The translations under genes and the position numbers were made by a program. Positions 1-64,000 of a stretch of DNA of 64,000 nucleotides are shown piece by piece. The first letter of the stretch is position 1; the number at the start of each line of letters is the position of its first letter. The notes beneath the pieces were generated by a model, which was not told the DNA's origin, searched no databases, and saw nothing but the letters and a program-made list of their open reading frames with translations. The DNA comes from a virus, in the IMG/VR virus record IMGVR_UViG_3300020473_000011, positions 62,001 through 126,000 of that record. One strand, given 5' to 3'.

Positions 1-120
1 CGTTGTACCCTTCTCATATAGCTCTAGTTCATCTTGCAGCACTGAAACAACGCGGTCAGGGCACATTACTTCTAGGCGTGTTGCTAGCTTTAGCAGCACG
101 CGAAAACGATTGTTATTCAT
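1..120 (-). CDS. unknown protein, N-terminal 40 codons only (runs off left edge)
   Basis: An open frame starts at an ATG at 120 and runs leftwards without a stop to base 1, beginning MNNNRFRVLL. A purine-rich AGAGA lies about 9 nt upstream. It follows the gene at 147-392 by 26 bp and is probably co-transcribed with it from the operator-containing promoter near 456-482. Too little is visible to name a family. Confidence 0.6.
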   Translation of the reverse strand, partial: MNNNRFRVLLKLATRLEVMCPDRVVSVLQDELELYEKGTT

Positions 121-146
121 CAGTAGTCTCTCTTATTTTAAAATTC

Positions 147-392
147 TTATTTTTCTTCAACCCAAGGGTGCGTTACGCCATACTCAACTGACATTTTCTG
201 TTTAAATACAGTATCAGGCTTCGCCAAGGCAATTTCATTCTCTTCAAAGCGGTCATCGCGTACAGAGAAGTACTTGTCGAATAATCGTTTTGGAATGCGC
301 ATTGCGGCCATGGCTTTAGGCTTGCTTGTTGCTGCCACCATGAAATTATTCACGCCGTCTTTGCTTCCATAGAATACTTTTAGCTTTGCCAT
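147..392 (-). CDS. hypothetical protein, 81 aa
   Basis: The protein begins MAKLKVFYGS and ends HPWVEEK. The open frame extends up to 482, but the ATG at 392 has AAAGGGA 8 nt upstream, and the upstream part would overlap the promoter, so 392 is preferred. It is basic in the middle (KPKAMAAMRIPKRLFDKYF) and has no recognisable domain. It is the first gene of a leftward transcript that continues past the window edge. Confidence 0.75.
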   Translation of the reverse strand: MAKLKVFYGSKDGVNNFMVAATSKPKAMAAMRIPKRLFDKYFSVRDDRFEENEIALAKPDTVFKQKMSVEYGVTHPWVEEK

Positions 393-455
393 GAGGCTGT
401 TCCCTTTAGTTGGTATTGTCTGTAAAAGGCTGCGGGGCAACCGACTTGGCACAAA

Positions 456-482
456 TTTATAGAATCGTTGTACAACCGTCAA
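456..482 (-). promoter_or_regulatory. operator-containing promoter for 147-392
   Basis: On the minus strand TTGACG (482-477) is followed 15-16 bp later by TATAAA. The spacer contains GGTTGTACAACGA, one copy of the window-wide TTGTACAA palindrome. An element-2-like sequence (TTGCCCCGCAG on the minus strand, 439-429) lies downstream. Confidence 0.65.
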
Positions 483-510
483 GTTTTATTTATGTTTTAA
501 ATGAAAGTAG

Positions 511-570
511 CTGCGCCGCAACGCTTTTCATTCAAAAAGTGTTGTACAACGATGTGAGTGATGCTATAGT
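511..570 (+). promoter_or_regulatory. promoter and operator for 610-1668
   Basis: TTGTAC (542-547), a 17-bp spacer and TATAGT (565-570) form a near-consensus sigma70 promoter whose -35 box is part of the operator TGTTGTACAACGA. Element 2 (CTGCGCCGCA, 511-520) lies just upstream. The promoter faces away from the one at 456-482, so this gap carries divergent, doubly controlled transcription. Confidence 0.7.
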
Positions 571-609
571 CAGCCCTATTGAAAGCACTAACTAATTTGA
601 GATCCCGAT

Positions 610-1668
610 ATGGACACAAGTACGCCTGAATTAAACATTGTTGATAAGATCGTAAAAAGCGCAATTTTGACACACTTTTCTACGAACCCATCACGTGCCC
701 ATGTACTCAGCCACGTGCTACTTACGACAGGTAACTGTTACGAGTGGGTTAAGGATGCAGATGGTCTTTATGTACTAGAGTCTCCATTCGACGATGCTGA
801 TGGCACAACGACGCGCATCGAACCAGAAGAACATGAAGAACTCGATGGGGCATTCAAGCTCCTTGCACGCTTCAAGGACAGCAACGCGAGTATTACATTT
901 CGTAATATGATCACTGAGTGGATTTCTGACAATATCGACGTCTACTGTACGCGACGTTTCCAAGCTGAGCTAGGTGCAGACCTCAGCCCAACACGGGCTT
1001 ATACTAACTTTATGCCTGACTCGGCTGCGATCTCCACGATGCCTAACGTAGAAGAGATACACCCAGTTTGGGTGGCCGCCATAGAAGAGCTTATCTCTAA
1101 CCAGTTTGACCTTATCTGGGCGGGCGGTCTACCGAGAGGAAGCCGTGAGGCACTTGAACACGTAAGACAGTACGACCCTGCCTACGCACAGCTATACCTC
1201 GCGCTCATGAACGCACGCGAAAAGATAGAAGCTGCTAAGCCTGTGAAGAATAACCCGTATACGCAGAAGTTAGTAGAAAAGCGTGAGAAGCGTCTAGCAG
1301 AGAATTATGCACAACTGACTGCGAAGGCTGAGAACGCAGAATGGGAAGCGCCGAGCTTCGAAGAGTTTGTGAAAATAAGCGCAACCGACTTTAAGAAAGG
1401 GAACATCATTATCCATGAAGAACTAGTCTCTTTTGTGACTGGTCGTCAGGAAGATATGCACCGATTCTTCCCAAACGGTAAGCCTAACGCTGACTTTGAG
1501 CGCCAAGCTATGGCCGTCATTGAATCTTGCACAGCATTCACCAGATACCCACAGGCATCTACCCTAGTCTATGACATAAAGCGTGAGCTTGGTATACGCA
1601 CAGCCTGTGAACCTTTGATTGAGGTCTACGTCAATGACGTATTACCTATGCTTTTCTCAGCCTCTTAA
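610..1668 (+). CDS. hypothetical protein, 352 aa
   Basis: I do not recognise this protein. It is soluble and acidic, with no signal peptide or membrane segment. There is a charged helical stretch around residues 205-245 (many K and E, e.g. KLVEKREKRLAENY). The start at 610 is preceded by GAGATCCCGAT, a weak ribosome site. It is transcribed from the operator-bearing promoter at 542-570 and followed 32 bp later by a second small gene. Confidence 0.8.
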   Translation: MDTSTPELNIVDKIVKSAILTHFSTNPSRAHVLSHVLLTTGNCYEWVKDADGLYVLESPFDDADGTTTRIEPEEHEELDGAFKLLARFKDSNASITFRNMITEWISDNIDVYCTRRFQAELGADLSPTRAYTNFMPDSAAISTMPNVEEIHPVWVAAIEELISNQFDLIWAGGLPRGSREALEHVRQYDPAYAQLYLALMNAREKIEAAKPVKNNPYTQKLVEKREKRLAENYAQLTAKAENAEWEAPSFEEFVKISATDFKKGNIIIHEELVSFVTGRQEDMHRFFPNGKPNADFERQAMAVIESCTAFTRYPQASTLVYDIKRELGIRTACEPLIEVYVNDVLPMLFSAS

Positions 1669-1700
1669 AACCAATTAGAACTATTAGAAGGAAACTTAAA

Positions 1701-1955
1701 ATGACCGTAAGAAACGTAACACAGTACTTGATCGAAGCCTTCAAAAACAACGGCGTTGAGACTATCCAACCGAATGCAAGCGTGCGGTTTGTTACATCAC
1801 TTATTGATGAGCTACCGCGAAGCTGGCATGGGCTTGGGCGTGATGACCTAGTAAAGAAAATACGTGTAACCTGCGAGTTGGGTGCGAGTGGCGGCAAGCT
1901 TAAACGCCGCAGAGTTAAAGATGTTAAGGGCTACGTCTACGACATCTTAGTGTAA
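1701..1955 (+). CDS. small basic hypothetical protein, 84 aa
   Basis: A good ribosome site (AGAAGGAAA) lies 9 nt before ATG 1701. The C-terminal third is very basic (KLKRRRVKDVKGYVYD), consistent with nucleic-acid binding, but no known fold is recognised. Probably co-transcribed with 610-1668. Confidence 0.75.
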   Translation: MTVRNVTQYLIEAFKNNGVETIQPNASVRFVTSLIDELPRSWHGLGRDDLVKKIRVTCELGASGGKLKRRRVKDVKGYVYDILV

Positions 1956-1975
1956 CCTAAACCTGCTGAAATAAC

Positions 1976-2034
1976 CTGCGGCGTAGATATTTTCGAATAA
2001 AATCGTTGTACAATGATTTGGTCGGTGCTATAGT
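1976..2034 (+). promoter_or_regulatory. promoter and operator for the 2073-3983 operon
   Basis: TTGTAC (2006-2011), 17 bp, TATAGT (2029-2034). The -35 box lies inside operator TCGTTGTACAATGA (2003-2016). A copy of element 2, CTGCGGCGTAG, lies at 1976-1986, to the left of the operator in this case. Confidence 0.7.
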
Positions 2035-2072
2035 GGCTGACATTGAGACATTGAGATTTATTTGAGCCTATT

Positions 2073-2414
2073 ATGAAATTGAACGATACGATCTACGCCG
2101 TGACTGACCAACATGTGGTGCTTACCTTGGTTGTGGCCAAAACCGATAGCATGATTGAAGATCTAGACGGTTGGACAAAAGTGACGACCGAGTTAGCAAC
2201 TGAAAATGCAGGTCACCATGCCAAGAGCCATCACAGCGCATACTTCACTGAGTTCTTCATAGAGCCTGATGGTACGCCAAATCGTACGGGTATCTACAAA
2301 ACAAAAGCTAATGCCGTAAAGGCTACTAGCGAGGCTATCCGTAAAGAACTAGACAACCTTGATAACCGTCGTGCTGTACTACTGGCCAAACAAGCAAAGC
2401 TGGCAGAGGTATAG
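2073..2414 (+). CDS. hypothetical protein, 113 aa
   Basis: Begins MKLNDTIYAV. The C-terminal 40 residues are strongly helical and charged (SEAIRKELDNLDNRRAVLL), suggesting a coiled coil. It ends 3 bp before the PP-loop gene at 2418, so the two are almost certainly translated from one message and may work together. No family recognised. Confidence 0.75.
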   Translation: MKLNDTIYAVTDQHVVLTLVVAKTDSMIEDLDGWTKVTTELATENAGHHAKSHHSAYFTEFFIEPDGTPNRTGIYKTKANAVKATSEAIRKELDNLDNRRAVLLAKQAKLAEV

Positions 2415-2417
2415 TAC

Positions 2418-3983
2418 ATGGCACGCGCACTAGACCTAGCTAAATTCGATGGCAAGATTAAAACGGTGTTGCTATCCGTATCGGGTGGCCGTACGTCACA
2501 CTACATGATCCGCTACTTCTTAGATAACCGTGAAGACGTAGCTCGCCGAATGGGCATCAATGAAAGTGAGCTTGAGTACATCTTTGTATTTGCGAATACA
2601 GGACTTGAGCACGATGATACCCTTCGCTTTGTTCGAGATACTGAGAAGTACTTCGGTATCAAAATCGTATGGGTTGAGGGCGTGCCTGTCTTTGGCGAGC
2701 GTACGGCGACACAGCACCGTATCGTTAACTACGACACTGCCTACCGTCTTGACCAGTACAAAGACGAGAACCACCCTTATACTGCGCACGTGCGTCGTTA
2801 TGGCGTACCTACGATTAGCAAAGTTAACTGCACACGTGAAATGAAGCGTAACGCTATCAATAGTTATATGAAGTCAATCGGCCATGATGAGAAGACGACA
2901 TTTATCACGGCAATCGGCATCCGTTTTGACGAAGAACGCCGCTGTGCAAATAAGCCCGAAGAGCGCAACCTTGTTTACCCAATGGCTCACTGGGTACCAA
3001 CCGTTGAAAAACAAGTCCTTGATTTTTGGAGCCAGTACGAATGGGATCTAAAAATACCGCGCTGGCTAGGTAACTGTGTACATTGCTATGAGAAAGCCGA
3101 CAGTGTTTTAGAACGTGCATATCTAGACTACCCTACAGCCTTTGAGATCGTGGACTACTATGAGAAGACCTATGCAGGTATAGGCTACGAGTTTACGGTT
3201 TACGACGACGCTGAGCCGCGAGCGACCTTCCGTGGTAATGAATATGCAGCTGACATGATTGCGCGCTTTAAGGTGGCACAAGACGACCGCACAGCGCGCG
3301 GTATTCCACTAGAAAATATCAAAGAACACCGTGAGATTTTGGCCGAAGAAAGACGCCTAGCCCGTACGCATATCAACACAGCGCTGAAAGCCTACAACAA
3401 GACGAGCGTGGGCAACCCATTAGCAGCTGCATGGTTTTTCGATAACTGGGATAACTTGAAGTCTGACAGCTTGTATAACGTATGTGAACGCATACTAACA
3501 GAAGTGACCCACCAGCAAAAAATCGGGATTGTTCAAAAGGGTCTAGCGCGTGTTATTGAAGAGTCTGGCCAAGCCTTTATGGTACGTACCCAAAAGCCGA
3601 AGAAGCCCGTTAAGATTGAAGAGTTTAAACCAAAGAAAGCGGCTAATAAGGTGGTTGCAGGCACACGCGCACTACTTGACGGCACGGCACACTTGTCAGT
3701 AGAAGAGGTAATTAAGTTAGTCGCAAAGTTCGCGTACAGGGACTATGCTGACCAACTGACGTACACGAGTGAAGAGCAGCTAGTGGCTACCCTTATCAGT
3801 TATGCGCCTGACATGAACGTACCGACGCCTCAGCGAACAGCGCTACTGATGTATGACATCCTTGCGGCAGTTGACGGTATTCGTGTTATGGATGTCGACG
3901 AGAGCTTACGCAGTGATGTGGCGGTGGCCATGACGAGAATCATGGATGAGGAAGCCTACGAGGACTTGAAAGACGTGGCTTAA
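2418..3983 (+). CDS. PAPS-reductase-like PP-loop protein, 521 aa
   Basis: The N-terminal half carries the PP-loop ATP-pyrophosphatase signature SVSGGRTSHYM (residues ~21-31), then NTGLEHDDTLRFV and a conserved GNCVHCYEKA cysteine pair near residue 219, as in the phosphoadenosine-phosphosulfate reductase/adenine nucleotide hydrolase superfamily. Family members bind ATP or PAPS and are common in large phages, where their substrate is usually unknown. The protein is about twice the usual ~250 aa; roughly residues 290-521 form an extension I cannot assign. Options include sulfur metabolism or DNA/tRNA thiolation; none is shown by the sequence. Last gene of its operon, closed by the terminator at 3991. 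Confidence 0.75.
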   Translation: MARALDLAKFDGKIKTVLLSVSGGRTSHYMIRYFLDNREDVARRMGINESELEYIFVFANTGLEHDDTLRFVRDTEKYFGIKIVWVEGVPVFGERTATQHRIVNYDTAYRLDQYKDENHPYTAHVRRYGVPTISKVNCTREMKRNAINSYMKSIGHDEKTTFITAIGIRFDEERRCANKPEERNLVYPMAHWVPTVEKQVLDFWSQYEWDLKIPRWLGNCVHCYEKADSVLERAYLDYPTAFEIVDYYEKTYAGIGYEFTVYDDAEPRATFRGNEYAADMIARFKVAQDDRTARGIPLENIKEHREILAEERRLARTHINTALKAYNKTSVGNPLAAAWFFDNWDNLKSDSLYNVCERILTEVTHQQKIGIVQKGLARVIEESGQAFMVRTQKPKKPVKIEEFKPKKAANKVVAGTRALLDGTAHLSVEEVIKLVAKFAYRDYADQLTYTSEEQLVATLISYAPDMNVPTPQRTALLMYDILAAVDGIRVMDVDESLRSDVAVAMTRIMDEEAYEDLKDVA

Positions 3984-3990
3984 AGTACGA

Positions 3991-4019
3991 CGAAAAGAGG
4001 TCTTAAAGACCTCTTTTCG
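3991..4019. terminator. bidirectional terminator between converging operons
   Basis: A perfect 13-bp stem (CGAAAAGAGGTCT / AGACCTCTTTTCG) with a 3-nt loop. The A-run on one side and T-run on the other let it stop both the rightward PP-loop transcript and the leftward virion-like operon that ends at 4025. Confidence 0.85.
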
Positions 4020-4024
4020 TTAGA

Positions 4025-5590
4025 TTAGGTAGCATCATCCGTTATTAACCCAACGTACTGCAATGAGTGGTACCGCGATTCACTTGAGCCTTGGAACACT
4101 ACCCTAAAGAGGTTTGTACGCGGTGCAGGTGAACTGAACATTACCTCTAATATATCCTGCTGAGCAGCGTAGCCGACTACCTCATGGTAAACCCATGGAC
4201 TACTATCTGTAAGACCACTAGGGTCATCGGGAGACTTTGTGTAGAGTGTAACCCTGCGCCCCCATTTATGAGCTGGTCCACCGTTAGCAATACGCAACCC
4301 TTTAACTGTAACCTTCTCAGCTGTCTTAAAGCTTAAATTAGAATATGAAGCCTTTACTTGCGCCCACTGACCAGTGTTATTGGTAAACATCGTCATCGCG
4401 GTAGCCCCCTCGTAGAAGGCCGTCGCATTAGTCTCGGCCGCGAGGATGAAAGGTTTATCGTCTTGTTTAAAGCTCCGTGCGTCACCTAGTGCGAGAGGTT
4501 CCGTACTGGCAAGACTGCTATCTGACGGCGTATAGATGACTAGGTCACCGTAATTCTGTGCTGGGTCGTCTCTACGCCCATGGATAAAGGCACTGGTAAG
4601 GTGGTCAGAAAAGTGAGTAACCATCGCAGGGTCATATAAGTGCGAAGACTCGAAGGGCTGACCTTCTGTAGCATCTTCGAGCATTGATTGTTTAAAGCCA
4701 TTTGAGTGACCTACCCAGTGTGGCACAGCTATGTGTTTAAAATAATAGGTGAGGTTAACGTCACCTGATTCGCTGCTGTTGATAAGGCTATCAACATCAT
4801 CTGGGCACTCAATGGTGACAAGCACAACTGATGGGCAATGACGGGTAACCGTCATACTACTCAAATCGTCGAACCTTATGGGGTTCATGTCGGTGCTCGT
4901 GGGTATTGTAGCAGGAACAACATCGTGTCCATAGGTATTGGCTTGGAACTGCGCTACAGGGAAGCCTACGCGTCGGAGTGAGAGTGCCCCAGCCTTCCCA
5001 TCAGCTGAGATAATGTGCTGAGTGCCTAGTAGGTCTTTGATGGGGAAGCTACGGGCTTGATAGAGCAGGTTTTCTGCTTGGGCATCCCAGCTTGCTTCTT
5101 CATCGACAGGAATAAGCTCACGTCCTTTGTAGTGTGCAGTATAGACGTTGGTCGAGCTATGGCCATACGGCAAGCCGTAGGTCAAACGGTAGGCTTCCGA
5201 AATCACATTAAAGAGGCTGCTACTACGGAAGTTAGTACCCATCACACCAAGGCTAGGATAATCACTTAGATTAAAACCATAGGTTCTTAAATCCTGTAGG
5301 TTAACGGGCTGGTCTACTAATTTATCTTCGGTCTCGAAGACAGCTAACTCACTTAGGTGCATATCTGAAATGGTGCAGACACTGGTATGTCTAGCATTAT
5401 CATTTAGTGTGTCGAGCGAAGTGGTCGTGGGGGCGTAGTAAGCAAGACTCATCAAGCCCTGTAAAACAAAATGCTTGTATTGCTTACCCTCGGGGGCTTT
5501 ACCCACCAGCTCGGAGTGGTGACTTAGTCTTTCTTCGATGTAGTCACAACGCTTGTTAAGTAGCGCAGTGGCAGTATTAAACGTAGTCAT
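4025..5590 (-). CDS. putative virion surface protein with C-terminal galactose-binding-like domain, 521 aa
   Basis: Paralog of the next gene (5653-7257). Both begin with nearly the same 30 residues (FNTATALLNKRCDYIE) and share many blocks, e.g. SDMHLSELAVFETE, SWDAQAENLLYQARSFPIKDLLG and STEPLALGDARSF. The last ~110 residues (VKGLRIANGGPAHKWGR ... LFRVVF ... YHSLQYVGLI) look like a galactose-binding/discoidin-type beta sandwich, common in surface-binding proteins. No catalytic motif seen. Start at 5590 is preceded by AAATTGAGACT. It is the last gene of a 15-gene leftward cluster. The virion role is inferred from size, repetition and cluster structure. Confidence 0.7.
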   Translation of the reverse strand: MTTFNTATALLNKRCDYIEERLSHHSELVGKAPEGKQYKHFVLQGLMSLAYYAPTTTSLDTLNDNARHTSVCTISDMHLSELAVFETEDKLVDQPVNLQDLRTYGFNLSDYPSLGVMGTNFRSSSLFNVISEAYRLTYGLPYGHSSTNVYTAHYKGRELIPVDEEASWDAQAENLLYQARSFPIKDLLGTQHIISADGKAGALSLRRVGFPVAQFQANTYGHDVVPATIPTSTDMNPIRFDDLSSMTVTRHCPSVVLVTIECPDDVDSLINSSESGDVNLTYYFKHIAVPHWVGHSNGFKQSMLEDATEGQPFESSHLYDPAMVTHFSDHLTSAFIHGRRDDPAQNYGDLVIYTPSDSSLASTEPLALGDARSFKQDDKPFILAAETNATAFYEGATAMTMFTNNTGQWAQVKASYSNLSFKTAEKVTVKGLRIANGGPAHKWGRRVTLYTKSPDDPSGLTDSSPWVYHEVVGYAAQQDILEVMFSSPAPRTNLFRVVFQGSSESRYHSLQYVGLITDDAT

Positions 5591-5652
5591 AGTCTCAATT
5601 TTCCTTAGTTAAGTAGTACGAGGCTGCACTTAGGCCGCCCCGTGCAACAAGA

Positions 5653-7257
5653 TTAAACAGCATCTTCTGGCGTGTCACTAGCAGTGATAAACGCAACGTG
5701 CTGCATAGAGGTGTAACCGCCCTCGTCTGAATCCGTGAACTCTACATAAAAAATATTTGTAGAGGGGGCTGCCTTGCTAAAGAATACATCCACAGCGGCT
5801 GTTGTTGGTGAGAAGCTGATACTCTCGTGCAACTCCCAGTTACCATCAAGTGAAGCGCCGTTAGGATGGTCGGCTGGCTTTGTGTAGAGGCTGACAGTTC
5901 TTCCGTACTTACGTGATGGACCACCGTTGGCGATGGTCAATCCGCGTACAGTGAACTGCTCCTTAGTCACAAATCGGCTGTGAATAGAACCCCCACTTTT
6001 TTGCATCCATTGGGTGGGGTTATCTGTAAATACTGTCCACTGAGTCGCGCCGCCATACCGCGCACTGGCGTTATAGGCAGCTGCTGCCACCTTGCCCTCA
6101 AGGCTTTGATGGTAAGTATACTGCTTGTTCTGCATAAAACTCCTCGCATCACCTAATGCAAGTGGTTCAGTGCTAGCAAGACTGTCGTCTGACGGTGTGA
6201 AGATGATTAGGTCACCGTGGGCATTACCATTGTCGTTATCAATGTCCCCGATTGACGCACTAGTCAACACATCAGCGAAGTGCGATACCATCGAGGGGTC
6301 GTAAAGGCGCGATTGCGAAAGTGGTTTACCTTCTTCCCCTTCACCGTTATTTTTATGGTCGAAGATATTAGCCAAACCCACCCAGTGAGGCACCATGATG
6401 TGCTTAAAGTAGTAAGTTAGTGCTACATCGTCAGTTCCCTCGCCTGCTATCAACTCGTCTAGGTTATCAGGGCACTCAATGGTGACAAGGATAATTGACG
6501 GGCAGTGACGCACAACGATAGGCCACGCCATGTCATCAAGAGGGCGAATAGCATCGGCAGGTGAATGGTAGACTGAGTGAGGACTAACATTCTTACCTTC
6601 TGGGTCACCTTGGAACTGTGGCACAGGGAATCCCGCTCGACGTAGCGAGAAAGCACCCGCCTTACCATCGTCAGCAATTATATGCTGGGCACCGAGCAGG
6701 TCTTTTATAGGGAAACTACGGGCTTGATAAAGCAGGTTTTCTGCTTGGACATCCCAGCTTGCTTCTGCATCGACAGGTATAAGTTCACGACCCTTGTAGT
6801 GTGACGTCATGTGCTCGTCTAGGGTGTAATTCGGCGTCATGCCGTAGGTACTATCGTAGGCATTCATGATCGGGGCGTACAATGCACTTAGGCGCATTGT
6901 CTGACCAAGGCCGTCATTGCTTGGGTAGTTACTTAAATCCAAACCAAAATCGCGCAGCGTCTGTAGTTTAACGGGTTGGTCTACAAGCTTCTCTTCGGTC
7001 TCGAATACAGCCAGCTCACTTAGGTGCATATCTGAAATGGTGCTTACGCCTGCCGATTGGGCTGTCCCAGCGGGTGTCTGTAGCCCACGATGAACAGGTG
7101 AGTAGAATCCAGCATGCACTAATCCTTGCAGTACGAAGTGTTTGTACTGCTTTCCTGCGGGGGCTTTGCCGATTAGTTCAGAGTGAAGGCTTAGCTTTCC
7201 TTCGATGTAGTCACAACGCTTGTTAAGTAGCGCCGTGGCGGTATTAAACGTAGCCAT
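5653..7257 (-). CDS. putative virion surface protein, paralog of 4025-5590, 534 aa
   Basis: Aligns along its full length with the following gene: FNTATALLNKRCDYIEGK at the start, HYKGRELIPVDAEASWD near residue 150, and a galactose-binding-like C-terminal domain (VRGLTIANGGPSRKYGR ... IFYVEFTDS). Insertions of a few residues separate the paralogs in the middle. Upstream spacing and ribosome site (AAAATTGAGACT) are also copied, so the duplication included the leader. Likely a receptor-binding or decoration protein; function not shown. Confidence 0.7.
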   Translation of the reverse strand: MATFNTATALLNKRCDYIEGKLSLHSELIGKAPAGKQYKHFVLQGLVHAGFYSPVHRGLQTPAGTAQSAGVSTISDMHLSELAVFETEEKLVDQPVKLQTLRDFGLDLSNYPSNDGLGQTMRLSALYAPIMNAYDSTYGMTPNYTLDEHMTSHYKGRELIPVDAEASWDVQAENLLYQARSFPIKDLLGAQHIIADDGKAGAFSLRRAGFPVPQFQGDPEGKNVSPHSVYHSPADAIRPLDDMAWPIVVRHCPSIILVTIECPDNLDELIAGEGTDDVALTYYFKHIMVPHWVGLANIFDHKNNGEGEEGKPLSQSRLYDPSMVSHFADVLTSASIGDIDNDNGNAHGDLIIFTPSDDSLASTEPLALGDARSFMQNKQYTYHQSLEGKVAAAAYNASARYGGATQWTVFTDNPTQWMQKSGGSIHSRFVTKEQFTVRGLTIANGGPSRKYGRTVSLYTKPADHPNGASLDGNWELHESISFSPTTAAVDVFFSKAAPSTNIFYVEFTDSDEGGYTSMQHVAFITASDTPEDAV

Positions 7258-7279
7258 AGTCTCAATTTTTCCTTATCCA

Positions 7280-7840
7280 TTAGCGTAAGACGCGAAATGG
7301 AATTTCAAGTTGATTGTTTTCGATGTACAACGGGCGGCCTAGCTTCCATTGGTCAAGGGCTTCAAACTCGATGTCAGCACCGCTTTGGTAGGTACCGACT
7401 GTGCCCACTATATAGGTGTATGGCACCTTCCTTGGGTAAGACGATGCTTGACCCTTTTCTTCTAACCCCATGTAGGTATCTAAGTCCGAGATAACTACGG
7501 CAAATGTACGTAGGGTGCCCTCGTCACTGGCCTGCCTTTTGTCTATCGCGGCATAAAGCGCCTCATTTTTATCGGCTGAGATAACTAGGGCTAAGTTGCC
7601 ACTCTCACTGACAGAAAGCCTATCCAAAAATGTCCCTCTGTTAGGTGATAGTGTCTGGTTACCTGAGAACATGTTTATGTAATCCGAACGCGTGTAGGTC
7701 TTATTTTCCAGCCGCGCTAAGACGTCTTCGGGTGAGTCCGTTGAGAAGAACAAAACGGGAAAATGGCCATGAGCCGTTGCGGCCATAGCGCCAGCCTCTG
7801 AGGCAAAACGCGGGTTTACCCAGCGTAGTTCGTCACTCAT
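7280..7840 (-). CDS. putative virion protein, FxG/GTxG paralog family, 186 aa
   Basis: Carries the two marks of a family repeated through this cluster: an N-terminal LFFSTDSPEDV motif (residues ~30-40) and a C-terminal VGTVGTYQSGADIEF motif (~145-160). Between them it is rich in T, S, D and beta-type residues with few helices predicted by eye. Such short repeated proteins in phage structural regions are usually minor tail or decoration proteins; that role is inference here. Confidence 0.6.
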   Translation of the reverse strand: MSDELRWVNPRFASEAGAMAATAHGHFPVLFFSTDSPEDVLARLENKTYTRSDYINMFSGNQTLSPNRGTFLDRLSVSESGNLALVISADKNEALYAAIDKRQASDEGTLRTFAVVISDLDTYMGLEEKGQASSYPRKVPYTYIVGTVGTYQSGADIEFEALDQWKLGRPLYIENNQLEIPFRVLR

Positions 7841-7849
7841 AGTGTCTCC

Positions 7850-8437
7850 TTAAATTGGCAGTGTAAGCATTGAGAAGTCGCGAGACTTGGGTAATTCACC
7901 CAGTGCTAGCGCGCGTTTTAGGGTGACCATCCCTGTTGTCTGGTCACCCGTTAAATGAGCAACCTGCCCCACTAGATCTATCTGGGTGACGTCATCACTT
8001 ACGCCGTCGATTATACCAGTACCTGTTGCGGCGGTACCCGTGACAACAAACCATGTAGGTGTGTAGTCCTCTTCGGCTATAGGGGAATTAATAGTGCTCA
8101 CTAGTTTCCCTAGCTTTAGGTTCGTTGTGATCGACCATTCCATGTTATCGTGGTCGACATAGCGGATGAAGGCACTTGCAACATGCAACGGGTCGCTTGT
8201 TGTGTCTGCCATCTGGGACAGCGTATTACCCGTATTTGAGGTTAATACACGGCTCGTCTTGAACGTTGCCACCCAGTCGTCAGCACGACCCGATAGCAGA
8301 TTACTCAGCTCTTCCACTGGGCTTCCCTGATTAAGCTGAGGTCGGTCACCACGAAAGAAAACGATGTGTTTATTACGCGCGAAGTCAGAGGCAGCAACGT
8401 GTGTCTGTAACAGCAAGTTAACATTATTAAAGTACAT
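7850..8437 (-). CDS. putative virion protein, FxG/GTxG paralog family, 195 aa
   Basis: Has the N-terminal motif IVFFRGDRPQ (~25-34) and, less conserved, FVVTGTAATGTGI (~130) and DLVGQVAHLTGDQ (~155) near the C-terminus. Ten bp separate it from the downstream gene. Beta-rich, no signal peptide. Role inferred from its paralogs. Confidence 0.55.
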   Translation of the reverse strand: MYFNNVNLLLQTHVAASDFARNKHIVFFRGDRPQLNQGSPVEELSNLLSGRADDWVATFKTSRVLTSNTGNTLSQMADTTSDPLHVASAFIRYVDHDNMEWSITTNLKLGKLVSTINSPIAEEDYTPTWFVVTGTAATGTGIIDGVSDDVTQIDLVGQVAHLTGDQTTGMVTLKRALALGELPKSRDFSMLTLPI

Positions 8438-8454
8438 AAAGAAACGCCCCTAAG

Positions 8455-9366
8455 TTAGAATTGGAAAATATAGTCTTGGTCTATCGACGTGACGGAAAGA
8501 CGCCTATGCTCTTGCTTCAAGCGTAACGTTGGCATACCCACTCGACGGCTGTGGCCATCACCTGCTGTGGCTTGATCACCTGTATAAAACATGGTTGGTT
8601 TAGCACGCGCCGCAACGAAGAAGTCGGGTACCACACTACTCGGATCAAGGTTGACGGTCATGACACTGTCATCCGTTTCAGCGACCGACCTGTACTGACT
8701 TAGGTCATCCTTTTCAAGCAATGCGTGGTCAGGCAGCGTCGCCTTTAACAGGTAGACGTCATCATTGTACTCGTTTGACGGAGTCAACGCGTTCGGCGTG
8801 ATACTGGCCATGTGATGGTCAAGCTGCATACGAGTGTAGTGATACCCGACTGTCAGTAGGGTCGCATCGTCTTTGTTAGCCGCATTATAATTAAGGCGTA
8901 GTCCAACAGGTTTGAAACCAGCTGTATCAATAGCACTTAATGTGGTATTTGCCTCATTTGGGGTTAACCTTAGTGAGCTTGACGACCAATTAGCCGCAGA
9001 CGTTGAGTTTGGGGCTGGTAACGAGGTTTCACCCAAAAGCGCTGCAATGAAGTGAGCGCTGTATGACGTACGTGTCATACTGGCATCTGTGCCAAAATCG
9101 TAGGCACTCAAATCATACGTTCCCACCAATGGTGAAGAGAGCTTTACGTTTTCCACATTAGACACGACTGTGCTGATAGTCTGTTTCTTTTCAGCGAGGT
9201 CATCTGTCAAAACGGTGATGCTTGGTTCGACTATAAATTGGTCGTTAATGCGCGGCTGTTCGGGCGTAAAGCGCACCCAGTGACTCGCTTGCTTTGCTGT
9301 GGGTTTAGCAACACCATCCCACACAGCACGAAGCGACATGCCGCGTCGTTTAATTACTACGTGCAT
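8455..9366 (-). CDS. putative virion protein, 303 aa
   Basis: Not clearly part of the FxG/GTxG family but similar in style (long S/T/D-rich beta-type segments). Start ATG 9366 overlaps the upstream stop as TAATG and has AAGGGGG 9 nt upstream, which suggests translational coupling. It begins with a short basic segment, MHVVIKRRGMSLRAVW. No recognised domain. Confidence 0.6.
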   Translation of the reverse strand: MHVVIKRRGMSLRAVWDGVAKPTAKQASHWVRFTPEQPRINDQFIVEPSITVLTDDLAEKKQTISTVVSNVENVKLSSPLVGTYDLSAYDFGTDASMTRTSYSAHFIAALLGETSLPAPNSTSAANWSSSSLRLTPNEANTTLSAIDTAGFKPVGLRLNYNAANKDDATLLTVGYHYTRMQLDHHMASITPNALTPSNEYNDDVYLLKATLPDHALLEKDDLSQYRSVAETDDSVMTVNLDPSSVVPDFFVAARAKPTMFYTGDQATAGDGHSRRVGMPTLRLKQEHRRLSVTSIDQDYIFQF

Positions 9367-10007
9367 TAGTTAGCCCCCTTGTAAGCCTTGGTTCTAAGCT
9401 CTTCTAAAAAGGTGGTTATGCCGTCGTAGCTCACATCAAAGCTACCATCCAGCATTAACTCTGAGTTTTTAATAATGCGTGTTGCGTCTGAGTAAGGCGC
9501 GATAAAGACCGTGTTGTGATCCATCAAATCGGAAAACGTGTCTTGTACAAGCATTAGCATAAAGACCTCACCCTCTTCGGGTGTATAATCCGAGAGCGCG
9601 AGCATGCGGTCGCTGTGTGTCCAGCCTGCCACACCATTATCAACCATCAGCTCAAAGCTACCAAAGCTGACCGAGCATGATTTCGCCGATTGGTTAAATT
9701 GAGGGTCTTGTAGCATTCCCCGATAGGCTTGCGTAAGCCTTGTACAGCCGATATTTGCTAGCGTCTCGTCAAGGTCTGCATCGGTAGACAGGCTGTAGGT
9801 TCTTACGGGAAGCGGTTGACCCGCAATCAGATAGGCAACGACGTGCTTACTCGCATCAACTTGTGTGAAATCAACGGGTTGACCTGCTACGCTGGCCACG
9901 TCCTTACGGGCGGCCGCTTGCGCTGAGTTGTACTTTGGACTATAGCGCCTGCGTCCAATTGAGGGCAGCATGTAGGCACCTGATAGGGGCTGTTTTCCTA
10001 TTATCAT
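9366..10007 (-). CDS. putative virion protein, 213 aa
   Basis: The open frame extends to 10172 but would overlap the upstream gene by 150 bp. ATG 10007 has TGAGGA 8 nt upstream and lies 13 bp after the upstream stop, so the protein starts MIIGKQPLSGAYML. No recognised domain; composition matches its neighbours. Ends in a TAATG overlap with the next gene. Confidence 0.6.
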   Translation of the reverse strand: MIIGKQPLSGAYMLPSIGRRRYSPKYNSAQAAARKDVASVAGQPVDFTQVDASKHVVAYLIAGQPLPVRTYSLSTDADLDETLANIGCTRLTQAYRGMLQDPQFNQSAKSCSVSFGSFELMVDNGVAGWTHSDRMLALSDYTPEEGEVFMLMLVQDTFSDLMDHNTVFIAPYSDATRIIKNSELMLDGSFDVSYDGITTFLEELRTKAYKGAN

Positions 10008-10020
10008 ATCGTAGTCCTCA

Positions 10021-10692
10021 TTATGTTGTAATTGGGAAATCCGATGCAACTTTGACCAAGGCATCGGGTAATGTCGTGTTACATAGCCCTGTCGTAAAGC
10101 CATAGTTTCTGGGCGTAATTGCCATGGGCTGTGCGACACTGCCGTAGCGTTCGTCATCAAGCTTAAAGTCAATAAATGCAGGCTGCGAGCCGTCGTAGTT
10201 TGCTTCTAACGTACCTTGCATAAAGTTCTTAACGGGTGCCATTGTCCAGACGTGATGAAGAGAACCCTCAACGTCACCTTCGGCTTCGCTGATCCAAAGC
10301 AGTGTTCCTCGGTTCTTGTGTGCTAGCTGGTCGGCCACTCCTGTCTTACCATTTATCTGCATCGAAAGAATGGAACCACTTAGGTCGCTGACATAGTAGA
10401 CATGCCCCAACTTCTCGGTGTTCCGTCTTGCCGATTGAGTGAAACCCCAGTGTCCATTCGAGACCTTAGCAGGCATCAATAGATTTGCGATATGACCTAC
10501 ATACGTCAGCTCATTGATGCGAGAGACGTCTAAAGCATCAGGCGACGCTTGCCATACGGGCTGGCCGTCGGCGGGTCTCACGAGCAGCGTATTAAGCACC
10601 ACGTCGGGGTCTTCATCAAAGACAAGTACCTTCGTCTCAACCGTCCTAAAGGCTGTATTAAGTCCAAACTCGGTTGGTACATACCAAAGCAT
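10021..10692 (-). CDS. putative virion protein, 223 aa
   Basis: Begins MLWYVPTEFGLNTAFR. Beta-rich; GHVYYVSDLSGSILSMQING (about residues 96-115) resembles a sandwich-fold strand pattern. ATG 10692 has AGGAG 9 nt upstream. It follows a strong hairpin at 10724, so its level may differ from that of the genes upstream. Function not recognised. Confidence 0.6.
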   Translation of the reverse strand: MLWYVPTEFGLNTAFRTVETKVLVFDEDPDVVLNTLLVRPADGQPVWQASPDALDVSRINELTYVGHIANLLMPAKVSNGHWGFTQSARRNTEKLGHVYYVSDLSGSILSMQINGKTGVADQLAHKNRGTLLWISEAEGDVEGSLHHVWTMAPVKNFMQGTLEANYDGSQPAFIDFKLDDERYGSVAQPMAITPRNYGFTTGLCNTTLPDALVKVASDFPITT

Positions 10693-10723
10693 GTGTTCGT
10701 ACTCCTAGTTGATATAGGGAAAT

Positions 10724-10747
10724 AAAGGGGCATAAGCTGCCCCTTTT
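10724..10747 (-). terminator. internal terminator or attenuator in the virion-like operon
   Basis: On the minus strand AAAGGGGCA ... TGCCCCTTTATTT forms a 9-bp stem followed by a T-rich tail, between the genes at 10757 and 10692. No strong promoter is visible downstream, so it may only reduce expression of the seven promoter-distal genes. Confidence 0.6.
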
Positions 10748-10756
10748 AACTAAGGG

Positions 10757-11500
10757 TTAAGCAAAAGCGATGGCTTCTTTGTCAGCAATCTCTTGCAAAG
10801 ACTTACCAAAGCTTGGCATGGCGGCTAGGCGAGCTTCCATCGCGTCTCGCATGGTTGACCAGTCGTGGTACATGTTCATAAAAAACATGTTGATGTAGCC
10901 ATCAGCCAGTTGTACAACAGATTCACTCTTGTCAACAGCTGTTGAGGTTAAGCGTACGGGCTGGTTCGTCGTAGTATCACCAATACCTAATTGAAGATGC
11001 TTAATTTCCTCTGGAAGGGCTGCCACATCAAATGGCGCAGTACCATCCCAAAGCTCAACCTCCCACGTGCTTATATCGGCTGTCGACCGCGTAGCATGTG
11101 TATCAACAATAAGATACGCTTTTGTGGCGGTTCCCGTGTTTCGGATGTCCGCCGTAAACTGCTCAGCGGGTGTAAAACGGAAGGCTGGGACAGTCGGGCA
11201 CAAGTTGCGCAGTGCATCGAGGTCTGTGTGGTATGATTCTATGTTACCAGCGTCGTGACGGAAGTAGCGGCTTTGGATAGCAAACTCATCGTTATCCATG
11301 TAGGCCAGATCCCATTTTGTCATACCCACAAGGGACAGAAGAATATTATTCGCCTCATCGGTAACCACAAGCATTGCAGGCTTGTTTTCCAAGTAGCGCG
11401 TTGGCTCGTTTGCAGGGTCGGTTTGCAAGAAGGCAAGCTGAGTGTCTTGCGTTTGCTTTTCTGACATGTAACTAATAAGTGGGTGAATATATACAGCCAT
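10757..11500 (-). CDS. putative virion protein, 247 aa
   Basis: ATG 11500 follows AAGGAG by 9 nt. Residues 1-40 contain MSEKQTQDTQLAFLQTDPAN and later LQLGIGDTTTNQPVRLTS, a weak counterpart of the C-terminal motif of its paralogs. Ends in a helical AMEARLAAMPSFGKSLQEIA segment. Probable structural protein by context only. Confidence 0.58.
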   Translation of the reverse strand: MAVYIHPLISYMSEKQTQDTQLAFLQTDPANEPTRYLENKPAMLVVTDEANNILLSLVGMTKWDLAYMDNDEFAIQSRYFRHDAGNIESYHTDLDALRNLCPTVPAFRFTPAEQFTADIRNTGTATKAYLIVDTHATRSTADISTWEVELWDGTAPFDVAALPEEIKHLQLGIGDTTTNQPVRLTSTAVDKSESVVQLADGYINMFFMNMYHDWSTMRDAMEARLAAMPSFGKSLQEIADKEAIAFA

Positions 11501-11512
11501 GACAAGGTCTCC

Positions 11513-12301
11513 TTAAACGATATTACATTTGATGCGCAGTGATACGGGTGCCACCTGATCAGTGATTTGGTCGTGCCCCTTTGATAGCTCTAAGTCGGCA
11601 CCCGAACCCACACCACCGACTGTCCCGATCACAATTGGCTGGCGGTCTACATAAGCCTCGGGGCGCATAATAGCTAATGTGGCTTGATACTCATTGTTTT
11701 GTGTCGGGTGGTCAATGACATGGTCTGATGCGTGTATGGCGCTTGGTGACCCCGTGATAGCGAACCATGTGGGTCTGTCCTCTACGAGCTGGCCAGCGGC
11801 GCTGTAAGCCTGTAGGTTGGAGAACTTTGAACTCTTATATAACCACGCAGCCTTACTGGCGCTGAATGACCAATCGAGCATCCACGACAAGTCACTATTT
11901 GGGTTGCGTGGCACGGGTGGGAAGGTTTCACTCGTAGCCGACACAGCACCCTCGTGCATCTCTGCGCCATTTGCGAGTGCTGACACCCCTACGGCATAAG
12001 AGTACGAATCGTCGTCACCACTCGTGGTCAGACGAAAGTAACCAATACGGCGTTCATCTAAAGGGAGCGGAGCAAGGTCACTTGTTAGTGTGTCGCCACG
12101 GTTGTCAAAATACATACCGTAGTAAAATTCCTCGGGTGACGGCATGCGGCCTGTAAATAAGTGGATGTGCCAACCACGAGAGGCATTTCCGTTAGTTTTT
12201 TGGTTGGTCGGCGCATAAAATGCAGGTGAACCCCAGCGCTGCGCAATCATTTGAAGCGCTTCGGCTGGTAAGAGTGTATTCATGTCGTAAGTGTCTGCCA
12301 T
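11513..12301 (-). CDS. putative virion protein, FxG/GTxG paralog family, 262 aa
   Basis: A clear family member: HIHLFTGRMPSPEEFYYGMYF (~46-66) and VIGTVGGVGSGADLELSKG (~224-242). The start ATG at 12301 has ACAAGG 8 nt upstream. Best resembles the last gene of the cluster (18045-18839), which has LFTGRRPSAEEVENGIYFF in the same place. Confidence 0.62.
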   Translation of the reverse strand: MADTYDMNTLLPAEALQMIAQRWGSPAFYAPTNQKTNGNASRGWHIHLFTGRMPSPEEFYYGMYFDNRGDTLTSDLAPLPLDERRIGYFRLTTSGDDDSYSYAVGVSALANGAEMHEGAVSATSETFPPVPRNPNSDLSWMLDWSFSASKAAWLYKSSKFSNLQAYSAAGQLVEDRPTWFAITGSPSAIHASDHVIDHPTQNNEYQATLAIMRPEAYVDRQPIVIGTVGGVGSGADLELSKGHDQITDQVAPVSLRIKCNIV

Positions 12302-12382
12302 GATATAACCTTGTAAGTTTTTCTAAAAGTGATTAGTAGGCACCAAGTGGCACCTACCGCAATTATGTCGGGTCACAAACTA

Positions 12383-13231
12383 CTAGCTGTGGTTAACGAT
12401 GTTGTAGCCACGTTCAGTAGCGAGCGCCGTCATAGCGTTCATCAACTCAGTCTCACTCTCGGGGGTCATAACAGGCATCACAACGCGTATTGCGTCCTGT
12501 ATAATCAATCGGCTTTCATTTTGCAGATTGGACTCTGATAATTGTACAACATCGTCACCCAACGTGCCTACAGGAAGTTGTAGCCAACGCACATCAAGCG
12601 AGGCATCGCCTTCCTTTATTTGCTCAGGTGTTGCGGTTGCAAGCAGCTGCGGGTCAGGTGCATTAGGCAAGCGCTGTTGTAGTGGGTCTTCGTCAATCAA
12701 TACATAAACTTTGTCGACTTCACCTGAGCCAACCAGTGTCGAATGATAGATAACCTCACCGCTATCGAGCACACCCGCAGGGTCAGGGATCACATCTATA
12801 ACCAGCGTCAGCTTAGGGGCTGATAAGACAAAGCCACCAGCACCACTGGCACTACCAACGTTCATATCAAGATAGGGTTGGCTGAATTTACCAGCGCCAA
12901 GCCCTCGCAAACGCCCAAAGTAGCGCAGAGTGTGCGGTGTTACCGCAGGGTCGCTGTCGCGGCCAACATGGCCATTTTGTATTGAGACAGAGACACGCGG
13001 TGTCATGAGAAGTTGGCCAGCTGCATCATAGGCCAGCAAGCGCCCATAACCAAGAGTGCTCGTTATCTCGGTGTTATTGTTAAAACCTAGGTTGCCATCG
13101 CCCTTACCTGCTAAGTAAGAGATATTGGTATTCAGTGTCAGGGTCTTTGCTTGCGACGCCTCACGTACGATGCGCTGAGATTCTTTATTCGCCTCTAGCG
13201 TATAGTGTTGAATGTACTTAGATTCACTCAT
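12383..13231 (-). CDS. putative virion protein, 282 aa
   Basis: Begins MSESKYIQHYTLEANKES. Contains a glycine-rich stretch (GSASGAGGF, ~125) and a beta-type middle region; no FxG motif seen. Starts 4 bp after the upstream stop, with AGGAT as ribosome site. No domain recognised. Confidence 0.58.
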   Translation of the reverse strand: MSESKYIQHYTLEANKESQRIVREASQAKTLTLNTNISYLAGKGDGNLGFNNNTEITSTLGYGRLLAYDAAGQLLMTPRVSVSIQNGHVGRDSDPAVTPHTLRYFGRLRGLGAGKFSQPYLDMNVGSASGAGGFVLSAPKLTLVIDVIPDPAGVLDSGEVIYHSTLVGSGEVDKVYVLIDEDPLQQRLPNAPDPQLLATATPEQIKEGDASLDVRWLQLPVGTLGDDVVQLSESNLQNESRLIIQDAIRVVMPVMTPESETELMNAMTALATERGYNIVNHS

Positions 13232-13235
13232 GTGT

Positions 13236-14006
13236 TTAAGATCCTAATTTTGGTATATTGATACGGCCGATTTCGACCGAGCTTGGGTACATGAAAGTCT
13301 TACCCCTATAGGGGTCAAGAATGACCCATTGTTCTCCTAGCCATATATCGGCCTCCGACCCGTAGGTGCCTACCGTCAGTGGGATGCCACCACGAAAGTC
13401 AAAGAGAAGGTAGTCAGCGGGGTAGGATGCTGAATACAACCCTGTGACCTCGCCGTCACCAAACCAACTGCGCAGTCGTGGGTTAAATGCACTTTTACGA
13501 GCCAGTACTGCCCACTTGTAAGGTGCAACGACCCATGCGTTAGCGTCGTCGGTACCACAGCACGTGAACGGGCTGTCATAGCGTATACTTGTCTTGTGCA
13601 TCTTGACGTCAGAGGCAGGTACGAGGCACAGCGTCGAGCTGCCATCATGGCCACTAGACACACCGTTCAGCTGACTAATTTTCTCGAAGTCTTCTAACCA
13701 CTCAGCACTAAGCAGTGTTGCTGCGTCGGTAAACCCCATGAACTCAGTACCGTAATAGTAGCGCGACCATGTGCCCGTATTTTTTCGTTCCGAATAAGCA
13801 TTGGGCGCAATCGGAAGAGAAGCAGGGTCAATAAGCTGAACACCGTACTTACACTCTGTTTCTGATGGCGGCTCGGAGTACATGAAGAACAGTGCCAAGT
13901 CGTCATCAGCCAAGGCATCTTTAAGCCACTTTCGAAGAGACGTGTTAGGGCTTAGACTCGTTACGAAGTCCTGTGATACCCCAATTAGCTCGGCCACATT
14001 TGACAT
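13236..14006 (-). CDS. putative virion protein, tandem duplicate of 14008-14778, 256 aa
   Basis: Very similar to the next gene upstream, with the same length, and the two are separated by 1 bp. Shared blocks include LALFFMY, PPSETECKYGVQLIDP, SAEWLEDFEKI, WAVLARKSAFNPRLRSWFGD and PLTVGTYGSEAD. It carries the family motifs at both ends. Differences cluster at residues ~60-85, 140-165 and 185-195, as expected of exposed loops. A recent duplication within a structural cluster. Confidence 0.65.
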   Translation of the reverse strand: MSNVAELIGVSQDFVTSLSPNTSLRKWLKDALADDDLALFFMYSEPPSETECKYGVQLIDPASLPIAPNAYSERKNTGTWSRYYYGTEFMGFTDAATLLSAEWLEDFEKISQLNGVSSGHDGSSTLCLVPASDVKMHKTSIRYDSPFTCCGTDDANAWVVAPYKWAVLARKSAFNPRLRSWFGDGEVTGLYSASYPADYLLFDFRGGIPLTVGTYGSEADIWLGEQWVILDPYRGKTFMYPSSVEIGRINIPKLGS

Positions 14007-14007
14007 A

Positions 14008-14778
14008 CTACGATCCTACTTTTGGTATATGTACGCGGCCTATTTCGACCGAACTTGGATAGACGTATGCACCACCTCTTGGGAATGACCGAAAATGGTC
14101 AAGGTGCTCACCCAGCCAGACGTCAGCCTCCGACCCGTAGGTGCCCACGGTTAGTGGGATGCCACCACGAAAGTCAAAGAGAAGGTAGTCAGCGGGGTAG
14201 TTCGTCCCTTTACTGTGCGGTTGTTCGCCGTCACCAAACCAGCTGCGCAGTCGCGGGTTAAATGCACTTTTACGAGCAAGAACCGCCCACTTAAAGGCAC
14301 CTCGTTTATTCGCGTTCGAGTAATAGGTTCCGCAGCGTGTGTAACTGTTGCTGTAGCGCACACCTGTCTTGTGCATCTTGACGTCAGCCGATGGCACGAG
14401 ACACATCGTCGAGCTGCCATCGTGTTCAAGGGACGCACCGTTCAGTTGATTAATTTTCTCGAAGTCTTCTAACCATTCAGCACTAAGCAGTGTTGCCGCG
14501 TCGTTAAATCCCATGTACTCAGTACCACTGTACCACGGGGAAAAGCGGCCACCCCTCCATGAGTGATAGGCATTTACAGGCAGTGGTAATGCTTTAGGGT
14601 CAATAAGCTGTACGCCATACTTACACTCAGTTTCTGATGGTGGGTCTGTGTACATAAAGAACAACGCTAAGTCATCATTAGCTAATGCCTCTTTAAGCCA
14701 CGTGCGAAGAGACGCTTTAGGGTTTAGACTCGTTAAAAAGTCTTGTGAAGCCCCAATAGGGGCTGCATTAAGTGACAT
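14008..14778 (-). CDS. putative virion protein, tandem duplicate of 13236-14006, 256 aa
   Basis: Partner of the preceding duplicate: FFMYTDPPSETECKYG near residue 40 and DFRGGIPLTVGTYGSEADVW near 205. The N-terminal 30 residues are also conserved (GASQDFLTSLNPKASLR versus GVSQDFVTSLSPNTSLR). Start ATG 14778 follows GAGCGAGA. Role inferred from cluster. Confidence 0.65.
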   Translation of the reverse strand: MSLNAAPIGASQDFLTSLNPKASLRTWLKEALANDDLALFFMYTDPPSETECKYGVQLIDPKALPLPVNAYHSWRGGRFSPWYSGTEYMGFNDAATLLSAEWLEDFEKINQLNGASLEHDGSSTMCLVPSADVKMHKTGVRYSNSYTRCGTYYSNANKRGAFKWAVLARKSAFNPRLRSWFGDGEQPHSKGTNYPADYLLFDFRGGIPLTVGTYGSEADVWLGEHLDHFRSFPRGGAYVYPSSVEIGRVHIPKVGS

Positions 14779-14792
14779 AGGAATCTCGCTCT

Positions 14793-15488
14793 TTAGGTTG
14801 TGCTATAACTGACTTGTTTGAATTGGCCTCGGTAGACATCCCCGTCGGCTGGATAACGTTGGCTCTCACAAAAGAGCGCCGTTGCATCAAAGTTCATATC
14901 AGTGAACTCAAGCATGCTCGCCACGTTAGCAGGATCGACGACAAAGCGTATATCGGGATTTGGTGACCCCACCCAGCTTTCGGGTACATCGGGATCGCTC
15001 TTATAACGCGCTGCGATGCACACCCTCAAAATCGGATGTATCTCGTAGATGATGGACGTCGAGTTTGGATGCTGCCTACGGTAGGAAAACATTTCCCATG
15101 AACCTAACTTATACGTTGAGCTAGTGAACAGCGCATGCACTGTTGAGGTTGTAATCCACCCCATTAGGTCAATTGACAAGTTTGCACCCTCTCGTTTGAT
15201 AATATCAGTGAGTGGGTCGATGTGGCTTTGGTCAGCAAATGGGTCAAAGGCTTCCCGCACTTCTTCCATGGGGATAATGTGAAAATTAATGTACGACAAT
15301 TCCGTAAGTTTTACGGGCTTGCCATTGCGCAGGTCTTCATGATGTATCAGTGGCTTTGTCGAAATAAGGTCTATGTCACTCTTTGTACCAGCCATCAATC
15401 CTGTTCCCAAGTAACCTTGCTGGTATGAACGATCATAGGCAAACTGGTTGCCGACGCGTCGCATTAATTCTGGGCTGTAAACGGCCAT
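14793..15488 (-). CDS. putative virion protein, 231 aa
   Basis: Begins MAVYSPELMRRVGNQFAYDR. No FxG or GTxG motif; contains ATALFCESQRYPADGD near the C-terminus. Preceded by a ribosome site (AAAGGAGTCTCGTT). No domain recognised. Confidence 0.57.
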   Translation of the reverse strand: MAVYSPELMRRVGNQFAYDRSYQQGYLGTGLMAGTKSDIDLISTKPLIHHEDLRNGKPVKLTELSYINFHIIPMEEVREAFDPFADQSHIDPLTDIIKREGANLSIDLMGWITTSTVHALFTSSTYKLGSWEMFSYRRQHPNSTSIIYEIHPILRVCIAARYKSDPDVPESWVGSPNPDIRFVVDPANVASMLEFTDMNFDATALFCESQRYPADGDVYRGQFKQVSYSTT

Positions 15489-15500
15489 AACGAGACTCCT

Positions 15501-16088
15501 TTAAAGTACAGGGCTATAAACGTTTAGAACAGGCAGCTCAGGGTCGGCCGTGGTCAGTGTCGCGTCGTGCACCACAATTTCGGCATTACTGTCAAAGATT
15601 GTCCCGATAGTGTGCATCACATAGATTGCACGCGAGGAATCGGCTGTACCTGACCACAGCGTTAAAGCCCATGTCACCGTCTGGTCACCCAACGTCGTGT
15701 GGTCAAACCCTTGTACAACGGTAGCCTGTTGTGGTTCACCAAAGAGTGCGACGGGCGCTGTGTAATTTGAAGTGACGCCGTCAATGTCATCATTCAGGTC
15801 ACTCGTTAACGTAATTGTTTGGTCATGGTTCGACCATGACATTGACTTTAGAAAATCAGGGCAGTAGCCCACGAGCTGGCCATTATAGCTTGATAGTTCA
15901 TCCGTTGGTGCCAACGGCGACCCCGTAGGATTTGTCCATTCAGCATCGAGTACACTTGTTAGCTGTGCAAGTGTTGGGGCTGCTCCCGTAAAGAAGTAGG
16001 TCGTTTGTGTCGCTATGTCGTCTGAGCGCTCAAACACATTTTTTAAGTAGGTCAATAAGCTTGTGCGATAGGCTTTTGAAAATTGCAT
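15501..16088 (-). CDS. putative virion protein, FxG/GTxG paralog family, 195 aa
   Basis: Contains TTYFFTGAAPTLAQL (~28-42) and MHTIGTIFDSNAEIVVHD (~152-170), matching the family layout at the same length as 7850-8437. ATG 16088 has TTGGAGAC upstream; just before that, a 7-bp hairpin (GAGGGCA/TGCCCTC, 16103-16120) without a T-run may affect translation. Confidence 0.6.
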   Translation of the reverse strand: MQFSKAYRTSLLTYLKNVFERSDDIATQTTYFFTGAAPTLAQLTSVLDAEWTNPTGSPLAPTDELSSYNGQLVGYCPDFLKSMSWSNHDQTITLTSDLNDDIDGVTSNYTAPVALFGEPQQATVVQGFDHTTLGDQTVTWALTLWSGTADSSRAIYVMHTIGTIFDSNAEIVVHDATLTTADPELPVLNVYSPVL

Positions 16089-16145
16089 TTTAGAGTCTCC
16101 AAGAGGGCAATGCTGCCCTCGTTAAAAGAAAGGATTAAGGTCTTT

Positions 16146-18041
<1,896 letters not shown>

Positions 18042-18044
18042 GGA

Positions 18045-18839
18045 TTAAGCTCCTTGTAGCATAATAGGCGCAGTTTTCGTTTTGGGCATCACGTACTTTA
18101 AGCGATGGATCCGAATCTTTCGGGGAGCTTCGGTTTGGCCTGACTCAGCCCCTTTATGCAAAACTAAGTTTGCTGTTGGCTCTTCGTGAATATCACCGAC
18201 CGTCAGGAAATAGTTACTTTCTGGCCGTACGGCCATCGCTGACAGCTTAATAGACTTACCATCACGGCGCGTGAACTCTTTGGGCACAAACCCTGTTGCG
18301 TCATGCGATATAAAGGTCGTGTATGACGTTTGGTGACCCCATGGGTACATCAGCGCCCATGTCGGAGCCGCACCATTACCCAGCTGCTGTATTTCGTCTG
18401 AGGGTTCAGCACCGTAGCTAACAGCTGCAAAGATTTCATTCCTTTTAAACTTATGATGGCGTACGGCATAACCATCTGTATCAACAAAGTCATCAGGGTT
18501 AACAGGTCTAAACTTGTTGGCCATAACATCTAAGCCATTAGGTGCACGCCCTTCAAGCGCAAAGGGGCTTTCTGTCGCCAGCTCAACATAGTCAGTTGCC
18601 TTGATATTAAAAAGCCCGCAAACGTGGTCGGATGGGCGACTACCATTAAAGAAGTAGATACCGTTCTCAACTTCTTCGGCTGAGGGTCTACGACCCGTGA
18701 ACAAGCAGATTGAATAGTTTTGGTACCCTTCAACCATATTACGCGTAATACCTTCGCGTATGCCTGCTTCTAGTCGTTCTTGCGACCCGAGGCTCATGTG
18801 TTCGAGCGTTAATTTGGGGGTATTTGGTTCGAGTGCCAT
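18045..18839 (-). CDS. putative virion protein, FxG/GTxG paralog family, 264 aa, first gene of cluster
   Basis: The open frame reaches 18896, but ATG 18839 has a strong GGAGG 8-9 nt upstream and is preferred (MALEPNTPKLTLEH). Motifs: SICLFTGRRPSAEEVENG (~44-60) and a diverged YFLTVGDIHEEPTANLVLHKG near residue 215. Three bp separate it from the 631-aa gene. The promoter region at 18910-18958 drives the whole cluster. Confidence 0.62.
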   Translation of the reverse strand: MALEPNTPKLTLEHMSLGSQERLEAGIREGITRNMVEGYQNYSICLFTGRRPSAEEVENGIYFFNGSRPSDHVCGLFNIKATDYVELATESPFALEGRAPNGLDVMANKFRPVNPDDFVDTDGYAVRHHKFKRNEIFAAVSYGAEPSDEIQQLGNGAAPTWALMYPWGHQTSYTTFISHDATGFVPKEFTRRDGKSIKLSAMAVRPESNYFLTVGDIHEEPTANLVLHKGAESGQTEAPRKIRIHRLKYVMPKTKTAPIMLQGA

Positions 18840-18909
18840 TGCGGCAACCTCCGTCGTTAAACATGTAGTTAAACATTGGGTTATTGGCTCAGACACAAAT
18901 CACTGATTA

Positions 18910-18958
18910 ATTGTACAAGGATTTGCAATAGGTAGCAACGCGAGGGTGTTGTACAACG
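18910..18958 (-). promoter_or_regulatory. probable promoter of the virion-like cluster with two operators
   Basis: On the minus strand TTGCTA (18938-18933), 17 bp, TACAAT (18915-18910). The -10 box overlaps a diverged operator (CCTTGTACAATT), and a second copy (TGTTGTACAACG) lies at 18947-18958. A similar but weaker signal faces right (TTGCAC 18968, TAATAC 18991) towards the gene at 19093. Confidence 0.5.
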
Positions 18959-19092
18959 CTATGACGTTTGCACTGCTTAGTTTCTGTATTTAATACTTAA
19001 AAAGCTTGCAGTGCAGGTCATTTCGAGACAGAATGACGGCCTAAATCGAACGATACACCGATACGAAATACAGATATTAAGAGACTGACCTG

Positions 19093-19497
19093 ATGGACAA
19101 CCGATTATTGAACGTGAATGGCCGCACGAAAGAGCAGCTTACATTGGCGTTGGCACTGGCATTTAAAAGTGAGTACAACAAAGATGTAAAAGCCGTGGGC
19201 TGGCGCGTAACTAACGAACATGGCTTAATTTTGTTTGAGCACGCGCCTGAGAACCGAGAAGGCTACAATAGCTTCATTGTGCCCCACACACCTGAGCAGT
19301 GTGCCACCATGATATGGGATTGGGTCAACTCACCCGACGCGAAAAACATCGAGCTATCAGACTGGTGTGGCAATATCGACCATGATGGCCATAACCGATT
19401 AGGCTGGCAGGTCTATCTTGAAAACTGGGGCAAGGTGGCAGGCGAACAGTTTGTGATTTGCGCTGCAAAACCAGCCTACTGTTGGTACGGGAAGTAA
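19093..19497 (+). CDS. hypothetical protein, 134 aa
   Basis: Begins MDNRLLNVNGRTKEQLTLAL. The pattern of an N-terminal helix, then VGWRVTNEHGLILFEHAPE and a C-terminal tryptophan-rich half (WQVYLENWGKVAGE) recalls a short protein type often seen in phage early regions, but I cannot name it. Start follows AAGAGACTGACCTG. Two bp before the next gene. Confidence 0.7.
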   Translation: MDNRLLNVNGRTKEQLTLALALAFKSEYNKDVKAVGWRVTNEHGLILFEHAPENREGYNSFIVPHTPEQCATMIWDWVNSPDAKNIELSDWCGNIDHDGHNRLGWQVYLENWGKVAGEQFVICAAKPAYCWYGK

Positions 19498-19499
19498 TC

Positions 19500-19931
19500 A
19501 TGAAAACGAAAGACATCACAAAACACACTGAGCTGCCCGCTAAGGGGTCTTTAGCTGATGGGGCACTAAAGGTATTCGCAGCCTTCTTAGAAGGCCATAT
19601 AATCAAAGCTGGTGGGTCTGACTACCGTTACGCACGCAAAGACGACGAGCTTTTCGAAGACGATGACCGAATCTACGTGGCGACCGAGTCAGGCTTCTTC
19701 CAGCGCTACGATAGTTTTAGTGGTGGCGAAACAAAACCAAGCAGTTTTCGCTGGCTCCGCGTGGCGAACTCAGTCGACAGCTTCCTGCATATCTTCGGCC
19801 TGATGAGCGAAGAAGAGGTCTTCGTCGCAATCGGCAATCGAGCACTGACCAACATCAATGTTGAGGCCGCTCGGACACGTCGTATGCAGACGTCGAGCGA
19901 GAACCGCGTTAACACACCACGCTCGCGATAA
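19500..19931 (+). CDS. hypothetical protein, 143 aa
   Basis: An in-frame upstream start at 19458 would overlap the previous gene; ATG 19500 has GGGAAG 8 nt upstream. The middle is aromatic and acidic (DDELFEDDDRIYVATESGFFQRYD), the C-terminus basic (ARTRRMQTSSENRVN). No family recognised. Followed by the terminator at 19977. Confidence 0.7.
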   Translation: MKTKDITKHTELPAKGSLADGALKVFAAFLEGHIIKAGGSDYRYARKDDELFEDDDRIYVATESGFFQRYDSFSGGETKPSSFRWLRVANSVDSFLHIFGLMSEEEVFVAIGNRALTNINVEAARTRRMQTSSENRVNTPRSR

Positions 19932-19976
19932 AGAATACTGGGCACAGTTATATGCAACGTTAATTAACTCAAACCC

Positions 19977-20000
19977 AAGGGAGCCTCGTGCTCCCTTTTT
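19977..20000 (+). terminator. intrinsic terminator after 19500-19931
   Basis: AAGGGAGC, a 5-nt loop, GCTCCC and a T-run. The same AAAGGGAGC/GCTCCCTTTT design recurs at 26329, 38528 and 40047 after other rightward genes. Confidence 0.85.
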
Positions 20001-20070
20001 CATTGTACAATGACCTAAATCAATAAATTAACTAAATCTCGTTGACAATTTAGTTAATTGCAATCAAAAT
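20001..20070 (+). promoter_or_regulatory. promoter with two different palindromic operators for the 20106 HTH gene
   Basis: A perfect operator CATTGTACAATG lies at 20001-20012. Further on, TTAACTAAAT (20028-20037) and ATTTAGTTAA (20048-20057) form a perfect 10-bp inverted repeat with a 10-bp gap. The -35 box TTGACA (20042-20047) lies in the gap; a plausible -10 (CAAAAT, 20065-20070) follows at 17 bp. The second palindrome occurs only here, so it is probably the gene's own operator. Confidence 0.7.
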
Positions 20071-20105
20071 ACACGCAATTGAAACAAAGATTACGAGTAG
20101 CCCCT

Positions 20106-21095
20106 ATGGCCGACAGTCGAGAATACATTGAACTGGCTTTAAAGCTTTTAAAATGTAACCAAAAAGAATTAGCAGCGAAGCTAGATGTCTCCCCTGCCCA
20201 AATCACAAAGTGGAAGCAAGGCGAGAAAATGTCCGACGAAATGCAGCGTCGCATCGTAGCACTTGTAGATCTCGACCCTAACGAGATAGACTCCACTGGC
20301 TTCCCTCACATAAAGCTCATGACAGGTAGCGAAGAGACTGCCACCTTGTGGTGCGCCGTGATTAATTACACAGCCACGCTCGTACATAATGAATCAAAGG
20401 ATTGGTATGTGTGCGATGATCTTATGAAGGATGGGTACACGCTGGCGCGTAAGGTGCTCGACGTCGTGTCATCAGTTGGCATAGACATCACGATAAAACC
20501 TGATGGCCATCTTTATCTTGCGGATGTTGAGCCAATAGAAGAAAACCTACCGCTCATCAACGAAAAATACCGCATGTTGATCGAGTTGGATTTCATCAGA
20601 CGACTGCTTAGGGCTTATGTTTGCGTGCATGCGTGGGTGAGTACATTTATAGAGCCGACACTAGACGAACTAGGTGACATCTACCCGCTTGGGAACAAAG
20701 TCATCACAGACGTTTATGAGAACCTAATGCGTGTCGCGCTATTGAAAATTGTCTATGATCCAAACGACGAGTATCGGCACATACTTGACATAGCAAAGGC
20801 GAGTGCGCAGAACCTTGTTGATTACGCCCATGTAATTAAGCGCTTCAAGAGACTGGTAGCAAGCACCTCGTTACCGTTTTTAGCTGAGTACGACGAACTG
20901 CTTGTAAGTTCATATCATACGCTACGGGAAGACCTGCTACACGTACGTGATTCACTCCCTGCTAGTGGCCACCCAGACATTTACCAAAATGAGCTGCTAC
21001 GAAAGACCCGCGAGAATAATGCCATGCTACGGCTCGTGTGCGAAAAGCTCGGGATCCGCGAGGGCGACGTCTATAACCAGCTTAATAGTTTATAG
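20106..21095 (+). CDS. XRE-type HTH regulator with large C-terminal domain, 329 aa
   Basis: Residues ~13-50 form a classic helix-turn-helix: NQKELAAKLDVSPAQITKWK, followed by GEKMSDEMQRRIVALVDLD. The remaining ~270 residues are helical with no recognised domain; the very end (LVCEKLGIREGDVYN) is again helical. ATG 20106 is preferred to the upstream TTG at 20058, which lies in the promoter. The flanking palindrome suggests autoregulation. It could be the repressor of the TTGTACAA operators or an unrelated regulator; sequence alone cannot tell. Confidence 0.75.
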   Translation: MADSREYIELALKLLKCNQKELAAKLDVSPAQITKWKQGEKMSDEMQRRIVALVDLDPNEIDSTGFPHIKLMTGSEETATLWCAVINYTATLVHNESKDWYVCDDLMKDGYTLARKVLDVVSSVGIDITIKPDGHLYLADVEPIEENLPLINEKYRMLIELDFIRRLLRAYVCVHAWVSTFIEPTLDELGDIYPLGNKVITDVYENLMRVALLKIVYDPNDEYRHILDIAKASAQNLVDYAHVIKRFKRLVASTSLPFLAEYDELLVSSYHTLREDLLHVRDSLPASGHPDIYQNELLRKTRENNAMLRLVCEKLGIREGDVYNQLNSL

Positions 21096-21098
21096 CGC

Positions 21099-21117
21099 CC
21101 CGCACAGGACAGTCGCA
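21099..21117. repeat. 19-bp direct repeat, copy 1 (copy 2 at 21381-21399)
   Basis: CCCGCACAGGACAGTCGCA occurs twice in the same orientation, 282 bp apart. It may mark a past duplication or insertion; no transposase or target duplication accompanies it. Confidence 0.8.
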
Positions 21118-21380
21118 CTGATAGCTTAGGTTATTGGTCTTCTGTCCTTTTTGCTTATTGGCCATGGGCGATTGGCCTCGCGCACGTGAGTGCTCCCTTA
21201 TGGTCATTACCCATCATCACTTCATCACTTCTTTGTATCTTACCCTCTTTGATGTACACCTACTTGCATGCTTATCTTCTTACATTATTAGCGAATGCAG
21301 CGCTTAATAATGCCGAAAAAATTTTTTTCGACCCTATTAAACAGAGTTTAACGGTTTGGCACCGCAGGTTTATTGGTGCG

Positions 21381-21399
21381 CCCGCACAGGACAGTCGCA
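21381..21399. repeat. 19-bp direct repeat, copy 2
   Basis: Exact copy of 21099-21117; see that entry. Confidence 0.8.
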
Positions 21400-21425
21400 A
21401 CCCCGCCTGTCGAAAACTCGCATAC

Positions 21426-21455
21426 AAAATTGGGAGCCTGCTGCTCCCAATTTTT
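21426..21455. terminator. strong bidirectional terminator
   Basis: 12-bp stem AAAATTGGGAGC / GCTCCCAATTTT with loop CTGCT and flanking A and T runs. Its core is the exact reverse complement of the core of the terminator at 21529. Confidence 0.8.
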
Positions 21456-21462
21456 CCACATT

Positions 21463-21500
21463 ACGTGATCGACCTAACGTGATCGACCTAGCGTGATCGA
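21463..21500. repeat. 14-bp tandem direct repeat, 2.7 copies
   Basis: ACGTGATCGACCTA at 21463-21476 and 21477-21490, then GCGTGATCGA from 21491. Sits between two inverted terminators; GATC is included in each unit. Possible protein-binding array. Confidence 0.75.
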
Positions 21501-21528
21501 GGCCAGCCACCTGCCCCCAGCCTGCGTC

Positions 21529-21564
21529 AAAAAAGAATGGGAGCAGCAGGCTCCCATTCTTTTT
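21529..21564. terminator. strong bidirectional terminator after 21573-22022
   Basis: 14-bp stem AAAAGAATGGGAGC / GCTCCCATTCTTTT, loop AGCAG, T-runs on both sides. Ends the leftward XRE/membrane protein operon. Confidence 0.85.
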
Positions 21565-21572
21565 CCATTGAG

Positions 21573-22022
21573 TTACGGCATGACGGCATACCAGACACAG
21601 AACATCGCCCCTTCCCCTATCAGCATGAGGATGGCCATAGGGAGCACAATACCGATGAGTGCCCCTGCCTTCGGGTCGCGGCCTGTATACCATGGCGCTT
21701 CGATGAGTCTCCATATCGGATGATTCATGAGGTTACTGTATCGGTAGAGGATGGCGAGTATTAACCCTGTGACGATGAATGAGGCACCCTGCGTGAACGG
21801 GACGAGCTGCCATAGGAGCACATGCAGTACAGCCAGTATGATTATATAGCCACCGAGACAGCCGTACAGCTTTTTAATAAGCTTACCGAGGCGGGTTCTT
21901 GGCTCGGGCAATCCGATTGGCTTCTTCTGCCTAGGCTCAGTCTGTTGGAATAGGCGTATTGTGTCGATCAGCTCTTCATGGCTCATGGCAGACTTCTTGT
22001 TATTACCATAGGGGTTAGTCAT
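21573..22022 (-). CDS. multi-pass membrane protein, 149 aa
   Basis: Start ATG 22022 overlaps the XRE gene by 8 bp (ATGACTAA). The N-terminal ~60 residues are cytoplasmic and charged (RQKKPIGLPEPRTRLGK). Three or four hydrophobic segments follow (YIIILAVLHVLLWQLV, SFIVTGLILAILYRY, LIGIVLPMAILMLIGEG). No transporter signature. Pairing with an XRE regulator resembles two-gene regulated membrane-effector modules; a role in exclusion or host membrane change is speculation. Confidence 0.7.
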   Translation of the reverse strand: MTNPYGNNKKSAMSHEELIDTIRLFQQTEPRQKKPIGLPEPRTRLGKLIKKLYGCLGGYIIILAVLHVLLWQLVPFTQGASFIVTGLILAILYRYSNLMNHPIWRLIEAPWYTGRDPKAGALIGIVLPMAILMLIGEGAMFCVWYAVMP

Positions 22023-22347
22023 GGTCGGGTTCCTCGTTATTCTTAAAGAGCGCATCAATCTCTTCGTTCAGGGCTTTCATCTTATCTGACGTAAAGTACT
22101 GCGCTAGGTCGTCGGTCTCGTTTATGTTGTTAGTATGCGCTACATGTGGGTTTGTCGGTGCAAGGTCTATACGAAGGTTCAAAGTTCGCAGGTACTTCTC
22201 TAGGTACTTAATACCACCCTCAAAGGTACCGTTCTCCATCTGGGAAATCTGGCGTCTACCAATACCAAGTATCTCGGCTACCTGCTCTTGGGTAAGCGAC
22301 TTCTTTTTACGGGCGGCGGCAAGTACGCTCCCATCATATAAGGGCAT
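22015..22347 (-). CDS. XRE-family HTH transcriptional regulator, 110 aa
   Basis: ATG 22347 has GAGGATT 6 nt upstream, better than the upstream frame start at 22389. Residues ~12-45 form an HTH: SLTQEQVAEILGIGRRQISQ, MENGTFEGGIKYLEKYL. The C-terminal half (~60-110) is acidic and may mediate dimerisation or partner binding. Three TATATGGTAAC-type sites upstream are likely its operators. Confidence 0.78.
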   Translation of the reverse strand: MPLYDGSVLAAARKKKSLTQEQVAEILGIGRRQISQMENGTFEGGIKYLEKYLRTLNLRIDLAPTNPHVAHTNNINETDDLAQYFTSDKMKALNEEIDALFKNNEEPDHD

Positions 22348-22373
22348 GCTGAATCCTCGTCTATGCGCACTGT

Positions 22374-22448
22374 GCCTATATGGTAACAAACAGCTGTAAT
22401 GCGCCTATATAGTAAACTTTTAAGCGATTGTTACTATATGGTAGCAAT
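22374..22448. promoter_or_regulatory. three related operator sites upstream of the XRE gene
   Basis: Related sequences CTATATGGTAAC (~22376-22387), CTATATAGTAAAC (~22404-22416) and the near-palindrome TTGTTACTATATGGTAGCAA (22428-22447; 16 of 20 positions self-complementary). Their spacing next to the start of the XRE gene is typical of autoregulation. They differ from the TTGTACAA operators. Confidence 0.65.
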
Positions 22449-22533
22449 GCGCGTATCAAAGTGTCGGTGTACTGTCGTAGTATCAACGGGCGAAGAATAA
22501 CGGAAGGTGGGCAAGTTGTCTATGGGGGAAAAT

Positions 22534-22612
22534 AAAAACGACTGCAAGAAAACGACTGCACCCCTAGGATATTCGTAAATCTCAAAAAACGACTGCACAA
22601 AAGACGACTGCA
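22534..22612 (+). repeat. iteron cluster 1: four AAAACGACTGCA-type repeats
   Basis: Copies at 22534-22546, 22549-22560, 22584-22597 and 22599-22612, all in one orientation; core-to-core distances are 14, 37 and 15 bp. Same repeat as the larger cluster at 24545-24784. Confidence 0.85.
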
Positions 22613-22692
22613 TGTTCTATGTGGGCAGTGCGTTGTACAATGATTGCGATGTAATGTGCGATGCCGCAGGGGGTTAGCTGTCGAGTAGGTCA

Positions 22693-22721
22693 TTGACACG
22701 GCTATGGGTCGTTGCTAAAGT
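22693..22721 (+). promoter_or_regulatory. promoter for the 22826 operon
   Basis: TTGACA (22693-22698), 17 bp, TAAAGT (22716-22721). The same TTGACA-N17-TAAAGT form recurs at 33034-33062 (+) and 31352-31380 (-). Operator CGTTGTACAATG lies 50 bp upstream. Confidence 0.75.
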
Positions 22722-22825
22722 GCCCGCCTGACTAATGCGCTGTGTAATGTACTAGGTGCTGTGCGTTAGTTATACCGAGACATAGATAACGTCAAAACGA
22801 CAATGAATAACATATAGGTTATTGT

Positions 22826-23554
22826 ATGAAACTTACGATTGCTAATGAGCTGCCGCCACTCCCAAATAGCGATAGACTCGTTCCGATGAAGCAAGCGCCC
22901 TCACGTCTAGTAAGAAGTAATGGCACGCTGGCTATAGTGAAAGACCCGTATCAGGATGAACACGGCGAACTACGTATGGATGTCCTGTGCTTACTCGAAC
23001 ATAAAATCAGTAAGGTGAAACTCAAAGGGAATGGCTGTGGTATCTGCTTCCAAAAAGGACGACTGCACTATCTCAAAGAGTTCGACAGTGTTGTGGCCTA
23101 TACGGAACCTACGCACTCTAAAGTGATTAATCTGGCTGAGGTAGAAGACGATGTCATGACCCTCTTGTCGGAGTTCTACACGGTTGGCGATGGCTTCGAC
23201 ATTGCGGGCATCACGTTACCAATCAGTGCTGACGAATCTGCTGACGATGCTCAGGCACTACATGACCTATTCACAGCCCCTAAACAGCCCCTAACGCTCA
23301 TTTACCACATCACCCCTCTGAAACGTACCAATAAACACAATAGAACGCTTGAGGTGCGATACAGCGTGGCTACCCGTTGCTACTCACTACGCTATCTGGT
23401 CTCTATGCAGGCTCCGACGGTACTCAGCCTTAAACTCGATGCTGACACGGCACCGAACGTTGTACGCAACTTTCTTATGATGGCGCTGGCACACTTTGAT
23501 GATGCACTCGACCAAGACCACGCTAACCCTGCGGGTACTGGGGACGCAGCATGA
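22826..23554 (+). CDS. hypothetical protein, 242 aa, paralog of 23750-24514
   Basis: No known family. Distantly similar to the gene two downstream: SNGTLAIVKDPY versus SNGSFALITKPY near residue 32, a following VDVLCLLEHKISKVKL versus VDVLDHYTGNINSVKL, then RLHYLKEF versus GTHYLDDF. Contains one iteron inside the coding sequence (23052-23067). Ends with an ATGA overlap with the 58-aa gene. Lying within the iteron field, it might bind or act at these repeats; this is inference. Confidence 0.75.
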   Translation: MKLTIANELPPLPNSDRLVPMKQAPSRLVRSNGTLAIVKDPYQDEHGELRMDVLCLLEHKISKVKLKGNGCGICFQKGRLHYLKEFDSVVAYTEPTHSKVINLAEVEDDVMTLLSEFYTVGDGFDIAGITLPISADESADDAQALHDLFTAPKQPLTLIYHITPLKRTNKHNRTLEVRYSVATRCYSLRYLVSMQAPTVLSLKLDADTAPNVVRNFLMMALAHFDDALDQDHANPAGTGDAA

Positions 23555-23727
23555 AGACCTTGGAAAGCATGATTTACGATGCCGACGTAAAGCGTAGCCT
23601 GTGGGAAGACATCGCGAATGACCCACAAGCACTGGCAGATCGAGGCAAGACCCGTGAAGAAGCCCTGTACCAAATGAATTACTTTGAAGGTAGATTGGAC
23701 GCCCTGCGCGAGTTCCAGTCTCTTTAG
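23551..23727 (+). CDS. small hypothetical protein, 58 aa
   Basis: Starts at ATG 23551, overlapping the previous stop as ATGA, and ends at TAG 23725-23727. Sequence begins MKTLESMIYDADVKRSLWED and is helical and charged throughout. The overlap and codon use support a real, translationally coupled gene. Confidence 0.7.
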   Translation: MKTLESMIYDADVKRSLWEDIANDPQALADRGKTREEALYQMNYFEGRLDALREFQSL

Positions 23728-23739
23728 AAAACGACTGCA
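23728..23739 (+). repeat. single iteron between 23551-23727 and 23750
   Basis: AAAACGACTGCA starts one base after the TAG of the small gene and ends 10 bp before the next start codon. Confidence 0.8.
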
Positions 23740-23749
23740 TAACGAGACG

Positions 23750-24514
23750 ATGATAATGATGAATGCAATAACACAAAGCCACTATATCGGCGTGGATATG
23801 GCCAATGGGCAAGACCAATCGGTAATGACACGCTTCCAACGATGTAAGAGTAATGGCAGCTTTGCACTGATAACAAAGCCCTACGAGAAGAAGCAGCACC
23901 CGAACCAACAAGGCGGGCTTGACCTGTATGTGGATGTACTCGACCACTACACGGGCAATATCAATAGCGTGAAACTGTACGAGAATAAGCGCGGCTTACA
24001 CTTTAAGAAGAGCGGCACACACTACCTTGATGACTTCACTAAAGATGCGGTCTATGTCCCGTACCAAACGAAAATCCTGTACGACGTGCAAACAGCGGTG
24101 GGTCACATCAATAGCATTGCAGTGGCGCTTGACTGCATCGTTGATACGTCACGTGTCACCATATCTGAGGTACCCCATGCGGATGAACTGTCTGTTGATG
24201 AGAGTGCGATGACACGGTTGGCCTTCTCAGGGGGTATGCCCCTCATGGCGTATCTTAAAAACACCCTTGTCCAACGCTACACCTTCGCGCTGACAGGCAC
24301 CAACAAAGACATCCGAATCAATATCGAGCTTTCGACAGGTGCACTGACGGCATACTCTGTGTCGACGAACCGATGGTACCAACTCGATGTCCTTGCGAAT
24401 GCCCCTGACTCAGCCCTACTGCCTGCATTGGTTCGCACTATCAATGACATTGATGAAGAGGCTATCCGTGATGATGTATTTTCGGTACACGGAGACAAAG
24501 CCTACATCGAGTAA
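23750..24514 (+). CDS. hypothetical protein, 254 aa, paralog of 22826-23554
   Basis: Start chosen at ATG 23750 after ACGAGACG; ATGs at 23756 and 23759 are alternatives. The shared core with its paralog spans residues ~30-110 and again a C-terminal helical segment (LVRTINDIDEEAIRD versus LMMALAHFDDALDQD). No catalytic motif found. Immediately followed by the nine-copy iteron array, a placing typical of an initiator or DNA-binding protein next to its sites, though no replication-initiator family is recognised. Confidence 0.72.
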   Translation: MIMMNAITQSHYIGVDMANGQDQSVMTRFQRCKSNGSFALITKPYEKKQHPNQQGGLDLYVDVLDHYTGNINSVKLYENKRGLHFKKSGTHYLDDFTKDAVYVPYQTKILYDVQTAVGHINSIAVALDCIVDTSRVTISEVPHADELSVDESAMTRLAFSGGMPLMAYLKNTLVQRYTFALTGTNKDIRINIELSTGALTAYSVSTNRWYQLDVLANAPDSALLPALVRTINDIDEEAIRDDVFSVHGDKAYIE

Positions 24515-24544
24515 AAGCTAGCCCCTTATTTGGCAGGTGGTGTG

Positions 24545-24784
24545 AAAAAGACGACTGCACTCAAAAGACGACTGCACCCCATCTGCCCTGTACCCCGCTC
24601 AAAAGACGACTGCATAACACGCTTCAATAAAACGACTGCATTACTGACACCTGTAACCCTGAAATAAAACGACTGCAAAAAGACGACTGCACTCATATTC
24701 TATAGGGGGTGGTGAAAAAGACGACTGCACTCAAAAGACGACTGCACCTGTAGACTGACCCCACCCCTCGAAAAGACGACTGCA
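24545..24784 (+). repeat. iteron array 2: nine AAAAGACGACTGCA repeats
   Basis: All on one strand: 24545-24559, 24563-24576, 24601-24614, 24629-24640, 24666-24677, 24677-24691, 24715-24729, 24733-24746, 24771-24784. Core spacings are 17, 38, 26, 37, 14, 38, 17, 38 bp. The first three and last three copies belong to a duplicated unit of about 80 bp (from ~24537 and ~24707). The pattern fits plasmid or phage origin iterons or a partition site better than CRISPR. Confidence 0.88.
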
Positions 24785-24795
24785 TATCTGCTAAT

Positions 24796-24838
24796 CGTTG
24801 TACAAAGCTCTTGTGCCGCAGTGGTTTTCTGATACACT
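24796..24838 (+). promoter_or_regulatory. operator and promoter for the macro-domain gene
   Basis: Operator CGTTGTACAAAG (24796-24807), then TTGTGC (24811-24816), 16 bp, TACACT (24833-24838). The -35 box overlaps element 2 (GTGCCGCAG), as in the promoters at 37315, 38795 and 40206. Confidence 0.7.
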
Positions 24839-24886
24839 GGCGTCAACTAACCGACTAACACTAAACGATAATAGGAGCTGAGACCG

Positions 24887-25450
24887 ATGACAGCCATTAA
24901 CTATTCTGCGGGCTGCTTTGTTCGCGCCATCAAAAGCGGTGACCTCGATGCAGCCGCCCAGCAATCAAACGCTCAGTGCAGTATGACCAGTGGCCTTGCC
25001 CCAGTGCTTGCTGCTGAATACCCGCAAATCAAAGAGGCTGACGAAAAGTACAGTGCAGTCTTTAGCCCTGAGAAGAAAATGGGCACCTTCTCGCGCTGCC
25101 TGATGTGGGTCAACCAGAACCGCCCTGTCACCTTCTTTAACCTGTATGGCCAGCTAGACCGCAGCTCCAAACGAACGGCTGATGATGTTATCCGTGATTA
25201 TGCCTACCTTGAGCAGGCACTCGATACGATGGCAACTGACCTGCTTGATAACTTGAATGGGCGCTTGCACGTAGGCTTCCCGTTAATTGGCTGCGGCCGT
25301 GCTGGTGGTGATTGGGCTATCGTATCGCGTATGATTGAAACGGCCGTGTGTGCCAAAGGCATTAAGGTCACCGTGTTCGTGCCTGATGAAAAGTCCCAGC
25401 AAAAAGTGCGCGCTATCTATCCCTACGTCCACTTTGCTCAAGACGAATAG
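24887..25450 (+). CDS. macro-domain protein (ADP-ribose binding/hydrolase-like), 187 aa
   Basis: The C-terminal half has the macro-domain pattern: hydrophobic strand RLHVGFPLIGCGRAGGDWA (~126-144), the G-x-G-x-A/G-G phosphate-binding loop, then an amphipathic helix and VTVFVPDE. The N-terminal part (GCFVRAIKSGDLDAAAQQSN) fits the first strand and helix. Family members bind ADP-ribose or remove it from proteins or nucleic acids; phage versions include Appr-1''-p phosphatase-like proteins. In a phage it could repair tRNA-splicing by-products or reverse defensive ADP-ribosylation. Start follows AGGAGCTGAGACCG. Iterons lie on both sides. Confidence 0.75.
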   Translation: MTAINYSAGCFVRAIKSGDLDAAAQQSNAQCSMTSGLAPVLAAEYPQIKEADEKYSAVFSPEKKMGTFSRCLMWVNQNRPVTFFNLYGQLDRSSKRTADDVIRDYAYLEQALDTMATDLLDNLNGRLHVGFPLIGCGRAGGDWAIVSRMIETAVCAKGIKVTVFVPDEKSQQKVRAIYPYVHFAQDE

Positions 25451-25501
25451 ACAAACGAAAGGTAAAAAACAAAGCTAAGTAATAATGAGGGTACGGGGGT
25501 C

Positions 25502-25618
25502 AAAAAGACGACTGCATCCAAAAGACGACTGCATGTTTTGGTTTAATGGCCAAGACAAAAGACACACTAAAGGGAGTATAGGCTCCCTTTCACACCCTCA
25601 CCTAGAAAAACGACTGCA
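25502..25618 (+). repeat. iteron cluster 3: three repeats
   Basis: Copies at 25502-25516, 25520-25533 (core spacing 17 bp, as in array 2) and 25606-25618. A terminator (25569-25590) lies between the second and third. Confidence 0.85.
25569..25590 (+). terminator. terminator after the macro-domain gene
   Basis: AAAGGGAG, 6-nt loop, CTCCCTTT. The T-run is short, so termination may be partial. Confidence 0.6.
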
Positions 25619-25620
25619 CT

Positions 25621-25650
25621 CGTTGTACAATGATTTCTTTTACTACTAAT
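25621..25650 (+). promoter_or_regulatory. operator and weak promoter for 25664-26308
   Basis: Operator CGTTGTACAATGA (25621-25633). TTGTAC can serve as -35 with TACTAA 15 bp later as a poor -10. The close distance to the start codon fits direct control. Confidence 0.5.
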
Positions 25651-25663
25651 CGAGACACTGACC

Positions 25664-26308
25664 ATGAGCAGAGCAACCCAAATCCTTGAGCGCGTATCTA
25701 TTATCTCTTACGACTTTGACATCAACAAAGTACTGGATGATGACGGCCGCCCACTTCCAAAAAAATTACTACGTGACATGGAGCGCGCTGATAAAGTTGA
25801 GCTTCGTAACCATGGCCAAGAGCTAACGGGTTACCGTGGCAACCGTATCGTATTTACGGCAGCGGGCTATGTTGAAGATGAAGGCTTAGACAAGGGTCAC
25901 TTCCTGATGGATAGCTACTTCTCAAAAGAGTTCGCGCTAAGCCAAACAATGACCGACGGCAAGCTTGTAGCAAACACCATCAATGGTGATAAGTTCAACG
26001 AAGCGTACGACGAAGAGCTTAAACACAAAGCGCTTAAATTTAAGCTGGTAACTGACACCGAAGCCAGTATCTCTGAGCTACTGACTAAGAAGCAGCTTGA
26101 CGCTGTCGTTACCGCGCATGACCTGTTCGATGGCAATAAGCGCGAAGTGTACGTGAATAGCTACGACAAGGAGACGCGTATTGGCTTCTCTGTGGCAATG
26201 AATGCGAGCTTACGTCTATCAGGTGATGACATCAAGAAACTTGATAAGTGTGGCTTTAAGTCAATCATCAAAGATAATGCAGGTGTGTCAGTTTACTTTG
26301 ACGCATAA
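25664..26308 (+). CDS. hypothetical protein, 214 aa
   Basis: Begins MSRATQILERVSIISYDFD. Mixed alpha/beta composition, two similar-looking segments, no membrane segment and no recognised motif. It is a single-gene transcript between the third iteron cluster and the terminator at 26329, preceded by its own operator. Confidence 0.72.
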   Translation: MSRATQILERVSIISYDFDINKVLDDDGRPLPKKLLRDMERADKVELRNHGQELTGYRGNRIVFTAAGYVEDEGLDKGHFLMDSYFSKEFALSQTMTDGKLVANTINGDKFNEAYDEELKHKALKFKLVTDTEASISELLTKKQLDAVVTAHDLFDGNKREVYVNSYDKETRIGFSVAMNASLRLSGDDIKKLDKCGFKSIIKDNAGVSVYFDA

Positions 26309-26328
26309 GCCTAACGGCCGTGCATAAG

Positions 26329-26354
26329 AAAGGGAGCCTTGCGCTCCCTTTTTT
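26329..26354. terminator. terminator between converging genes
   Basis: AAGGGAGC, 5-nt loop, GCTCCCTTTTTT. Serves the gene at 25664 and, with a weaker T-tract on the other strand, the leftward operon ending at 26356. Confidence 0.85.
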
Positions 26355-26355
26355 G

Positions 26356-26475
26356 TTAACTACCTAGTTTGGTCAGCTCACCTAACCCCATGATGATCAC
26401 CGAGCTTGCCAGTAAGCCAATCGCTGCACCGAGCAGCACCAAGAATACGTTGTTATGCTTGGGTGATTTTGCCAT
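26356..26475 (-). CDS. small single-span membrane protein, 39 aa
   Basis: Frame from ATG 26475 to TAA 26356-26358: it begins MAKSPKHNN and carries one long hydrophobic segment (VFLVLLGAAIGLLASSVIIM). It overlaps the end of the 91-aa gene by 23 bp and has GAG about 8 nt upstream. The basic N-terminus suggests it faces the cytoplasm. Confidence 0.6.
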   Translation of the reverse strand: MAKSPKHNNVFLVLLGAAIGLLASSVIIMGLGELTKLGS

Positions 26476-26728
26476 CTTTCAACTCACTTGGGTCTACAAA
26501 AACAAGCATCGGGACAAGCTTTAACTCATCTGTACATTCCATAAGGTGACGGACATCACCACCCCCGCCAATCTGCTCGGCATCTATGTTGATGGTGACT
26601 GCGTACTCGTTGGCACGGCGCTTGTGTTCTAGCTTCGTTGTGTGTCTTGCTAGAGGCTGGCAATAGACGCCAGCCAGTTGATTTAGCTGACGCATTAGCG
26701 CGTCGGTCTTTACTGCATTGTTACTCAT
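26453..26728 (-). CDS. hypothetical protein, 91 aa
   Basis: Begins MSNNAVKTDALMRQLNQLAG. Starts 1 bp after the upstream stop. A central EYAVTINIDAEQIGGGGDVRH segment suggests a small alpha/beta fold. No family recognised. Confidence 0.7.
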   Translation of the reverse strand: MSNNAVKTDALMRQLNQLAGVYCQPLARHTTKLEHKRRANEYAVTINIDAEQIGGGGDVRHLMECTDELKLVPMLVFVDPSELKDGKITQA

Positions 26729-26729
26729 T

Positions 26730-27020
26730 TTACTGTTCTTCCACTACTTCATTTTCGGCCAGTGCGTCGGCCACACGTTGTTCAAAAGGACTGCCCATGT
26801 AATCAATATTTGTCTGGCTAAAGGCATCGAACTCGCTTAGGAGCTGCTTATACTTTTCACCTTCGAGCTGTGCCTGTGCAAGGTCTCGGATCACGTTCGA
26901 TAACGCAAGGCCAAACAGACCTGCACTGATGTCACACCCGTCACCTTGCTCGTCACTGTCTACCGCCTCCGAAATGGTGCGGCACAGTTCAAGGGTTCGT
27001 TTTCTGTGCTCGGCTGTCAT
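26730..27020 (-). CDS. hypothetical protein, 96 aa
   Basis: ATG 27020 overlaps the upstream stop as ATGA. Acidic and helical (QAQLEGEKYKQLLSEFDAF); ends NEVVEEQ. Unknown. Confidence 0.7.
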   Translation of the reverse strand: MTAEHRKRTLELCRTISEAVDSDEQGDGCDISAGLFGLALSNVIRDLAQAQLEGEKYKQLLSEFDAFSQTNIDYMGSPFEQRVADALAENEVVEEQ

Positions 27021-27208
27021 TTGGTTAACCACGCTTGTACTTTAGCCTCGTCGGGTAGCACGTTGTTGAGGAAGTCTGCGCGCTTTTCCTTAACGGCCTG
27101 CTCACATGCAGCACCACATACAAAGTCACCGTCTTCACTGATAACACGCGCACTGAGTGAGACGTCGGGGTCTGCATTCTGTGTGCAGCCACTGTTAAAA
27201 CATCGCAT
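27017..27208 (-). CDS. small putative zinc-binding protein, 63 aa
   Basis: Two cysteine pairs, CFNSGC (residues 3-8) and CGAAC (31-35), separated by a short beta-type stretch, fit a treble-clef-like zinc site. Start overlaps the upstream gene as TAATG. Function unknown. Confidence 0.68.
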   Translation of the reverse strand: MRCFNSGCTQNADPDVSLSARVISEDGDFVCGAACEQAVKEKRADFLNNVLPDEAKVQAWLTK

Positions 27209-27747
27209 TAGTGTACCGACTCCGTTGATGGGCTAAGGTTGACCGTCACACCCTCTACAAGGGGTTTAACTTCTAGGCCAATGGCGAGAAGCAGACGGCG
27301 GTTCATTTCGAACTCAGCAAGGAACTGCGTAGCGCGCTTGTCGGTGGCCACGAACATGTGCACGGGCTTCCCTGAATCGGCAACAAGACTGTCCCATGCT
27401 TCTTTAATCATCGTGTAGCCTTGGTCTGCGTAGTCCTGCGTCAGTTTAGAATTGGAGATAGCTGTGTCCATATCAATATCGAGCGACAACCAGTTCGTAC
27501 ACTCTGGGTATGCCTTATGATGGTCTTGCACGGCGTCGTAGTCATCTTCTAGGTCAGTCAGTTGACCACCCTCGCGAAGCATCTTGGCTGCCTTGGCAAG
27601 TAGGGTGAATACGGCCTCATCTTCTAGACCCTCTTTCGTTGGCCACGTTGCCGTGCAGGGTTCATTGATGCGGTCAAAGACAGGTACCACGAAGGTGTAG
27701 TCCGTCTCGCCCTGTGCGGGTGGTTTAATGCCTATATGAAATAGCAT
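27208..27747 (-). CDS. hypothetical protein, 179 aa
   Basis: Begins MLFHIGIKPPAQGETDYTFV; ATG follows AAAGGAAATAACC. Contains GKPVHMFVATDKRATQFLAE near residue 126. Soluble alpha/beta protein, no family recognised. Lies directly downstream of the antiporter gene, 43 bp away. Confidence 0.7.
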   Translation of the reverse strand: MLFHIGIKPPAQGETDYTFVVPVFDRINEPCTATWPTKEGLEDEAVFTLLAKAAKMLREGGQLTDLEDDYDAVQDHHKAYPECTNWLSLDIDMDTAISNSKLTQDYADQGYTMIKEAWDSLVADSGKPVHMFVATDKRATQFLAEFEMNRRLLLAIGLEVKPLVEGVTVNLSPSTESVH

Positions 27748-27790
27748 GGTTATTTCCTTTATCGGTTAGTTAATTAAGGCACCAGCCTGC

Positions 27791-29359
27791 CTAATGGCAA
27801 ACTGGTGTTTTAGCAAGCTCAACGCCCTGTACCGCATGGGATGCCAGCGCAGCCCCCGCCTCAGAGAGCGTCAGGTATGTCTTATCGGCACCTGCGGCCT
27901 CGATACCTTCAACATAGTCACTGTGCATCGCGTTGGCAACAATAAGCCCATCATAGCCACCTTCACGCAGTTTACGTGCTGAGATCATACACGCTTCATG
28001 ACAATCCATGGCTAAGATACAGACATCAAGGTTTGACGTGTCGAGGTCTGCCCATACATTACCGTGCTCAGCATCCCCGTAAACAGCATTAAAGCCAAGG
28101 TTATCGACAAGCTCTTGGACTTTGTCAGGGTTCGAGTCGATACCGATAACAGCGACACCCGTTGCGGCAGTCGAACGGTAAGCAGCACGGCCAACTTTAC
28201 CCAGACCCATGACCAGCACTTTTGCATCACCCAGTGAGATTGGCTCTTCGTCAGGGTGACGGACATCGCGCTGGTACTTATTCAATCGGCGCTCGAATTT
28301 ATCGAACAGTGGGTGTGCGAAACGGTTAAGCGGCGCTGACACTAAGAATGATAAGGCCACGGCCAATGCCAGTGTTACGCTATAGTCAGGCATCACGGTT
28401 GCTGCTGCAATTAAGCCGAACTCAGAGTAGTTCGTCAAGGTTACCCCTGTTAAGAATGCAGTACGTGATGTCAGTTTAAAGGCCACCAGTAAGCCAAAGA
28501 ATAAGGCCGCCTTAATCGGCAGTAGTACCGCCATCGTTAACGCAAAGACCCAGTCATTCGCCGTCGGTAAGCCCTTCATGCCGATGGTTAGGAAGAAGGC
28601 AATCAGGAACATTTCTTTTAAGCCCCACATCTTACCGCCTAGCTCACCTGCCTTCGGGTGGGATGCTGCAAGGACACCCATAATAAGGGCACCCAGTTCA
28701 CCATGACCAATCCCCACCGAGTAGAAGCCGTAGCCACCTACCACAAGCGCAAGGAATAAGCCTGCCAGTAGTAACATTTCATCGTGACCACTGACGTCTA
28801 GGATCTTATTAACCACAGGACGGGCAAAGAATAGCAGTAGTAGCGCAGCTGACCACACCGACGGGATTTCACCACCAGCGACCAACATGAACGTAATAGC
28901 AATCAGGTCTTGTACAATAAGTATGCCGATGGCGAGCTGACCATGAATAGCCTTTAACTCTGACTTACTGCCGAGCACCTGTGCTGCCAGTACGGTTGAC
29001 GAGAAGGTCAGCGCTATCGACAACATAAAGGCAGTATGCCACGCAATGTCGAACCCAAAGTGGATGACAGGGGCTGCCACCAGCGCAGAGATACCAAAGT
29101 GTAAAATACTGGTACCCGCCACATCGGCCTTTAAAACTTTCTTAGGCTTGAGCTTTAGACCCACCGTAAAAAGCAAAAGAAGTACCCCGACGTGGGCAAG
29201 TTGGTCAAGGGTTTCCTTGCCGTTATCTTTAAGCCCAAGGTGGTCAGTCAGAATGAAGACCGCAAAGCCTGCGGCAAGATAACCAATCAGGCTGGGTAAG
29301 CCGACACGTGTAGCCAGTAGACCCAGTACAAAGGCCATACTGATCCAGATAAGTTCCAT
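27791..29359 (-). CDS. KefB/KefC-type cation:proton antiporter with TrkA-N domain, 522 aa
   Basis: Residues ~1-370 contain about 12 hydrophobic segments of the Na+/H+ exchanger (CPA2) family, with HVGVLLLLFTVGLKLKPKKV and IALTFSSTVLAAQVLGSKSE characteristic of the Kef/YbaL branch. After a charged linker (~370-390) comes a Rossmann-type TrkA-N domain: VLVMGLGKVGRAAYRS, then VIGIDSNPDKVQELVDN. Such proteins exchange K+ or Na+ for H+ across the inner membrane and are gated by nucleotides. ATG 29359 has GGAGG 8 nt upstream. Full length and apparently intact. Unusual among phage-like genes; may have been taken from a host. Confidence 0.88.
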   Translation of the reverse strand: MELIWISMAFVLGLLATRVGLPSLIGYLAAGFAVFILTDHLGLKDNGKETLDQLAHVGVLLLLFTVGLKLKPKKVLKADVAGTSILHFGISALVAAPVIHFGFDIAWHTAFMLSIALTFSSTVLAAQVLGSKSELKAIHGQLAIGILIVQDLIAITFMLVAGGEIPSVWSAALLLLFFARPVVNKILDVSGHDEMLLLAGLFLALVVGGYGFYSVGIGHGELGALIMGVLAASHPKAGELGGKMWGLKEMFLIAFFLTIGMKGLPTANDWVFALTMAVLLPIKAALFFGLLVAFKLTSRTAFLTGVTLTNYSEFGLIAAATVMPDYSVTLALAVALSFLVSAPLNRFAHPLFDKFERRLNKYQRDVRHPDEEPISLGDAKVLVMGLGKVGRAAYRSTAATGVAVIGIDSNPDKVQELVDNLGFNAVYGDAEHGNVWADLDTSNLDVCILAMDCHEACMISARKLREGGYDGLIVANAMHSDYVEGIEAAGADKTYLTLSEAGAALASHAVQGVELAKTPVCH

Positions 29360-29399
29360 AAAGGGCACCTCCAATAATCAATAGTCTGTGGGAAGCGCC

Positions 29400-29630
29400 C
29401 TAGGTGGCACGCTTCGTCTTGAGAAAGGCGTCGTAATCCTCATTCAAATCACGCCAAAGCTGTGTCGGTGGGTAGTAGCCCTGTCCCGTTTCGCTTTGGA
29501 GTTGGCTGACCTTTGTACAAATGCCCTCACGTACATGTTTCATGTAATGCGCGTTCTTACCGAGGCCATTAGATGAACATGTTTGACCGCAGTAGGCGCA
29601 GACGTGTTTTGGATAGGTACTCTGTGACAT
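29400..29630 (-). CDS. small putative zinc-finger protein, 76 aa
   Basis: Residues 9-40 contain HVCAYCGQTC, then NAHYMKHVREGIC: a C-x2-C ... H-x3-H arrangement like a C2H2 finger. The rest (QLWRDLNEDYDAFLKTK) is helical and charged. ATG 29630 has GAGAGG upstream. Confidence 0.68.
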   Translation of the reverse strand: MSQSTYPKHVCAYCGQTCSSNGLGKNAHYMKHVREGICTKVSQLQSETGQGYYPPTQLWRDLNEDYDAFLKTKRAT

Positions 29631-29648
29631 GGTTGGCCACCTCTCTTG

Positions 29649-29927
29649 TTAGTGTGTATGCGGGTGCTTTCGGCGTCCACGCGTGAATGGGCGTGTAACG
29701 TAAGCTAACCCACGTTTAGGGTGATAGGCGAGCGCTTGTACTGTCCCGTCCGTTAAGGTCACTAGGGTCTCTCCACGGGCGGATAACACGGTGTTATCTT
29801 TACGCAGGGTACACCCATGCTTTCGCAGGAGCCTGATGGCGTGACCACGACCCAGTTTATCGGTCATGTGCCATTGGCGATTAATGACAAAGTTCTTGTC
29901 CAGTACAGTTCGTTTAAGAGTACGCAT
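29649..29927 (-). CDS. small basic hypothetical protein, 92 aa
   Basis: Strongly basic, starting MRTLKRTVLDKNF and ending FTRGRRKHPHTH. A beta-type middle (LVTLTDGTVQALAYHP). A nucleic-acid-binding role is possible but no motif confirms it. First gene after the promoter at 29986-30013. Confidence 0.65.
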   Translation of the reverse strand: MRTLKRTVLDKNFVINRQWHMTDKLGRGHAIRLLRKHGCTLRKDNTVLSARGETLVTLTDGTVQALAYHPKRGLAYVTRPFTRGRRKHPHTH

Positions 29928-29985
29928 AGTCAGTGTCTCAGTTGCTTTAATACGTGACGCTCTACCTACCGTTTAAAGCGCCGCC

Positions 29986-30013
29986 AGTATACCGAAAGTG
30001 GTTCATTTTACAA
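29986..30013 (-). promoter_or_regulatory. promoter for the 29927-26356 operon (includes the antiporter)
   Basis: Minus strand TTGTAA (30013-30008), 16 bp, TATACT (29991-29986). The surrounding CATTTGTAAAATGA looks like a degraded TTGTACAA operator, so this operon may have escaped the common control. Confidence 0.65.
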
Positions 30014-30020
30014 ATGAAAG

Positions 30021-30518
30021 TCACTCTGTTGCAGTGGCTGGTGGTACGGCTGCAAAGTGCTGGTACGTGCCACTGACGACATCACCGACACTCTCGTCAT
30101 AGATGCGCAGTTCACCGTGGCAATGGTTGCAGACTTGTGCCATTGAATACTCGCGGGCAAGCACCTTGGTGTTCGGGTCTTCCGCACAGCCGTCGTAAAC
30201 CACCTTGTTGTTTTCTTCAATGAAGGTTGGTTGAATGTCGTCACACCCCTTCACGTGACACATGTAGAGCTGGTTTTGTTTTAGCTCAGGTAGCTTGTAG
30301 AAACCAGTGAACGTGCTGATACCGACGTCGTACTGAGGCTTAGGGGTTGTCTCGACAGCCACAAGGCTATTAACAAGCTGAGTGATGCAGCTGTTAGCAC
30401 TGTGGGTCTGCGCGTCAAGATTCGCAATTGTGATCTGTTCACGCAGTGACTGGCCATTCGAGAACAGGGCAAGTACGCTGCGCAGGTTTTCTTTATTAAC
30501 TAAAACCATGTCTTTCAT
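30021..30518 (-). CDS. putative zinc-ribbon protein, 165 aa
   Basis: Cysteine pairs CHVKGC (~86-91) and CNHCHGEL (~129-136), with another Cys and a conserved beta hairpin between, suggest a zinc ribbon at the C-terminal half. The N-terminal half is helical. Start follows GGAAGACCCAG. Unknown role. Confidence 0.68.
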   Translation of the reverse strand: MKDMVLVNKENLRSVLALFSNGQSLREQITIANLDAQTHSANSCITQLVNSLVAVETTPKPQYDVGISTFTGFYKLPELKQNQLYMCHVKGCDDIQPTFIEENNKVVYDGCAEDPNTKVLAREYSMAQVCNHCHGELRIYDESVGDVVSGTYQHFAAVPPATATE

Positions 30519-30554
30519 TCTGGGTCTTCCGTTGGTTTATGTGTAATGGGTGCT

Positions 30555-30809
30555 CTACGCGTCTTTAAGCATAGGGCTGTTATTTGATTCGGTGTTTAGC
30601 CAGACATCGAAGTCGCGAGAGGACTTCTCAGGGTTGGCCGCCAGCCATTCATGCTTGAGGCTGGCGCGGATCTCTTTCTTACGTTTACTAAGGGCTATCT
30701 GTACGTCTTCGGGTGTATGACCATAGTGTGAATTGGCATACATTAAACGGGTGTCGTCAAGCAGTGCCTGTAGCTCGTGCTCAATGGCACGGTTAGTTAC
30801 GACAGGCAT
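30555..30809 (-). CDS. hypothetical protein, 84 aa
   Basis: Begins MPVVTNRAIEHELQALLDD, helical; has a tryptophan-containing C-terminal part (HEWLAANPEKSSRDFDVW). Starts 1 bp after the upstream stop. Confidence 0.68.
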   Translation of the reverse strand: MPVVTNRAIEHELQALLDDTRLMYANSHYGHTPEDVQIALSKRKKEIRASLKHEWLAANPEKSSRDFDVWLNTESNNSPMLKDA

Positions 30810-30810
30810 G

Positions 30811-31308
30811 CTACTTCACTTTGTACTTACGACCGTCTGTAATCGCAGGCACTTTTCGATGTGAGTCAGTACGGCCGATTGATACACGGTAGGCGTCAGT
30901 TACACCACACTCGTAAAGGTCATAAGGGTCTTCATCAGCCAAGCCATAGGTTTTCTTGAGAGGACAGTCAGCTTCCCAGCCCTTTACAATCGAAGCGTGT
31001 TCATTGGCGGCTGTTAGCTTGTCGAGGTTTGCATAACCCCACTTGAGTCCCATGGCCACAGCCATCGCATCTTTCTTACGGGCATAGTTAGCCTTACCTG
31101 AGCGGCAGTTGTTCCCTGACTGGTAGCCACCGTCTAGGACGTTACCGTCGCGGTCAACGATGTACCAACATGGGATATAACCGTGATGCTCTCCCATACC
31201 GAGAGAATTAACGCGCCATACGTAGGCAGGTTTGTTTACTACAAAAATTTCAGACGTGCGTTCAAGAAGGTCGTTAAGTTTGTCTTGTGTCAGTGCTGCG
31301 TATGCCAT
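30811..31308 (-). CDS. hypothetical protein, 165 aa
   Basis: ATG 31308 is 5 nt after GAGGAT; ATG 31311 is the alternative. Sequence MAYAALTQDKLNDLLER, then VWRVNSLGMGEHHGYIPCWYIV: a compact alpha/beta protein with many aromatic residues. Unknown. Its promoter lies partly within the end of the upstream gene. Confidence 0.7.
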   Translation of the reverse strand: MAYAALTQDKLNDLLERTSEIFVVNKPAYVWRVNSLGMGEHHGYIPCWYIVDRDGNVLDGGYQSGNNCRSGKANYARKKDAMAVAMGLKWGYANLDKLTAANEHASIVKGWEADCPLKKTYGLADEDPYDLYECGVTDAYRVSIGRTDSHRKVPAITDGRKYKVK

Positions 31309-31351
31309 CATATCCTCGGCTTGGTATCATCGTAATCAATTGTTACGCAGC

Positions 31352-31393
31352 ACTTTACAGGGAATGTTAGGTTATGTCAATCGTTGTACAATG
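31352..31393 (-). promoter_or_regulatory. promoter and operator for the 31308 gene, inside the end of the upstream gene
   Basis: Minus strand TTGACA (31380-31375), 17 bp, TAAAGT (31357-31352). Operator CGTTGTACAATG (31382-31393) sits just upstream of the -35 box. The operator and -35 box are inside the last codons of 31367-31696. Confidence 0.72.
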
Positions 31394-31696
31394 CTTTTTA
31401 AGGTGGTCGTTGACTATGATTTTATTCGCGGCCTGTCCCGCCATAAGCGAGGTGCCGATAAATAGGACGGCGAGCGGTGTGACCAACCAGTACACCCCTG
31501 TGATAGCAGCGGCGGTTGCCGCTATCACTAGAGCACCTTGTATCAGGATAGATAGACGGTACCAGATATTCTTGTTGTAATAGAGATTTGCGCGCCTTAG
31601 CATAAAGACCGTCGCATAGGCACACCCTACGGCCACCAGCCCGTAAAGAGCAGGCATACCGTATTGTGCTACTTGGCCAATTAAATCAGAGTTCAT
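31367..31696 (-). CDS. multi-pass membrane protein, 109 aa
   Basis: Three hydrophobic spans: MPALYGLVAVGCAYATVFML, LIQGALVIAATAAAITGVYW and LVTPLAVLFIGTSLMAG. The last seven residues are encoded by the operator and -35 box of the next promoter. Ribosome site AAGGATAGACCGAT. Unknown function. Confidence 0.7.
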   Translation of the reverse strand: MNSDLIGQVAQYGMPALYGLVAVGCAYATVFMLRRANLYYNKNIWYRLSILIQGALVIAATAAAITGVYWLVTPLAVLFIGTSLMAGQAANKIIVNDHLKKHCTTIDIT

Positions 31697-31724
31697 ATCG
31701 GTCTATCCTTCTATATCGGTTTAG

Positions 31725-32723
31725 TTACTCGTCGCGCATTGCGGCGAAGTACTCGTATACTTCTTTAGAGCGTTCGTGGCCTTGAGCTGGCATCAATTCG
31801 TTTGACCAGTTAAAGAAAGGCTTTTTCACATCGCGGATCATACTATCGACAGCCCAGACATACATCCAAGGAGACTCGAAGCGGTGAGGCTCTTTATTGT
31901 CCGTACGCATCTTTTGTAGTGCGGTCACTAAGCGGTAGCTTGGACACTGACGACCTTTCTCTGTCTGAGGCATCAATTCTTGGAATGTCATCATGATACT
32001 GTGCGCGTGGTTCTCATCCATCAAGTCTGCAACGAACCACCCTAAGATAACGCCGCTGATGTTAAAGGCTTTTGAGATAGTGGCAAGCTTGTACTTATCG
32101 AGTTTTGAAAGGCGCTCAATGATTTCAGGGTTTGCTTTGATGAACTTATACAGCTCTAATGGCGTTGGGCGTATGCTACGCGATTGACTAAAAGAGTCGA
32201 TACGTTGTGAGTTTGTGTTTGAGTTCTTCGTTAGTGCATAACGGCGCAGGTAGAAAAGACCGACGGCGATGGTCGCTAAGCGTGACTCAGTCAGACCCTG
32301 TGGCATTTCAAGCTTATTGATAACAAACAGATCCGCCAGTGTACGACGCTTACCCATATCCATTGTTAGGAGTGCTGAGTCATCAAGCTCACGCATGACC
32401 ATCAGTATCTGTGCTTCCCCTGATGCGATGACACTGCGTAGGCGGTGCTGACCATCCATAAAGCTACCACTCATACCGAACTTAACGCTTTCTCCGTTAT
32501 CGTACTGCCAGTTATTTTCTTTCATCATGCGAGAGTATTGGGCAACTAGGTTAACGTCTAGGTTACGCTGGTCGTCGTGATTGCAGTCTAGCCAGCGCTG
32601 TGCAATTTCAGGTGTGACACGTTCAAAGCTGATTGTAATGAATCGGTTTGGGTCGTGCGGTACAGGTAGTTGAACTGACGTTAAAACGTTCTCGGGTAGG
32701 TTGTTAGTCCCAAGCTTTCCCAT
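31725..32723 (-). CDS. ParB-like N-terminal domain protein, 332 aa
   Basis: Start at ATG 32723 (GAGG 9 nt upstream). Residues ~25-115 match the ParB/Srx-like nuclease fold: ISFERVTPEIAQRWLDCN, NLVAQYSRMMKENNW and the signature GSFMDGQHRLRSVIASGE. After it come helical regions (LADLFVINKLEMPQGL) of unknown fold. Phages carry such DGQHRL proteins with roles in DNA modification, partition-like binding or replication. No Walker-type partner (ParA) is in the window, so partition is not established. Confidence 0.72.
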   Translation of the reverse strand: MGKLGTNNLPENVLTSVQLPVPHDPNRFITISFERVTPEIAQRWLDCNHDDQRNLDVNLVAQYSRMMKENNWQYDNGESVKFGMSGSFMDGQHRLRSVIASGEAQILMVMRELDDSALLTMDMGKRRTLADLFVINKLEMPQGLTESRLATIAVGLFYLRRYALTKNSNTNSQRIDSFSQSRSIRPTPLELYKFIKANPEIIERLSKLDKYKLATISKAFNISGVILGWFVADLMDENHAHSIMMTFQELMPQTEKGRQCPSYRLVTALQKMRTDNKEPHRFESPWMYVWAVDSMIRDVKKPFFNWSNELMPAQGHERSKEVYEYFAAMRDE

Positions 32724-32839
32724 ATAGAAAATCCTCGTTAGTGACGGCATGGCCATCGTGTTTTGGTTAGTGTGTTTGTCTACAACGTATTAGACTGCAT
32801 GTGTCAGTGTTATTGACTAAATACGCTGTGACACAGGTA

Positions 32840-32868
32840 TTTATACCCTATTTTCGGCGATTGTACAA
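32840..32868 (-). promoter_or_regulatory. promoter for the ParB-like gene, with operator-like -35
   Basis: Minus strand TTGTAC (32868-32863), 17 bp, TATAAA (32845-32840). The -35 box lies in a diverged operator (ATTTGTACAATC). Confidence 0.68.
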
Positions 32869-33011
32869 ATCTTTGCGGTTTCTCGTGGTGTTCTCCGTAT
32901 TAGGGTCAGGGGTGCCTGCCCTCGGGTCAGTTAAGGATTGTGTAACGGGACGTTACGGAGCTGTTAATGGTGCTTGTGCAGTGTGAGTCTATGGGGTGAT
33001 AGTGTGGTGTA

Positions 33012-33039
33012 TTTATAAATCGTTGTACAATGATTGACA
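33012..33039 (-). promoter_or_regulatory. leftward promoter sharing its -35 with the rightward one
   Basis: Minus strand TGTCAA (33039-33034), 16 bp holding operator TCATTGTACAACGA, then TATAAA (33017-33012). Confidence 0.6.
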
Positions 33040-33062
33040 GGTAGTGCTTACTCGCGTAAAGT
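33034..33062 (+). promoter_or_regulatory. rightward promoter for the 33105-35805 operon
   Basis: TTGACA (33034-33039), 17 bp, TAAAGT (33057-33062). Operator CGTTGTACAATGA (33021-33033) abuts the -35 box, so one bound repressor would cover both divergent promoters. Confidence 0.75.
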
Positions 33063-33104
33063 GCTGCAACATAACCGATTAGAAAAGAGACAGAGAGGTT
33101 CCTA

Positions 33105-33371
33105 ATGAGTAAACGGAATTATAAGGGCATGCCGAAGTCCGTACCCCCTGAGAACGAGTGTAAGGCGTGGTACGCATGGCTTGTTAAATTACCTGAGCGC
33201 CGCTTTAAAGCCTTAAAGCGTGCCAGTCTGGTGCGGCAGAAACGCCTTGAGTCTGAGCTTAAAAAGGGCTTCTTAAAGGATGAGCGTAAGTTTAACCAAG
33301 CCTACAACGAGCATACAGAGATACTGCTTGCTGAGCAGGCACGTCAACGCCTAGCCGCGCAGGCAGCGTAA
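33105..33371 (+). CDS. small basic hypothetical protein, 88 aa
   Basis: Highly basic and helical (PERRFKALKRASLVRQKRLE), ending AEQARQRLAAQAA. First gene of the anti-defence/protease operon. Ribosome site AGAGGTTCCTA. Unknown, possibly nucleic-acid binding. Confidence 0.7.
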   Translation: MSKRNYKGMPKSVPPENECKAWYAWLVKLPERRFKALKRASLVRQKRLESELKKGFLKDERKFNQAYNEHTEILLAEQARQRLAAQAA

Positions 33372-33403
33372 GAACCGAATAACTATTTAAGAGTGAGAAT
33401 ACC

Positions 33404-33760
33404 ATGACACACAGACGCGGAAGCATTGGCGGTGTGACAGTCGGTGACGGCTGGTTACGTAATAACCCTGACTTAGCCTACCCTGATGGGCACGAGTCAA
33501 TGAGCGATGCCGAGTTAAAGGATGCGCTCAAGAAGCCTGAGACTGATACTGAGTTCCCATGGGGTGAGCTGGTGGACGTCGAACAGGGTATACCCGTTGG
33601 GAAAGTGAGTGACGTCTTGAGCCGTCAGGACAACGTGAGGTTTCTTGAGACAGCGGGTAAGTCAAACATACTGCACACTCACTATGTGCCGATTGAGTCT
33701 GACAGCCTCCCGTGCCCCGTTAAGAACTGTAATGCGAGTAACACCCAGAAGAAGGACTAG
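33404..33760 (+). CDS. hypothetical protein, 118 aa
   Basis: Begins MTHRRGSIGGVTVGDGWLR. Ends with a CPVKNC pair that could bind metal. No family recognised; 3 bp before the next gene. Confidence 0.68.
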   Translation: MTHRRGSIGGVTVGDGWLRNNPDLAYPDGHESMSDAELKDALKKPETDTEFPWGELVDVEQGIPVGKVSDVLSRQDNVRFLETAGKSNILHTHYVPIESDSLPCPVKNCNASNTQKKD

Positions 33761-33763
33761 GCC

Positions 33764-34072
33764 ATGAGTGACCGACTAACAACCGTCAGCGGTCAATGCA
33801 AAGAGCAAATCGAATTAATGACACCCCGCCAGAAGCTGGCAACGATTGAAGAACTGACGACGAACGTACAGGCGCTTCGTACGCTAACAGGGGCAGCCAA
33901 CCAAGTCATGGTTGATGCACTCGACGACGGTGAGATCCGCGAAGTCAACATGATGGGTGTAAGAGCAACGAACCTCATCTACACGCTGACTGAAAAGCTA
34001 GCCCTACTGCGTGAGTCACTAGACTTACCGAACACATTTAAAGAAGGTACCGACCATGACACTACAGGTTAA
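33764..34072 (+). CDS. hypothetical helical protein, 102 aa
   Basis: Helical throughout (TPRQKLATIEELTTNVQALR). Its end overlaps the next start by 17 bp. Ribosome site AAGGACTAGGCC. Unknown. Confidence 0.68.
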   Translation: MSDRLTTVSGQCKEQIELMTPRQKLATIEELTTNVQALRTLTGAANQVMVDALDDGEIREVNMMGVRATNLIYTLTEKLALLRESLDLPNTFKEGTDHDTTG

Positions 34073-34532
34073 CGTCGCCGATTTAGAAGCCCTCATCAAT
34101 CAGGTGATTGTCTTACAGTCATCTACCCAGAATGCGAGCATCTTTCACATACCTGAGACAGAGGAAATCATCACGGAGCTTGAGCAACAGCACACGCGTG
34201 AAGCCCTGTTAAACGCCGCAGGGTGTGTTCTTGTGGCAAACAGTAACGTTGAAGAGCAAGCCCGTGGCCGACTTTTCCACGTTGTGAAGGGCAGCGAGTT
34301 CTTCTGTGAGAAGCGTATGGAAACATTCGGTGCGATTTATCAAAAAGTATTGGGGTCACGCCCTACCCTAAAGGAACTGATTGAAGCGTACAACATCATT
34401 AAGCCTGACGGACTGCGTAACAAGGCAATGCGCTCAAAGGCCAAGACTCTCCCTCAGTTCGCTGAGCAGACGGTGGCCAGTGCCTTTGCCCGTTACGGTG
34501 TTGCCCGTCGGCGTCAGAAGTACAACAGCTAG
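34056..34532 (+). CDS. hypothetical protein, 158 aa
   Basis: ATG 34056 follows GAAGGTACCGACC and overlaps the previous gene. Mostly helical, with a basic C-terminus (FARYGVARRRQKYNS). Unknown. Confidence 0.68.
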   Translation: MTLQVNVADLEALINQVIVLQSSTQNASIFHIPETEEIITELEQQHTREALLNAAGCVLVANSNVEEQARGRLFHVVKGSEFFCEKRMETFGAIYQKVLGSRPTLKELIEAYNIIKPDGLRNKAMRSKAKTLPQFAEQTVASAFARYGVARRRQKYNS

Positions 34533-34567
34533 TTCTCAACCCCAAAAGAGTGTGGTATCTTTACATC

Positions 34568-34579
34568 TTTGTACAACGA
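34568..34579. promoter_or_regulatory. operator copy before the metalloprotease gene
   Basis: TTTGTACAACGA lies 19 bp upstream of ATG 34599. A weak promoter (TTCTCA, 17 bp, TATCTT) can be drawn just before it, which would place the operator over the start of transcription. Confidence 0.5.
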
Positions 34580-34598
34580 TTGTTTTGAGAAAGATGTA

Positions 34599-35159
34599 AT
34601 GAGCCACCAGCTACCACGCGCAAATGCTATCCTAGAAAAGTTAACTTGGGGTCGCGGTAAGAAGAACCATGCCACCTTCCTACCCATGCTTGATGAAGTA
34701 GCCAACTACTTTCTTGCTGAGCTAAACGTCCCTTCACGTACCAAGCTTAAAATCAGCTTCGAGAAGATGCCTTCGAACCAGAAAGGCTACCTAAACCTCA
34801 GTCCCAATCAGACAGACAACTTTGAGATCAAGCTTAACACGGCCTTTAGCTTCCGCTTTATGGTGTCAACACTGGCACACGAAATCACGCACTTAGCCCA
34901 AGTGGTACGCGGTGACCTTTCAGTCAATACAGACGGCCAGATTGTATGGAAAGGTGACGTTGTTGTATTACCCGAAGGCAGCCAAGCAGGACTGACTCAC
35001 CCCGACACCCCTGCGTACCACAAAGCCTATAAGCGTATGCCTCATGAAGCCGAAGCCTATGGCAATGAAGACACCTTCTTTGCTGCTGCCAAGGCGAAGT
35101 TTGACCGCCCAATAGAATCCATGGCCGAGCTTGGTATAGACATCAATTACTTTGATTGA
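34599..35159 (+). CDS. HExxH zinc metalloprotease-like protein, 186 aa
   Basis: The zinc-peptidase motif HEITH (within STLAHEITHLAQVVRG, about residue 90-105) is followed ~55 residues later by MPHEAEAYGNE, whose Glu is a likely third zinc ligand. Upstream strands KLKISFEKMPSNQKGYLNL fit the edge strand of a minimal zincin. Length is typical of phage zincin-like proteins. The frame opens at a TTG at 34569, but ATG 34599 lies outside the operator. Substrate unknown; could act on host or virion proteins. Confidence 0.75.
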   Translation: MSHQLPRANAILEKLTWGRGKKNHATFLPMLDEVANYFLAELNVPSRTKLKISFEKMPSNQKGYLNLSPNQTDNFEIKLNTAFSFRFMVSTLAHEITHLAQVVRGDLSVNTDGQIVWKGDVVVLPEGSQAGLTHPDTPAYHKAYKRMPHEAEAYGNEDTFFAAAKAKFDRPIESMAELGIDINYFD

Positions 35160-35195
35160 CCCTGTGGTTAATCCTACCAACGAGGAACTGAGACG

Positions 35196-35387
35196 ATGAC
35201 ATCACCTAATGCGATAATGAAATACTTTGCTTATGCACACCTACCTGAGCACCTACAAGCAGTCAGCAAGCCGTTTGGCGAGTTAGCTGAGCACATGGAC
35301 AAGACACTGCCTAATGGTGCAGAGAAGTCCGCAGGTTTGCGTAAACTACTTGAAGCAAAAGACTGCATGGTTCGCGCTTCACTGTAA
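35196..35387 (+). CDS. Acb2/Tad1-like cyclic-nucleotide sponge (anti-CBASS type), 63 aa
   Basis: A short two-helix protein with the family's pattern: HLPEHLQAVSKPFGELAEHM in the first helix, then LPNGAEKSAGLRKLLEAKD and a C-terminal VRASL. I recognise this as the Acb2/Tad1 hairpin-domain family. Known members (phage T4 Vs.4, Pseudomonas phage Acb2) bind cyclic di- and trinucleotides and block CBASS signalling; a related fold in Tad1 blocks Thoeris. Whether this one binds such ligands is inferred. GAGGAACTGAGACG provides the ribosome site. Confidence 0.7.
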   Translation: MTSPNAIMKYFAYAHLPEHLQAVSKPFGELAEHMDKTLPNGAEKSAGLRKLLEAKDCMVRASL

Positions 35388-35421
35388 CCCATAACACAAC
35401 CTACAATTTGGAATTGAGACT

Positions 35422-35805
35422 ATGACACAAGTAACATCACGCGCAAGCGCACTATTAGGCCGCACTGAACTAGCAGAGCGTAACCAAGACGCGCTAGAAG
35501 CCATTAAGAACCTAAACAAGGTGCTAGGCAAGAAAGACCAAGAGCTATGGACTCACATGCTTCAAAACATGCTTGAGAAAGACGGCAAAGACCTTAAAGA
35601 GGCACTAACAGCCCTTCAAGAGCTATCAGGTAACCTTGTTGAAATCGTGGATGACCTAGCACTGGGCTTAGACGAAGCGGAGCTTGCAGGCGAGTCGGCT
35701 ATCCATAACTTAGACGACATCAATAAGTATGCCGCAGGTGCAGCTAATGCACTAACGTCAATGGACTCTGAAATCACAGCGGCGCTACAACGCATCAAGG
35801 CGTAA
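35422..35805 (+). CDS. coiled-coil hypothetical protein, 127 aa
   Basis: Heptad-like throughout (ALEAIKNLNKVLGKKDQELW, LTALQELSGNLVEIVDDLAL). No transmembrane or enzymatic motif. Last gene before the terminator at 35836; a structural or adaptor role is possible. Confidence 0.7.
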   Translation: MTQVTSRASALLGRTELAERNQDALEAIKNLNKVLGKKDQELWTHMLQNMLEKDGKDLKEALTALQELSGNLVEIVDDLALGLDEAELAGESAIHNLDDINKYAAGAANALTSMDSEITAALQRIKA

Positions 35806-35835
35806 GCACTGTCGGCGATAGAGAGCCACACGACG

Positions 35836-35864
35836 AAAAGGGTCAGCCATGTGCTGGCCTTTTT
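35836..35864 (+). terminator. terminator of the 33105-35805 operon
   Basis: AAAAGG..CAGC / GCTG..CCTTTTT hairpin with a short internal mismatch and T-run. Confidence 0.75.
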
Positions 35865-36103
35865 AGTTTAAATAACCGTCCTAACCGCTTGCACCCCACC
35901 CGTTTTTAGCATAAGCTGATTGAAAATGTATCGACACTGCCTCTCTCACACTTCGGTGTATGGCCACTGATACGTTGACTTTAGATAGTCAAAACCTTTT
36001 AGCTTTCGACCTTAAAAACAAACGTTACGGTTGTCAGGCTCTAAGGAGAGAAACAGCCCAAGTCATAGAAAAGACCGTAACCTTATTTTTAAGGAACAGT
36101 ACC
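35865..36103. other. leader region of the 36104 gene
   Basis: Contains an inverted repeat TTGACT-N6-AGTCAA (35976-35993). The reading frame of the next gene stays open back to ATG 35960, but no ribosome site precedes that codon. No TTGTACAA operator here. Confidence 0.5.
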
Positions 36104-37186
36104 ATGCTGCCTAAAAAGCAATTTAATAGTGCTGTCGCGCGCCTGCGTGACATTGCAACAACAACCGACCTTATTCAGATGCTAGCCCACCAGCTTATAA
36201 GAGCCAACGACAACGGTGAGCACAACGAACTACTTGCCCTACTTAGTAAGACATCCCCGCAGTTTGAGGGTAAGCCCCTACTCGACCGCCGACGTGCCGA
36301 GAACTACCTTGCTAATGCACTCTATGGACGTAACCATAGTCAGATAGCACACTTGCTGCCAAAAGAGGATGAGACCTTACCCGAGCAAGTATTTGAGGAA
36401 CCCCCTGTGTACGACCGTCGCCTTGAAGAGGCGCACTATGAGCGTAAGAATCGCGATCTGTTTGAGCGCATGACGGCCATGCACAACCTTCTCGCTTATA
36501 AGCTATATACGGTACCGTCAGCGGCGGGTGACCGAAAAGAAGGCGACACACTTAGGCTGACGCAGGTTGCCGCTAAATACAACCTAGGTGAGGGCGACGC
36601 GTATAACGATGCGAGAGACTGGATCTGTAATACCCTAAAGAGCTTCTTTGTTACAAACCTTAGCACGTCTGATGACCCTACCGTAAAGAGCTTTGTAGCT
36701 ACACTAAAACAGACCTTAGCTGAACTACGTAATAAAAGGGCTATGCGATGTGAGGGTACTACGTTTTTTGAAGCGATGGCGCGCGTTCGTAAAGAAGCTA
36801 TGGAGACTGGACGGAATCTATACGACCTCGACTCAATGACTGCATGGAAGCTACACGACCACGACTCCGTACTACCACGCGGAGCGAAGCAGTACCACGC
36901 CTCGATAGAGCTTGGTGGCAATAAGTCTGAACAGCACATTCTTATTAGGCTAATCGCTTACGATACAAAAGATGCGTTGTCTCTCGTTGACAGCAACCGA
37001 GAGCTTCCTGACCAACCGCCTGCGCATGTTTTAGTAAAAGGCGAAGTCTATGTCGACGGCATGCTTTACAGTAATAGCGAGGCACATCCTGAGTTCTGGT
37101 TACTGGTCATAGCAGACCTTCTATGGCGTCTACCGCTCTTTTGCATGGTGATCGGTCTAGACCTAGAGACCGATATGACCCACTAA
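36104..37186 (+). CDS. hypothetical protein, 360 aa
   Basis: AAGGAACAGTACC before ATG 36104 makes this the preferred start; an ATG at 35960 would add 48 residues (408 aa). Large soluble protein with charged helical regions (DRRLEEAHYERKNRDLFERM) and a C-terminal beta-type part (LVKGEVYVDGMLY). No known family. Single-gene unit ended by the terminator at 37220. Confidence 0.7.
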   Translation: MLPKKQFNSAVARLRDIATTTDLIQMLAHQLIRANDNGEHNELLALLSKTSPQFEGKPLLDRRRAENYLANALYGRNHSQIAHLLPKEDETLPEQVFEEPPVYDRRLEEAHYERKNRDLFERMTAMHNLLAYKLYTVPSAAGDRKEGDTLRLTQVAAKYNLGEGDAYNDARDWICNTLKSFFVTNLSTSDDPTVKSFVATLKQTLAELRNKRAMRCEGTTFFEAMARVRKEAMETGRNLYDLDSMTAWKLHDHDSVLPRGAKQYHASIELGGNKSEQHILIRLIAYDTKDALSLVDSNRELPDQPPAHVLVKGEVYVDGMLYSNSEAHPEFWLLVIADLLWRLPLFCMVIGLDLETDMTH

Positions 37187-37219
37187 CCGCTATAACTACA
37201 TAACTGAATGCTCCACCAG

Positions 37220-37249
37220 AAAAGGTCAGTATTTGTGAGCTGGCCTTTT
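37220..37249 (+). terminator. terminator after 36104-37186
   Basis: AAAAGG.CAG / CTG.CCTTTTC hairpin with T-rich tail. Confidence 0.7.
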
Positions 37250-37300
37250 CTTTTCCATTAGCACTTCCTTTTCAATACCACCAGCCCTACCCTAAATAAT

Positions 37301-37343
37301 CGTTGTACAACCTATTGCGCCCCAGTACTTTTCGTGATTTAAT
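37301..37343 (+). promoter_or_regulatory. operator and promoter for 37392-38494
   Basis: Operator CGTTGTACAACC (37301-37312), TTGCGC (37315-37320), 17 bp, TTTAAT (37338-37343). The -35 is fused to an element-2 variant (TTGCGCCCCAG). Confidence 0.7.
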
Positions 37344-37391
37344 GCACTCAATTGAACTAAATTAAATCGAACTGAGACACTAGGGACAACT

Positions 37392-38162
37392 ATGACTAAT
37401 TATGAACCGTCTGAGATCCTGCTTAATCCGAATGAGCTGGTGGCTTACATGGATGCAGTAGGCTTTGACTTCCAAAACTACCCTGACACACCGCTTGACC
37501 TCGATGATGGCTTGTCCCTGCATGTAGGCGGCGACGCGAAGAGTCACTACATCTTTCGCTTTAAAATCGAAGGTCTGGGGCTTGTCACTGAGCTGTGTAT
37601 CAGTGACCTTACGAAGGGTGAGCACAGACTGAATATCACGAATCACGACGAGCACAGCTTCTTCCTTGATATGGGCGGCGAGTTACGTGACTATGAGGCA
37701 ACGCAGTGCGTTATCTTCCGCGCACGCTTCTTAGCAATACGTCTCGCGAAGCAGCTGACGGAACCTGCGCGACTGGCCGAGCTTAAAGAAGCAGCACAAG
37801 CTGAACGTCGTGCACGTGAGGCCGAGGCTAAGCGTCTGGCTGAAAAGGCCGCTCAGGCCGTCTCAGAGCGTATCACCTCGTTTGAAGAGCATCATGCCCG
37901 TGTCGGTGAAACAAAAGCCAAAGCCATTAAGGCCGACATGGAAACTACCTTTAGCCTACTGAGTGAGGGTGAGCGCGTTACCCGTACATTCTTGTTTCTG
38001 TTACTAACAGGCTACCCAAGGCAACGCGAGCTACACTTGTCGTGTGAGAAAGGCGGCCAAATGGCATGGCGTGACCATCGCAATAATCTCATTGACCCTG
38101 CTATCGTGGTTGACCTTATTAGTAAAGCGTGGGAACCCCGCATCGCCGAGGGCGTCTACTAA
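37392..38162 (+). CDS. hypothetical protein with coiled coil, 256 aa
   Basis: Residues ~130-165 form a long charged helix (LKEAAQAERRAREAEAKRLA). N-terminal half is alpha/beta (GLSLHVGGDAKSHYIFRFKI). No family recognised. Ends in TAATG overlap with the next gene. Confidence 0.7.
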   Translation: MTNYEPSEILLNPNELVAYMDAVGFDFQNYPDTPLDLDDGLSLHVGGDAKSHYIFRFKIEGLGLVTELCISDLTKGEHRLNITNHDEHSFFLDMGGELRDYEATQCVIFRARFLAIRLAKQLTEPARLAELKEAAQAERRAREAEAKRLAEKAAQAVSERITSFEEHHARVGETKAKAIKADMETTFSLLSEGERVTRTFLFLLLTGYPRQRELHLSCEKGGQMAWRDHRNNLIDPAIVVDLISKAWEPRIAEGVY

Positions 38163-38494
38163 TGGCACTCTCAACGTATGATCCTAACCTTATGTTAAGC
38201 GGGCGCACGGCGACCCAGACGGTACAACTAACCTTTCAACAGTGGGAGTACACCGTCACAGAAGAAGTTTCGGTCGGGGGCAGTTGCGGCGGCATGTCTG
38301 TGATGGAAACGGCGCTTGAGTACGTTTATGACCGTCTGCCCGTTGATGATCATGGGTATGCTTCTCTTGTAATGAAAGATGCTAACCAGAATGAACTAAC
38401 GGTCGAGGATGACGATGACGGTCAGTACGACTGGCTGCGTGACATGCTTGTTAAGGTAGAAATAATTAAGGTAGAACTCGACCCGCTTGAGTAG
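38162..38494 (+). CDS. acidic hypothetical protein, 110 aa
   Basis: ATG 38162 overlaps the previous TAA. Very acidic C-terminal half (LTVEDDDDGQYDW), a feature of DNA-mimic or inhibitor proteins but not diagnostic. A glycine-rich VSVGGSCGGMS near residue 40. Confidence 0.68.
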   Translation: MALSTYDPNLMLSGRTATQTVQLTFQQWEYTVTEEVSVGGSCGGMSVMETALEYVYDRLPVDDHGYASLVMKDANQNELTVEDDDDGQYDWLRDMLVKVEIIKVELDPLE

Positions 38495-38527
38495 GCCGAG
38501 ACCCCGAACCAAATCCCATTACTTGCC

Positions 38528-38563
38528 AAAGGGAGACCTGTGTGACGACAGACTCCCTTTTTT
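38528..38563 (+). terminator. terminator after 38162-38494
   Basis: AAAGGGAG ... CTCCCTTTTTT hairpin. Confidence 0.75.
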
Positions 38564-38592
38564 GTTGCCTGCGTATTTTGTTGCCTGCGTAT
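38561..38592. repeat. 16-bp tandem duplication
   Basis: TTTGTTGCCTGCGTAT occurs twice back to back just after the terminator T-run. Confidence 0.85.
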
Positions 38593-38779
38593 GGCGTACT
38601 GACTAGTACTCACCACCGAATAAGACACCTGTGTTACGTAAATGTATGACCGTTGTACTACGTATGTAACCCATTATCCCAAGAACACGCATTATCTCAT
38701 CACTAAGGCTTAGTCTGTGTTAATCACTGACCACCAGCTGTTTGCAATTAATTCCAACAAAAGTAGTATTTTTGCAGAT

Positions 38780-38823
38780 CGTTGTACAATGCTGTTGCGC
38801 CGCAGCGGTTTAGGGCGTATAGT
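38780..38823 (+). promoter_or_regulatory. operator and promoter for 38916-40013
   Basis: Operator CGTTGTACAATG (38780-38791), TTGCGC (38795-38800), 17 bp, TATAGT (38818-38823). The -35 begins element 2 (TTGCGCCGCAG). Confidence 0.78.
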
Positions 38824-38915
38824 CCACCCATCAACAGAGATTTGATAAAGACGTACACCGATACTCAACGATACTGAGGCGTGTACAACGAAAAGAGACT
38901 TAGAAGGATATTGCT

Positions 38916-39329
38916 ATGCAGCACACTGTAAAAGAACAGCTGGCTTTTGCTGACTATGCGTTAGAACGCCTAGAAGTCGCATTCGCCCAAGAGAACTACG
39001 GTCACATAACTGGCCTAAAAGTAGTTGAGGCCATTGGCCACATTAAGCACCTTGATATGAAGGTCACGTACGAAGACAGCAAAGGCGAGCACGATGTTAC
39101 CTTGCATGCAGCTCTGACTGAGCTGAATAACCGCCTTGTTGCTTTCTTCAACTTTCAAATTGAAGCCAACGACGCGATGAAAGCACACGACCGTGGTGAA
39201 GAGACTGAGTTCGACCCTTTCCGTATGGAGCTTGAACTCGACCAAGACCGCGACTGCCTTGCTGAGGCGTTTGATACGCTACGCCTTGCCTTTGACCAAC
39301 TAAAGGAGACCACCGTATGGACTCCCTGA
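38916..39329 (+). CDS. hypothetical protein, 137 aa, paralog of 39317-39709
   Basis: All-helical acidic protein. Residues ~45-75 (KHLDMKVTYEDSKGEHDVTL) and the C-terminal helix (LELDQDRDCLAEAFDTLRLA) match the next gene in position and pattern. Ribosome site GAAGGATATTGCT. Unknown function. Confidence 0.7.
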   Translation: MQHTVKEQLAFADYALERLEVAFAQENYGHITGLKVVEAIGHIKHLDMKVTYEDSKGEHDVTLHAALTELNNRLVAFFNFQIEANDAMKAHDRGEETEFDPFRMELELDQDRDCLAEAFDTLRLAFDQLKETTVWTP

Positions 39330-39709
39330 TGTTTCACCGCATGCAATCAGCCAACGCCGTGCTTAATCTCGTTGGCCTTGCTTTAGGCCGCAGCCGTCTA
39401 AGCCGCCCACAGAATGACAGTGCAGTAGCCAACCTAATGATGTGCGATAAGCTTGATATGATCATCAACTACGATGACGGTATCGAGCAGCGCACAACAA
39501 CGTATTACAAGGCGCTTGTACGCTTAATCGAAAGACTACAAGACCATAGCACACAGCACGTACATTACCGTATGCGCCTTGATGCAGGAGACGCCGACAC
39601 TGAACACCTTGCCAGTATGAAGGCTGAGCTAGACCAAGAGCTAGACCACATCAGGACGATGTATAAATCACTGCGTGAAAACCACACGCGTTTAACTAAC
39701 ACACTCTAA
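39317..39709 (+). CDS. hypothetical protein, 130 aa, paralog of 38916-39329
   Basis: Starts inside the end of the previous gene (13-bp overlap). DKLDMIINYDDGIEQRTTTY corresponds to the paralog's DMKVTYEDSKGEHD segment, and ELDQELDHIRTMYKSL to its last helix. Tandem duplication followed by divergence. Confidence 0.7.
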   Translation: MDSLMFHRMQSANAVLNLVGLALGRSRLSRPQNDSAVANLMMCDKLDMIINYDDGIEQRTTTYYKALVRLIERLQDHSTQHVHYRMRLDAGDADTEHLASMKAELDQELDHIRTMYKSLRENHTRLTNTL

Positions 39710-39737
39710 CTGATGATCCGATAAAGGAAGAACACCC

Positions 39738-40013
39738 ATGACCGAATTAACCGCAAACCAGCTTGTGCTTTTATTAGATGTTTTTGGCGGCGACCGTGTC
39801 GCTTCCCAAGACACACTACAGCCCCTTAAAGAGAAAGGGTTAGTCGAGCGCATCCATCGTGCCGACGATGGGCTGTACGGCGCATACGTCACCCCTCGTG
39901 GCTACAAACAGCTACGCGAGCGTTTAATCGACCATGCTAATTCACTCGAACGTTTACATGCTGTGCTAGGTGGGACACAAGCAGCTTCGCTCGTAGACTC
40001 GGCTGTGAACTAG
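39738..40013 (+). CDS. small winged-helix-like protein, 91 aa
   Basis: Pattern TANQLVLLLDVFGG ... LQPLKEKGLVERIHRADDG ... AYVTPRGYKQLRE fits a helix, recognition helix, wing and following helix as in MarR/PadR-type folds, at minimal length. Could be a transcription factor. Ribosome site AAAGGAAG. Confidence 0.65.
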   Translation: MTELTANQLVLLLDVFGGDRVASQDTLQPLKEKGLVERIHRADDGLYGAYVTPRGYKQLRERLIDHANSLERLHAVLGGTQAASLVDSAVN

Positions 40014-40046
40014 AACTCGAACTAGAATAACAACGTTTAATCTGCC

Positions 40047-40077
40047 AAAGGGAGTCGCTACGTCGGCTCCCTTTTTT
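40047..40077 (+). terminator. terminator after 39738-40013
   Basis: AAAGGGAG ... CTCCCTTTTTT hairpin with inner CG pairs. Confidence 0.8.
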
Positions 40078-40189
40078 GTTGGGTGCGCTCACAGACGGTC
40101 TACATACAGACAGACTCTAAATTTATTTCTACCTGCCCCGCCCCAGTGCCAGCTTACCCAATGGTGCGTAGCCTGCCGTTTGGTAAAAT

Positions 40190-40234
40190 CGTTGTACAAT
40201 ACTTCTTGCGCCGCAGGGGTTTTGCCGTTATAGT
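40190..40234 (+). promoter_or_regulatory. operator and promoter for 40288-42492
   Basis: Operator CGTTGTACAATA (40190-40201), TTGCGC (40206-40211), 17 bp, TATAGT (40229-40234). -35 box overlaps element 2 (TTGCGCCGCAG). Confidence 0.78.
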
Positions 40235-40287
40235 ACGTCTCACTAACCGAACAGAATTACTAACCGATTACAGTGAAGGAATGGAAC

Positions 40288-40683
40288 ATGTCACAGGACT
40301 TAACAACACTTGCTCGCCAATGGGTTGCACAAAACGTTGTGCTGGCTGAGCACTGCGACATCGAGTACGATGATGTTGAACACGCGCTGGTAAAGCTACT
40401 TCAAGAGGCTACAAAACCAAAAGAGCCAAAGAAGGTCTTCATTATCCAGCACTCGATTAAAGACCCTGACGGTTCGTTCCGTGTTCTTCGTAATGATGTA
40501 TACAACACGATGGAACAAGTACGCGCTGTACTGGCGGAATCACACCGCGCACACAACACCGACGACATGCAAAATGCGGGCTACTATGCTAAGTACGTAA
40601 ACAGCTCACGTGACCTTCATATCGCGAAAGATGGTTTTTGCGTTGAGTTCCTAAAAATCTGTGAAGAAGAAATTAAATACTAA
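40288..40683 (+). CDS. hypothetical protein, 131 aa
   Basis: ATG 40288 has GAAGGAAT 7 nt upstream. Begins MSQDLTTLARQWVAQNVVLA. Mixed helix and strand; no known motif. First gene of a five-gene operon. Confidence 0.7.
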   Translation: MSQDLTTLARQWVAQNVVLAEHCDIEYDDVEHALVKLLQEATKPKEPKKVFIIQHSIKDPDGSFRVLRNDVYNTMEQVRAVLAESHRAHNTDDMQNAGYYAKYVNSSRDLHIAKDGFCVEFLKICEEEIKY

Positions 40684-40696
40684 GAAGGCGAAGACT

Positions 40697-41176
40697 ATGT
40701 ACTCAGGAATTAATAACCGTAACGTCATGACCGCATTTGCAGGTATTATCTGCCCTGCGAACCGCTGCATCAGCTCGGACTATCGCATGATCGTTCAGTG
40801 TAAGCCGTACCTTGATAAGTACGACGAGGTAGATAAAGCATTCAGTGAGATTGACTTCGATAGCGCAGATGCTGCCGAGCGCTTACTTGAGGGCTTAGAG
40901 GCCATCGAAAAAGCATGGGAACTGGTTGTGATAGGCTGGGCGACGGCCACACAAGCAATCAACCCAAGCCTGCGCGCTGACATCAAGCGCATTAGTGAGG
41001 CTAACCCTTTGTTTCACGTTGACCACATCCGCAAGCACATCCAACAGGCCATGGACTACCTATGCGATGAACAAGGCAACTTGATTGATGAAGAGCAGGT
41101 CAATAAGGCCATTGAGTTTCAGCGCAGCCTAGAAGCTGACGCGAAAAAGACAGCCGAGAGCCTACGCGCTCGATAG
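40697..41176 (+). CDS. hypothetical protein, 159 aa, paralog of 41192-41677
   Basis: ATG 40697 follows GAAGGCGAAGACT. All-helical. Shares ISSDYRMIVQCKPYLDKYDE, WATATQAINPSLR and HIQQAMDYLCDEQGNLIDEEQ with the next gene at the same positions. Unknown function; no membrane segment. Confidence 0.72.
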   Translation: MYSGINNRNVMTAFAGIICPANRCISSDYRMIVQCKPYLDKYDEVDKAFSEIDFDSADAAERLLEGLEAIEKAWELVVIGWATATQAINPSLRADIKRISEANPLFHVDHIRKHIQQAMDYLCDEQGNLIDEEQVNKAIEFQRSLEADAKKTAESLRAR

Positions 41177-41191
41177 ACACGGAGAGACACC

Positions 41192-41677
41192 ATGACCTTA
41201 ACGCAACCCGAGCACGCAAAGTGGATGTCATTTAGCGGCATCGAGTGTGACGCCACCCGCGTGATCAGCGCTGACTTTCGCATGATCACCATGTGCAAGC
41301 CGTATCTTGATAAGTACGATGCAGCCCAAGAAGACTTCAACCGTATCGACACGTCGAGTGAAGATGTTACCGAGCGCTACGTCGAGGCGCTTAAACGCCT
41401 TGAGACTGCATGGTGTCAGATTGCCGCAAGCTGGGCACTGGCTACGCAGGAAATCAACCCGAACCTGCACCGTGAACTACGTACCATTATGCGTGACCAC
41501 CCAATGGATTACTTGCCTAAGATCCGCGAGCATATCAACGATGCAATGGCTTACCTGTGCACTGAGCAAGGTGTCCTACGGGATGAGCAACAAATTAGAC
41601 GCGCTATTGAATTACAGCGCGAGTATATTAAGACTGAACGTGAAGCGTTCGATAACTACTTAGAACAAGGCAATTAA
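41192..41677 (+). CDS. hypothetical protein, 161 aa, paralog of 40697-41176
   Basis: ISADFRMITMCKPYLDKYDA, WALATQEINPNLH and HINDAMAYLCTEQGVLRDEQ mirror the preceding paralog. Ribosome site CGGAGAGACACC. 1 bp before the next gene. Confidence 0.72.
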   Translation: MTLTQPEHAKWMSFSGIECDATRVISADFRMITMCKPYLDKYDAAQEDFNRIDTSSEDVTERYVEALKRLETAWCQIAASWALATQEINPNLHRELRTIMRDHPMDYLPKIREHINDAMAYLCTEQGVLRDEQQIRRAIELQREYIKTEREAFDNYLEQGN

Positions 41678-41678
41678 T

Positions 41679-42209
41679 ATGGCTGTATCTTGGGGAACTC
41701 AATGGGGTTATGTCGTATCGACTAACCCAAGCAAATGTGCTGTCTTCTGTAAGGACAAGCGTCCGTCAGCTATTCCGTCAACCGATGAGTTAGGCAATGA
41801 GACCGTCGATATTGGCGGCGTACCAAAGGCGACCACTACTGCGCGTGTTGTGCTGGTGGAAAGTGAGCGCGAAGCCTACGTACAGGCGAAACTTGCCCAG
41901 TTTGAATCACTTATCCCACTCATTCAGGCGTACGCAAACGAAGAATGCGAGATTAAGCTTCGCACCGAGCGCAACAACTTTCAGCTTCGTATGGACAAGC
42001 AGCTCGACGAAGCACTGCGCGACGAGCTTGAACAGCGCATTGCCGAAGACCAGAAAAAGAAATTTATCTTTATGCAAGCAGGACTAGAGCTGCTACAACT
42101 CAAGCGTACCCGTGTTAAAGAGCGTGAGCTTGAGGACATTTGGGCTGAGTCTGACGACCCAGCAACGATTATTAATGCCATTATCGCGAAGGAGACCGCC
42201 GATGCCTAG
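41679..42209 (+). CDS. hypothetical protein, 176 aa
   Basis: N-terminal 50 residues beta-type with two cysteines (SKCAVFCKDKRPS); residues ~65-150 a long charged helix (LRMDKQLDEALRDELEQRIA) probably coiled coil. Unknown. Confidence 0.7.
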   Translation: MAVSWGTQWGYVVSTNPSKCAVFCKDKRPSAIPSTDELGNETVDIGGVPKATTTARVVLVESEREAYVQAKLAQFESLIPLIQAYANEECEIKLRTERNNFQLRMDKQLDEALRDELEQRIAEDQKKKFIFMQAGLELLQLKRTRVKERELEDIWAESDDPATIINAIIAKETADA

Positions 42210-42492
42210 CTCGACCTGCATTAAGCTTGTGACCTTCTGTGATGAAGACGCTTTGGGCGTGATTGATGCAATGAAGGCGGGCACCGATGATGTCACCTTC
42301 ATGGAAGACCACGACGACACGTACAGTGGACTCACTGCTTATAGCAGCTCAGGTCATTGTCTAAGCAGTGACCGTACCAAGGCACTCATTGAGGCATTCC
42401 AACATTACGCCTTCAACGACCCTAAGTATGCTGTCCTTGTTATTAACGATGACAAGATAGACGAGAACGACGGCGTGTATGTCCCGCTGTAG
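42202..42492 (+). CDS. hypothetical acidic protein, 96 aa
   Basis: ATG 42202 has AAGGAGA 7 nt upstream and overlaps the previous gene by 8 bp. KLVTFCDEDALGVIDAMKAG, then acidic DDVTFMEDHDDTYSG. Unknown. Confidence 0.7.
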   Translation: MPSSTCIKLVTFCDEDALGVIDAMKAGTDDVTFMEDHDDTYSGLTAYSSSGHCLSSDRTKALIEAFQHYAFNDPKYAVLVINDDKIDENDGVYVPL

Positions 42493-42517
42493 CTTTACAG
42501 GCAATGCAAACCCACAT

Positions 42518-42541
42518 AGGCTCTCACTTAGAGCCTTTTTT
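42518..42541 (+). terminator. terminator of the 40288-42492 operon
   Basis: AGGCTCT, 5-nt loop, AGAGCCTTTTTTT. Confidence 0.85.
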
Positions 42542-42556
42542 AATGGTTAAAACAAA

Positions 42557-42946
42557 ATGATACTGAAATACTTCTTACACATGGGCGTATGCCTCGCCTG
42601 TGCCATTCTGAGCATCGTAGCCCTAGAACTAGGACAAAGTTATGCTGGTAACTCCCAGCAAGGCGCTCTGTTAATCTCAGGCGTGCTAGTGGCCATTGGG
42701 GTTGTTGCGACGAAGCTTACTGATAAGTCACCGCGCAAGTTATTCCAGAACCTCACACTGCGTGGCTTCTTGGATGATTACCTCGTGACGATTATCGTGG
42801 TACTGCTGGTGCTAAATGCCGCGTTTGGTGGTGGGTTCAGTGAAGAGCCTACACGGCTCATTGTGCTGGGTTTATTATACATAGCGGTGAAGCACTTACT
42901 TCGTGCGAATGAAGCACGCTTCACCATGATGGGTCAGCTTAAATAG
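42557..42946 (+). CDS. four-span membrane protein, 129 aa
   Basis: Hydrophobic spans CLACAILSIVALELG, LLISGVLVAIGVVAT, LVTIIVVLLVLNAAFGG and LIVLGLLYIAVKHLL. Starts 16 bp after a terminator with no clear ribosome site or promoter, so expression may depend on read-through. Its end overlaps the converging gene at 42939 by 8 bp. Confidence 0.65.
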   Translation: MILKYFLHMGVCLACAILSIVALELGQSYAGNSQQGALLISGVLVAIGVVATKLTDKSPRKLFQNLTLRGFLDDYLVTIIVVLLVLNAAFGGGFSEEPTRLIVLGLLYIAVKHLLRANEARFTMMGQLK

Positions 42947-43367
42947 TACTGAGGTAATCCTCTAGTCCGTCTTCCAAAACCTCGGCCAACTCGTCGGGGT
43001 TTTCGCTCATTATCGCCAGCGTTGTCCACGCTATCTGCGACCACTGCTTGTATGCCTTCCCTTTTTCCATTCGACGTGTCACCTCTGCATGGATGTAAGC
43101 AGCGCCTTCCTTAATGGTGCGGTACAAGCCTGCCTGTGGTGGCAGAAGCTCTGTGAACTCGACTGACTCACTCACGCGAGTGCCCTCGCCTGTGCCTGCC
43201 GCACCGACTGAAAGGCGGTAACAGTTCGTGATAAGCACAAGGCGGTCGTCTGAGGTGATGGCCACAATGTCATCTTCCGTTTCAGAGTCGATGATCTGAG
43301 TGGCCGTCAGTGGTTCACCCTGCTGGGTGATGTAGTCCAGATCTTTGCGACATTCAGGCTTAGTCAT
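42939..43367 (-). CDS. hypothetical protein, 142 aa
   Basis: ATG 43367 overlaps the upstream stop (ATGACTAA). Beta-type first half (DIVAITSDDRLVLITNCYRL), helical second half. Last gene of a ~6.3-kb leftward operon that starts at the promoter at 49275. Confidence 0.7.
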   Translation of the reverse strand: MTKPECRKDLDYITQQGEPLTATQIIDSETEDDIVAITSDDRLVLITNCYRLSVGAAGTGEGTRVSESVEFTELLPPQAGLYRTIKEGAAYIHAEVTRRMEKGKAYKQWSQIAWTTLAIMSENPDELAEVLEDGLEDYLSTI

Positions 43368-43674
43368 TCGATGCTCGCAGTCGGCTGGCCAGTACGTCTT
43401 GGTACCCGATCATGTCTGCCCACCATTCACTCGCGGTCGCATCCGCATGGGTGGCTGAGTTAATCACTGTGATCGTGTCGAAGGTCTCTTGGATATTCGC
43501 AACGTTATCAGGGTTTGGGCAGGCTGACTTGACCAGCTCCCAACAGTCACGCGGCGAGTTCAACTGCACGTCGATGCGGTCAGCCGTAAATAAAGCAAGT
43601 GTTTGCACCTCAAGCTGGGCTAGTTCGTCGGCACACGACCAACCCAATGCAATGTTTTCCTCAGCGCTACGCAT
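43360..43674 (-). CDS. hypothetical protein, 104 aa, related to C-terminal half of 43667-44182
   Basis: ATG 43674 overlaps the upstream gene by 8 bp. CPNPDNVANIQETFDTI ... WWADMIGYQDVLASRL matches CPNPDDVIAIQEAYDLI ... WWLDMSNYQRVLGKRL of its neighbour. A partial tandem duplication. Confidence 0.68.
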   Translation of the reverse strand: MRSAEENIALGWSCADELAQLEVQTLALFTADRIDVQLNSPRDCWELVKSACPNPDNVANIQETFDTITVINSATHADATASEWWADMIGYQDVLASRLRASND

Positions 43675-44182
43675 TTGTGTTGCCCTGTGCCTGTAGACGC
43701 TTACCCAGTACACGCTGGTAGTTGCTCATATCAAGCCACCACTGAGGCTCAGACACTGACCACACCACATCTTTATCAATGGCCTCAATCAAGTCGTAGG
43801 CTTCTTGGATAGCGATAACGTCGTCAGGGTTAGGGCATAGGTCTTTCAGTGCCTGCCAGCGGGCTTGGGGTTCACGCTTCGAGTCGTTCATACTGTTGAT
43901 AAAGAAACGCTGACGTTTCACGTGGTTTTGCTCTTCCAAGAACGCAGTATACCCTTCACGGGTACCACCTTGCTCGAAGAACTGGATCTCATCATCAAGC
44001 TCTTGTAGGTACTCGGCTAAGCCGTTATCAAAACCTGATGACTGCGCATTACGTGCGTAGACGTCTCTGTACGCTTTCTTGAACTCAAGTGAGTCTTCGT
44101 CAGCCTTATCACCTACTGCGTGCTTAGCGGCAGCCCGTGCTGCGGCCATGGCCATTGTGTCTGGATGACAATACCATCCCAT
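43667..44182 (-). CDS. hypothetical protein, 171 aa
   Basis: N-terminal helical Ala-rich start (MAMAAARAAAKHAVGDKADE), charged middle, C-terminal ~65 residues shared with the next gene downstream. Ribosome site AGAGGTAACCAGT. Confidence 0.7.
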   Translation of the reverse strand: MGWYCHPDTMAMAAARAAAKHAVGDKADEDSLEFKKAYRDVYARNAQSSGFDNGLAEYLQELDDEIQFFEQGGTREGYTAFLEEQNHVKRQRFFINSMNDSKREPQARWQALKDLCPNPDDVIAIQEAYDLIEAIDKDVVWSVSEPQWWLDMSNYQRVLGKRLQAQGNTNA

Positions 44183-44224
44183 ACTGGTTACCTCTTATTC
44201 TTTTACTGTGTTGGGCACTTAACG

Positions 44225-44512
44225 CTAGTTAAGCACTCGAACGGGGATTAATTCTTCGAAGGCCACCACACGGTAGCTATCGTGCTCGCCAATACCCTGA
44301 TTGATTGCCCCATGCACGCGATGACGTGGATGGTCATTGTCATACTCAGTATAGCTCACGCAATACATTGCACTTAGCGCACTGTGATGTACAACGTTCA
44401 GCACCTGCACCACACGCGTACGCAGCGGTGACCACGGCGTCGGGTACCCTATCCCTTCTTTAATGCGGTAGGATGTCCCCGCCTTGAGAGGATTAACGGC
44501 GCTCAGCATCAT
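44225..44512 (-). CDS. hypothetical protein, 95 aa
   Basis: The frame is open to 44677, but the upstream part overlaps the membrane-protein gene; ATG 44512 (or 44509) within a 20-bp overlap is preferred. Beta-type, with SAMYCVSYTEYDNDHPRHRV and a C-terminal FEELIPVRVLN. The ending resembles VEFTELLPPQ of 42939, hinting at a shared small domain. Confidence 0.6.
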   Translation of the reverse strand: MMLSAVNPLKAGTSYRIKEGIGYPTPWSPLRTRVVQVLNVVHHSALSAMYCVSYTEYDNDHPRHRVHGAINQGIGEHDSYRVVAFEELIPVRVLN

Positions 44513-44852
44513 CGTGAGACTGCTTAATAAGCTCTTCATTAAACGCAGCCACATGCTTATCAAAGTCTGCCTTCTGCGCCTCAATAAGCTTTTTAGTTTC
44601 GCGATTACTCTTCGTAATAAGGACAGCGAAACACAGGCAGGACAGTGCTCCCCACATCCACTCGTCAAAAGGATCAAGCGCTGCGTAGCCTGTTAATACA
44701 GCCGCAATTTTTAGCATGTGGACTGAACGCATAAGCCATGGGTGTTGGTTGAATGAGTGGTGTCGATGCGCCGCGAGGGCACCTGCTAGATAGCCTAATG
44801 TCACAGCCATAAACAGAAGCATGATCTGTAGGGTTGCTTGGAGCATGACCAT
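44493..44852 (-). CDS. membrane protein, 119 aa
   Basis: N-terminal span LQIMLLFMAVTLGYLAGALA, then LKIAAVLTGYAAL and WMWGALSCLCFAVLI, then a charged helical tail (RETKKLIEAQKADFDKHVAA). Starts in a TAATG overlap. Looks related in layout to the next gene upstream. Confidence 0.68.
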   Translation of the reverse strand: MVMLQATLQIMLLFMAVTLGYLAGALAAHRHHSFNQHPWLMRSVHMLKIAAVLTGYAALDPFDEWMWGALSCLCFAVLITKSNRETKKLIEAQKADFDKHVAAFNEELIKQSHDDAERR

Positions 44853-45136
44853 TATGACTGCCCCACTCGTTCACGTGTCACACGACGGCTCTTTGCTGAG
44901 ACCACCACATAGAGAAGCGTCGCTACCGTGACAGGTAACGCTGACATTTCAGGCTTGATAGCCATGTGACCAAACAGAAGTGCAACCATTGTTAGCAGTA
45001 TGTTCGAGGCGGCATACCAGTTATGGTCGTACTGCGGGAGCTTACTGAATGCCATGAACTTACCAGCTGTGACCCCAATACCAATGGCAACTATCATCAT
45101 CAGTGATGGATAGACGGTCATCATAAACGTGTTCAT
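44852..45136 (-). CDS. membrane protein, 94 aa
   Basis: Three spans: SLMMIVAIGIGVTAGKFMAF, SNILLTMVALLFGHMA, LPVTVATLLYVVVSA; a basic tail (KSRRVTRERVG). Overlaps the upstream gene by 4 bp. Confidence 0.68.
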   Translation of the reverse strand: MNTFMMTVYPSLMMIVAIGIGVTAGKFMAFSKLPQYDHNWYAASNILLTMVALLFGHMAIKPEMSALPVTVATLLYVVVSAKSRRVTRERVGQS

Positions 45137-45762
45137 ACTAAAGGTTCCTCATCGTTTTTTAATTGTGCTGCAATCTCAGGATGCAGGCACTGTGCTTTTG
45201 ATTCTAGGATAATACTATCAGGCCGCGTACGGAGCTGGTGACTACGCACAAGCTCAGCCTGCCGATGTTCAATCATGTTAGCTTGGCACTGAATCATTTT
45301 AGTGAGTGTCTGCTCAACAGTTAGCGCACCGAGGCTGTACTCGGTGAGTAAGGCACTGATGATTGGGTGCGTCTTGGCCAGCTCAATAATAGCGGGATCA
45401 AAGACATCGTCAACGCGTTTAGGGTGACTATCGCCCTCTCGGTTAAAATACGTTTTAACGAGGCTAACAAGGTATGCCGCCGTCGGGGTCTTTATCTCTG
45501 TGTTGCGGCCATGGTCTCGATACACGGTCGCATACGGCACAAAGTGAAACTGTCTAATGCAGATTTGACTGCGCTTATCGGCAACCGCCAAGCAAACATG
45601 GTCACCGTCGTCTATCGTACAGCTAACCTCAAGCTGTGGGCATGTCTTAACCAGTATTTCGGCGGCTTCATCGAAGATGAGCTTTAGCGCCCCTAAGCTA
45701 ACAAACTCACCGACACGCTTATACTGGCGCTGTAGTTGTGGGTGTATATCGTTCTTATCCAC
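45133..45762 (-). CDS. hypothetical protein, 209 aa
   Basis: Uses a GTG start at 45762 that overlaps the upstream stop, with AGGG before it. Helical N-terminus, central beta part (EVSCTIDDGDHVCLAVADKR), C-terminal helical Gln-rich part. Unknown. Confidence 0.68.
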   Translation of the reverse strand: MDKNDIHPQLQRQYKRVGEFVSLGALKLIFDEAAEILVKTCPQLEVSCTIDDGDHVCLAVADKRSQICIRQFHFVPYATVYRDHGRNTEIKTPTAAYLVSLVKTYFNREGDSHPKRVDDVFDPAIIELAKTHPIISALLTEYSLGALTVEQTLTKMIQCQANMIEHRQAELVRSHQLRTRPDSIILESKAQCLHPEIAAQLKNDEEPLV

Positions 45763-46522
45763 CGTAATACCCTATTGCTGCTTTGTGTGCAGGTGATACC
45801 GTATCAAGCATGTTGCAGTCATTACACTGGCTGCACTTAACAGACTGGTAAATGGTCTCATCCGTATCAACGACAGACACTTCCGTCGGACACTCGTTAG
45901 ACTCACCCATTGAAATCGAACCATTGATGTTCACTGATGGCTGACAGAACTTACCCATGCTCTCAAGCTGACGGATAGCCGCCCCGATAGTATTAAACTG
46001 CGGATGGTTTGCGATGCTGCGTAAGTTGAAACAGCGTGTACCTTTGCTGGTGGTTGTCTTCTCAGACACCTTCAAGCGTGTACGTGCTCGACCCTGCGGG
46101 TAAATTGGAGCCGAGATATAATCAAAGAACTTCGCATTAGGATGCGCTGCCAGTGTACGCGCCAGCCCGTCTTTATCAAGGCTACGTGGGTAGTACAGTG
46201 GGTCGTTCACGATCTGGAAGTTGACTTTAGGGTACGGCGTCATGTACTTGGCCACCAGCTCAGGGTCTTTCACCCACTCGCCATGAGTACACACTGACAC
46301 GCTGCCTTGGAAGTTCAATAGCAAGTAGTTCATCATGTCGTTATACGCTTGGTGGTCTGTCGGCTCACCACCGCTGATTATGATGACACGGACGCCGTTA
46401 CGCACTGCAAAGTTCACGCTCTTCATGAACGTACCAAAGTCCATGCTACCGCTCGACGGTAAGCTATCAATCATGCAGTGGCTACAGCCCATGCTACACT
46501 TGTCGGTAATACGAATAATCAT
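45755..46522 (-). CDS. radical SAM/SPASM-like iron-sulfur protein, 255 aa
   Basis: ATG 46522 follows AAGGAG by 7 nt. Residues 8-16 hold the CxxxCxxC cluster motif (KCSMGCSHC) that binds a 4Fe-4S cluster and SAM; IIISGGEPTDHQA (~46-58) is the GGEP SAM-binding motif. C-terminal cysteines (TRCFNLRS, KFCQPSVNINGSISMGESNEC, KCSQCNDC) form a SPASM-type auxiliary cluster site. SPASM proteins usually modify peptides or proteins; no precursor peptide is obvious nearby. Rare in phage genomes, target unknown. Confidence 0.82.
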   Translation of the reverse strand: MIIRITDKCSMGCSHCMIDSLPSSGSMDFGTFMKSVNFAVRNGVRVIIISGGEPTDHQAYNDMMNYLLLNFQGSVSVCTHGEWVKDPELVAKYMTPYPKVNFQIVNDPLYYPRSLDKDGLARTLAAHPNAKFFDYISAPIYPQGRARTRLKVSEKTTTSKGTRCFNLRSIANHPQFNTIGAAIRQLESMGKFCQPSVNINGSISMGESNECPTEVSVVDTDETIYQSVKCSQCNDCNMLDTVSPAHKAAIGYYGG

Positions 46523-46532
46523 TAGCGGCTCC

Positions 46533-47342
46533 TTAAAAAGTCCAAAGCTGAGTTGCACGGTCACCTTCTGAGGCATTAATAATACTAGACGAGACAAACG
46601 TGGTTTCTCCCGATGCCAACCGTCGTATGTGCGCTCTTCTTAGATGCGTAACAGGACGCTTGTGCTGCACTGCTCGCGTGGCAGCGCCATCACGCGAACG
46701 TGCTGGTCGGTCAAGCTGTACCGTGTAGAAAGCAACAGGGCGTGCTGCCTTTTTGTTACGTTGAGCATTAATACGGTCACGCGCTGTATAGGCAGGTGCG
46801 TTATGCTTGAGTGTCACATTGTTTGTTGAAATCGTCAGTAGTAATGAAATCAACCAGTCTCGAATGCTGTCTGGGTTGACGGAGCTTAGTATTTCGGCCT
46901 TATCGGGGTCGGTGTTCTTTTCGCTTCGGATCCAACGCCAATCGTCTGTTGCCTCAAGGGTGATCATCATAGGAAGGACGACCACTTCGTCGTCTTCGTA
47001 GACAACCGCAATACTAACACTCATTGTACGGTCAGCCACGTGGCACATGTAGTACATACGCTGCTTGTCATTGTCCGTATTAGGGAACTCAACTGTAAAT
47101 TGCTCGAAGGGCGGTAGCGCCGAGCAAGACTCTATGGTATCTGGTTCAACCGTAGGCACAGACGATGTATTTTTAACGAGGATAACGGGTACATCACGGG
47201 TACGACCCTTATCAATGTAGGGAGCAGCATCTGGATTCTTAGCAACCATGCGGTCGATGTCCGCTGATAGTTTAGCCGCCAGTATATGATAACGGCTCGC
47301 TAATGGATGGCGCATAGTCTTGTTTTTGTTCTTATTCTTCAT
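46533..47342 (-). CDS. hypothetical protein with basic HLRRxHIRRL C-terminal motif, 269 aa
   Basis: The frame extends to 47738 but overlaps the HTH gene; ATG 47342 has AGGAG 7 nt upstream. Very basic N-terminus (MKNKNKNKTMRHPL). The end, PVTHLRRAHIRRLASGETTF, resembles a short motif at the C-terminus of many unnamed phage proteins. Ten bp upstream of the radical SAM gene. Function unknown. Confidence 0.7.
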   Translation of the reverse strand: MKNKNKNKTMRHPLASRYHILAAKLSADIDRMVAKNPDAAPYIDKGRTRDVPVILVKNTSSVPTVEPDTIESCSALPPFEQFTVEFPNTDNDKQRMYYMCHVADRTMSVSIAVVYEDDEVVVLPMMITLEATDDWRWIRSEKNTDPDKAEILSSVNPDSIRDWLISLLLTISTNNVTLKHNAPAYTARDRINAQRNKKAARPVAFYTVQLDRPARSRDGAATRAVQHKRPVTHLRRAHIRRLASGETTFVSSSIINASEGDRATQLWTF

Positions 47343-47352
47343 CATCTTACTC

Positions 47353-48126
47353 CTATACCATAATGACTTTCTGAGGCACCAAGTAAAAGTTTGTAGTCTC
47401 TTCGTCATTGCATGGGTCAATGTATAGCACCTCGATGCGGCGGTTGTTTCGGCTATCAAATTCGCAAAGCGTAACGTCAATGATTGACGTGTAGTAGCCC
47501 GCACAGTGATCAGTGCAATGAAGACGGACAGCCTCAAGTACATCGGCTTTCTCACCTGTGCATACAAAGTCAGTCGCGTTCTCCGCATACAGACTATCGT
47601 GGTAGAGCGTATACAGCGTCTTACCGAGCGGACGATACAATGGGTCGTCCTTCGGTAGCAGCGCTTGGAACTGATGCGTGTAGTGCATGTGTGCATCAAA
47701 GTGAGGCTTAACCAGTGTATGAGCACGCTCGTAGGCATCTTTGTACTGACCTTGTGTTAGTGACTCAAAGAAGCCTCCACCTGACAGTTGATGCTCTGCG
47801 TATTGGTCACACGCATCTTTGTGCTGCTCACTAACGCCAGCATGGTAGCGAGCATCAATCAGGGAGCGGATAGTTGGCGCTGTACCACCTTCTGTTAATA
47901 AGCGCTGTGGGTTCACTGCCAGTGCCCCTGTGATAATATTTACAAGCGTGGCTTTAACCGACTTCGGTGCAACCTTGTTATCACTGGTTGAGCGCCAGCC
48001 ACGGACAGTCGCTGCATTCACGAGGAACAGCGACGCCACTTGGCTATTACTTAAATTAGCGAGCTTCTGTAGCTCGAAGTATTCCAGTTTCAGTAACTCG
48101 ACTGGGTTCATTGATGTTGCTAGCAT
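47353..48126 (-). CDS. putative HTH DNA-binding protein, 257 aa
   Basis: Residues ~22-45 (NLSNSQVASLFLVNAATVRG, then WRSTSDNKVAPKSV) fit a helix-turn-helix. The remaining ~200 residues are alpha/beta with a C-terminal EVLYIDPCNDEETTNFYLV. Starts within the upstream gene (7-bp overlap). Another candidate for the operator-binding regulator, though it lies deep in a regulated operon. Confidence 0.65.
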   Translation of the reverse strand: MLATSMNPVELLKLEYFELQKLANLSNSQVASLFLVNAATVRGWRSTSDNKVAPKSVKATLVNIITGALAVNPQRLLTEGGTAPTIRSLIDARYHAGVSEQHKDACDQYAEHQLSGGGFFESLTQGQYKDAYERAHTLVKPHFDAHMHYTHQFQALLPKDDPLYRPLGKTLYTLYHDSLYAENATDFVCTGEKADVLEAVRLHCTDHCAGYYTSIIDVTLCEFDSRNNRRIEVLYIDPCNDEETTNFYLVPQKVIMV

Positions 48127-48689
48127 AGTTCGCCATGTTCCTGTTCAAAGGCTTCAATGTCTACGTTCAAACGACGTAGGTTATCTTCGGCTTTTTTCAG
48201 CCGTGTGCGAGCGAGGGCTTCTTGATCTTTGTCGCCTTTCACAGAGGCCAGTAAGGCTCTTTCATCTTCGACGTCATTCACGAACTGGTCTCGGCCTTGA
48301 ATGTAACTGGTACGCAGTATTGCAAGCGAGCGCTCAGACTGAGCAGCCGTAGGGTCTTCGATGTCAGCACGTTTCATCACGACTGGCTCGTCTTCACGCA
48401 GTGAGACCTTATCAGCGCGGATAACGTAGGCTTCGTTTGATGACACGTGATAGATAGCATAGTACTGACACGTAACAGGGTGCACAGACACTTGAATGTT
48501 TGAGTCATTCGAATGTGAAATGATGTCGTTATAGATGTCATCACCGAAACACACATTCTCAAGCAGTGGCATCTTACGTGATGAGATTTCGCTAAGTGGC
48601 ATGACGTTCGTCATTGGCACAAGGTCTACACGGTAAGGCGTGTTACCTTGGCCTTTAAATTCAAAGCGCTTGGTTAGTGGTAAGCTCAT
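48120..48689 (-). CDS. hypothetical protein with C-terminal coiled coil, 189 aa
   Basis: N-terminal ~100 residues beta-type (YRVDLVPMTNVMPLSEISSR); residues ~120-185 a charged coiled coil (ALARTRLKKAEDNLRRLNVD). Unknown. Confidence 0.7.
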   Translation of the reverse strand: MSLPLTKRFEFKGQGNTPYRVDLVPMTNVMPLSEISSRKMPLLENVCFGDDIYNDIISHSNDSNIQVSVHPVTCQYYAIYHVSSNEAYVIRADKVSLREDEPVVMKRADIEDPTAAQSERSLAILRTSYIQGRDQFVNDVEDERALLASVKGDKDQEALARTRLKKAEDNLRRLNVDIEAFEQEHGELC

Positions 48690-48719
48690 AATTGACTCCC
48701 TCGTCAGGCACTACTCGGG

Positions 48720-49214
48720 TCACACCGAGTAGTTGCGGCCGTCTTCAAAAGCTTCCATCACGCGGTCGCGCTGGGTGCTCTCGAAGTTGTCGTAGTCTTC
48801 TTTGCTTACTAACTCATGCGTACATGCGCCCTCAGCCCAGTGGTAGAAGTGCTCGATAGCCTTGTTGGCTTCGCGTAATGACTTATACACTTCCATTGAG
48901 TCGCCTTCGACGCAGTCACAGTCACGTGACCAGTAGTAGACGTAAACAGGCTTGTTGAAGTAGCGCAGGCGTAGTTTTAGGTTCTCGCGAATGGCACGGT
49001 ATGAGCCGACGATGCGTAACTTACGACGCATTACGTTATCGAGGTTAATGCGCTTCTTGTCATTAATACGGACACGTAGCATCGCGTCGGTGTGGTCTGA
49101 TACCACGTTGATTTGGTTACCAAAGATAGTTACTTGGTACAGGGTTAAGCAGTAGCCATTGCCATGCTTCTTAAAGTTGATCTTATCTCGGATCAGGCTA
49201 GTCAGTTTATTCAT
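48720..49214 (-). CDS. hypothetical basic protein, 164 aa
   Basis: First gene of the long leftward operon. Basic and beta-type (MRRKLRIVGSYRAIRENLKL, then YVYYWSRDCDCVEGDSME). No known family. Lies 61 bp from the promoter at 49275-49302. Confidence 0.7.
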   Translation of the reverse strand: MNKLTSLIRDKINFKKHGNGYCLTLYQVTIFGNQINVVSDHTDAMLRVRINDKKRINLDNVMRRKLRIVGSYRAIRENLKLRLRYFNKPVYVYYWSRDCDCVEGDSMEVYKSLREANKAIEHFYHWAEGACTHELVSKEDYDNFESTQRDRVMEAFEDGRNYSV

Positions 49215-49274
49215 CGTCTTGCATCCACAAGTTAAAGGTATGCTCTCGGGTCAATCCCAAAAGCGTATGACGTC

Positions 49275-49302
49275 AGTATATATCGTTGTACAATGATGTC
49301 AA
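49275..49302 (-). promoter_or_regulatory. operator-promoter for the 49214-42939 operon
   Basis: Minus strand TTGACA (49302-49297), 16 bp, TATACT (49280-49275), with TCATTGTACAACGA filling the spacer. The best-matching promoter in the window. Confidence 0.85.
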
Positions 49303-49318
49303 TACGTTTTCTAAATAA

Positions 49319-49341
49319 AAATAGCTGCGGCGCAGCTATTT
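49319..49341 (-). terminator. terminator of 49435-49806, built on element 2
   Basis: A perfect palindrome with 11-bp arms (AAATAGCTGCG / CGCAGCTATTT) followed on the minus strand by TTTTATTT. Its centre CTGCGGCGCAG is element 2, here apparently working as a terminator hairpin. Confidence 0.7.
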
Positions 49342-49434
49342 AGGAAGATATAGTAGATGAGTTTAGCGAGTGTGTCTAGCTATTAAGCATGAGGTTCGGT
49401 GATCCGTCGTGTTTGGCCAGCTGTACGGCGGTCA

Positions 49435-49806
49435 TTATTTATATTTAGCAAGGATGTCTGCTAACTCACGCGTTAATTGCGGGTTGTTACGCGCCATCGC
49501 CTGCAAACCACTGGTAACACGTAAGTGATTGTCGTGGTTCCACACAGCTTCTTGATGCTCGGCGTCGGTTAACGCAAATTCCATTGGGTCACGCTTAGCT
49601 GCGTTCTTCGGCACTTTAACACCGTTGCTGAGTACATAGCTTCGACTTGTTTCCTCAACAATAGCCACTTTCTCCCACTGCAACTCCCAACGCTTTTCAG
49701 CGGGTACGTCGTACACACGCTTACGGCCGTTGTGGTACCAGATGTGTGTCAGTGCATCTTGTTCAGTGCTTGATTTATTAAGCGTCTTATCGGTTACGGT
49801 AGTCAT
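49435..49806 (-). CDS. hypothetical protein, 123 aa
   Basis: Begins MTTVTDKTLNKSSTEQDALT; middle region ELQWEKVAIVEETSRSYVL, helical C-terminus. A single-gene unit with its own operator-promoter (49842) and terminator (49319). Unknown. Confidence 0.7.
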   Translation of the reverse strand: MTTVTDKTLNKSSTEQDALTHIWYHNGRKRVYDVPAEKRWELQWEKVAIVEETSRSYVLSNGVKVPKNAAKRDPMEFALTDAEHQEAVWNHDNHLRVTSGLQAMARNNPQLTRELADILAKYK

Positions 49807-49841
49807 GTTACTCGTCTCATGTTTAATCGGTTAGTGTGCTC

Positions 49842-49869
49842 AGTATAAATCGTTGTACAATGATTGCAA
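49842..49869 (-). promoter_or_regulatory. operator-promoter for 49435-49806
   Basis: Minus strand TTGCAA (49869-49864), 16-bp spacer with TCATTGTACAACGA, TATACT (49847-49842). Element 2 (TTGCGGCGCAGG) at 49888. Confidence 0.85.
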
Positions 49870-49983
49870 GCATTTATCCTAATTAATTGCGGCGCAGGCT
49901 GTCACGTGAAAAGGCGACTGCGCGCTTATGCACCATTGGGTCACAGCTGCCAGTGCCGACCTATGCCAGTTTTTAGGTATCGA

Positions 49984-50616
49984 CTAAGGACGCACCTCCG
50001 TGATACCAAAGTGCTCAGCCAGCGTGTACCAATCCTCAAGGTGACCCACCAGCTGACGACGGCGCTTAGCCAAGAACGTGCGCAGTCTCGGTCTGGGTGA
50101 CTGGCTGATCAACTGGTCAATTAAGCGCAGGTTCCCCTCCCCGATAAGGCTCGCAAACTTGAAGTAGTCGTGATGCTCTTCACTGTCCAGCGTGGCCACC
50201 GTGTCTTTCAGGTTCTCGTAAATCTTGATGTCCTTCATGAGCTGGTCGGGTTCACGTTTCGTCGGGAGCATGATGGCCGTGCATAGTGCCACGTTCCTGT
50301 CGTGCTTACGTAAGGTCACTGCACTGGCCTCATGACGCTTTGCAAAGAGTTCCGTGATGGTTGGGTCATTCGGAAAGAACGGCGCAGCATCGTTCATCCC
50401 ACGGCGTGTGAGATCAAGCTGACGCCCTATTGTGAGGTACACAGTATCAGCATCCGCCTTATGATTGGCACAGCGCTGCACCTCACGGGGTGTCGCGCCC
50501 AGTTCACTCATACGGGACACAAAGCCCGACCGTTGTACGAGGATAACTTGCAGGTCGTTACCCCCTTCAAAGATTTCATTATCCACGATGCGTGGACGTG
50601 CCAGTATTCGGCTCAT
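49984..50616 (-). CDS. hypothetical protein, 210 aa, member of four-gene paralog set
   Basis: Last of four co-transcribed genes whose C-terminal ~40 residues share a pattern: here GNLRLIDQLISQSPRPRLRT, then FLAKRRRQLVGHLEDW. The N-terminal ~150 residues differ between members. Starts 4 bp inside the upstream gene. No known domain. Confidence 0.68.
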   Translation of the reverse strand: MSRILARPRIVDNEIFEGGNDLQVILVQRSGFVSRMSELGATPREVQRCANHKADADTVYLTIGRQLDLTRRGMNDAAPFFPNDPTITELFAKRHEASAVTLRKHDRNVALCTAIMLPTKREPDQLMKDIKIYENLKDTVATLDSEEHHDYFKFASLIGEGNLRLIDQLISQSPRPRLRTFLAKRRRQLVGHLEDWYTLAEHFGITEVRP

Positions 50617-51296
50617 TCTGCCGCCTTACGTAGCTTATCACCTAAACGACTGCGCAGCTCATTGATGACACCGACGTGGTCTAGTAGCTGCTTACGTCGC
50701 GTACGCAGTTGCTCACCCTGTGACGCATAGCGGTCTTGTTTAAGTAAGTTATCAATGACACTCAGCTGTGCCTTGGCGACCATCCACGCCATTTGCGCAC
50801 GTTGCATAGCAATCGGAATGAAGGGCGCTGCGAACGTCTCAAGGCGTTTAGTAGTGTCACTAATGTAATCACTCACAAAATCACCGTAATCACCGTCAGG
50901 GAACGTTACAAGGCTACACAAGGCACTTAGGTCGCCACTGCCTGTCAGGTAGCACGGGAAGTTCGCATTTATCTGCAAGTCCGACCCTTCGTAGTCGTCA
51001 TCCATCATGTCAGGGGTGACGAGTTCTCTAAAGTTAATCGACCACATTGAGCACTCGTGAGACATACGGAACATCGCAGTTGCAAAGTCGTTCTCATGGG
51101 CAATGTGCTTCATGTAAAACGCAGGGGTCAGCCCACGCTCAGTATCATCAGTGGCAAGAAAGGAAGTCGCCGACCGTGATTTACCATAGTCAGTTATACG
51201 TACCAGCATACGCGGGATAAGCTTCCCTTTCTTTCGACTGTGCGGCGTTTCACATTCCGTCGCTAAAATTTCAAAGTTATCGAGTGCTCTACTCAT
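50613..51296 (-). CDS. hypothetical protein, 227 aa, four-gene paralog set
   Basis: C-terminal AQLSVIDNLLKQDRYASQGE, then QLRTRRKQLLDHVGVI matches the family pattern. N-terminal region contains SFLATDDTERGLTPAFYMKH and ANFPCYLTGSGDLSALCSL. AGG 8 nt before ATG 51296. A 112-bp gap separates it from the upstream member. Confidence 0.68.
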   Translation of the reverse strand: MSRALDNFEILATECETPHSRKKGKLIPRMLVRITDYGKSRSATSFLATDDTERGLTPAFYMKHIAHENDFATAMFRMSHECSMWSINFRELVTPDMMDDDYEGSDLQINANFPCYLTGSGDLSALCSLVTFPDGDYGDFVSDYISDTTKRLETFAAPFIPIAMQRAQMAWMVAKAQLSVIDNLLKQDRYASQGEQLRTRRKQLLDHVGVINELRSRLGDKLRKAAE

Positions 51297-51408
51297 GGGT
51301 TGACCTCATTTGGTTTGTACACATACCTCAGCGTATGTCACTTTTTAATTATCATTTAAGGTGTCTGCGTCTCAGCGGGCGATACGATACAGGACAACCG
51401 TCGTATTG

Positions 51409-52185
51409 TCACGACCCTGCTTCATGGGCAATGGCATCCGCTGCACGACGTAGCTGCTTAACCAGCTGAAACTGATGCTCAATAAGCGAGACCTTCGTCG
51501 ACGTGTAGAAGTCTTCTATTTCGTCAAGAATGTCGGGGGTTAGGAAGGGCTTGTTGGCCTCGGCCTCCGCGCGAAAGTGTTGACCATCGAGTGCCCCATT
51601 TCGCATCATGCGCTGTATTATCCGTTGGGTGCCCTCACCCATAATGCACAGGTTGTTGAGGTAACGCTTCGTCTGATCCTTGAGCGTATCAAGGTTTACC
51701 ATACTCCCGATGTTTGTCGTAACCAAAGTAAGTTGATCAGGCGTTGTGCTGGTGGGTATATAGATGGGCATGGCGAGACAGGCTCTTGGTTGTTTAGCAT
51801 AACGGTCAGTCTCACGACATACAGCAAGGTAAGCCTGACTAGCGTCCCCATTGAAGTAGCCACGCGCCTTTGTCAGGCCGACGGCGTCTGAAAAGGGAAT
51901 GAAGTAATACGTTAACGGTGTTGCCGTAGACAGTAGCGTCTCATCGCAAAGGGCTTCAATCCGCTTTTTATCGACCTCGTAGACACACGCATATTGCAGT
52001 TGGTCTGCTAAGTCCATAAACGCGTTCGTCACACTTAGGACACTCTTCTGCATTAGCGCGAACGGGTAATACGGCGTTAGCTTCACAAAGATGACGGATG
52101 CGCCCCCTTCCTCAAACCAGTGGGCTTCGGTCAGCCGTGGCTCCACCAGCTCGGGTGTATAGTCCTCCCAACGATACTTACTCAT
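51409..52185 (-). CDS. hypothetical protein, 258 aa, four-gene paralog set
   Basis: SVIFVKLTPYYPFALMQKSV near the start, PRACLAMPIYIPTSTTPDQL in the middle (similar in place to NRACICTAVLDVPRGIQDGL of the next member), and a helical C-terminus (LIEHQFQLVKQLRRAADA). Overlaps the upstream gene by 8 bp. Confidence 0.66.
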   Translation of the reverse strand: MSKYRWEDYTPELVEPRLTEAHWFEEGGASVIFVKLTPYYPFALMQKSVLSVTNAFMDLADQLQYACVYEVDKKRIEALCDETLLSTATPLTYYFIPFSDAVGLTKARGYFNGDASQAYLAVCRETDRYAKQPRACLAMPIYIPTSTTPDQLTLVTTNIGSMVNLDTLKDQTKRYLNNLCIMGEGTQRIIQRMMRNGALDGQHFRAEAEANKPFLTPDILDEIEDFYTSTKVSLIEHQFQLVKQLRRAADAIAHEAGS

Positions 52186-52810
52186 AGCTTGAAGCCTTTA
52201 CCGCCTCAAGCGCATTGATCTGACTTAGCAGGTACCGACGGCGTGAGACAAATAAGTCCTTGATGTCACTCTCAGCTGTGTCGAACAGCGCTTTGATGAG
52301 GGCGAGCTGATTTGTGGCCAGTGCTTTAGAGGTATTAAGACGGCGCTCTTCACTTGGACGTAGGTAGCCCTGTGTATTCGCGTGGTCGGCATAGTTATAG
52401 ATGCTTTCAGCGAGACCATCTTGAATACCGCGTGGGACATCAAGCACTGCTGTGCAGATGCACGCACGGTTGTTACGCTGGCGGTAGATCAGTAGTCCTG
52501 TGTAGCTGCCTGAGTTACCGTAGCGACCCTTAATGGCGGCTTTGCTTGCCACCTTATAGGCTTCTACTTCGCTCACATCGTGGTAGCTGTTGTCATGGAG
52601 AATGTTGGAAACAGCCAGTGCATCGCGCTCATCAAGCAAGTAGTTCAAAAAGGTAGCACCTTCGAAGAGCGTATCTGTTTTTAGGCGGAACTCGGTATAG
52701 TCGAACTCATCGGTCAGGGGAAGCAGTAACGCACGGGAACCTGTCTTCTTATCGGTAAAGACATGATTAGTTAGTGTGTGGTCTGGGTGGTCTAACGATG
52801 CGCTTAGCAT
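52178..52810 (-). CDS. hypothetical protein, 210 aa, four-gene paralog set
   Basis: Start ATG 52810 has GAAGGA about 9 nt upstream; ATGs at 52819 and 52846 are less well placed. C-terminal NQLALIKALFDTAESDIKDL, then FVSRRRYLLSQINALE is the clearest copy of the family motif. First gene of the operon driven by the promoter at 52866. Confidence 0.66.
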   Translation of the reverse strand: MLSASLDHPDHTLTNHVFTDKKTGSRALLLPLTDEFDYTEFRLKTDTLFEGATFLNYLLDERDALAVSNILHDNSYHDVSEVEAYKVASKAAIKGRYGNSGSYTGLLIYRQRNNRACICTAVLDVPRGIQDGLAESIYNYADHANTQGYLRPSEERRLNTSKALATNQLALIKALFDTAESDIKDLFVSRRRYLLSQINALEAVKASSYE

Positions 52811-52865
52811 ATCGGTCATTCCTTCGGGGCTGCCATAGGCGGCCAATTAATCGGTTAATGAGGTC

Positions 52866-52893
52866 AGTATACATCGTTGTACAATGATTGCAA
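52866..52893 (-). promoter_or_regulatory. operator-promoter for the 52810-49984 operon
   Basis: Minus strand TTGCAA (52893-52888), 16-bp spacer with TCATTGTACAACGA, TATACT (52871-52866). Element 2 CTGCGGTGCAG at 52924. Confidence 0.85.
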
Positions 52894-53124
52894 TGGGTTG
52901 CGTTGAAAAAGTGAGCGATAATCGACTGCGGTGCAGTCTATCTGACAGAAAGCGTGTCTGGTATAAAGCGGGTCTGATAGAAAGAGAGTGCCTAGCCCGC
53001 AGTTAGGAGCAACGGGAAGGCACTCGTAAGTTAGAAGGAAGACGCCGCAGCCCGTGGATTTTTGCGTATGATGTGGTTGGGCTGCGACGTGTTTTTTCGG
53101 TTTAGTTAATACTTAGCCACGCTA
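52894..53124. other. non-coding region with nested inverted repeats, possible structured RNA
   Basis: Contains element 2, an 8-bp inverted repeat GAGTGCCT/AGGCACTC (about 52988-53027), and CGCAGCCC/GGGCTGCG (about 53046-53091) followed by TTTTTT on the plus strand. No coding frame is convincing. Could be the terminator of 53125-53772 or a small RNA; no promoter is clear. Confidence 0.45.
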
Positions 53125-53772
53125 TTACATGGCATTGCATGACGGGTCGTTCCCGTCGTGGTCGTCTTTCTCGTGCTGGTACTGTGCATATAGCCCCGCC
53201 AGTTTCATGCGTGTTGTACAGGCTGGCATGAAGTTGAGTAAATCACTCAGTGCTTTGATGTTGCCATCAGCGAGCATTTCTTTTGCCTTGGGTAAAAAGT
53301 ACGCATCCATTTCTTGGGCAAGTACTTGGCGGTCACCCTCAATTGCGTTGACACGCTCATAGAAGGCTGCTTTGATGTCTTCACTGCTCGTGTTCGCAGC
53401 ACGGTCGGCCGCATTATTTGCATAGCGCTTCAAGGTCTCGTCAATCACCTGCTGAACGACCGTCGTTACGCTCGTATGCAGATACGTCATGATGAAGTTA
53501 CTATCAAGCGACTGACGCTGACAGAACAGTGTGATGGCACGTAGGATAGCGTTGCTGACCATGTTCTCAAGCTGCGGGCGATAGATGCCATCGTACTGAT
53601 TGAATGACTCACTCACTGTAGATGCGATCACTTCTTCACCCTCAGTGTGTAAGAACTCATGTGCTGTACGAATATGAATAACAGCCTCTGAACAAATATC
53701 CACGAGTGCTTGTTGAATGGCTTGTTGTAACAGCCCTTCTACTTGGGACTGACTAATATCAATTGGTTTCAC
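53125..53772 (-). CDS. hypothetical helical protein, 215 aa
   Basis: All-helical, Gln/Ala-rich start (SQVEGLLQQAIQQALVDICS), charged end (QYQHEKDDHDGNDPSCNAM). Single-gene unit with promoter at 53835. No family recognised. Confidence 0.7.
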   Translation of the reverse strand: MKPIDISQSQVEGLLQQAIQQALVDICSEAVIHIRTAHEFLHTEGEEVIASTVSESFNQYDGIYRPQLENMVSNAILRAITLFCQRQSLDSNFIMTYLHTSVTTVVQQVIDETLKRYANNAADRAANTSSEDIKAAFYERVNAIEGDRQVLAQEMDAYFLPKAKEMLADGNIKALSDLLNFMPACTTRMKLAGLYAQYQHEKDDHDGNDPSCNAM

Positions 53773-53834
53773 AGTTCAATTCCTCTTGCCTTGCAAGACT
53801 TACTTTCGAGACAGCCGAAAGCTTATGGGTACCC

Positions 53835-53862
53835 ATCTTAAAGCGTTGTACAATGAAGTCAA
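53835..53862 (-). promoter_or_regulatory. operator-promoter for 53125-53772
   Basis: Minus strand TTGACT (53862-53857), 16 bp with TCATTGTACAACGC, TAAGAT (53840-53835). Confidence 0.8.
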
Positions 53863-54031
53863 CACTTATTTTTACAAAAACGACTGCGCCCCAGTGCATT
53901 ATAGCAAATCCTAAACCCTTACTTACACAGAGTATAGTCCCAGTCTGCACCATTGGCTATACACGCTGTCTGTGTGGACTGGGTGTACCATTAAGCAGTG
54001 TTAGGCGGTGACAGGTATCTGGTTGCCAGAA

Positions 54032-54059
54032 ATAAAAAAGGCCACCATGGGTGACCTTT
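54032..54059 (-). terminator. terminator of the 55840-54093 operon
   Basis: Minus strand AAAGGTCAC ... GTGGCCTTTTTTATTT. The same AAAGG..CC/GG..CCTTTTT design is used at 55985, 58696 and 61850. Confidence 0.85.
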
Positions 54060-54092
54060 ACTGTTTCCGTTCATAGTGAAAGCGGTGGAGAG

Positions 54093-54323
54093 CTAGCGCT
54101 GGTTAAAGCCATTGTTGCTTACATACATCACATAGCGGTTGTCGCTGCGATTCGACTGCATGTATTGGACATCGAAACCTGCGTCCAGTGCTTCTTTCAT
54201 GAGGCTATCGCGCTCAGTGACAGGGTACTGCGCCCCATGGCGGATGCGGCCTTGGTTCTTTCGCTCGTCTAAGCGGTAGTGTGCTACTAGGATGACGGTG
54301 TCGTTTGCTTGTGAGTCAGCCAT
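54093..54323 (-). CDS. hypothetical protein, 76 aa
   Basis: Small alpha/beta protein: DTVILVAHYRLDERKNQGRI, then FDVQYMQSNRSDNRYVMYVS. Similar in size and layout to the next gene upstream (76 aa). Unknown. Confidence 0.68.
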   Translation of the reverse strand: MADSQANDTVILVAHYRLDERKNQGRIRHGAQYPVTERDSLMKEALDAGFDVQYMQSNRSDNRYVMYVSNNGFNQR

Positions 54324-54332
54324 AACAGTGCC

Positions 54333-54563
54333 CTATACTCGTTGGATTTTAAGCACACCGTTGTGAGGCAGGCGCTCACGGATGTTCTTGTGCACGTTAT
54401 ACGTTACGTGCTGGGCATTAATATGGTTCTCATGAAAGAACGCCAGCGCTTGTTTGATTTCGTCGGCGGTGAAGTCGCGAAGACCAATAATCGCCCAGCC
54501 ACGACGGTTAAATTTTTTAATAGCATCTTGTAGTGAAGCAAGCGTTTGTTTTGATAAGCTCAT
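54333..54563 (-). CDS. hypothetical protein, 76 aa
   Basis: Begins MSLSKQTLASLQDAIKKFNR; alpha/beta with RGWAIIGLRDFTADEIKQAL and AQHVTYNVHKNIRERL. Nine bp before the next gene. Confidence 0.68.
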   Translation of the reverse strand: MSLSKQTLASLQDAIKKFNRRGWAIIGLRDFTADEIKQALAFFHENHINAQHVTYNVHKNIRERLPHNGVLKIQRV

Positions 54564-54666
54564 GATTAGCTCCGTGTCTCATTTAATAATCATGTGCGCA
54601 GGCAGTGTCTCTCGGTGCCCACCTGCGCCGTTGTTTCTTAGGGTTGTTTAATAATTGGGTTATGGG

Positions 54667-55113
54667 TTACTTAGTGCGCTTCTTACGCGGCGCACGGTCA
54701 GGGTCGATGACCATGGCCAGTTGGCCTGCCAGAAACTTGCCTTTGCGGCTGAGCATAAAATACTTACCGATTTCTTGTGATCCTGAGTTCACTTTTGCAA
54801 CGAGGTCGTTGCCGTCGACTGAACTGTGACGGAACATAGAGCTAAAAGCACGCCCCTTTGGTAAAAGACCCGCAGCTACTAACTCATTCAGGCTCACGCG
54901 CTCTTTACCGTGCATGTACATCAGCGCCAGCATACCTTGCTGATTAAGACCAAGCTCTTTGGCCTTGTCTAAGAGGTGCAGGAACAATAAACAGACCTTA
55001 TCAGGGGTCAAGCCTAAGTCGCGGCCTTCGCTCTTACGTTTGATAGCGGTCTCGTGACTGGTCAGTGTGTCAATGACTTGGCGTAATTCGGTCAGTTGGT
55101 TTACTGGGTTCAT
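54667..55113 (-). CDS. hypothetical protein, winged-helix-like, 148 aa
   Basis: ATG 55113 overlaps the end of the upstream gene. Residues ~60-120 (LNQQGMLALMYMHGKERVSL, NELVAAGLLPKGRAFSSMFR, then YFMLSRKGKFLAGQL) resemble a winged helix of the MarR type. Basic C-terminus (DRAPRKKRTK). Possible DNA-binding protein. Confidence 0.65.
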   Translation of the reverse strand: MNPVNQLTELRQVIDTLTSHETAIKRKSEGRDLGLTPDKVCLLFLHLLDKAKELGLNQQGMLALMYMHGKERVSLNELVAAGLLPKGRAFSSMFRHSSVDGNDLVAKVNSGSQEIGKYFMLSRKGKFLAGQLAMVIDPDRAPRKKRTK

Positions 55114-55114
55114 G

Positions 55115-55840
55115 TTATGCTCGCTTCTTGTCATGAATGTAAAAATCACGTTCCATCGAGAACGTCGGTGCTTGCTGTGGTGCCCCTGCGTTTAGTGCAT
55201 TAAGGCGGTCTGCCATGCGGCTAAAACTGATTGCCATGTTGAAGATGTCACGGTAGTCGGTCATGGTATTGATAATGGCCACCAGCTCTTTGAGGTACTT
55301 TTCGTTGTACTTGCCTTGGTGACCTTTCACCTCGTCGTGGTACCAGTAGAATTTGTGGAACTCGCACAGGGCATCTTCAACGACGTTACGACGGTACAGG
55401 TTATCGGTAGGCTCGCATTCCCACTCGCGAAGCTTACGTAAGTACTCAAGTAGTGCTAGTGCATGCGGGTCACGTTGTGCTTGCATGCCCTGCGTCGTTA
55501 GGCGGTTGTAAGCTGCAATACGTAGTGCCTGTGTACACTGCTCAATCTCGTGGTTAAGGTGGTCTAGGTACTCTTCCTGATGAGGTGACGGTTTACCCTC
55601 TTCAACGTGCTCCCACGTAAAGGCGATGTTCTTTCGGTAAGCACGGATATGCTTAACATTGGCCTTAACCACTTCACGCCAAAACTGCTTGTTCTCACGT
55701 GTGAACGTACGCTCAATCGGATGAAGCCCCAGCAAGCCATTTTTGAAAAGCTCAGGGGTGAAGCAATACGCATGGTTCGTATTGACTGGGTAATCATGCA
55801 GGTCTTTTACCAGCACCTTACTTGGAAATAAAGCGTCCAT
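55115..55840 (-). CDS. hypothetical helical protein, 241 aa
   Basis: First gene after the 55872 promoter. Helical, aromatic and histidine-rich (FHKFYWYHDEVKGHQGKYNE). No recognised motif. Confidence 0.7.
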   Translation of the reverse strand: MDALFPSKVLVKDLHDYPVNTNHAYCFTPELFKNGLLGLHPIERTFTRENKQFWREVVKANVKHIRAYRKNIAFTWEHVEEGKPSPHQEEYLDHLNHEIEQCTQALRIAAYNRLTTQGMQAQRDPHALALLEYLRKLREWECEPTDNLYRRNVVEDALCEFHKFYWYHDEVKGHQGKYNEKYLKELVAIINTMTDYRDIFNMAISFSRMADRLNALNAGAPQQAPTFSMERDFYIHDKKRA

Positions 55841-55871
55841 TGTTTCGGTTCCTTATCGGTTAGTGACGCCT

Positions 55872-55899
55872 ATTATATTTCGTTGTACAACGTTTGCAA
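55872..55899 (-). promoter_or_regulatory. operator-promoter for the 55840-54093 operon
   Basis: Minus strand TTGCAA (55899-55894), 16 bp with the perfect palindrome CGTTGTACAACG (55881-55892), TATAAT (55877-55872), a consensus -10. Element 2 CTGCACCGCAG at 55921. Confidence 0.87.
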
Positions 55900-55984
55900 G
55901 TGTTTATTTGTTAAAATCGACTGCACCGCAGGGGTCTGCACCAATAAACCCCTATCCTAGTCAAGCACAGCCACAGGTACAAAC

Positions 55985-56010
55985 AAAAAGGCCACCGCGT
56001 GGGTGACCTC
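55985..56010 (-). terminator. terminator of the 58254-56052 operon
   Basis: Minus strand AGGTCACC ... GGTGGCCTTTTTG hairpin. Confidence 0.82.
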
Positions 56011-56051
56011 TTCTGTGTGGCTAAATTCGACTGCACTGTGCAGGCAAGGCG

Positions 56052-56297
56052 CTACTCAAACAATGCAGTAACCTCATCGTTACTCAGACGCATGCTCTCA
56101 ACAAAGAGCGGTCTGCCATTTTGAAGCCCATCGTCAAGCACCTCAAACGACACGCCGACAGACGTGTACACAACATCACTCACAATACAGCGGTCGTGGT
56201 GCTTTTGTCTGGCCAGCTCGGTCAGCCTTGTGTTGATGGCGCTTGTACTTTCGTGCGCAGTCTCAAGGAACTGCGCGATTGTGTCTTTGCTATTCAT
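56052..56297 (-). CDS. hypothetical protein, 81 aa
   Basis: Begins MNSKDTIAQFLETAHESTSA; helical start, beta-type second half (IVSDVVYTSVGVSFEVLDDG). Last gene of a seven-gene operon. Unknown. Confidence 0.68.
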   Translation of the reverse strand: MNSKDTIAQFLETAHESTSAINTRLTELARQKHHDRCIVSDVVYTSVGVSFEVLDDGLQNGRPLFVESMRLSNDEVTALFE

Positions 56298-56324
56298 ACG
56301 AACTCCGTTTGTATTTGATGAGTG

Positions 56325-56519
56325 TCAGTCCGATGGTACGGGCTGACACTCTATTTTGCCACGAATAAACATGCTGCCTGTATGCCCACGCTCAGCGCAG
56401 GACAACAGTATAGCCTCGCCCATGACCAGCCTTATCAGAAAGCTGGTGGCCAGCGCCGTGACCAGCATGGTAATGACAATATGCTTAAAGTGCCTTACGC
56501 GAGGGCTAGTCCCAGTCAA
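56325..56519 (-). CDS. small membrane protein, 64 aa, TTG start
   Basis: Starts at TTG 56519 with GAGG 9 nt upstream; no ATG has a ribosome site. One or two spans (IVITMLVTALATSFLIRLVM). Overlaps the upstream gene by 14 bp. Confidence 0.55.
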   Translation of the reverse strand: MTGTSPRVRHFKHIVITMLVTALATSFLIRLVMGEAILLSCAERGHTGSMFIRGKIECQPVPSD

Positions 56520-56907
56520 GTTCTTTTACCTCAATGTCTTTTAAGAGGGTACTTTCGAGTCGCTTGGCAGCGGCCAGCTGCTTCTCTAGCGACGCTACAA
56601 GGCGCACTGTAGACTCATGAATATACTGCTTGGCCGTGTCAATCGCTGCGTTGAAGTTACCACCTTCTGGCACCACAATACGACGTGAGGTGTAGGCGTT
56701 GCCTACGTTCACCACCGTACCCAACGTGCCTTGGTTAAAGCGGTGGCCATCGACGTTGAAGGTCTTATCCCCTGCCTTATCAACGACCGCTTTGTGCAGT
56801 ACGCGTATACGCTTTTGGTAAGCTTTCAGGTGGTCTGCCGTTGGCACTGAAAAAACAATAATGCTTACGCGGTCATCTACGTTTACTTTGTTTGTGTTAC
56901 CCGACAT
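56506..56907 (-). CDS. hypothetical protein, 133 aa
   Basis: Beta-type first part (VSIIVFSVPTADHLKAYQKR), GTLGTVVNVGNAYTSRRIVV in the middle, helical end (LVASLEKQLAAAKRLEST). Overlaps the upstream gene by 11 bp. Unknown. Confidence 0.7.
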   Translation of the reverse strand: MSGNTNKVNVDDRVSIIVFSVPTADHLKAYQKRIRVLHKAVVDKAGDKTFNVDGHRFNQGTLGTVVNVGNAYTSRRIVVPEGGNFNAAIDTAKQYIHESTVRLVASLEKQLAAAKRLESTLLKDIEVKELDWD

Positions 56908-57328
56908 GATCAGCCTCCCCTGCTAGGCAGCCCTGTAACCAGTTGTGCAGGTCTTTCACATCACGTGCCACCAGCGCAAAGCCTAGGTGCTCTAAGTCAT
57001 CTGGGTGCTTATGGAACGCAAAGACTAAGCCTTCATCGTATGGCTCGCCCCAGTTGGTTGTTGCCATGGTCACCTCTGGCAGCCCTTGTGAGCGTTCGTG
57101 CGGTGTTGTGTACTCAAACTTACCGTCGACAAAGAAGCGTGACAGGCTTTCGGCGAAGTACTTTATCTCTTGATCAGTGAGCAAGACATAACCTGACGGC
57201 ATCATTTCACTTTCAAACGACAGCATAAGCATGCGGCGGTCACCGTCGACAACCCACAGGCTCATTAATGTGTTGTCACGGCTGCTGTACACGCGTGACA
57301 GTTTATTTGATTGGTCTACTAATAACAT
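56897..57328 (-). CDS. hypothetical protein, 143 aa
   Basis: Begins MLLVDQSNKLSRVYSSRDNT; alpha/beta with GYVLLTDQEIKYFAESLSRF. Ribosome site AAGGAACC. Unknown. Confidence 0.7.
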   Translation of the reverse strand: MLLVDQSNKLSRVYSSRDNTLMSLWVVDGDRRMLMLSFESEMMPSGYVLLTDQEIKYFAESLSRFFVDGKFEYTTPHERSQGLPEVTMATTNWGEPYDEGLVFAFHKHPDDLEHLGFALVARDVKDLHNWLQGCLAGEADHVG

Positions 57329-57340
57329 CGCACAGGTTCC

Positions 57341-57673
57341 TTAGAATAATTCAATTAGTAGTTTATTAAGGATAAGTGAATCTGGGTGTAGATAGTCACT
57401 CATACCATCTTGGTCTATGTTGACAGTCTTACCGTCTTTGTACACTAAGGCCACATGGCCTGCGGGCAAGCCCATCGTTTTCACGCCGTGACGAAACGCG
57501 GTTACCATGAGGTCAGCACCCACACTTTGCTCAATGGTCTCGTTACTGGTTAGACTGCGCTCAAGGATGTCCTTGGCCAGTGACTCCACCTGCTTGTCAG
57601 GGACGACAGTGCCGTTGTCATGGTCAACGTGTAGGATGACCTTTGGCTGCTGTGTCGGTTGTTGCGCTGGCAT
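57341..57673 (-). CDS. hypothetical protein, 110 aa
   Basis: Begins MPAQQPTQQPKVILHVDHDN; second half GLPAGHVALVYKDGKTVNID. Small alpha/beta protein, no known motif. Confidence 0.68.
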   Translation of the reverse strand: MPAQQPTQQPKVILHVDHDNGTVVPDKQVESLAKDILERSLTSNETIEQSVGADLMVTAFRHGVKTMGLPAGHVALVYKDGKTVNIDQDGMSDYLHPDSLILNKLLIELF

Positions 57674-57679
57674 AGAGGG

Positions 57680-57868
57680 TTAGTCCTTTTTTGCTTTCTC
57701 AGCGCGTAGCGCTTCAAGGTGGTCAGCAAGCACCCGCAGGTCATCGGGTGTGACGAACTGTGTGTCTAAGCCCACCAGCATGCTAGGACACTGAATGAAG
57801 TAGTTCTCTTCACGCAGGCCACTCTCACTAAACTTGATGTTACCGCTTATCGTTTTTTCGGTGCTCAT
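57680..57868 (-). CDS. hypothetical protein, 62 aa
   Basis: MSTEKTISGNIKFSESGLRE, then VTPDDLRVLADHLEALRAEK. Helical C-terminus. Ribosome site AAAAGGATG. Confidence 0.68.
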   Translation of the reverse strand: MSTEKTISGNIKFSESGLREENYFIQCPSMLVGLDTQFVTPDDLRVLADHLEALRAEKAKKD

Positions 57869-57897
57869 AATTGCATCCTTTTAATTGTAATTCGGGG

Positions 57898-58254
57898 TTA
57901 GTTTTTACCTAGATAGATTTCAACGCGTGGCTTGTCGCTTTCAGGATCAACGTCGTCATACAGCTGACCGTCAGCACCCTTACCGTTCATTAGGTAAGGG
58001 TAGCTTCGTACAAGCATCCCTAGCAGGGCAACGCCCATAAGCCATGGCATAACGGCGTCTAGCTTATCAAGGCCAACGACGGTCTCAGGAAACCAACGCG
58101 TAATAATATCTTCGAGCGACAAGAAGAAACACATGAACACAAGGCCAAGCTGAAACCCTGTCTTGTGTGAGTCCTCACAATAGAACGTACCCTGCTCGAC
58201 CGTCTTGGTCGATGCCTTACGAAGCGCGTGTGCTGGTTTATTCTGTGATGACAT
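57898..58254 (-). CDS. two-span membrane protein, 118 aa
   Basis: Spans FQLGLVFMCFFLSLEDII and AVMPWLMGVALLGMLV flanked by polar N- and C-terminal tails. First gene of the operon behind the promoter at 58291. Confidence 0.7.
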   Translation of the reverse strand: MSSQNKPAHALRKASTKTVEQGTFYCEDSHKTGFQLGLVFMCFFLSLEDIITRWFPETVVGLDKLDAVMPWLMGVALLGMLVRSYPYLMNGKGADGQLYDDVDPESDKPRVEIYLGKN

Positions 58255-58290
58255 GCTGTATTCCTTTTGTGTATCGGTTATCTGGAACCC

Positions 58291-58321
58291 ACTATATCAG
58301 CATGAAAATCGTTGTACAATA
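58291..58321 (-). promoter_or_regulatory. operator-promoter for the 58254-56052 operon
   Basis: Minus strand TTGTAC (58319-58314) inside the operator, 17 bp, TATAGT (58296-58291): the same arrangement as 542 and 2006 on the other strand. Element 2 CTGCATCGCAG at 58339. Confidence 0.8.
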
Positions 58322-58394
58322 CTTTTTTAATTAAATCGACTGCATCGCAGCTGAATAGGCGTCATCTACTATCAGTCCAGTTACCAGTCCAGTT

Positions 58395-58661
58395 TTAACG
58401 GTGTACCCCAGCCCAGTAAGGAAGCAGCGACGCCTTCTCACCATTGACCTGTCGACGTGACAACGGCATGTACACACTCACCTCATAGCCGACCAGTTTG
58501 GCCAATGCCCGTAGATAATTATTCTGGCGCAGGGTGATGGCTTGCATGCGACTACGGGTCATATCCTTTAGAAAGCGCTGGTCGTACGGTGTCAGCTGAT
58601 CAGGCTTGGCCACTGCCAAGATGGCACGGGCTACCTTACTGATATTCTTGGGGTCACCCAT
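58395..58661 (-). CDS. hypothetical basic protein, 88 aa
   Basis: MGDPKNISKVARAILAVAKP; helical and basic (KDMTRSRMQAITLRQNNYLR). Unknown. Confidence 0.68.
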   Translation of the reverse strand: MGDPKNISKVARAILAVAKPDQLTPYDQRFLKDMTRSRMQAITLRQNNYLRALAKLVGYEVSVYMPLSRRQVNGEKASLLPYWAGVHR

Positions 58662-58695
58662 ACAGTACCTCGCTGGTTAGTGACTACGGTTATAC

Positions 58696-58725
58696 AAAAA
58701 GAAAAGGCCGCCAATGGCAGCCTTT
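58696..58725 (-). terminator. terminator after 58785-59093
   Basis: Minus strand AAAGGCTGCC / GGCGGCCTTTTCTTTTT hairpin, 3-nt loop. It lies before 58395-58661, which therefore depends on read-through or an unseen promoter. Confidence 0.82.
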
Positions 58726-58784
58726 GGGCGGAGAATATAAAGCGGAAATAATGGTATACCAGCTCTATACTTTAACTTAATTCG

Positions 58785-59093
58785 TTATTGACTCAGGGCA
58801 CCGTAGCGGGTCTCAAGTCTGACAGTCCCGTTGTTTATCTTGGCCATCCCGTTTTGTACAAAGGTTGCTGTAAAACCGAAGTTCGTTGCTTCAACCATGG
58901 CACCGTCTTCGTGCTGGGTGATGACAACCATCTGCTTCTTGGCCAGTGACTCAATGGCCACACGGTCACAGCCACCAAAATCGGCCAATGCCATTGCTGC
59001 CTTTGGTTGACTTAATTGGTCGCCTTCAAGGTGCAGGGTCTCTTCCACTATCTGCTTTAGCAGACGGCGTTGAGGCGGTGATAACTTTGTCAT
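58785..59093 (-). CDS. small winged-helix-like protein, 102 aa
   Basis: PPQRRLLKQIVEETLHLEGD, then GGCDRVAIESLAKKQMVVIT and a wing-like ATNFGFTATF follow the order helix, recognition helix, wing seen in 39738-40013. Possible transcription factor. A weak promoter (TTGACG-N17-TAAGCT) lies in the 128-bp gap upstream. Confidence 0.6.
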   Translation of the reverse strand: MTKLSPPQRRLLKQIVEETLHLEGDQLSQPKAAMALADFGGCDRVAIESLAKKQMVVITQHEDGAMVEATNFGFTATFVQNGMAKINNGTVRLETRYGALSQ

Positions 59094-59221
59094 TGTTCAT
59101 TTCTCTAAATATGTGCAGTGCAAGGCACTACGTACGCCTAAGTCTCGCCGTCAGCTTACCGCCCACGGCAAAGACCGTCAATTACTTTTACTTACTTTTT
59201 TAGGCAAGTACCCGAAGGCAC

Positions 59222-59728
59222 TTACTCTTCTGGGATGCTGCCGTGTTCAGCGATAGCCGCGTTAACACGGTCATAGATAACAGCGCGAAGCTTAGACAAT
59301 TCATTCGATACATAGACAAAGCGCTGTGTTTGTGCGAACTCTTCGTCAGTCTGCTCACGTGAATAGCTTACGGTAACACCTAAACCATCTTCACCTGTGT
59401 AGAACTCGTAGTCAGTGACTGAGTCCAGTGCAATCCCTTTCTCGTAAAGGACATCGTTCATTTCTTTCTCGATGTCGAGCGTCAGCGACATAAGGCTGTT
59501 ACCTGAGACAGGTGGAATAGTAAATTCAAGCTGCTGTGCAACCCTCCGACGCTTCGAAGCATCTAGCATCTGCGTGTTCTCACCCATGATGAAGCGGCGA
59601 AGTGCGCGCTGATCCGCACTACTTTCTAAGTCGACTTCCAGTCCCAGCTCAGCAAGCAGGCGGGTTAGCCATGGGTTTGTCGCGTAAACGCGGTCTCGAT
59701 TAAGGTTTCGTCTTTTTGGCGGTAGCAT
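59222..59728 (-). CDS. hypothetical protein, 168 aa
   Basis: Basic start (MLPPKRRNLNRDRVYATNPW), helical, acidic C-terminus. ATG follows AGGACTAACAA. Unknown. Confidence 0.7.
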   Translation of the reverse strand: MLPPKRRNLNRDRVYATNPWLTRLLAELGLEVDLESSADQRALRRFIMGENTQMLDASKRRRVAQQLEFTIPPVSGNSLMSLTLDIEKEMNDVLYEKGIALDSVTDYEFYTGEDGLGVTVSYSREQTDEEFAQTQRFVYVSNELSKLRAVIYDRVNAAIAEHGSIPEE

Positions 59729-59738
59729 TTGTTAGTCC

Positions 59739-59915
59739 TTAGAGAAGACCTAAGCGGTCTTGCCAGTCTGTTATTTTGTTGTTGATGCGTGACAGCTCAT
59801 CGGTCTCAGCATCCGTGAGGTCACGGTCTAAGGCGGCAAGCTGGTTACGTCGAGCCACCAGCACGGCGAGTGCTGGGTATTTCTTACAGGCGTCTGCCCA
59901 CGGCGTTGTGTTCAT
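59739..59915 (-). CDS. small helical protein, 58 aa
   Basis: ATG 59915 overlaps the previous stop as ATGA and has GGGAGG 8 nt upstream; stop TAA 59739-59741. Sequence begins MNTTPWADACKKYPALAVLV and continues with a charged helical hairpin (RNQLAALDRDLTDAETDELS). Supported by the ribosome site, coupling and tight packing. Confidence 0.72.
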   Translation of the reverse strand: MNTTPWADACKKYPALAVLVARRNQLAALDRDLTDAETDELSRINNKITDWQDRLGLL

Positions 59916-60208
59916 GACTTACCTCCCATGTAAAGCTCAGGCATGAACTTCTGTACGGTAACACGGGCGTTCTCTTTCGCGGCAGCAACCTCGACAGGGT
60001 AATCTGAGATCAGGTCATCTTCGAAGTTATAGCCATAGTCAAAAAGATGGGCGTTAATCGCTTCTTTCAGGGCTTTCTTAGACGTAATGTCGCGCGTACT
60101 GCGTGCCACGATATACTCCACGTCGTCTGCATACACAGCAAAGGTTACCTGCGACTTAGCGAAGACTTGATGACTGATTTTGTGCTTAAAGTAAGAGAAC
60201 AGGCTCAT
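59912..60208 (-). CDS. hypothetical protein, 98 aa
   Basis: ATG 60208 has GGAG 9 nt upstream; ATG 60214 is the alternative. MSLFSYFKHKISHQVFAKSQ, then VTFAVYADDVEYIVARSTRD: small alpha/beta. A matching phrase (AVYADDVEYIVARS / LELAVEVSSKEALVDAIKKR) hints at relation to the upstream gene. Confidence 0.68.
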   Translation of the reverse strand: MSLFSYFKHKISHQVFAKSQVTFAVYADDVEYIVARSTRDITSKKALKEAINAHLFDYGYNFEDDLISDYPVEVAAAKENARVTVQKFMPELYMGGKS

Positions 60209-60213
60209 GGTCA

Positions 60214-60756
60214 TTACTCCGAAAAAGGTTTGCTAGTGAAGCCTAGCACGCCGTAGTCTTTAAGTGTTACCACTTGTGTGTCCCAATTAATACGCTCATC
60301 GTAGCCGTATTCCTTGAACTCTAGTGACTCAACCGTAACGGGTACTGTCAGAAACGAGTAACGCTTTTTGATAGCGTCCACCAGCGCTTCTTTGCTTGAT
60401 ACTTCAACAGCCAGCTCAAGTGAGCCTTCTAGGTTTGGGCGATGTGGTCGGAAGATGACGGCACCCGCTTTTGACTTAGACTTGGCCAGCGAAGCTTCAT
60501 AGCGTGCCTTGAATAAGTACGAGTCCTCACATAAGACCTCGATACCTGCATCGGTCAGGATATATTTGCCTGTGCTACTACTGTTAGCTACATTGGCCAC
60601 TAAGCCACGCTTTAAAAGTGCTTCTAGTATACGCACGGTACCGCTTTTGGTATTCCAAAGCCAACCACAGCCTGCATACCAGCCATGATGTCTGTAAAGA
60701 GAGTTCAGCATGTCTAGCTGCGTTTTGCCTAAGCCGTTTTTGTTCACTTCTGCCAT
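60214..60756 (-). CDS. winged-helix-like protein with C-terminal alpha/beta domain, 180 aa
   Basis: Residues ~8-75 (LGKTQLDMLNSLYRHHGWYA, TVRILEALLKRGLVANVANS, then KYILTDAGIEVL) fit a winged helix. The second half (LELAVEVSSKEALVDAIKKR) is a separate small domain like that of 59912-60208. First gene behind the promoter at 60789. Confidence 0.66.
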   Translation of the reverse strand: MAEVNKNGLGKTQLDMLNSLYRHHGWYAGCGWLWNTKSGTVRILEALLKRGLVANVANSSSTGKYILTDAGIEVLCEDSYLFKARYEASLAKSKSKAGAVIFRPHRPNLEGSLELAVEVSSKEALVDAIKKRYSFLTVPVTVESLEFKEYGYDERINWDTQVVTLKDYGVLGFTSKPFSE

Positions 60757-60788
60757 GAGGGCTACTCCGTATCAATTAATAGCGTCAT

Positions 60789-60816
60789 TATATACATCGT
60801 TGTACAATGATTGCAA
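60789..60816 (-). promoter_or_regulatory. operator-promoter for the 60756 operon
   Basis: Minus strand TTGCAA (60816-60811), 16 bp with TCATTGTACAACGA, TATATA (60794-60789). Element 2 CTGCGCCCCAG at 60838. Confidence 0.82.
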
Positions 60817-60906
60817 CAGTTAATTGCCCAAAAACGACTGCGCCCCAGTCTTTTACAACTAGGGCGCGGGTCAGGTAAGGTCAGGTCAGGTGCCAGCCAC
60901 CAAGGG

Positions 60907-61227
60907 CTAGTAGCTGTGATACACGTGGTAGTAGGTTTCTGTCAGCGCCCCTGCATGGCACGCAGCGGCAACAACGTCATGGATGTGAAAGCCTGTATAG
61001 TTACCACTTGGTAGGCTACGCGCGAGCAGTTGTGCTTTGCTGAGTGTCACGTCGACGTCAACGGCTGCAAAAGCCGCTGACTGGCCAGTGCAATCCCAAG
61101 GCGTGTCAGGTTGAAGAACAAGGGTATCAGCCTCGAAGGTATCACTCAGGAAGTTAATAAGCCATTCTTTAAGTGATTCACCGTCGATGCACGTTGGGTT
61201 AGATACTTCGATTGATACACTCATCAT
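60907..61227 (-). CDS. hypothetical protein, 106 aa
   Basis: MMSVSIEVSNPTCIDGESLK; beta-rich; DVDVTLSKAQLLARSLPSGN near the end. Overlaps the upstream stop as TAATG. Confidence 0.68.
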   Translation of the reverse strand: MMSVSIEVSNPTCIDGESLKEWLINFLSDTFEADTLVLQPDTPWDCTGQSAAFAAVDVDVTLSKAQLLARSLPSGNYTGFHIHDVVAAACHAGALTETYYHVYHSY

Positions 61228-61484
61228 TAAAGCTTAATAATACGGTAAGTCCAATCGGCACCACGTACACTGCCTTCTTGCTTAGCTTCTTCTAAGTCGT
61301 CAGCGTCGTAATTGTAAAGGCGGATGCAGCCCTTGTCTTTAATCTCTTGCTTTGCCACGCTAAGCGTTACTTCGCTACCGTTAGCCGTTGTGTAACCTTT
61401 TGCGTAATCAACAATGCCTTTGTAACCGTCAATGCGTGTTACGTCATAGCCTTCGTCTACCGCTGCGAAAATTGTTGCTGCCAT
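61227..61484 (-). CDS. hypothetical protein, 85 aa
   Basis: MAATIFAAVDEGYDVTRIDG, then SEVTLSVAKQEIKDKGCIRL; alpha/beta, acidic. Ribosome site AAGGGACAGGGCA. Unknown. Confidence 0.68.
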   Translation of the reverse strand: MAATIFAAVDEGYDVTRIDGYKGIVDYAKGYTTANGSEVTLSVAKQEIKDKGCIRLYNYDADDLEEAKQEGSVRGADWTYRIIKL

Positions 61485-61533
61485 TGCCCTGTCCCTTTAA
61501 TGTTTTGAAAATTGTTCTGAGTCACGTAGGCGC

Positions 61534-61689
61534 TTACAGCGTCTCTACGTAACCACCCACTGATCTTGCCGCGCGTGATGCTGTTTCGTAGCATGTAAAG
61601 CGCGTTGCTTGGTTGTGGTCATACGTATGAAAACCACGCTCGTCTACAAACCATCGGCCTGATTTTGGATCATGAATAAAATAGCGCAT
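61534..61689 (-). CDS. small hypothetical protein, 51 aa
   Basis: The longer frame to 61884 runs through the promoter; ATG 61689 with AGG 7 nt upstream is the start. MRYFIHDPKSGRWFVDERGF, then NQATRFTCYETASRAARSVG. First gene of the operon. Confidence 0.65.
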   Translation of the reverse strand: MRYFIHDPKSGRWFVDERGFHTYDHNQATRFTCYETASRAARSVGGYVETL

Positions 61690-61726
61690 TGTGTAAACCT
61701 GTTTAAGTAATGAGTTGATGAGACCT

Positions 61727-61754
61727 AGTATAAATCGTTGTACAACGATTGCAA
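61727..61754 (-). promoter_or_regulatory. operator-promoter for the 61689-60907 operon
   Basis: Minus strand TTGCAA (61754-61749), 16 bp made up of the perfect palindrome TCGTTGTACAACGA plus two bases, TATACT (61732-61727). Element 2 CTGCACCGCAG at 61772. Confidence 0.88.
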
Positions 61755-61849
61755 GCATTAATTTCACAAAAACGACTGCACCGCAGGCGTCTGCACCATT
61801 AGGGTCTGAGCAACTAAGCAGGCTGAGGTCGCAAAAAAAATTAAAACAA

Positions 61850-61873
61850 AAAGGCCACCCGAAGGCAGCCTTT
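61850..61873 (-). terminator. terminator after higA
   Basis: Minus strand AAAGGCTGCC ... GGTGGCCTTTTTGTTTT. Confidence 0.82.
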
Positions 61874-61916
61874 CTACTTGGCATGTTGTGTTTGGCTTGT
61901 CTGTGCTAATTAAAGA

Positions 61917-62285
61917 CTAGTGACCAAAGGCATACAGTGGCTTAACGTCGCACTCGAAGTCAGCAAACTTGTACGCGTTGTACTGCCTTTGAAGTTCTAA
62001 CCACGTGCCCATACCTATCCCTGTTGCTTTAGCGAGACGCACAGCGAACGCAGGCTCGATATTCACCTTCTCATTAAGGAAGTTAGACAGGTGCTTCGGC
62101 GTGACGCCTAGGTGCTCGGCCACGGCTTTATTCGTCATATTGCCTACACGCGTTAGGCAATGGCGTTTAAAGAAATCAGACGGGTGTTTACGGAACCCAC
62201 CGTCTGGGCGCTTCTTAACCTCTAGGCCGTCAAGCGGCAAACGAGGTGCCAGCTTAACGAAGTCAGGAAATGTAGAGTTAGTCAT
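61917..62285 (-). CDS. higA: HigA-type antitoxin (XRE/VapI family), 122 aa
   Basis: Residues ~30-95 match HigA antitoxins: HPSDFFKRHCLTRVGNMTNK, then AVAEHLGVTPKHLSNFLNEK and NIEPAFAVRLAKATGIGMGT, ending WLELQRQYNAYKF. The HTH binds its own promoter and the protein neutralises the toxin. It lies 10 bp after the toxin gene in the usual higB-higA order. It ends at its own terminator. Confidence 0.85.
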   Translation of the reverse strand: MTNSTFPDFVKLAPRLPLDGLEVKKRPDGGFRKHPSDFFKRHCLTRVGNMTNKAVAEHLGVTPKHLSNFLNEKVNIEPAFAVRLAKATGIGMGTWLELQRQYNAYKFADFECDVKPLYAFGH

Positions 62286-62295
62286 TGTGAACCTC

Positions 62296-62661
62296 CTATG
62301 GCTCGTTTTTGTGCAGTTGCACTTCGATTTTGTACAGGCGGTCAGGCTCTATCTCAAAGTCAGTCTTGATGTCGGACTTTGCCAGTACAGAGCCGAGTAC
62401 GCAAACAAAGGTAATTGCAGCAAGTGGCTCAGCGCCGTTGATTGTGATCACCGCACAATAGCGGTCAGGATCAGACGCATCGTGATTGTATGAAGGAAGG
62501 TCTTGCAGTTCCTCAATCTCTTGAATGGCATCAAGATCATTAAGGATGTCGTATGCCTTTACCTGTACAAGATACGGCGCGTCTATCAAACGGTACGAGT
62601 CAGGCTGCTGTTCAAAGAACGCAGCTTCTAGGTCTTTCGAAATAAAGTGGATTACTGCCAA
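62296..62661 (-). CDS. higB: HigB-like toxin (RelE superfamily), 121 aa, TTG start
   Basis: The order of elements fits HigB mRNA interferases: VIHFISKDLEAAFFEQQ, then AYDILNDLDAIQEIEELQDL, then DPDRYCAVITINGAEPLAAI and a C-terminal IEVQLHKNEP. It diverges more than its antitoxin and I cannot confirm catalytic residues, so activity is uncertain. The frame starts at TTG 62661 with AAGGG 8 nt upstream. Co-transcribed with higA. Confidence 0.7.
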   Translation of the reverse strand: MAVIHFISKDLEAAFFEQQPDSYRLIDAPYLVQVKAYDILNDLDAIQEIEELQDLPSYNHDASDPDRYCAVITINGAEPLAAITFVCVLGSVLAKSDIKTDFEIEPDRLYKIEVQLHKNEP

Positions 62662-62695
62662 GTGTGTCGCCCTTATTTAGTTGATTATTGCTGTT

Positions 62696-62758
62696 AACCT
62701 TTGAGGTTATCTTAGCAAGGCACACGGGTACCGTCAATTAAAATTAACCTTAGAGGTT
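62696..62758 (-). promoter_or_regulatory. higBA promoter flanked by two operators
   Basis: Minus strand TTGACG (62737-62732), 17 bp, TAAGAT (62714-62709). A perfect AACCT-N3-AGGTT palindrome lies on each side (62696-62708 and 62746-62758), each extended to TTAACCTNNGAGGTTATCTT-like 20-mers in the same orientation. Typical of HigA-type autorepression. Confidence 0.82.
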
Positions 62759-62929
62759 ATCTTTTGGGTCTGACCCGAGGACAGACAGGTCAGCACCATT
62801 AGGCTGTGCTACTTGGGTTACTGCAAGTTGTACTCTGTAATGTACAAGGCGATGTACAAAGCCGCTGGTTTCTACTTGGATGGGGTGAGCCTGCCCCGAG
62901 GTCAGACGGGGCAAAAGAGGTGAACAGCC
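62759..62929. other. gap between higBA promoter and hipA
   Basis: Contains two related sequences, CCGAGGACAGAC and CCCCGAGGTCAGAC, the second within hairpin GCCCC/GGGGC (about 62892-62911) that may end the HipA transcript. Three GTAC-containing segments (62828-62862) are only loosely like the operator. No gene seen. Confidence 0.5.
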
Positions 62930-64000
62930 CTACTTAGGTTCGAACTGTTTGTGACAGGTGATGATATGGTCGGCCAAGACAGGGTCTAGTTTGTGCTCTT
63001 TGGCCAAGTCGCCGAATTTAGCGACTGCATTACGTACCTCGTCGATGATGGTCTCGGCGCGGCGCTTAGGCACATTACAGTACTGGGCAAACGCGTGTAT
63101 ATCATCCAGCGTATGACCAGCACTCTTACCATTCAGCGTCAGCTGGTGGCTCTTCGTCCAGCGCCCGCTAGGGTCGTATGAGAATGTCATATCGTAAGCA
63201 GGTGATAAAGACCACTGGCCACGTTTGTTCATCAAAAAGCCGAAGTTCTTAGAGTGGTCGTCAAAGTTAACTGCAAAGTGATTGAACACCGTGCGTCGAA
63301 ACTGTTGCTCAATATCAACTTGCGGTAGTCTTAATTCTCGCATCGACATAATCAATTGTTCGTAGCTATACGCGGCGACATCATCACGGTCGATATGCGC
63401 CAGCCCGCACCAGCTAACGAAATGTACCTTATTGCCACGCTCATCACGGTCGAAGCGCTCGGTAACAAAGTGGCGGGCGCTGCCATCATCCAGTAGCTCA
63501 CAATGCGCCATGTTGATCCCCGCCTCTGCGCACAGTAGCGAATAGATGTATTCAACCACCGTCATATCATTCGGGTCGACGCCGTCTCGGTCTTTATTAT
63601 TAGATATTCCATCGAACTTAATAAGATAGTAGCCAAAACCCTCGGGTGCTTTTACTTGGCCTGAGCGAACTTCGTTACGCTCTTTGTGCCATGCAATCAA
63701 TGCCTTTGCTCGTGCGCCACCAGCCCCTGACGTACCAACACGAATAGCATCACTTAGGTTATCATGCTGATCTGCGGCCAGTGTTGTCTGGAACGCTTCA
63801 CGCTCATTAACGATGTCATTCGCGAACTGGGCAAGGTCGGCCACGTCGAACGCTTCACTTGTTTCCAGTGCACGTGATGACGGGTCGAACTCAAGTGCAC
63901 CCATACCACGCTGACCGATGTAGCATAGTTTCTCTACAGGGTTCAACGAGTCGGGCTTGCGACCGTTCTTGGCCAACCACTGGTTAATGATTTTGTTACC
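62930..64000 (-). CDS. hipA: HipA-family serine/threonine kinase toxin, N-terminus cut off by the window
   Basis: Open to the window edge (first visible residues GNKIINQWLAKNGRK), 356 codons visible plus stop. Family marks: GMGALEFDPS, glycine-rich loop GTSGAGGARAKAL with the serine that is autophosphorylated in HipA, Lys strand GYYLIKFDG, catalytic NFDDHSKNFGFL and metal-binding LSPAYDMTFSYD. HipA kinases phosphorylate glutamyl-tRNA synthetase or other targets and cause dormancy; they usually pair with HipB. No HipB lies downstream, so it would have to be beyond the edge. All visible catalytic motifs look intact. Confidence 0.85.
   Translation of the reverse strand, partial: GNKIINQWLAKNGRKPDSLNPVEKLCYIGQRGMGALEFDPSSRALETSEAFDVADLAQFANDIVNEREAFQTTLAADQHDNLSDAIRVGTSGAGGARAKALIAWHKERNEVRSGQVKAPEGFGYYLIKFDGISNNKDRDGVDPNDMTVVEYIYSLLCAEAGINMAHCELLDDGSARHFVTERFDRDERGNKVHFVSWCGLAHIDRDDVAAYSYEQLIMSMRELRLPQVDIEQQFRRTVFNHFAVNFDDHSKNFGFLMNKRGQWSLSPAYDMTFSYDPSGRWTKSHQLTLNGKSAGHTLDDIHAFAQYCNVPKRRAETIIDEVRNAVAKFGDLAKEHKLDPVLADHIITCHKQFEPK

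Follow-up and report, generated by a model that had tools for sequence, protein, structure and literature searches.

A field of same-strand repeats in the accessory region of a large virus record as putative sites for a transcription regulator

We suggest that a field of short same-strand repeats at 22.5-25.6 kb of the window, i.e. the 64,000-nt stretch of viral DNA analysed here, on balance represents an array of sites at which a phage-specific transcription regulator binds to control, and probably to silence, a block of accessory genes. In this model, each repeat would be an asymmetric DNA site for a sequence-specific, probably phage-encoded transcription regulator. A single site upstream of a leftward promoter would act as a helically phased promoter element, while at 22.5-25.6 kb and at 128.3-128.9 kb of the surrounding virus record the core would have been amplified to same-strand doublets and arrays that lie before, between and after the genes of the accessory block. 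Several regulator molecules could bind an array as independent units, and the bound regulator would silence or tune the block by blocking initiation and intergenic read-through in an operator/stoperator manner. From the sequence patterns described here, we infer that a protein binds the repeats, that binding affects transcription and that the net effect of the arrays is repression. If correct, the model would point to a possible coordinated control of accessory genes in a 280-kb phage and to a compact regulatory code (TTGTACAA, CTGY-N3-RCAG and CGACTGC) for the little-studied large Pseudoalteromonas phage-plasmids.

The window is part of a 281,557-bp virus record in which tail-sheath genes are present. 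Its kin comprise a contig of Pseudoalteromonas and a circular Pseudoalteromonas plasmid of 128 kb, so that the record is probably a giant (jumbo) Pseudoalteromonas phage-plasmid. Its phage nature is based on the tail sheath and a weak baseplate match; one Pfam model for Terminase_6N found no match in the record, and no DNA similarity to phages or plasmids was found. The genome also encodes a ProQ-like protein.

The core CGACTGCA is present 24 times in the window versus 2.57 +/- 1.78 times in dinucleotide shuffles (largest count 8; 2.6 expected). Eighteen of these cores lie at 22,539-25,618, all on the + strand; ten of the 18 copies are perfect matches to the 14-base AAAAGACGACTGCA, and the remaining copies have one or two changes in the A-rich 5' part. 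A second field of five copies is found at 128,275-128,903 of the record, 2.3-2.9 kb beyond the window. The two fields are 42 kb apart and confined to the accessory region; the rest of the 281-kb record has nothing comparable. Over the 23 copies of both fields the consensus is AAAARACGACTGCAY, and the 9-bp core ACGACTGCA is unchanged in 23 of 23 while the adjoining context beyond the motif is not conserved. An invariant core with free flanks supports the regulator model. The cores are spaced by 14, 37 and 15 bp in cluster 1, by 17, 38, 26, 37, 14, 38, 17 and 38 bp in the main array, and by 17 and 85 bp in the doublet and single copy behind it; a 31-bp doublet reads AAAAGACGACTGCACTCAAAAGACGACTGCA. 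Moreover, a 70-bp sub-array at 24,545-24,614 is duplicated at 24,715-24,784. Between these two stretches the three repeats are identical (42/42), while only 12 of the 34 other aligned bases agree (Fisher p = 8e-11). Thus, the repeats were kept while the other bases drifted, which argues for selection on individual sites. The earlier note had described 18 same-strand repeats, two preferred spacings (14-17 and 37-38 bp) and a duplicated sub-array of about 80 bp; all three descriptions hold, with one spacing of 26 bp and a duplication of 70 bp.

The field and its surroundings are arranged as follows (window coordinates).
20058..21095, + strand: gene for a 345-aa protein with an N-terminal HTH_3 domain
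22015..22389, - strand: HTH_3 (XRE-type) repressor-like gene, divergent from cluster 1, with its own upstream palindromes
22533..22612, + strand: repeat cluster 1, four copies in two doublets (cores 22539, 22553, 22590, 22605)
22633..22640, no strand: TTGTACAA palindrome (element A), 20 bp past the end of cluster 1
22693..22721, + strand: sigma-70-like promoter TTGACA-17-TAAAGT of gene 22826, the region's best, a consensus match only
22826..23554, + strand: orphan gene, 242 aa, paralogue of 23756-24514, no Pfam or PHROG match
23054..23067, + strand: single deviant copy AAAGGACGACTGCA within gene 22826
23726..23739, + strand: single copy between a 58-aa ORF (23551-23727) and gene 23756
23756..24514, + strand: orphan gene, 252 aa, paralogue of 22826-23554
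24546..24784, + strand: main array, nine copies (cores 24552, 24569, 24607, 24633, 24670, 24684, 24722, 24739, 24777)
24798..24805, no strand: TTGTACAA palindrome, 13 bp past the main array, followed by the promoter-like TTGTGCCGCAG and TACACT
24887..25450, + strand: macro-domain-like phosphatase gene, 187 aa (phrog_335, E 2e-31)
25503..25533, + strand: repeat doublet downstream of gene 24887
25605..25618, + strand: single copy directly followed by a TTGTACAA palindrome (25623), ahead of gene 25664
25664..26308, + strand: orphan gene, 214 aa, the last gene of the repeat-associated block

The repeat clusters are intergenic in an accessory region with an intergenic share of 19%, and 16 of the 18 copies are plainly so. 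One exception is the copy at 23,054, which may be a coding coincidence; the other, at 23,726, lies in the 28-bp gap before the 23,756 gene and becomes genic if translation starts at a TTG further upstream. Hence, of the earlier description of repeats both inside and between genes, the second part stands, while the first comes down to the deviant copy at 23,054 with or without that at 23,726. The proteins encoded by 22826 and 23756 are 31% identical (phmmer E about 1e-6). Neither these two proteins nor that of 25664 have relatives in IMG/VR, and those of 23756 and 25664 have none among phages; the predicted structures of the 22826 and 25664 proteins are of low confidence (pLDDT 35 and 37). The divergent HTH_3 gene is a candidate for a local regulator and the 345-aa protein is another, the latter having no relative in the PDB. 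A further candidate is an HTH protein encoded at 126.5 kb of the record. For the neighbouring proteins, which are named by neither Pfam nor PDB, the PDB sequence search gave nothing usable.

That copies flank each of the genes in 22826-25450, and that near-identical 29-bp doublets bracket the gene at 128,538-128,809 of the record, could also be read as repeats marking the boundaries of exchangeable cassettes, with recombination duplicating, losing or swapping accessory genes. Other same-strand repeat families (CCTCGGGTCAGA and CTGTCCTGTGCGGG) in intergenic space of the same accessory region fit this idea. We give it a slim chance, because the repeat flanks have no further homology, 14-31 bp is short for recombination, and the invariance of single copies together with the phased placement at promoters requires another function.

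All copies in the window share the sense of the neighbouring rightward genes, as would be expected if they acted in the transcript as a protein- or sponge-RNA motif, AAAAGACGACUGCA, a reading that the ProQ-like protein would also favor. However, the main array read in the sense direction is no more stably folded than shuffles (z -0.78), nor are the separate pieces, and the core lies outside the transcript at leftward promoters. Also, cluster 1 and the doublet at 128.4 kb are located in intergenic regions between divergent genes, ahead of the first, and nearest, rightward promoter (for cluster 1, between the leftward HTH_3 gene and TTGACA-N17-TAAAGT) and, therefore, need not be transcribed, which favors a role at the DNA level and leaves an RNA-level element with a very slim chance. 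The - strand of the main array, antisense to the genes, has a folding z of -2.48. Apparent stems enclosing repeat doublets (GGCAGGTGG/CCATCTGCC and GGGGTGG/CCACCCC) had no support from folding energies and were discarded. As no gene next to the array would be a matching partner, we set aside type III toxin-antitoxin repeats, integrase arm sites and packaging sites.

The DNA-level model connects the repeats to a palindrome that marks promoters throughout the record: TTGTACAA is found in 149 copies versus 7.7 expected, and it is also enriched in both relatives (98 versus 5.8 and 62 versus 4.3 expected). Four repeat clusters end 4-43 bp upstream of this palindrome. At many rightward promoters a related element, CTGY-N3-RCAG, lies about 20-24 bp upstream of the -35/TTGTACAA, i.e. 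at a class I activator position. The promoter calls themselves are consensus matches, and their number is not above that in shuffles. With repeat arrays upstream of TTGTACAA promoters, a phage activator binding the repeats to turn rightward promoters on would be an unlikely alternative; the distance from the last repeat to the -35, however, varies (about 80, 26, 4 and 43 bp), and some repeats, within the operon or past its last gene, have no promoter after them. These varying distances, together with the copies behind genes or inside the operon (23,726; 25,503; 128,875 of the record), fit silencing better than class I activation.

The core is also found at leftward promoters. At seven of these, CGACTGC is found upstream of TTGTACAA at a distance of 17, 27 (five times) or 38 bp, a turn-stepped placement, and the sequence between the two is mostly different. 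The proposal that the array core equals the left part of element 2, linking the array to the promoter network, is thereby confirmed and sharpened to these fixed distances. Some of these promoters may be duplicates of one another and, therefore, amount to fewer independent observations. The sites listed at leftward promoters are the following.
52923..52929, + strand: CGACTGC core, 38 bp from TTGTACAA
53881..53887, + strand: CGACTGC core, 27 bp from TTGTACAA
55918..55931, + strand: CGACTGCACCGCAG (element 2), 27 bp from TTGTACAA
58337..58343, + strand: CGACTGC core, 17 bp from TTGTACAA
60835..60841, + strand: CGACTGC core, 27 bp from TTGTACAA
61773..61786, + strand: CGACTGCACCGCAG (element 2), 27 bp from TTGTACAA

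The array copies face rightward promoters in the opposite orientation to that in which single copies face leftward promoters, which counts against the regulator model. It is conceivable, if rather unlikely, that one asymmetric site has two uses, with the single phased element driving leftward accessory promoters and the large reverse-sense arrays silencing, or titrating, the same regulator at a block of rightward accessory genes. Such an arrangement would provide the accessory genes with a built-in feedback switch of the sponge/silencer type.

The same-strand repeats, their arrays and the duplicated sub-array had suggested origin iterons or a partition site in the earlier note, and a kin that is a circular plasmid implies that there must be an origin and a centromere of plasmid type somewhere. 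In this respect the repeats resemble the iterons of RK2, F, P1 and R6K, which are short same-strand direct repeats in arrays. However, plasmid iterons are typically 17-22 bp long and phased by whole turns (about 19-22 bp), and their cooperativity is reported to be lost on half-turn separation (PMC4980987), while the motif here is 14-15 bp and the spacings of 14, 15, 17, 26, 37 and 38 bp correspond to a phase of 0.33-0.62 of a helical turn, i.e. near n+0.5 turns and out of phase. The GC skew, which the earlier note had proposed as a check, does not turn at 84-88 kb of the record, where the array lies. There are no DnaA boxes and no AT-rich element at the array; the only two strict TTATCCACA DnaA boxes of the record, at 129,734 and 129,856, lie alongside a GTGAATA cluster (129.66-129.90 kb) 42 kb away. 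Also, the copies occur at two places separated by 42 kb, scattered between genes and within an operon. Pfam scans recognised neither a Rep nor a ParB family among 113 accessory proteins, no Rep family was among the families listed (25 of 28) for the proteins of 2-62 kb and 266-281 kb, and no Rep gene, ParA/ParM/TubZ-type NTPase family or centromere-binding protein family is found near the array. An unknown Rep could be hidden among the orphan proteins; a PDB sequence search with a protein of the kin plasmid suspected to be a Rep yielded no usable match. The ParA and ParB of the kin have no homologue in the record, and their operon maps just beyond its two ends, which are missing. We, therefore, consider replication-origin iterons, an iteron-like copy-control (inc) site or a partition site of a phage-plasmid quite improbable here. 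An origin assignment that was tempting but lacks support is thereby removed; better candidates are the origin-like stretch at 129.66-129.90 kb and, for the partition locus, the unassembled gap at the contig ends.

The repeats are absent from both kin and from 109 Pseudoalteromonas genomes, so that none of the relatives searched carry arrays whose spacing might be conserved. A search of IMG/VR with the repeat-array pattern gave chance matches only, and a promoter-pattern search for relatives found none. Among known systems, the operators/stoperators of Cluster A mycobacteriophages, which bind the L5-type immunity repressor, are asymmetric sites of ~13 bp in more than 20 copies, found in promoter regions and short intergenic spaces with an orientation tied to transcription (PMC9283540). 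Similarly, there are 23 copies of an asymmetric 14-15 bp motif here, in clusters that are intergenic bar one in-gene copy. Unlike the genome-wide stoperators, however, these sites are confined to two accessory loci and form doublets and arrays; their orientation follows the rightward genes in 18 of 18 copies, while at the seven leftward promoters the core is opposite to transcription. Also, the protein that binds stoperators is a monomeric immunity repressor with two domains, and the analysis revealed no repressor carrying a stoperator domain.

The start-associated sequences (SAS) of Cluster K mycobacteriophages are 13-bp asymmetric repeats in 11-19 copies per genome and, like the repeats described here, have one orientation and lie among non-structural genes (PMC3203893). 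However, SAS are located 3-7 bp ahead of start codons and include a Shine-Dalgarno core (AGGAG), whereas here AGGAG is in none of the copies, the copies nearest to start codons lie 16-213 bp before them, and the repeats form arrays. Finally, clustered operator or enhancer sites upstream of bacterial promoters comprise several copies of one binding site. The field described here differs from such clusters in the unusual number of copies (nine in 239 bp), in the strictly single orientation and in the re-use of the same core elsewhere as a single phased element.

All 18 repeats that the earlier note had claimed are real and lie on a single strand, and a second field beyond the window brings the total to 23 copies. 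The groups discussed here are:

22533-22612, cluster 1, four repeats
24546-24784, main array, nine repeats
24545-24614 and 24715-24784, duplicated sub-array
record 128,275-128,903, second field, including the 128.4-kb doublet

The consensus over the 23 copies is AAAARACGACTGCAY, in which nine bases are invariant, and the flanking context beyond the motif is not conserved. Doublets of 14-mers separated by 0-3 bp are the commonest arrangement; gaps between groups are mostly 23-24 bp, with a single gap of 12 bp. Within the duplicated sub-array, the repeat bases are identical (42/42), while the remaining bases have drifted (12/34). Full conservation of the repeats amid drifted bases means that individual sites are under selection and not just recently copied.

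The record is 281,557 bp long (the window covers bases 62,001-126,000) and encodes a tail sheath (phrog_23, E 4e-73) together with a weak baseplate-wedge match. Its sheath has 86% identity with that of Pseudoalteromonas sp. B95 (202-kb contig) and 69% with that of Pseudoalteromonas sp. SCSIO 43201 (circular 128-kb plasmid). Because this plasmid encodes ParA, the group most likely represents a jumbo phage-plasmid. Gene by gene, a virion backbone is common to all three (about 1-80 kb and 165-281 kb of the record), whereas neither relative has a counterpart of record 81-165 kb. This accessory region also carries a sodium/hydrogen exchanger with a TrkA_N domain (27791-29374, minus strand). In IMG/VR no other record has the array (three chance-like matches), the doublet is present in 0/109 Pseudoalteromonas genomes, and single matches in B95 are no more numerous than with a control pattern, although the tools used in these searches may hide records very close to the phage record.

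The record contains 149 copies of the palindrome TTGTACAA, where 7.7 would be expected, and both relatives show a similar enrichment; for the wider form of this palindrome, AATCRTTGTACAAYGATT, the enrichment is about 15-20 fold in all three. Many copies overlap the -35 (TTGTAC-N17-TATAGT) or sit in the -35/-10 spacer. Examples of AATCRTTGTACAAYGATT are at window positions:

468
542
2006
49853
61738

AATCRTTGTACAAYGATT looks like a lineage-wide operator, perhaps that of the master repressor. A second element (CTGY-N3-RCAG) is placed some 20-24 bp upstream at rightward promoters. Seven leftward promoters (record 114.9-128.3 kb) have the repeat core, as GCAGTCG, upstream of the palindrome at 27 bp in five cases, 17 bp in one and 38 bp in one, i.e. 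at 27 bp or one helical turn less or more, and the intervening sequence mostly differs. This confirms that the element 2 named in the earlier note includes the array core and supports the proposed link to the regulatory network. The best evidence for the core being a promoter element that acts at the DNA level comes from this phased placement.

For four clusters, a TTGTACAA lies 4-43 bp downstream of the cluster end, and other copies lie within an operon or behind genes (23,726; 25,503; record 128,875). Because cluster 1 and the 128.4-kb doublet both precede the first rightward promoter of the locus they belong to, they need not be in RNA; folding of the sense strand of the arrays is not unusual. 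Neither a classical activator nor a rigid iteron complex fits all repeat positions. By contrast, all of them fit a regulator that binds asymmetric sites as independent units, both upstream of genes and between them. We give about an even chance to such a regulator array, which would probably act by silencing. The stoperators of L5-like mycobacteriophages (PMC9283540) are the nearest working parallel. Membership is not claimed because the sites here are local, the orientation rule is broken at the leftward promoters and this phage has no known repressor of that kind.

Three HTH proteins are candidate regulators:

22015-22389
20058-21095
record 126.5 kb

None is assigned because the first and last have their own palindromes upstream. 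Near each repeat field is an XRE-type HTH gene, and their upstream palindromes differ (22383-22450, TTACTATATGGTAGCAA; L004:330-500, TATCATATATGATA), which suggests separate local repressors.

The alternative reading of the array as an origin or partition site is unsupported. Cumulative GC skew shows no turning point close to the array; its turns lie near 165 kb and towards the end of the contig, mostly tracking gene direction. Pfam scans of 113 accessory proteins found no Rep or ParB family. The spacings (14, 15, 17, 26, 37, 38 bp) are each near half-integral helical turns, whereas half-turn separation abolishes cooperativity in iteron plasmids (PMC4980987). Homologues of the ParA, ParB-like and third gene of the par operon lie together in both relatives and are missing from this record, and both record ends (L038 start; L015 end) map beside that operon; the partition locus is thus probably in the unassembled gap. 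A better origin candidate is record 129.64-129.93 kb (L004:3640-3930), between divergent genes outside the window. It holds the only two strict TTATCCACA DnaA boxes in the record (129,734 and 129,856), facing each other and surrounded by six GTGAATA copies, though it is not AT-rich.

In the relatives, clustered repeats of other sequences lie just beyond the virion gene block (NZ_CP072685.1 118.0-119.4 kb and 122.9-123.0 kb; B95 contig 197.9-199.1 kb, L036). The 118-kb cluster of the plasmid contains DnaA boxes, and the 370-aa gene that comes after it may be its Rep. The record itself has another same-strand intergenic family, CCTCGGGTCAGA, with about 10 copies between leftward genes (L005:2800-6400, record 148.8-152.4 kb). 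A long repeat, GCGCCCCGCACAGGACAGTCGC, is present at 21096-21118 and 21382-21400 and as its reverse complement at L005:4490-7370 (150.5-153.4 kb), with the same orientation relative to adjacent genes at both locations.

Follow-up and report, generated by a model that had tools for sequence, protein, structure and literature searches.

A gene for a radical SAM enzyme in a very large phage genome raises the question of which type of enzyme it encodes, and whether its substrate is encoded beside it or is found elsewhere in the infected cell. The gene lies in the window, i.e. the stretch of 64,000 nucleotides analysed here, which corresponds to bases 62001-126000 of a 281,557-base (281.6-kb) IMG/VR virus record. 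A first-pass annotation, made from the sequence alone, had described a radical SAM/SPASM protein, had suggested the adjacent basic protein of 269 amino acids or one of the small proteins of the same operon as its possible substrate, and had noted that a modification system of this sort in a phage-like element would be new to it.

The phage and the radical SAM gene

A tail sheath protein (PHROG 23, E 3.9e-73) is encoded in the record and a baseplate wedge protein is weakly matched; as judged by these matches, the record is that of a jumbo phage with a contractile tail. The sheath protein has 68.8% identity with one encoded on a 128-kb Pseudoalteromonas plasmid and approximately 39% identity with those of Rhizobium phages near 200 kb, on the basis of which the host is probably a marine gammaproteobacterium or a similar bacterium.

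The predicted protein of 255 amino acids matches PF04055 with a score of 40.2 bits against a cut-off of 29.5 (E 5e-10, Pfam), which bears out its description as a radical SAM protein, and no other protein of the 281,557-base record matches this family. The cluster motif and the GGEP motif that had been claimed are also both present, as CSMGCSHC and within SGGEPT (Table 1); the GGE is found in all 43 aligned sequences of the enzyme family described below, and P54 in 41 of them. The ATG start codon at 46522 has a strong Shine-Dalgarno sequence, AAGGAG, ahead of it and is separated by 10 nt from the stop codon of the gene coding for the 269-aa protein. A longer version of the protein, starting from a TTG codon at 46597, is unlikely, since methionine occupies the aligned first position in 40 of the 43 sequences and the Shine-Dalgarno sequence is located at the ATG.

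The gene is part of a run of genes on the minus strand which begins at 49214, downstream of a promoter-like sequence (49302-49275), and which would form a single operon. The spacer of the presumed promoter contains the palindrome TTGTACAA, of which there are 148 copies and which looks like a putative phage-wide operator.

Table 1 Features of the radical SAM gene and its gene run, with positions in the window
Feature	Position	Strand	Basis or remark
Twitch-type radical SAM protein CDS, 255 aa (best reading)	45755..46522	-	PF04055, translation, Shine-Dalgarno, AlphaFold model
CX3CX2C (C9, C13, C16; CSMGCSHC)	46475..46498	-	Invariant, 43/43; predicted ligands of the SAM-binding [4Fe-4S] cluster
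GGEP (residues 51-54, within SGGEPT)	46361..46372	-	Predicted SAM binding; alignment of 43
C164, fifth invariant non-core Cys	46031..46033	-	43/43; candidate H-atom donor or alternative cluster ligand
Putative Twitch-type auxiliary-cluster segment, C193-x17-C211-x21-C233-x2-C236	45815..45946	-	Pattern in 43/43 and secondary structure
269-aa protein; N-terminal part acidic, C-terminal part very basic and containing HLRRAHIRRL	46533..47342	-	pI; same gene run; relationship to enzyme not supported
209-aa ORF; its GTG start overlaps the 3' end of the enzyme gene	45133..45762	-	Same gene run
94-aa hydrophobic ORF, GRAVY 0.60	44852..45136	-	Same gene run
119-aa ORF	44493..44852	-	Same gene run
257-aa ORF, upstream in gene run	47353..48126	-	
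189-aa ORF, upstream in gene run	48120..48689	-	
164-aa ORF, first gene of presumed operon	48720..49214	-	
Presumed operon promoter, TTGACA-16-TATACT	49275..49302	-	Promoter scan, 11/12 consensus bases
Palindrome TTGTACAA in promoter spacer	49286-49293	-	Repeat family D1

The enzyme family and its distribution

The first relatives were encoded by a 462-kb uncultured phage, by the Bacteroides phage BS-TP1 (gp91), by a 599-kb Photobacterium damselae record named 'plasmid p1_508' and by a Selenomonas plasmid, which is also an IMG/VR viral contig (L055). With an alignment of these first relatives and the window protein, 54 loci were found in viral_contigs; 39 of these are near full length, and the other 15, which were partial matches, were left out of the counts. 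The 43 rows on which conservation was counted consist of these 39 viral loci, L002, L003, L004 and the window, and include near-identical rows (e.g. L017/L019, L024/L025/L031, L035/L036 and L002/L027). A further alignment of 36 rows (A5) was obtained by removing six near-identical rows, leaving out L002-L004 and adding L063 and L064. When viral_contigs was scanned with one protein at a time, neither the window enzyme nor its Photobacterium relative gave any relatives, and a scan with L022 found three contigs, all of which were already in the set. Two Vibrio phage proteins (L006 and L007), in which the core aligns and the C-terminal cysteines are not kept, were left out of the family.

Residues T6, C9, C13, H15, C16, S50-G51-G52-E53, H57, G81, Q103, Y111, R145, C164, C193, P195, E207, C211, C233 and C236 are invariant in the 43 rows. 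The 35 other rows of A5 have 22-36% identity with the window protein, and because the cysteines are conserved at this level of identity chance is excluded and the radical SAM gene at 45755-46522 is real. In the phylogenetic tree the window and Photobacterium proteins are paired weakly (88/42), within a group of six which is well supported (99/96). The branches of the tree are long, so that, from the sequences, this looks like an old family rather than a recent capture.

In genome_contigs, 16 stretches fitted a search pattern and five of them encode relatives, those on a Fibrobacter and a Muribaculaceae contig matching along most of the length; the pattern was stricter than that used for viral_contigs and the counts are not directly comparable. 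A search with the family profile at E 1e-30 found one of 395 genomes of the phylum of the Muribaculaceae contig, this being the source genome itself and thus a positive control, and none of 398 genomes of another phylum, which had no such control, with at most six candidates scored per genome in both searches. The distribution appears to be virus-biased, which is indicative only, absence from the genomes being weak evidence.

None of the models in the NCBIfam, Pfam and PHROG libraries searched is specific to the enzyme family. All 36 members compared with Pfam match PF04055 and seven match Fer4_12. The NCBIfam model matched most often at E 1e-8 is a tungsten-cofactor maturase model (15 of 36 members), and only three and two members reach E 1e-10 with the PHROGs phrog_16999 and phrog_13987. 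These two PHROGs, which match 63 and 88 residues of the window protein only, share with it a phage-borne radical SAM core, as do radical SAM proteins of Thermus and Campylobacter phages. The novelty assumed for a phage modification system applies to the family, which is without a model of its own in these libraries, but not to its setting, since BFVD, a structure library of viral proteins, contains many radical SAM proteins of phages. A search of the literature on radical SAM enzymes of phages and jumbo phages, mostly outside subscription journals, found no paper on this family, and the word 'radical' does not occur in the accessible part of a jumbo phage survey (PMC7824862). The proteins constitute a new, virus-biased family, widespread and undescribed, within a known kind of enzyme.

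The C-terminal cysteines

The cysteines of the C-terminal region had been taken to be of the SPASM type. The seven-cysteine SPASM pattern, CX9-15GX4C-gap-CX2CX5CX3C-gap-C as printed in PMC6231123, was found in none of the 43 family sequences, whereas the four-cysteine Twitch-type pattern C-x17-C-x(15-30)-CxxC was found in all 43, the first gap being exactly 17 residues in each and the second 21-24, and a fifth cysteine (C164) is also invariant. The SPASM assignment is thus not upheld, and what stands of it is the presence of an auxiliary-cluster-type C-terminus on a phage radical SAM enzyme.

In the AlphaFold model of the 255-aa protein (pLDDT 91.9, pTM 0.90), strand 202-204, the sole hairpin strand assigned, is located between C193 and C211, and the CxxC follows helix 221-230; C193 would thus lie ahead of the predicted hairpin, C211 behind it and the CxxC behind the helix. 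This order of cysteines relative to strand and helix agrees with that given for BtrN, in whose fully ligated Twitch cluster one cysteine precedes and one follows the hairpin and two follow the helix (PMC6231123). The C-terminal segment folded alone had a pLDDT of 75 and matched no PDB chain with a Z of at least 2, and no radical SAM chain in the PDB was found with its sequence profile. Two matches of this profile to GATA factors (E 0.11 and 0.14) were taken as chance CxxC matches. A Twitch identity is suggested by the cysteine spacing, the predicted secondary structure and the whole-fold alignment, and a one-cluster Twitch-like layout, not SPASM, is the best reading.

Comparison with known enzymes and the probable reaction

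The best matches of the whole model in the PDB were EpeE (Z 15.2), SkfB (15.1) and BtrN (14.5), tied within 1 (VIA), and these were followed by SuiB, CteB (5why, 5wgg), viperin-like enzymes and SpeY; absence of a family from the fold-search listings was not counted as its exclusion. Radical SAM folds align broadly and the rank of a match does not, therefore, fix the function. In NCBIfam the best E-value was for AlbA, which scored 32.5 bits where the cut-off is 850, and the best 25 of 33 matches of the window protein were all far below the curated cut-offs, the best of them covering the core only. A close match to a housekeeping enzyme, which the first-pass annotation had named as evidence against its reading, was likewise not found, none of MoaA, NirJ or other housekeeping models being above its cut-off among the same 25 matches. 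The SPASM maturases (AlbA, PqqE, anSME, MftC) share the radical SAM core and an auxiliary-cluster-type C-terminus with the phage enzyme, and differ from it in the seven-cysteine pattern and, for AlbA, in the low model score.

BtrN, the Twitch-type 2-deoxy-scyllo-inosamine dehydrogenase of butirosin, is similar in size (246 residues, compared with 255), in its CX3CX2C motif and in having one presumed C-terminal cluster with one cysteine on either side of a hairpin and two after a helix. Its first cysteine spacing (C169/C187) is presumably also 17 residues. The structural alignment covers 197 residues of the 246-residue BtrN chain at approximately 10% identity. BtrN differs in that it belongs to an antibiotic cluster, whereas the phage enzyme is encoded outside one and has a fifth invariant cysteine. 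In BtrN, dehydrogenation is associated with a Twitch cluster with full cysteine ligation (PMC9012708, PMC6231123), and this low-potential cluster probably accepts an electron in a two-electron oxidation (PMC9012708). By analogy, the most likely outcome in the phage enzyme, at somewhat less than an even chance, would be a two-electron oxidation in which the auxiliary cluster serves as electron acceptor. A redox-neutral epimerisation, or return of hydrogen via C164, as in EpeE, would be the next candidate and a rather less probable one, and other reactions, taken together, are slightly less improbable than this. Both oxidation and epimerisation are possible, since the presumed cluster cysteines number four, like those of BtrN, and C164 is left over as a further invariant cysteine.

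The alternative with most in its favour is an EpeE-like epimerase acting on a polypeptide, either of the host or of the phage, or on a sugar, in which C164 would, after hydrogen abstraction from an alpha- or sugar-carbon, return hydrogen from the other face; it is regarded as possible, if on the unlikely side. EpeE/YydG is the best match among solved structures by sequence profile (E 3.3e-12, residues 3-111), by Foldseek (4.6e-7) and by VIA Z. EpeE contains two [4Fe-4S] clusters, its catalytic cysteine, Cys223, is proposed to complete the epimerisation, and it appears to be leader-independent (PMC8326336); the phage enzyme likewise has in C164 an invariant cysteine beyond its four presumed ligands. 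That the closest PDB sequence and fold are those of a peptide epimerase, not of BtrN, favours a polypeptide substrate and counts against an oxidation of the BtrN type. However, the Z-score is tied with those of SkfB and BtrN, the homology detected by profile covers the core only, the EpeE/YydG model TIGR04078 scores 21.4 bits against a cut-off of 300, and no small precursor peptide resembling EpeX, or any other, recurs beside the gene across 41 loci (ORFs of at least 35 aa). The phage protein has no N-terminal RRE, strand 1 being formed by residues 2-6 and the first cluster cysteine being residue 9; an RRE is also absent from some radical SAM enzymes of RiPP pathways.

Nucleotide, DNA-base or cofactor chemistry of the MoaA or viperin kind, or base hypermodification, perhaps protecting the phage DNA, is considered unlikely. 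The fold and profile matches include MoaA and viperin, the phage carries a thymidylate-synthase-family gene, and a HaeIII-type endonuclease (RE_HaeIII), DNA methylases and a Tad2-like anti-defence domain occur, as do RtcB and a deaminase, as neighbours of the enzyme at single loci. The sequence matches are, however, to the shared core only, with none of the best 25 of 33 reaching its cut-off, no base-modification neighbour recurs, and thymidylate synthase is common in phages. The single neighbours suggest accessory islands with no shared pathway.

Neighbouring genes and the substrate

Modification of a protein of its own operon (the 269-aa, 209-aa or 257-aa protein or a small ORF), as had been proposed at first, would fit the tight packing of the genes on one strand, with the short gap ahead of the enzyme ATG and the overlap of the 209-aa ORF, and the fold relatives EpeE, SkfB and SuiB, the substrates of which are peptides. 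The 269-aa protein is basic, as described (pI 9.4), the pI being 11.8 for the last 100 residues and 5.2 for the first 169. Its last 100 residues resemble the ends of plasmid proteins, with 34% identity over 98 aa to a Burkholderia plasmid protein. It has no relative in phages or in viral_contigs, and the motif HxRRxHxRR was found in one of 39 loci, the window's own, on account of which the protein was rejected as a family-wide substrate. The 209-aa ORF likewise has no relative in viral_contigs, and no significant Pfam or PHROG match.

When 1259 ORFs from 41 loci were compared all against all, the enzyme cluster was present in 37 loci; the ORF picking had missed the enzyme in four of the 41, including the window, and the listing of neighbours was made with the gene forced in. 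No other ORF cluster was present in more than eight of the 41 loci, those found consisting of dispersed accessory genes, for the most part from related phages, and no ORF of the window was in any of the clusters listed. The neighbours were also scanned against Pfam (130 of the 156 ORFs listed, within three genes of the enzyme, at 27 loci), and none of the best 25 of 48 families by count was found in more than two of the 130 ORFs. The neighbours vary between lineages, and the conserved co-occurrence that had been suggested as a check was not found in the relatives searched. Since the neighbours are not conserved and the 269-aa protein is paired with the enzyme only here, a dedicated adjacent substrate is unlikely among ORFs of at least 35 aa, and modification of an own-operon protein is regarded as quite unlikely.

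That the gene is a neutral passenger or is decaying is highly improbable, for although it looks dispensable, given that the Pseudoalteromonas plasmid and Rhizobium phage records with the sheath proteins most similar to that of this phage do not belong to the enzyme-bearing set, its catalytic and cluster residues are invariant in 43 of 43 rows at 22-36% identity, its frame is intact and its Shine-Dalgarno sequence is strong.

Discussion

The protein is, on balance, probably a stand-alone accessory radical SAM enzyme of the Twitch type, encoded by the phage. Following established radical SAM chemistry, C9, C13 and C16 would hold a [4Fe-4S] cluster at which SAM is cleaved to a 5'-deoxyadenosyl radical, and this radical would take a hydrogen atom from a substrate carbon in the open barrel, with a second, fully ligated cluster on C193, C211, C233 and C236 lying beside the substrate. 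Because no gene travels with the enzyme, the substrate is probably already present in the infected cell rather than being a dedicated peptide, and would probably be a host metabolite, a sugar, a nucleotide, or a protein either of the host or widespread among phages. The enzyme would presumably be read from the operator-bearing promoter together with small lineage-specific genes. Takeover or accessory genes of phages are usually expressed in this way.

A broader and rather doubtful possibility is that an old, almost exclusively viral family of minimal Twitch enzymes, spread across unrelated phages (giant contractile-tailed phages, Bacteroides phages and a Selenomonas phage-like plasmid), rewrites a carbon centre of a host molecule during infection, in takeover or counter-defence and with no partner gene. 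Radical SAM enzymes carry out reactions that are otherwise hard to reach, and such rewriting might oxidise or epimerise a residue of a host protein or inactivate a defence-related metabolite. A coherent viral family in which all catalytic residues are kept and no partner gene is found would mean that many phages need one particular radical reaction on a target that varied hosts contain. If the substrate is an ordinary metabolite, the protein would be one more auxiliary enzyme; otherwise, identification of the reaction may reveal new chemistry of host takeover or counter-defence, or a new enzyme for the editing of peptides, sugars or nucleotides.

Palindromic repeat

The palindrome TTGTACAA, the extended form of which is AATCRTTGTACAAYGATT, has 148 copies in 279,557 bases of the whole virus record (G000), where a first-order Markov model predicts 7.6. 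It is 29-fold above the zero-order expectation in the same record, the next palindromic 8-mer being at 4.5-fold. Of the 31 copies within the 64-kb window, 10 are inside picked ORFs, although these ORFs cover 84 % of the bases. Several copies are located exactly within the spacer between the -35 and -10 elements of promoter-like sites, and the palindrome resembles an operator or stoperator used across the phage. Among the 15 listed of the 36 papers matched by a literature search for the 8-mer, none was on a phage.

Two runs of similar small ORFs in the window look like local duplications from inspection of their sequences and from repeat D2, and had no database match where searched. Some of these ORFs have a promoter bearing the putative operator.

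Features of the virus record and of other replicons
Feature	Location (strand)	Support
Palindrome, examples	window 49286-49293, 49853, 52877, 53846, 55883, 60800, 61738
Small-ORF runs	window 49984-52846 (-), 42939-44182 (-)	sequence inspection
Sodium/hydrogen exchanger with TrkA_N domain	window 27791-29374 (-)
HipA-like C-terminal domain	window 62930-63976 (-)	PF07804, E 2.7e-48
Thg1-family tRNA-His guanylyltransferase	L071 (stretch of the record) 13446-14321 = record 139446-140321	PF04446, E 1.2e-31; PHROG 4717
Poly(A) polymerase head/CCA-adding type protein with HD domain	L078 (stretch of the record) 2033-3385 = record 268033-269385
Aminopropyltransferase and radical SAM genes, Vibrio phage vB_VpS_PG28	L006 3102-4762
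Tail sheath gene, Pseudoalteromonas plasmid	NZ_CP072685.1 72046-73890	68.8 % identity to sheath of this phage

Other phage genes and plasmid-annotated relatives

The virus also encodes a sodium/hydrogen exchanger, a Thg1-family tRNA-His guanylyltransferase, a protein of poly(A) polymerase head/CCA-adding type, and a protein with a HipA-like C-terminal domain, possibly the product of a toxin-antitoxin or persistence gene of the phage. In Vibrio phage vB_VpS_PG28, a polyamine aminopropyltransferase gene adjoins a radical SAM gene distinct from that of the enzyme studied here.

The closest named relative of the enzyme is found on Photobacterium damselae 'plasmid p1_508' (NZ_CP090497.1, L004; 598,737 bases), which may be a very large phage-plasmid; the 30.8 kb looked at contained 41 annotated genes, the majority hypothetical. 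The 128-kb Pseudoalteromonas plasmid NZ_CP072685.1, carrying a similar tail sheath gene, is probably a phage-plasmid relative of this phage, and the sheath match gives a hint of the phage's host.
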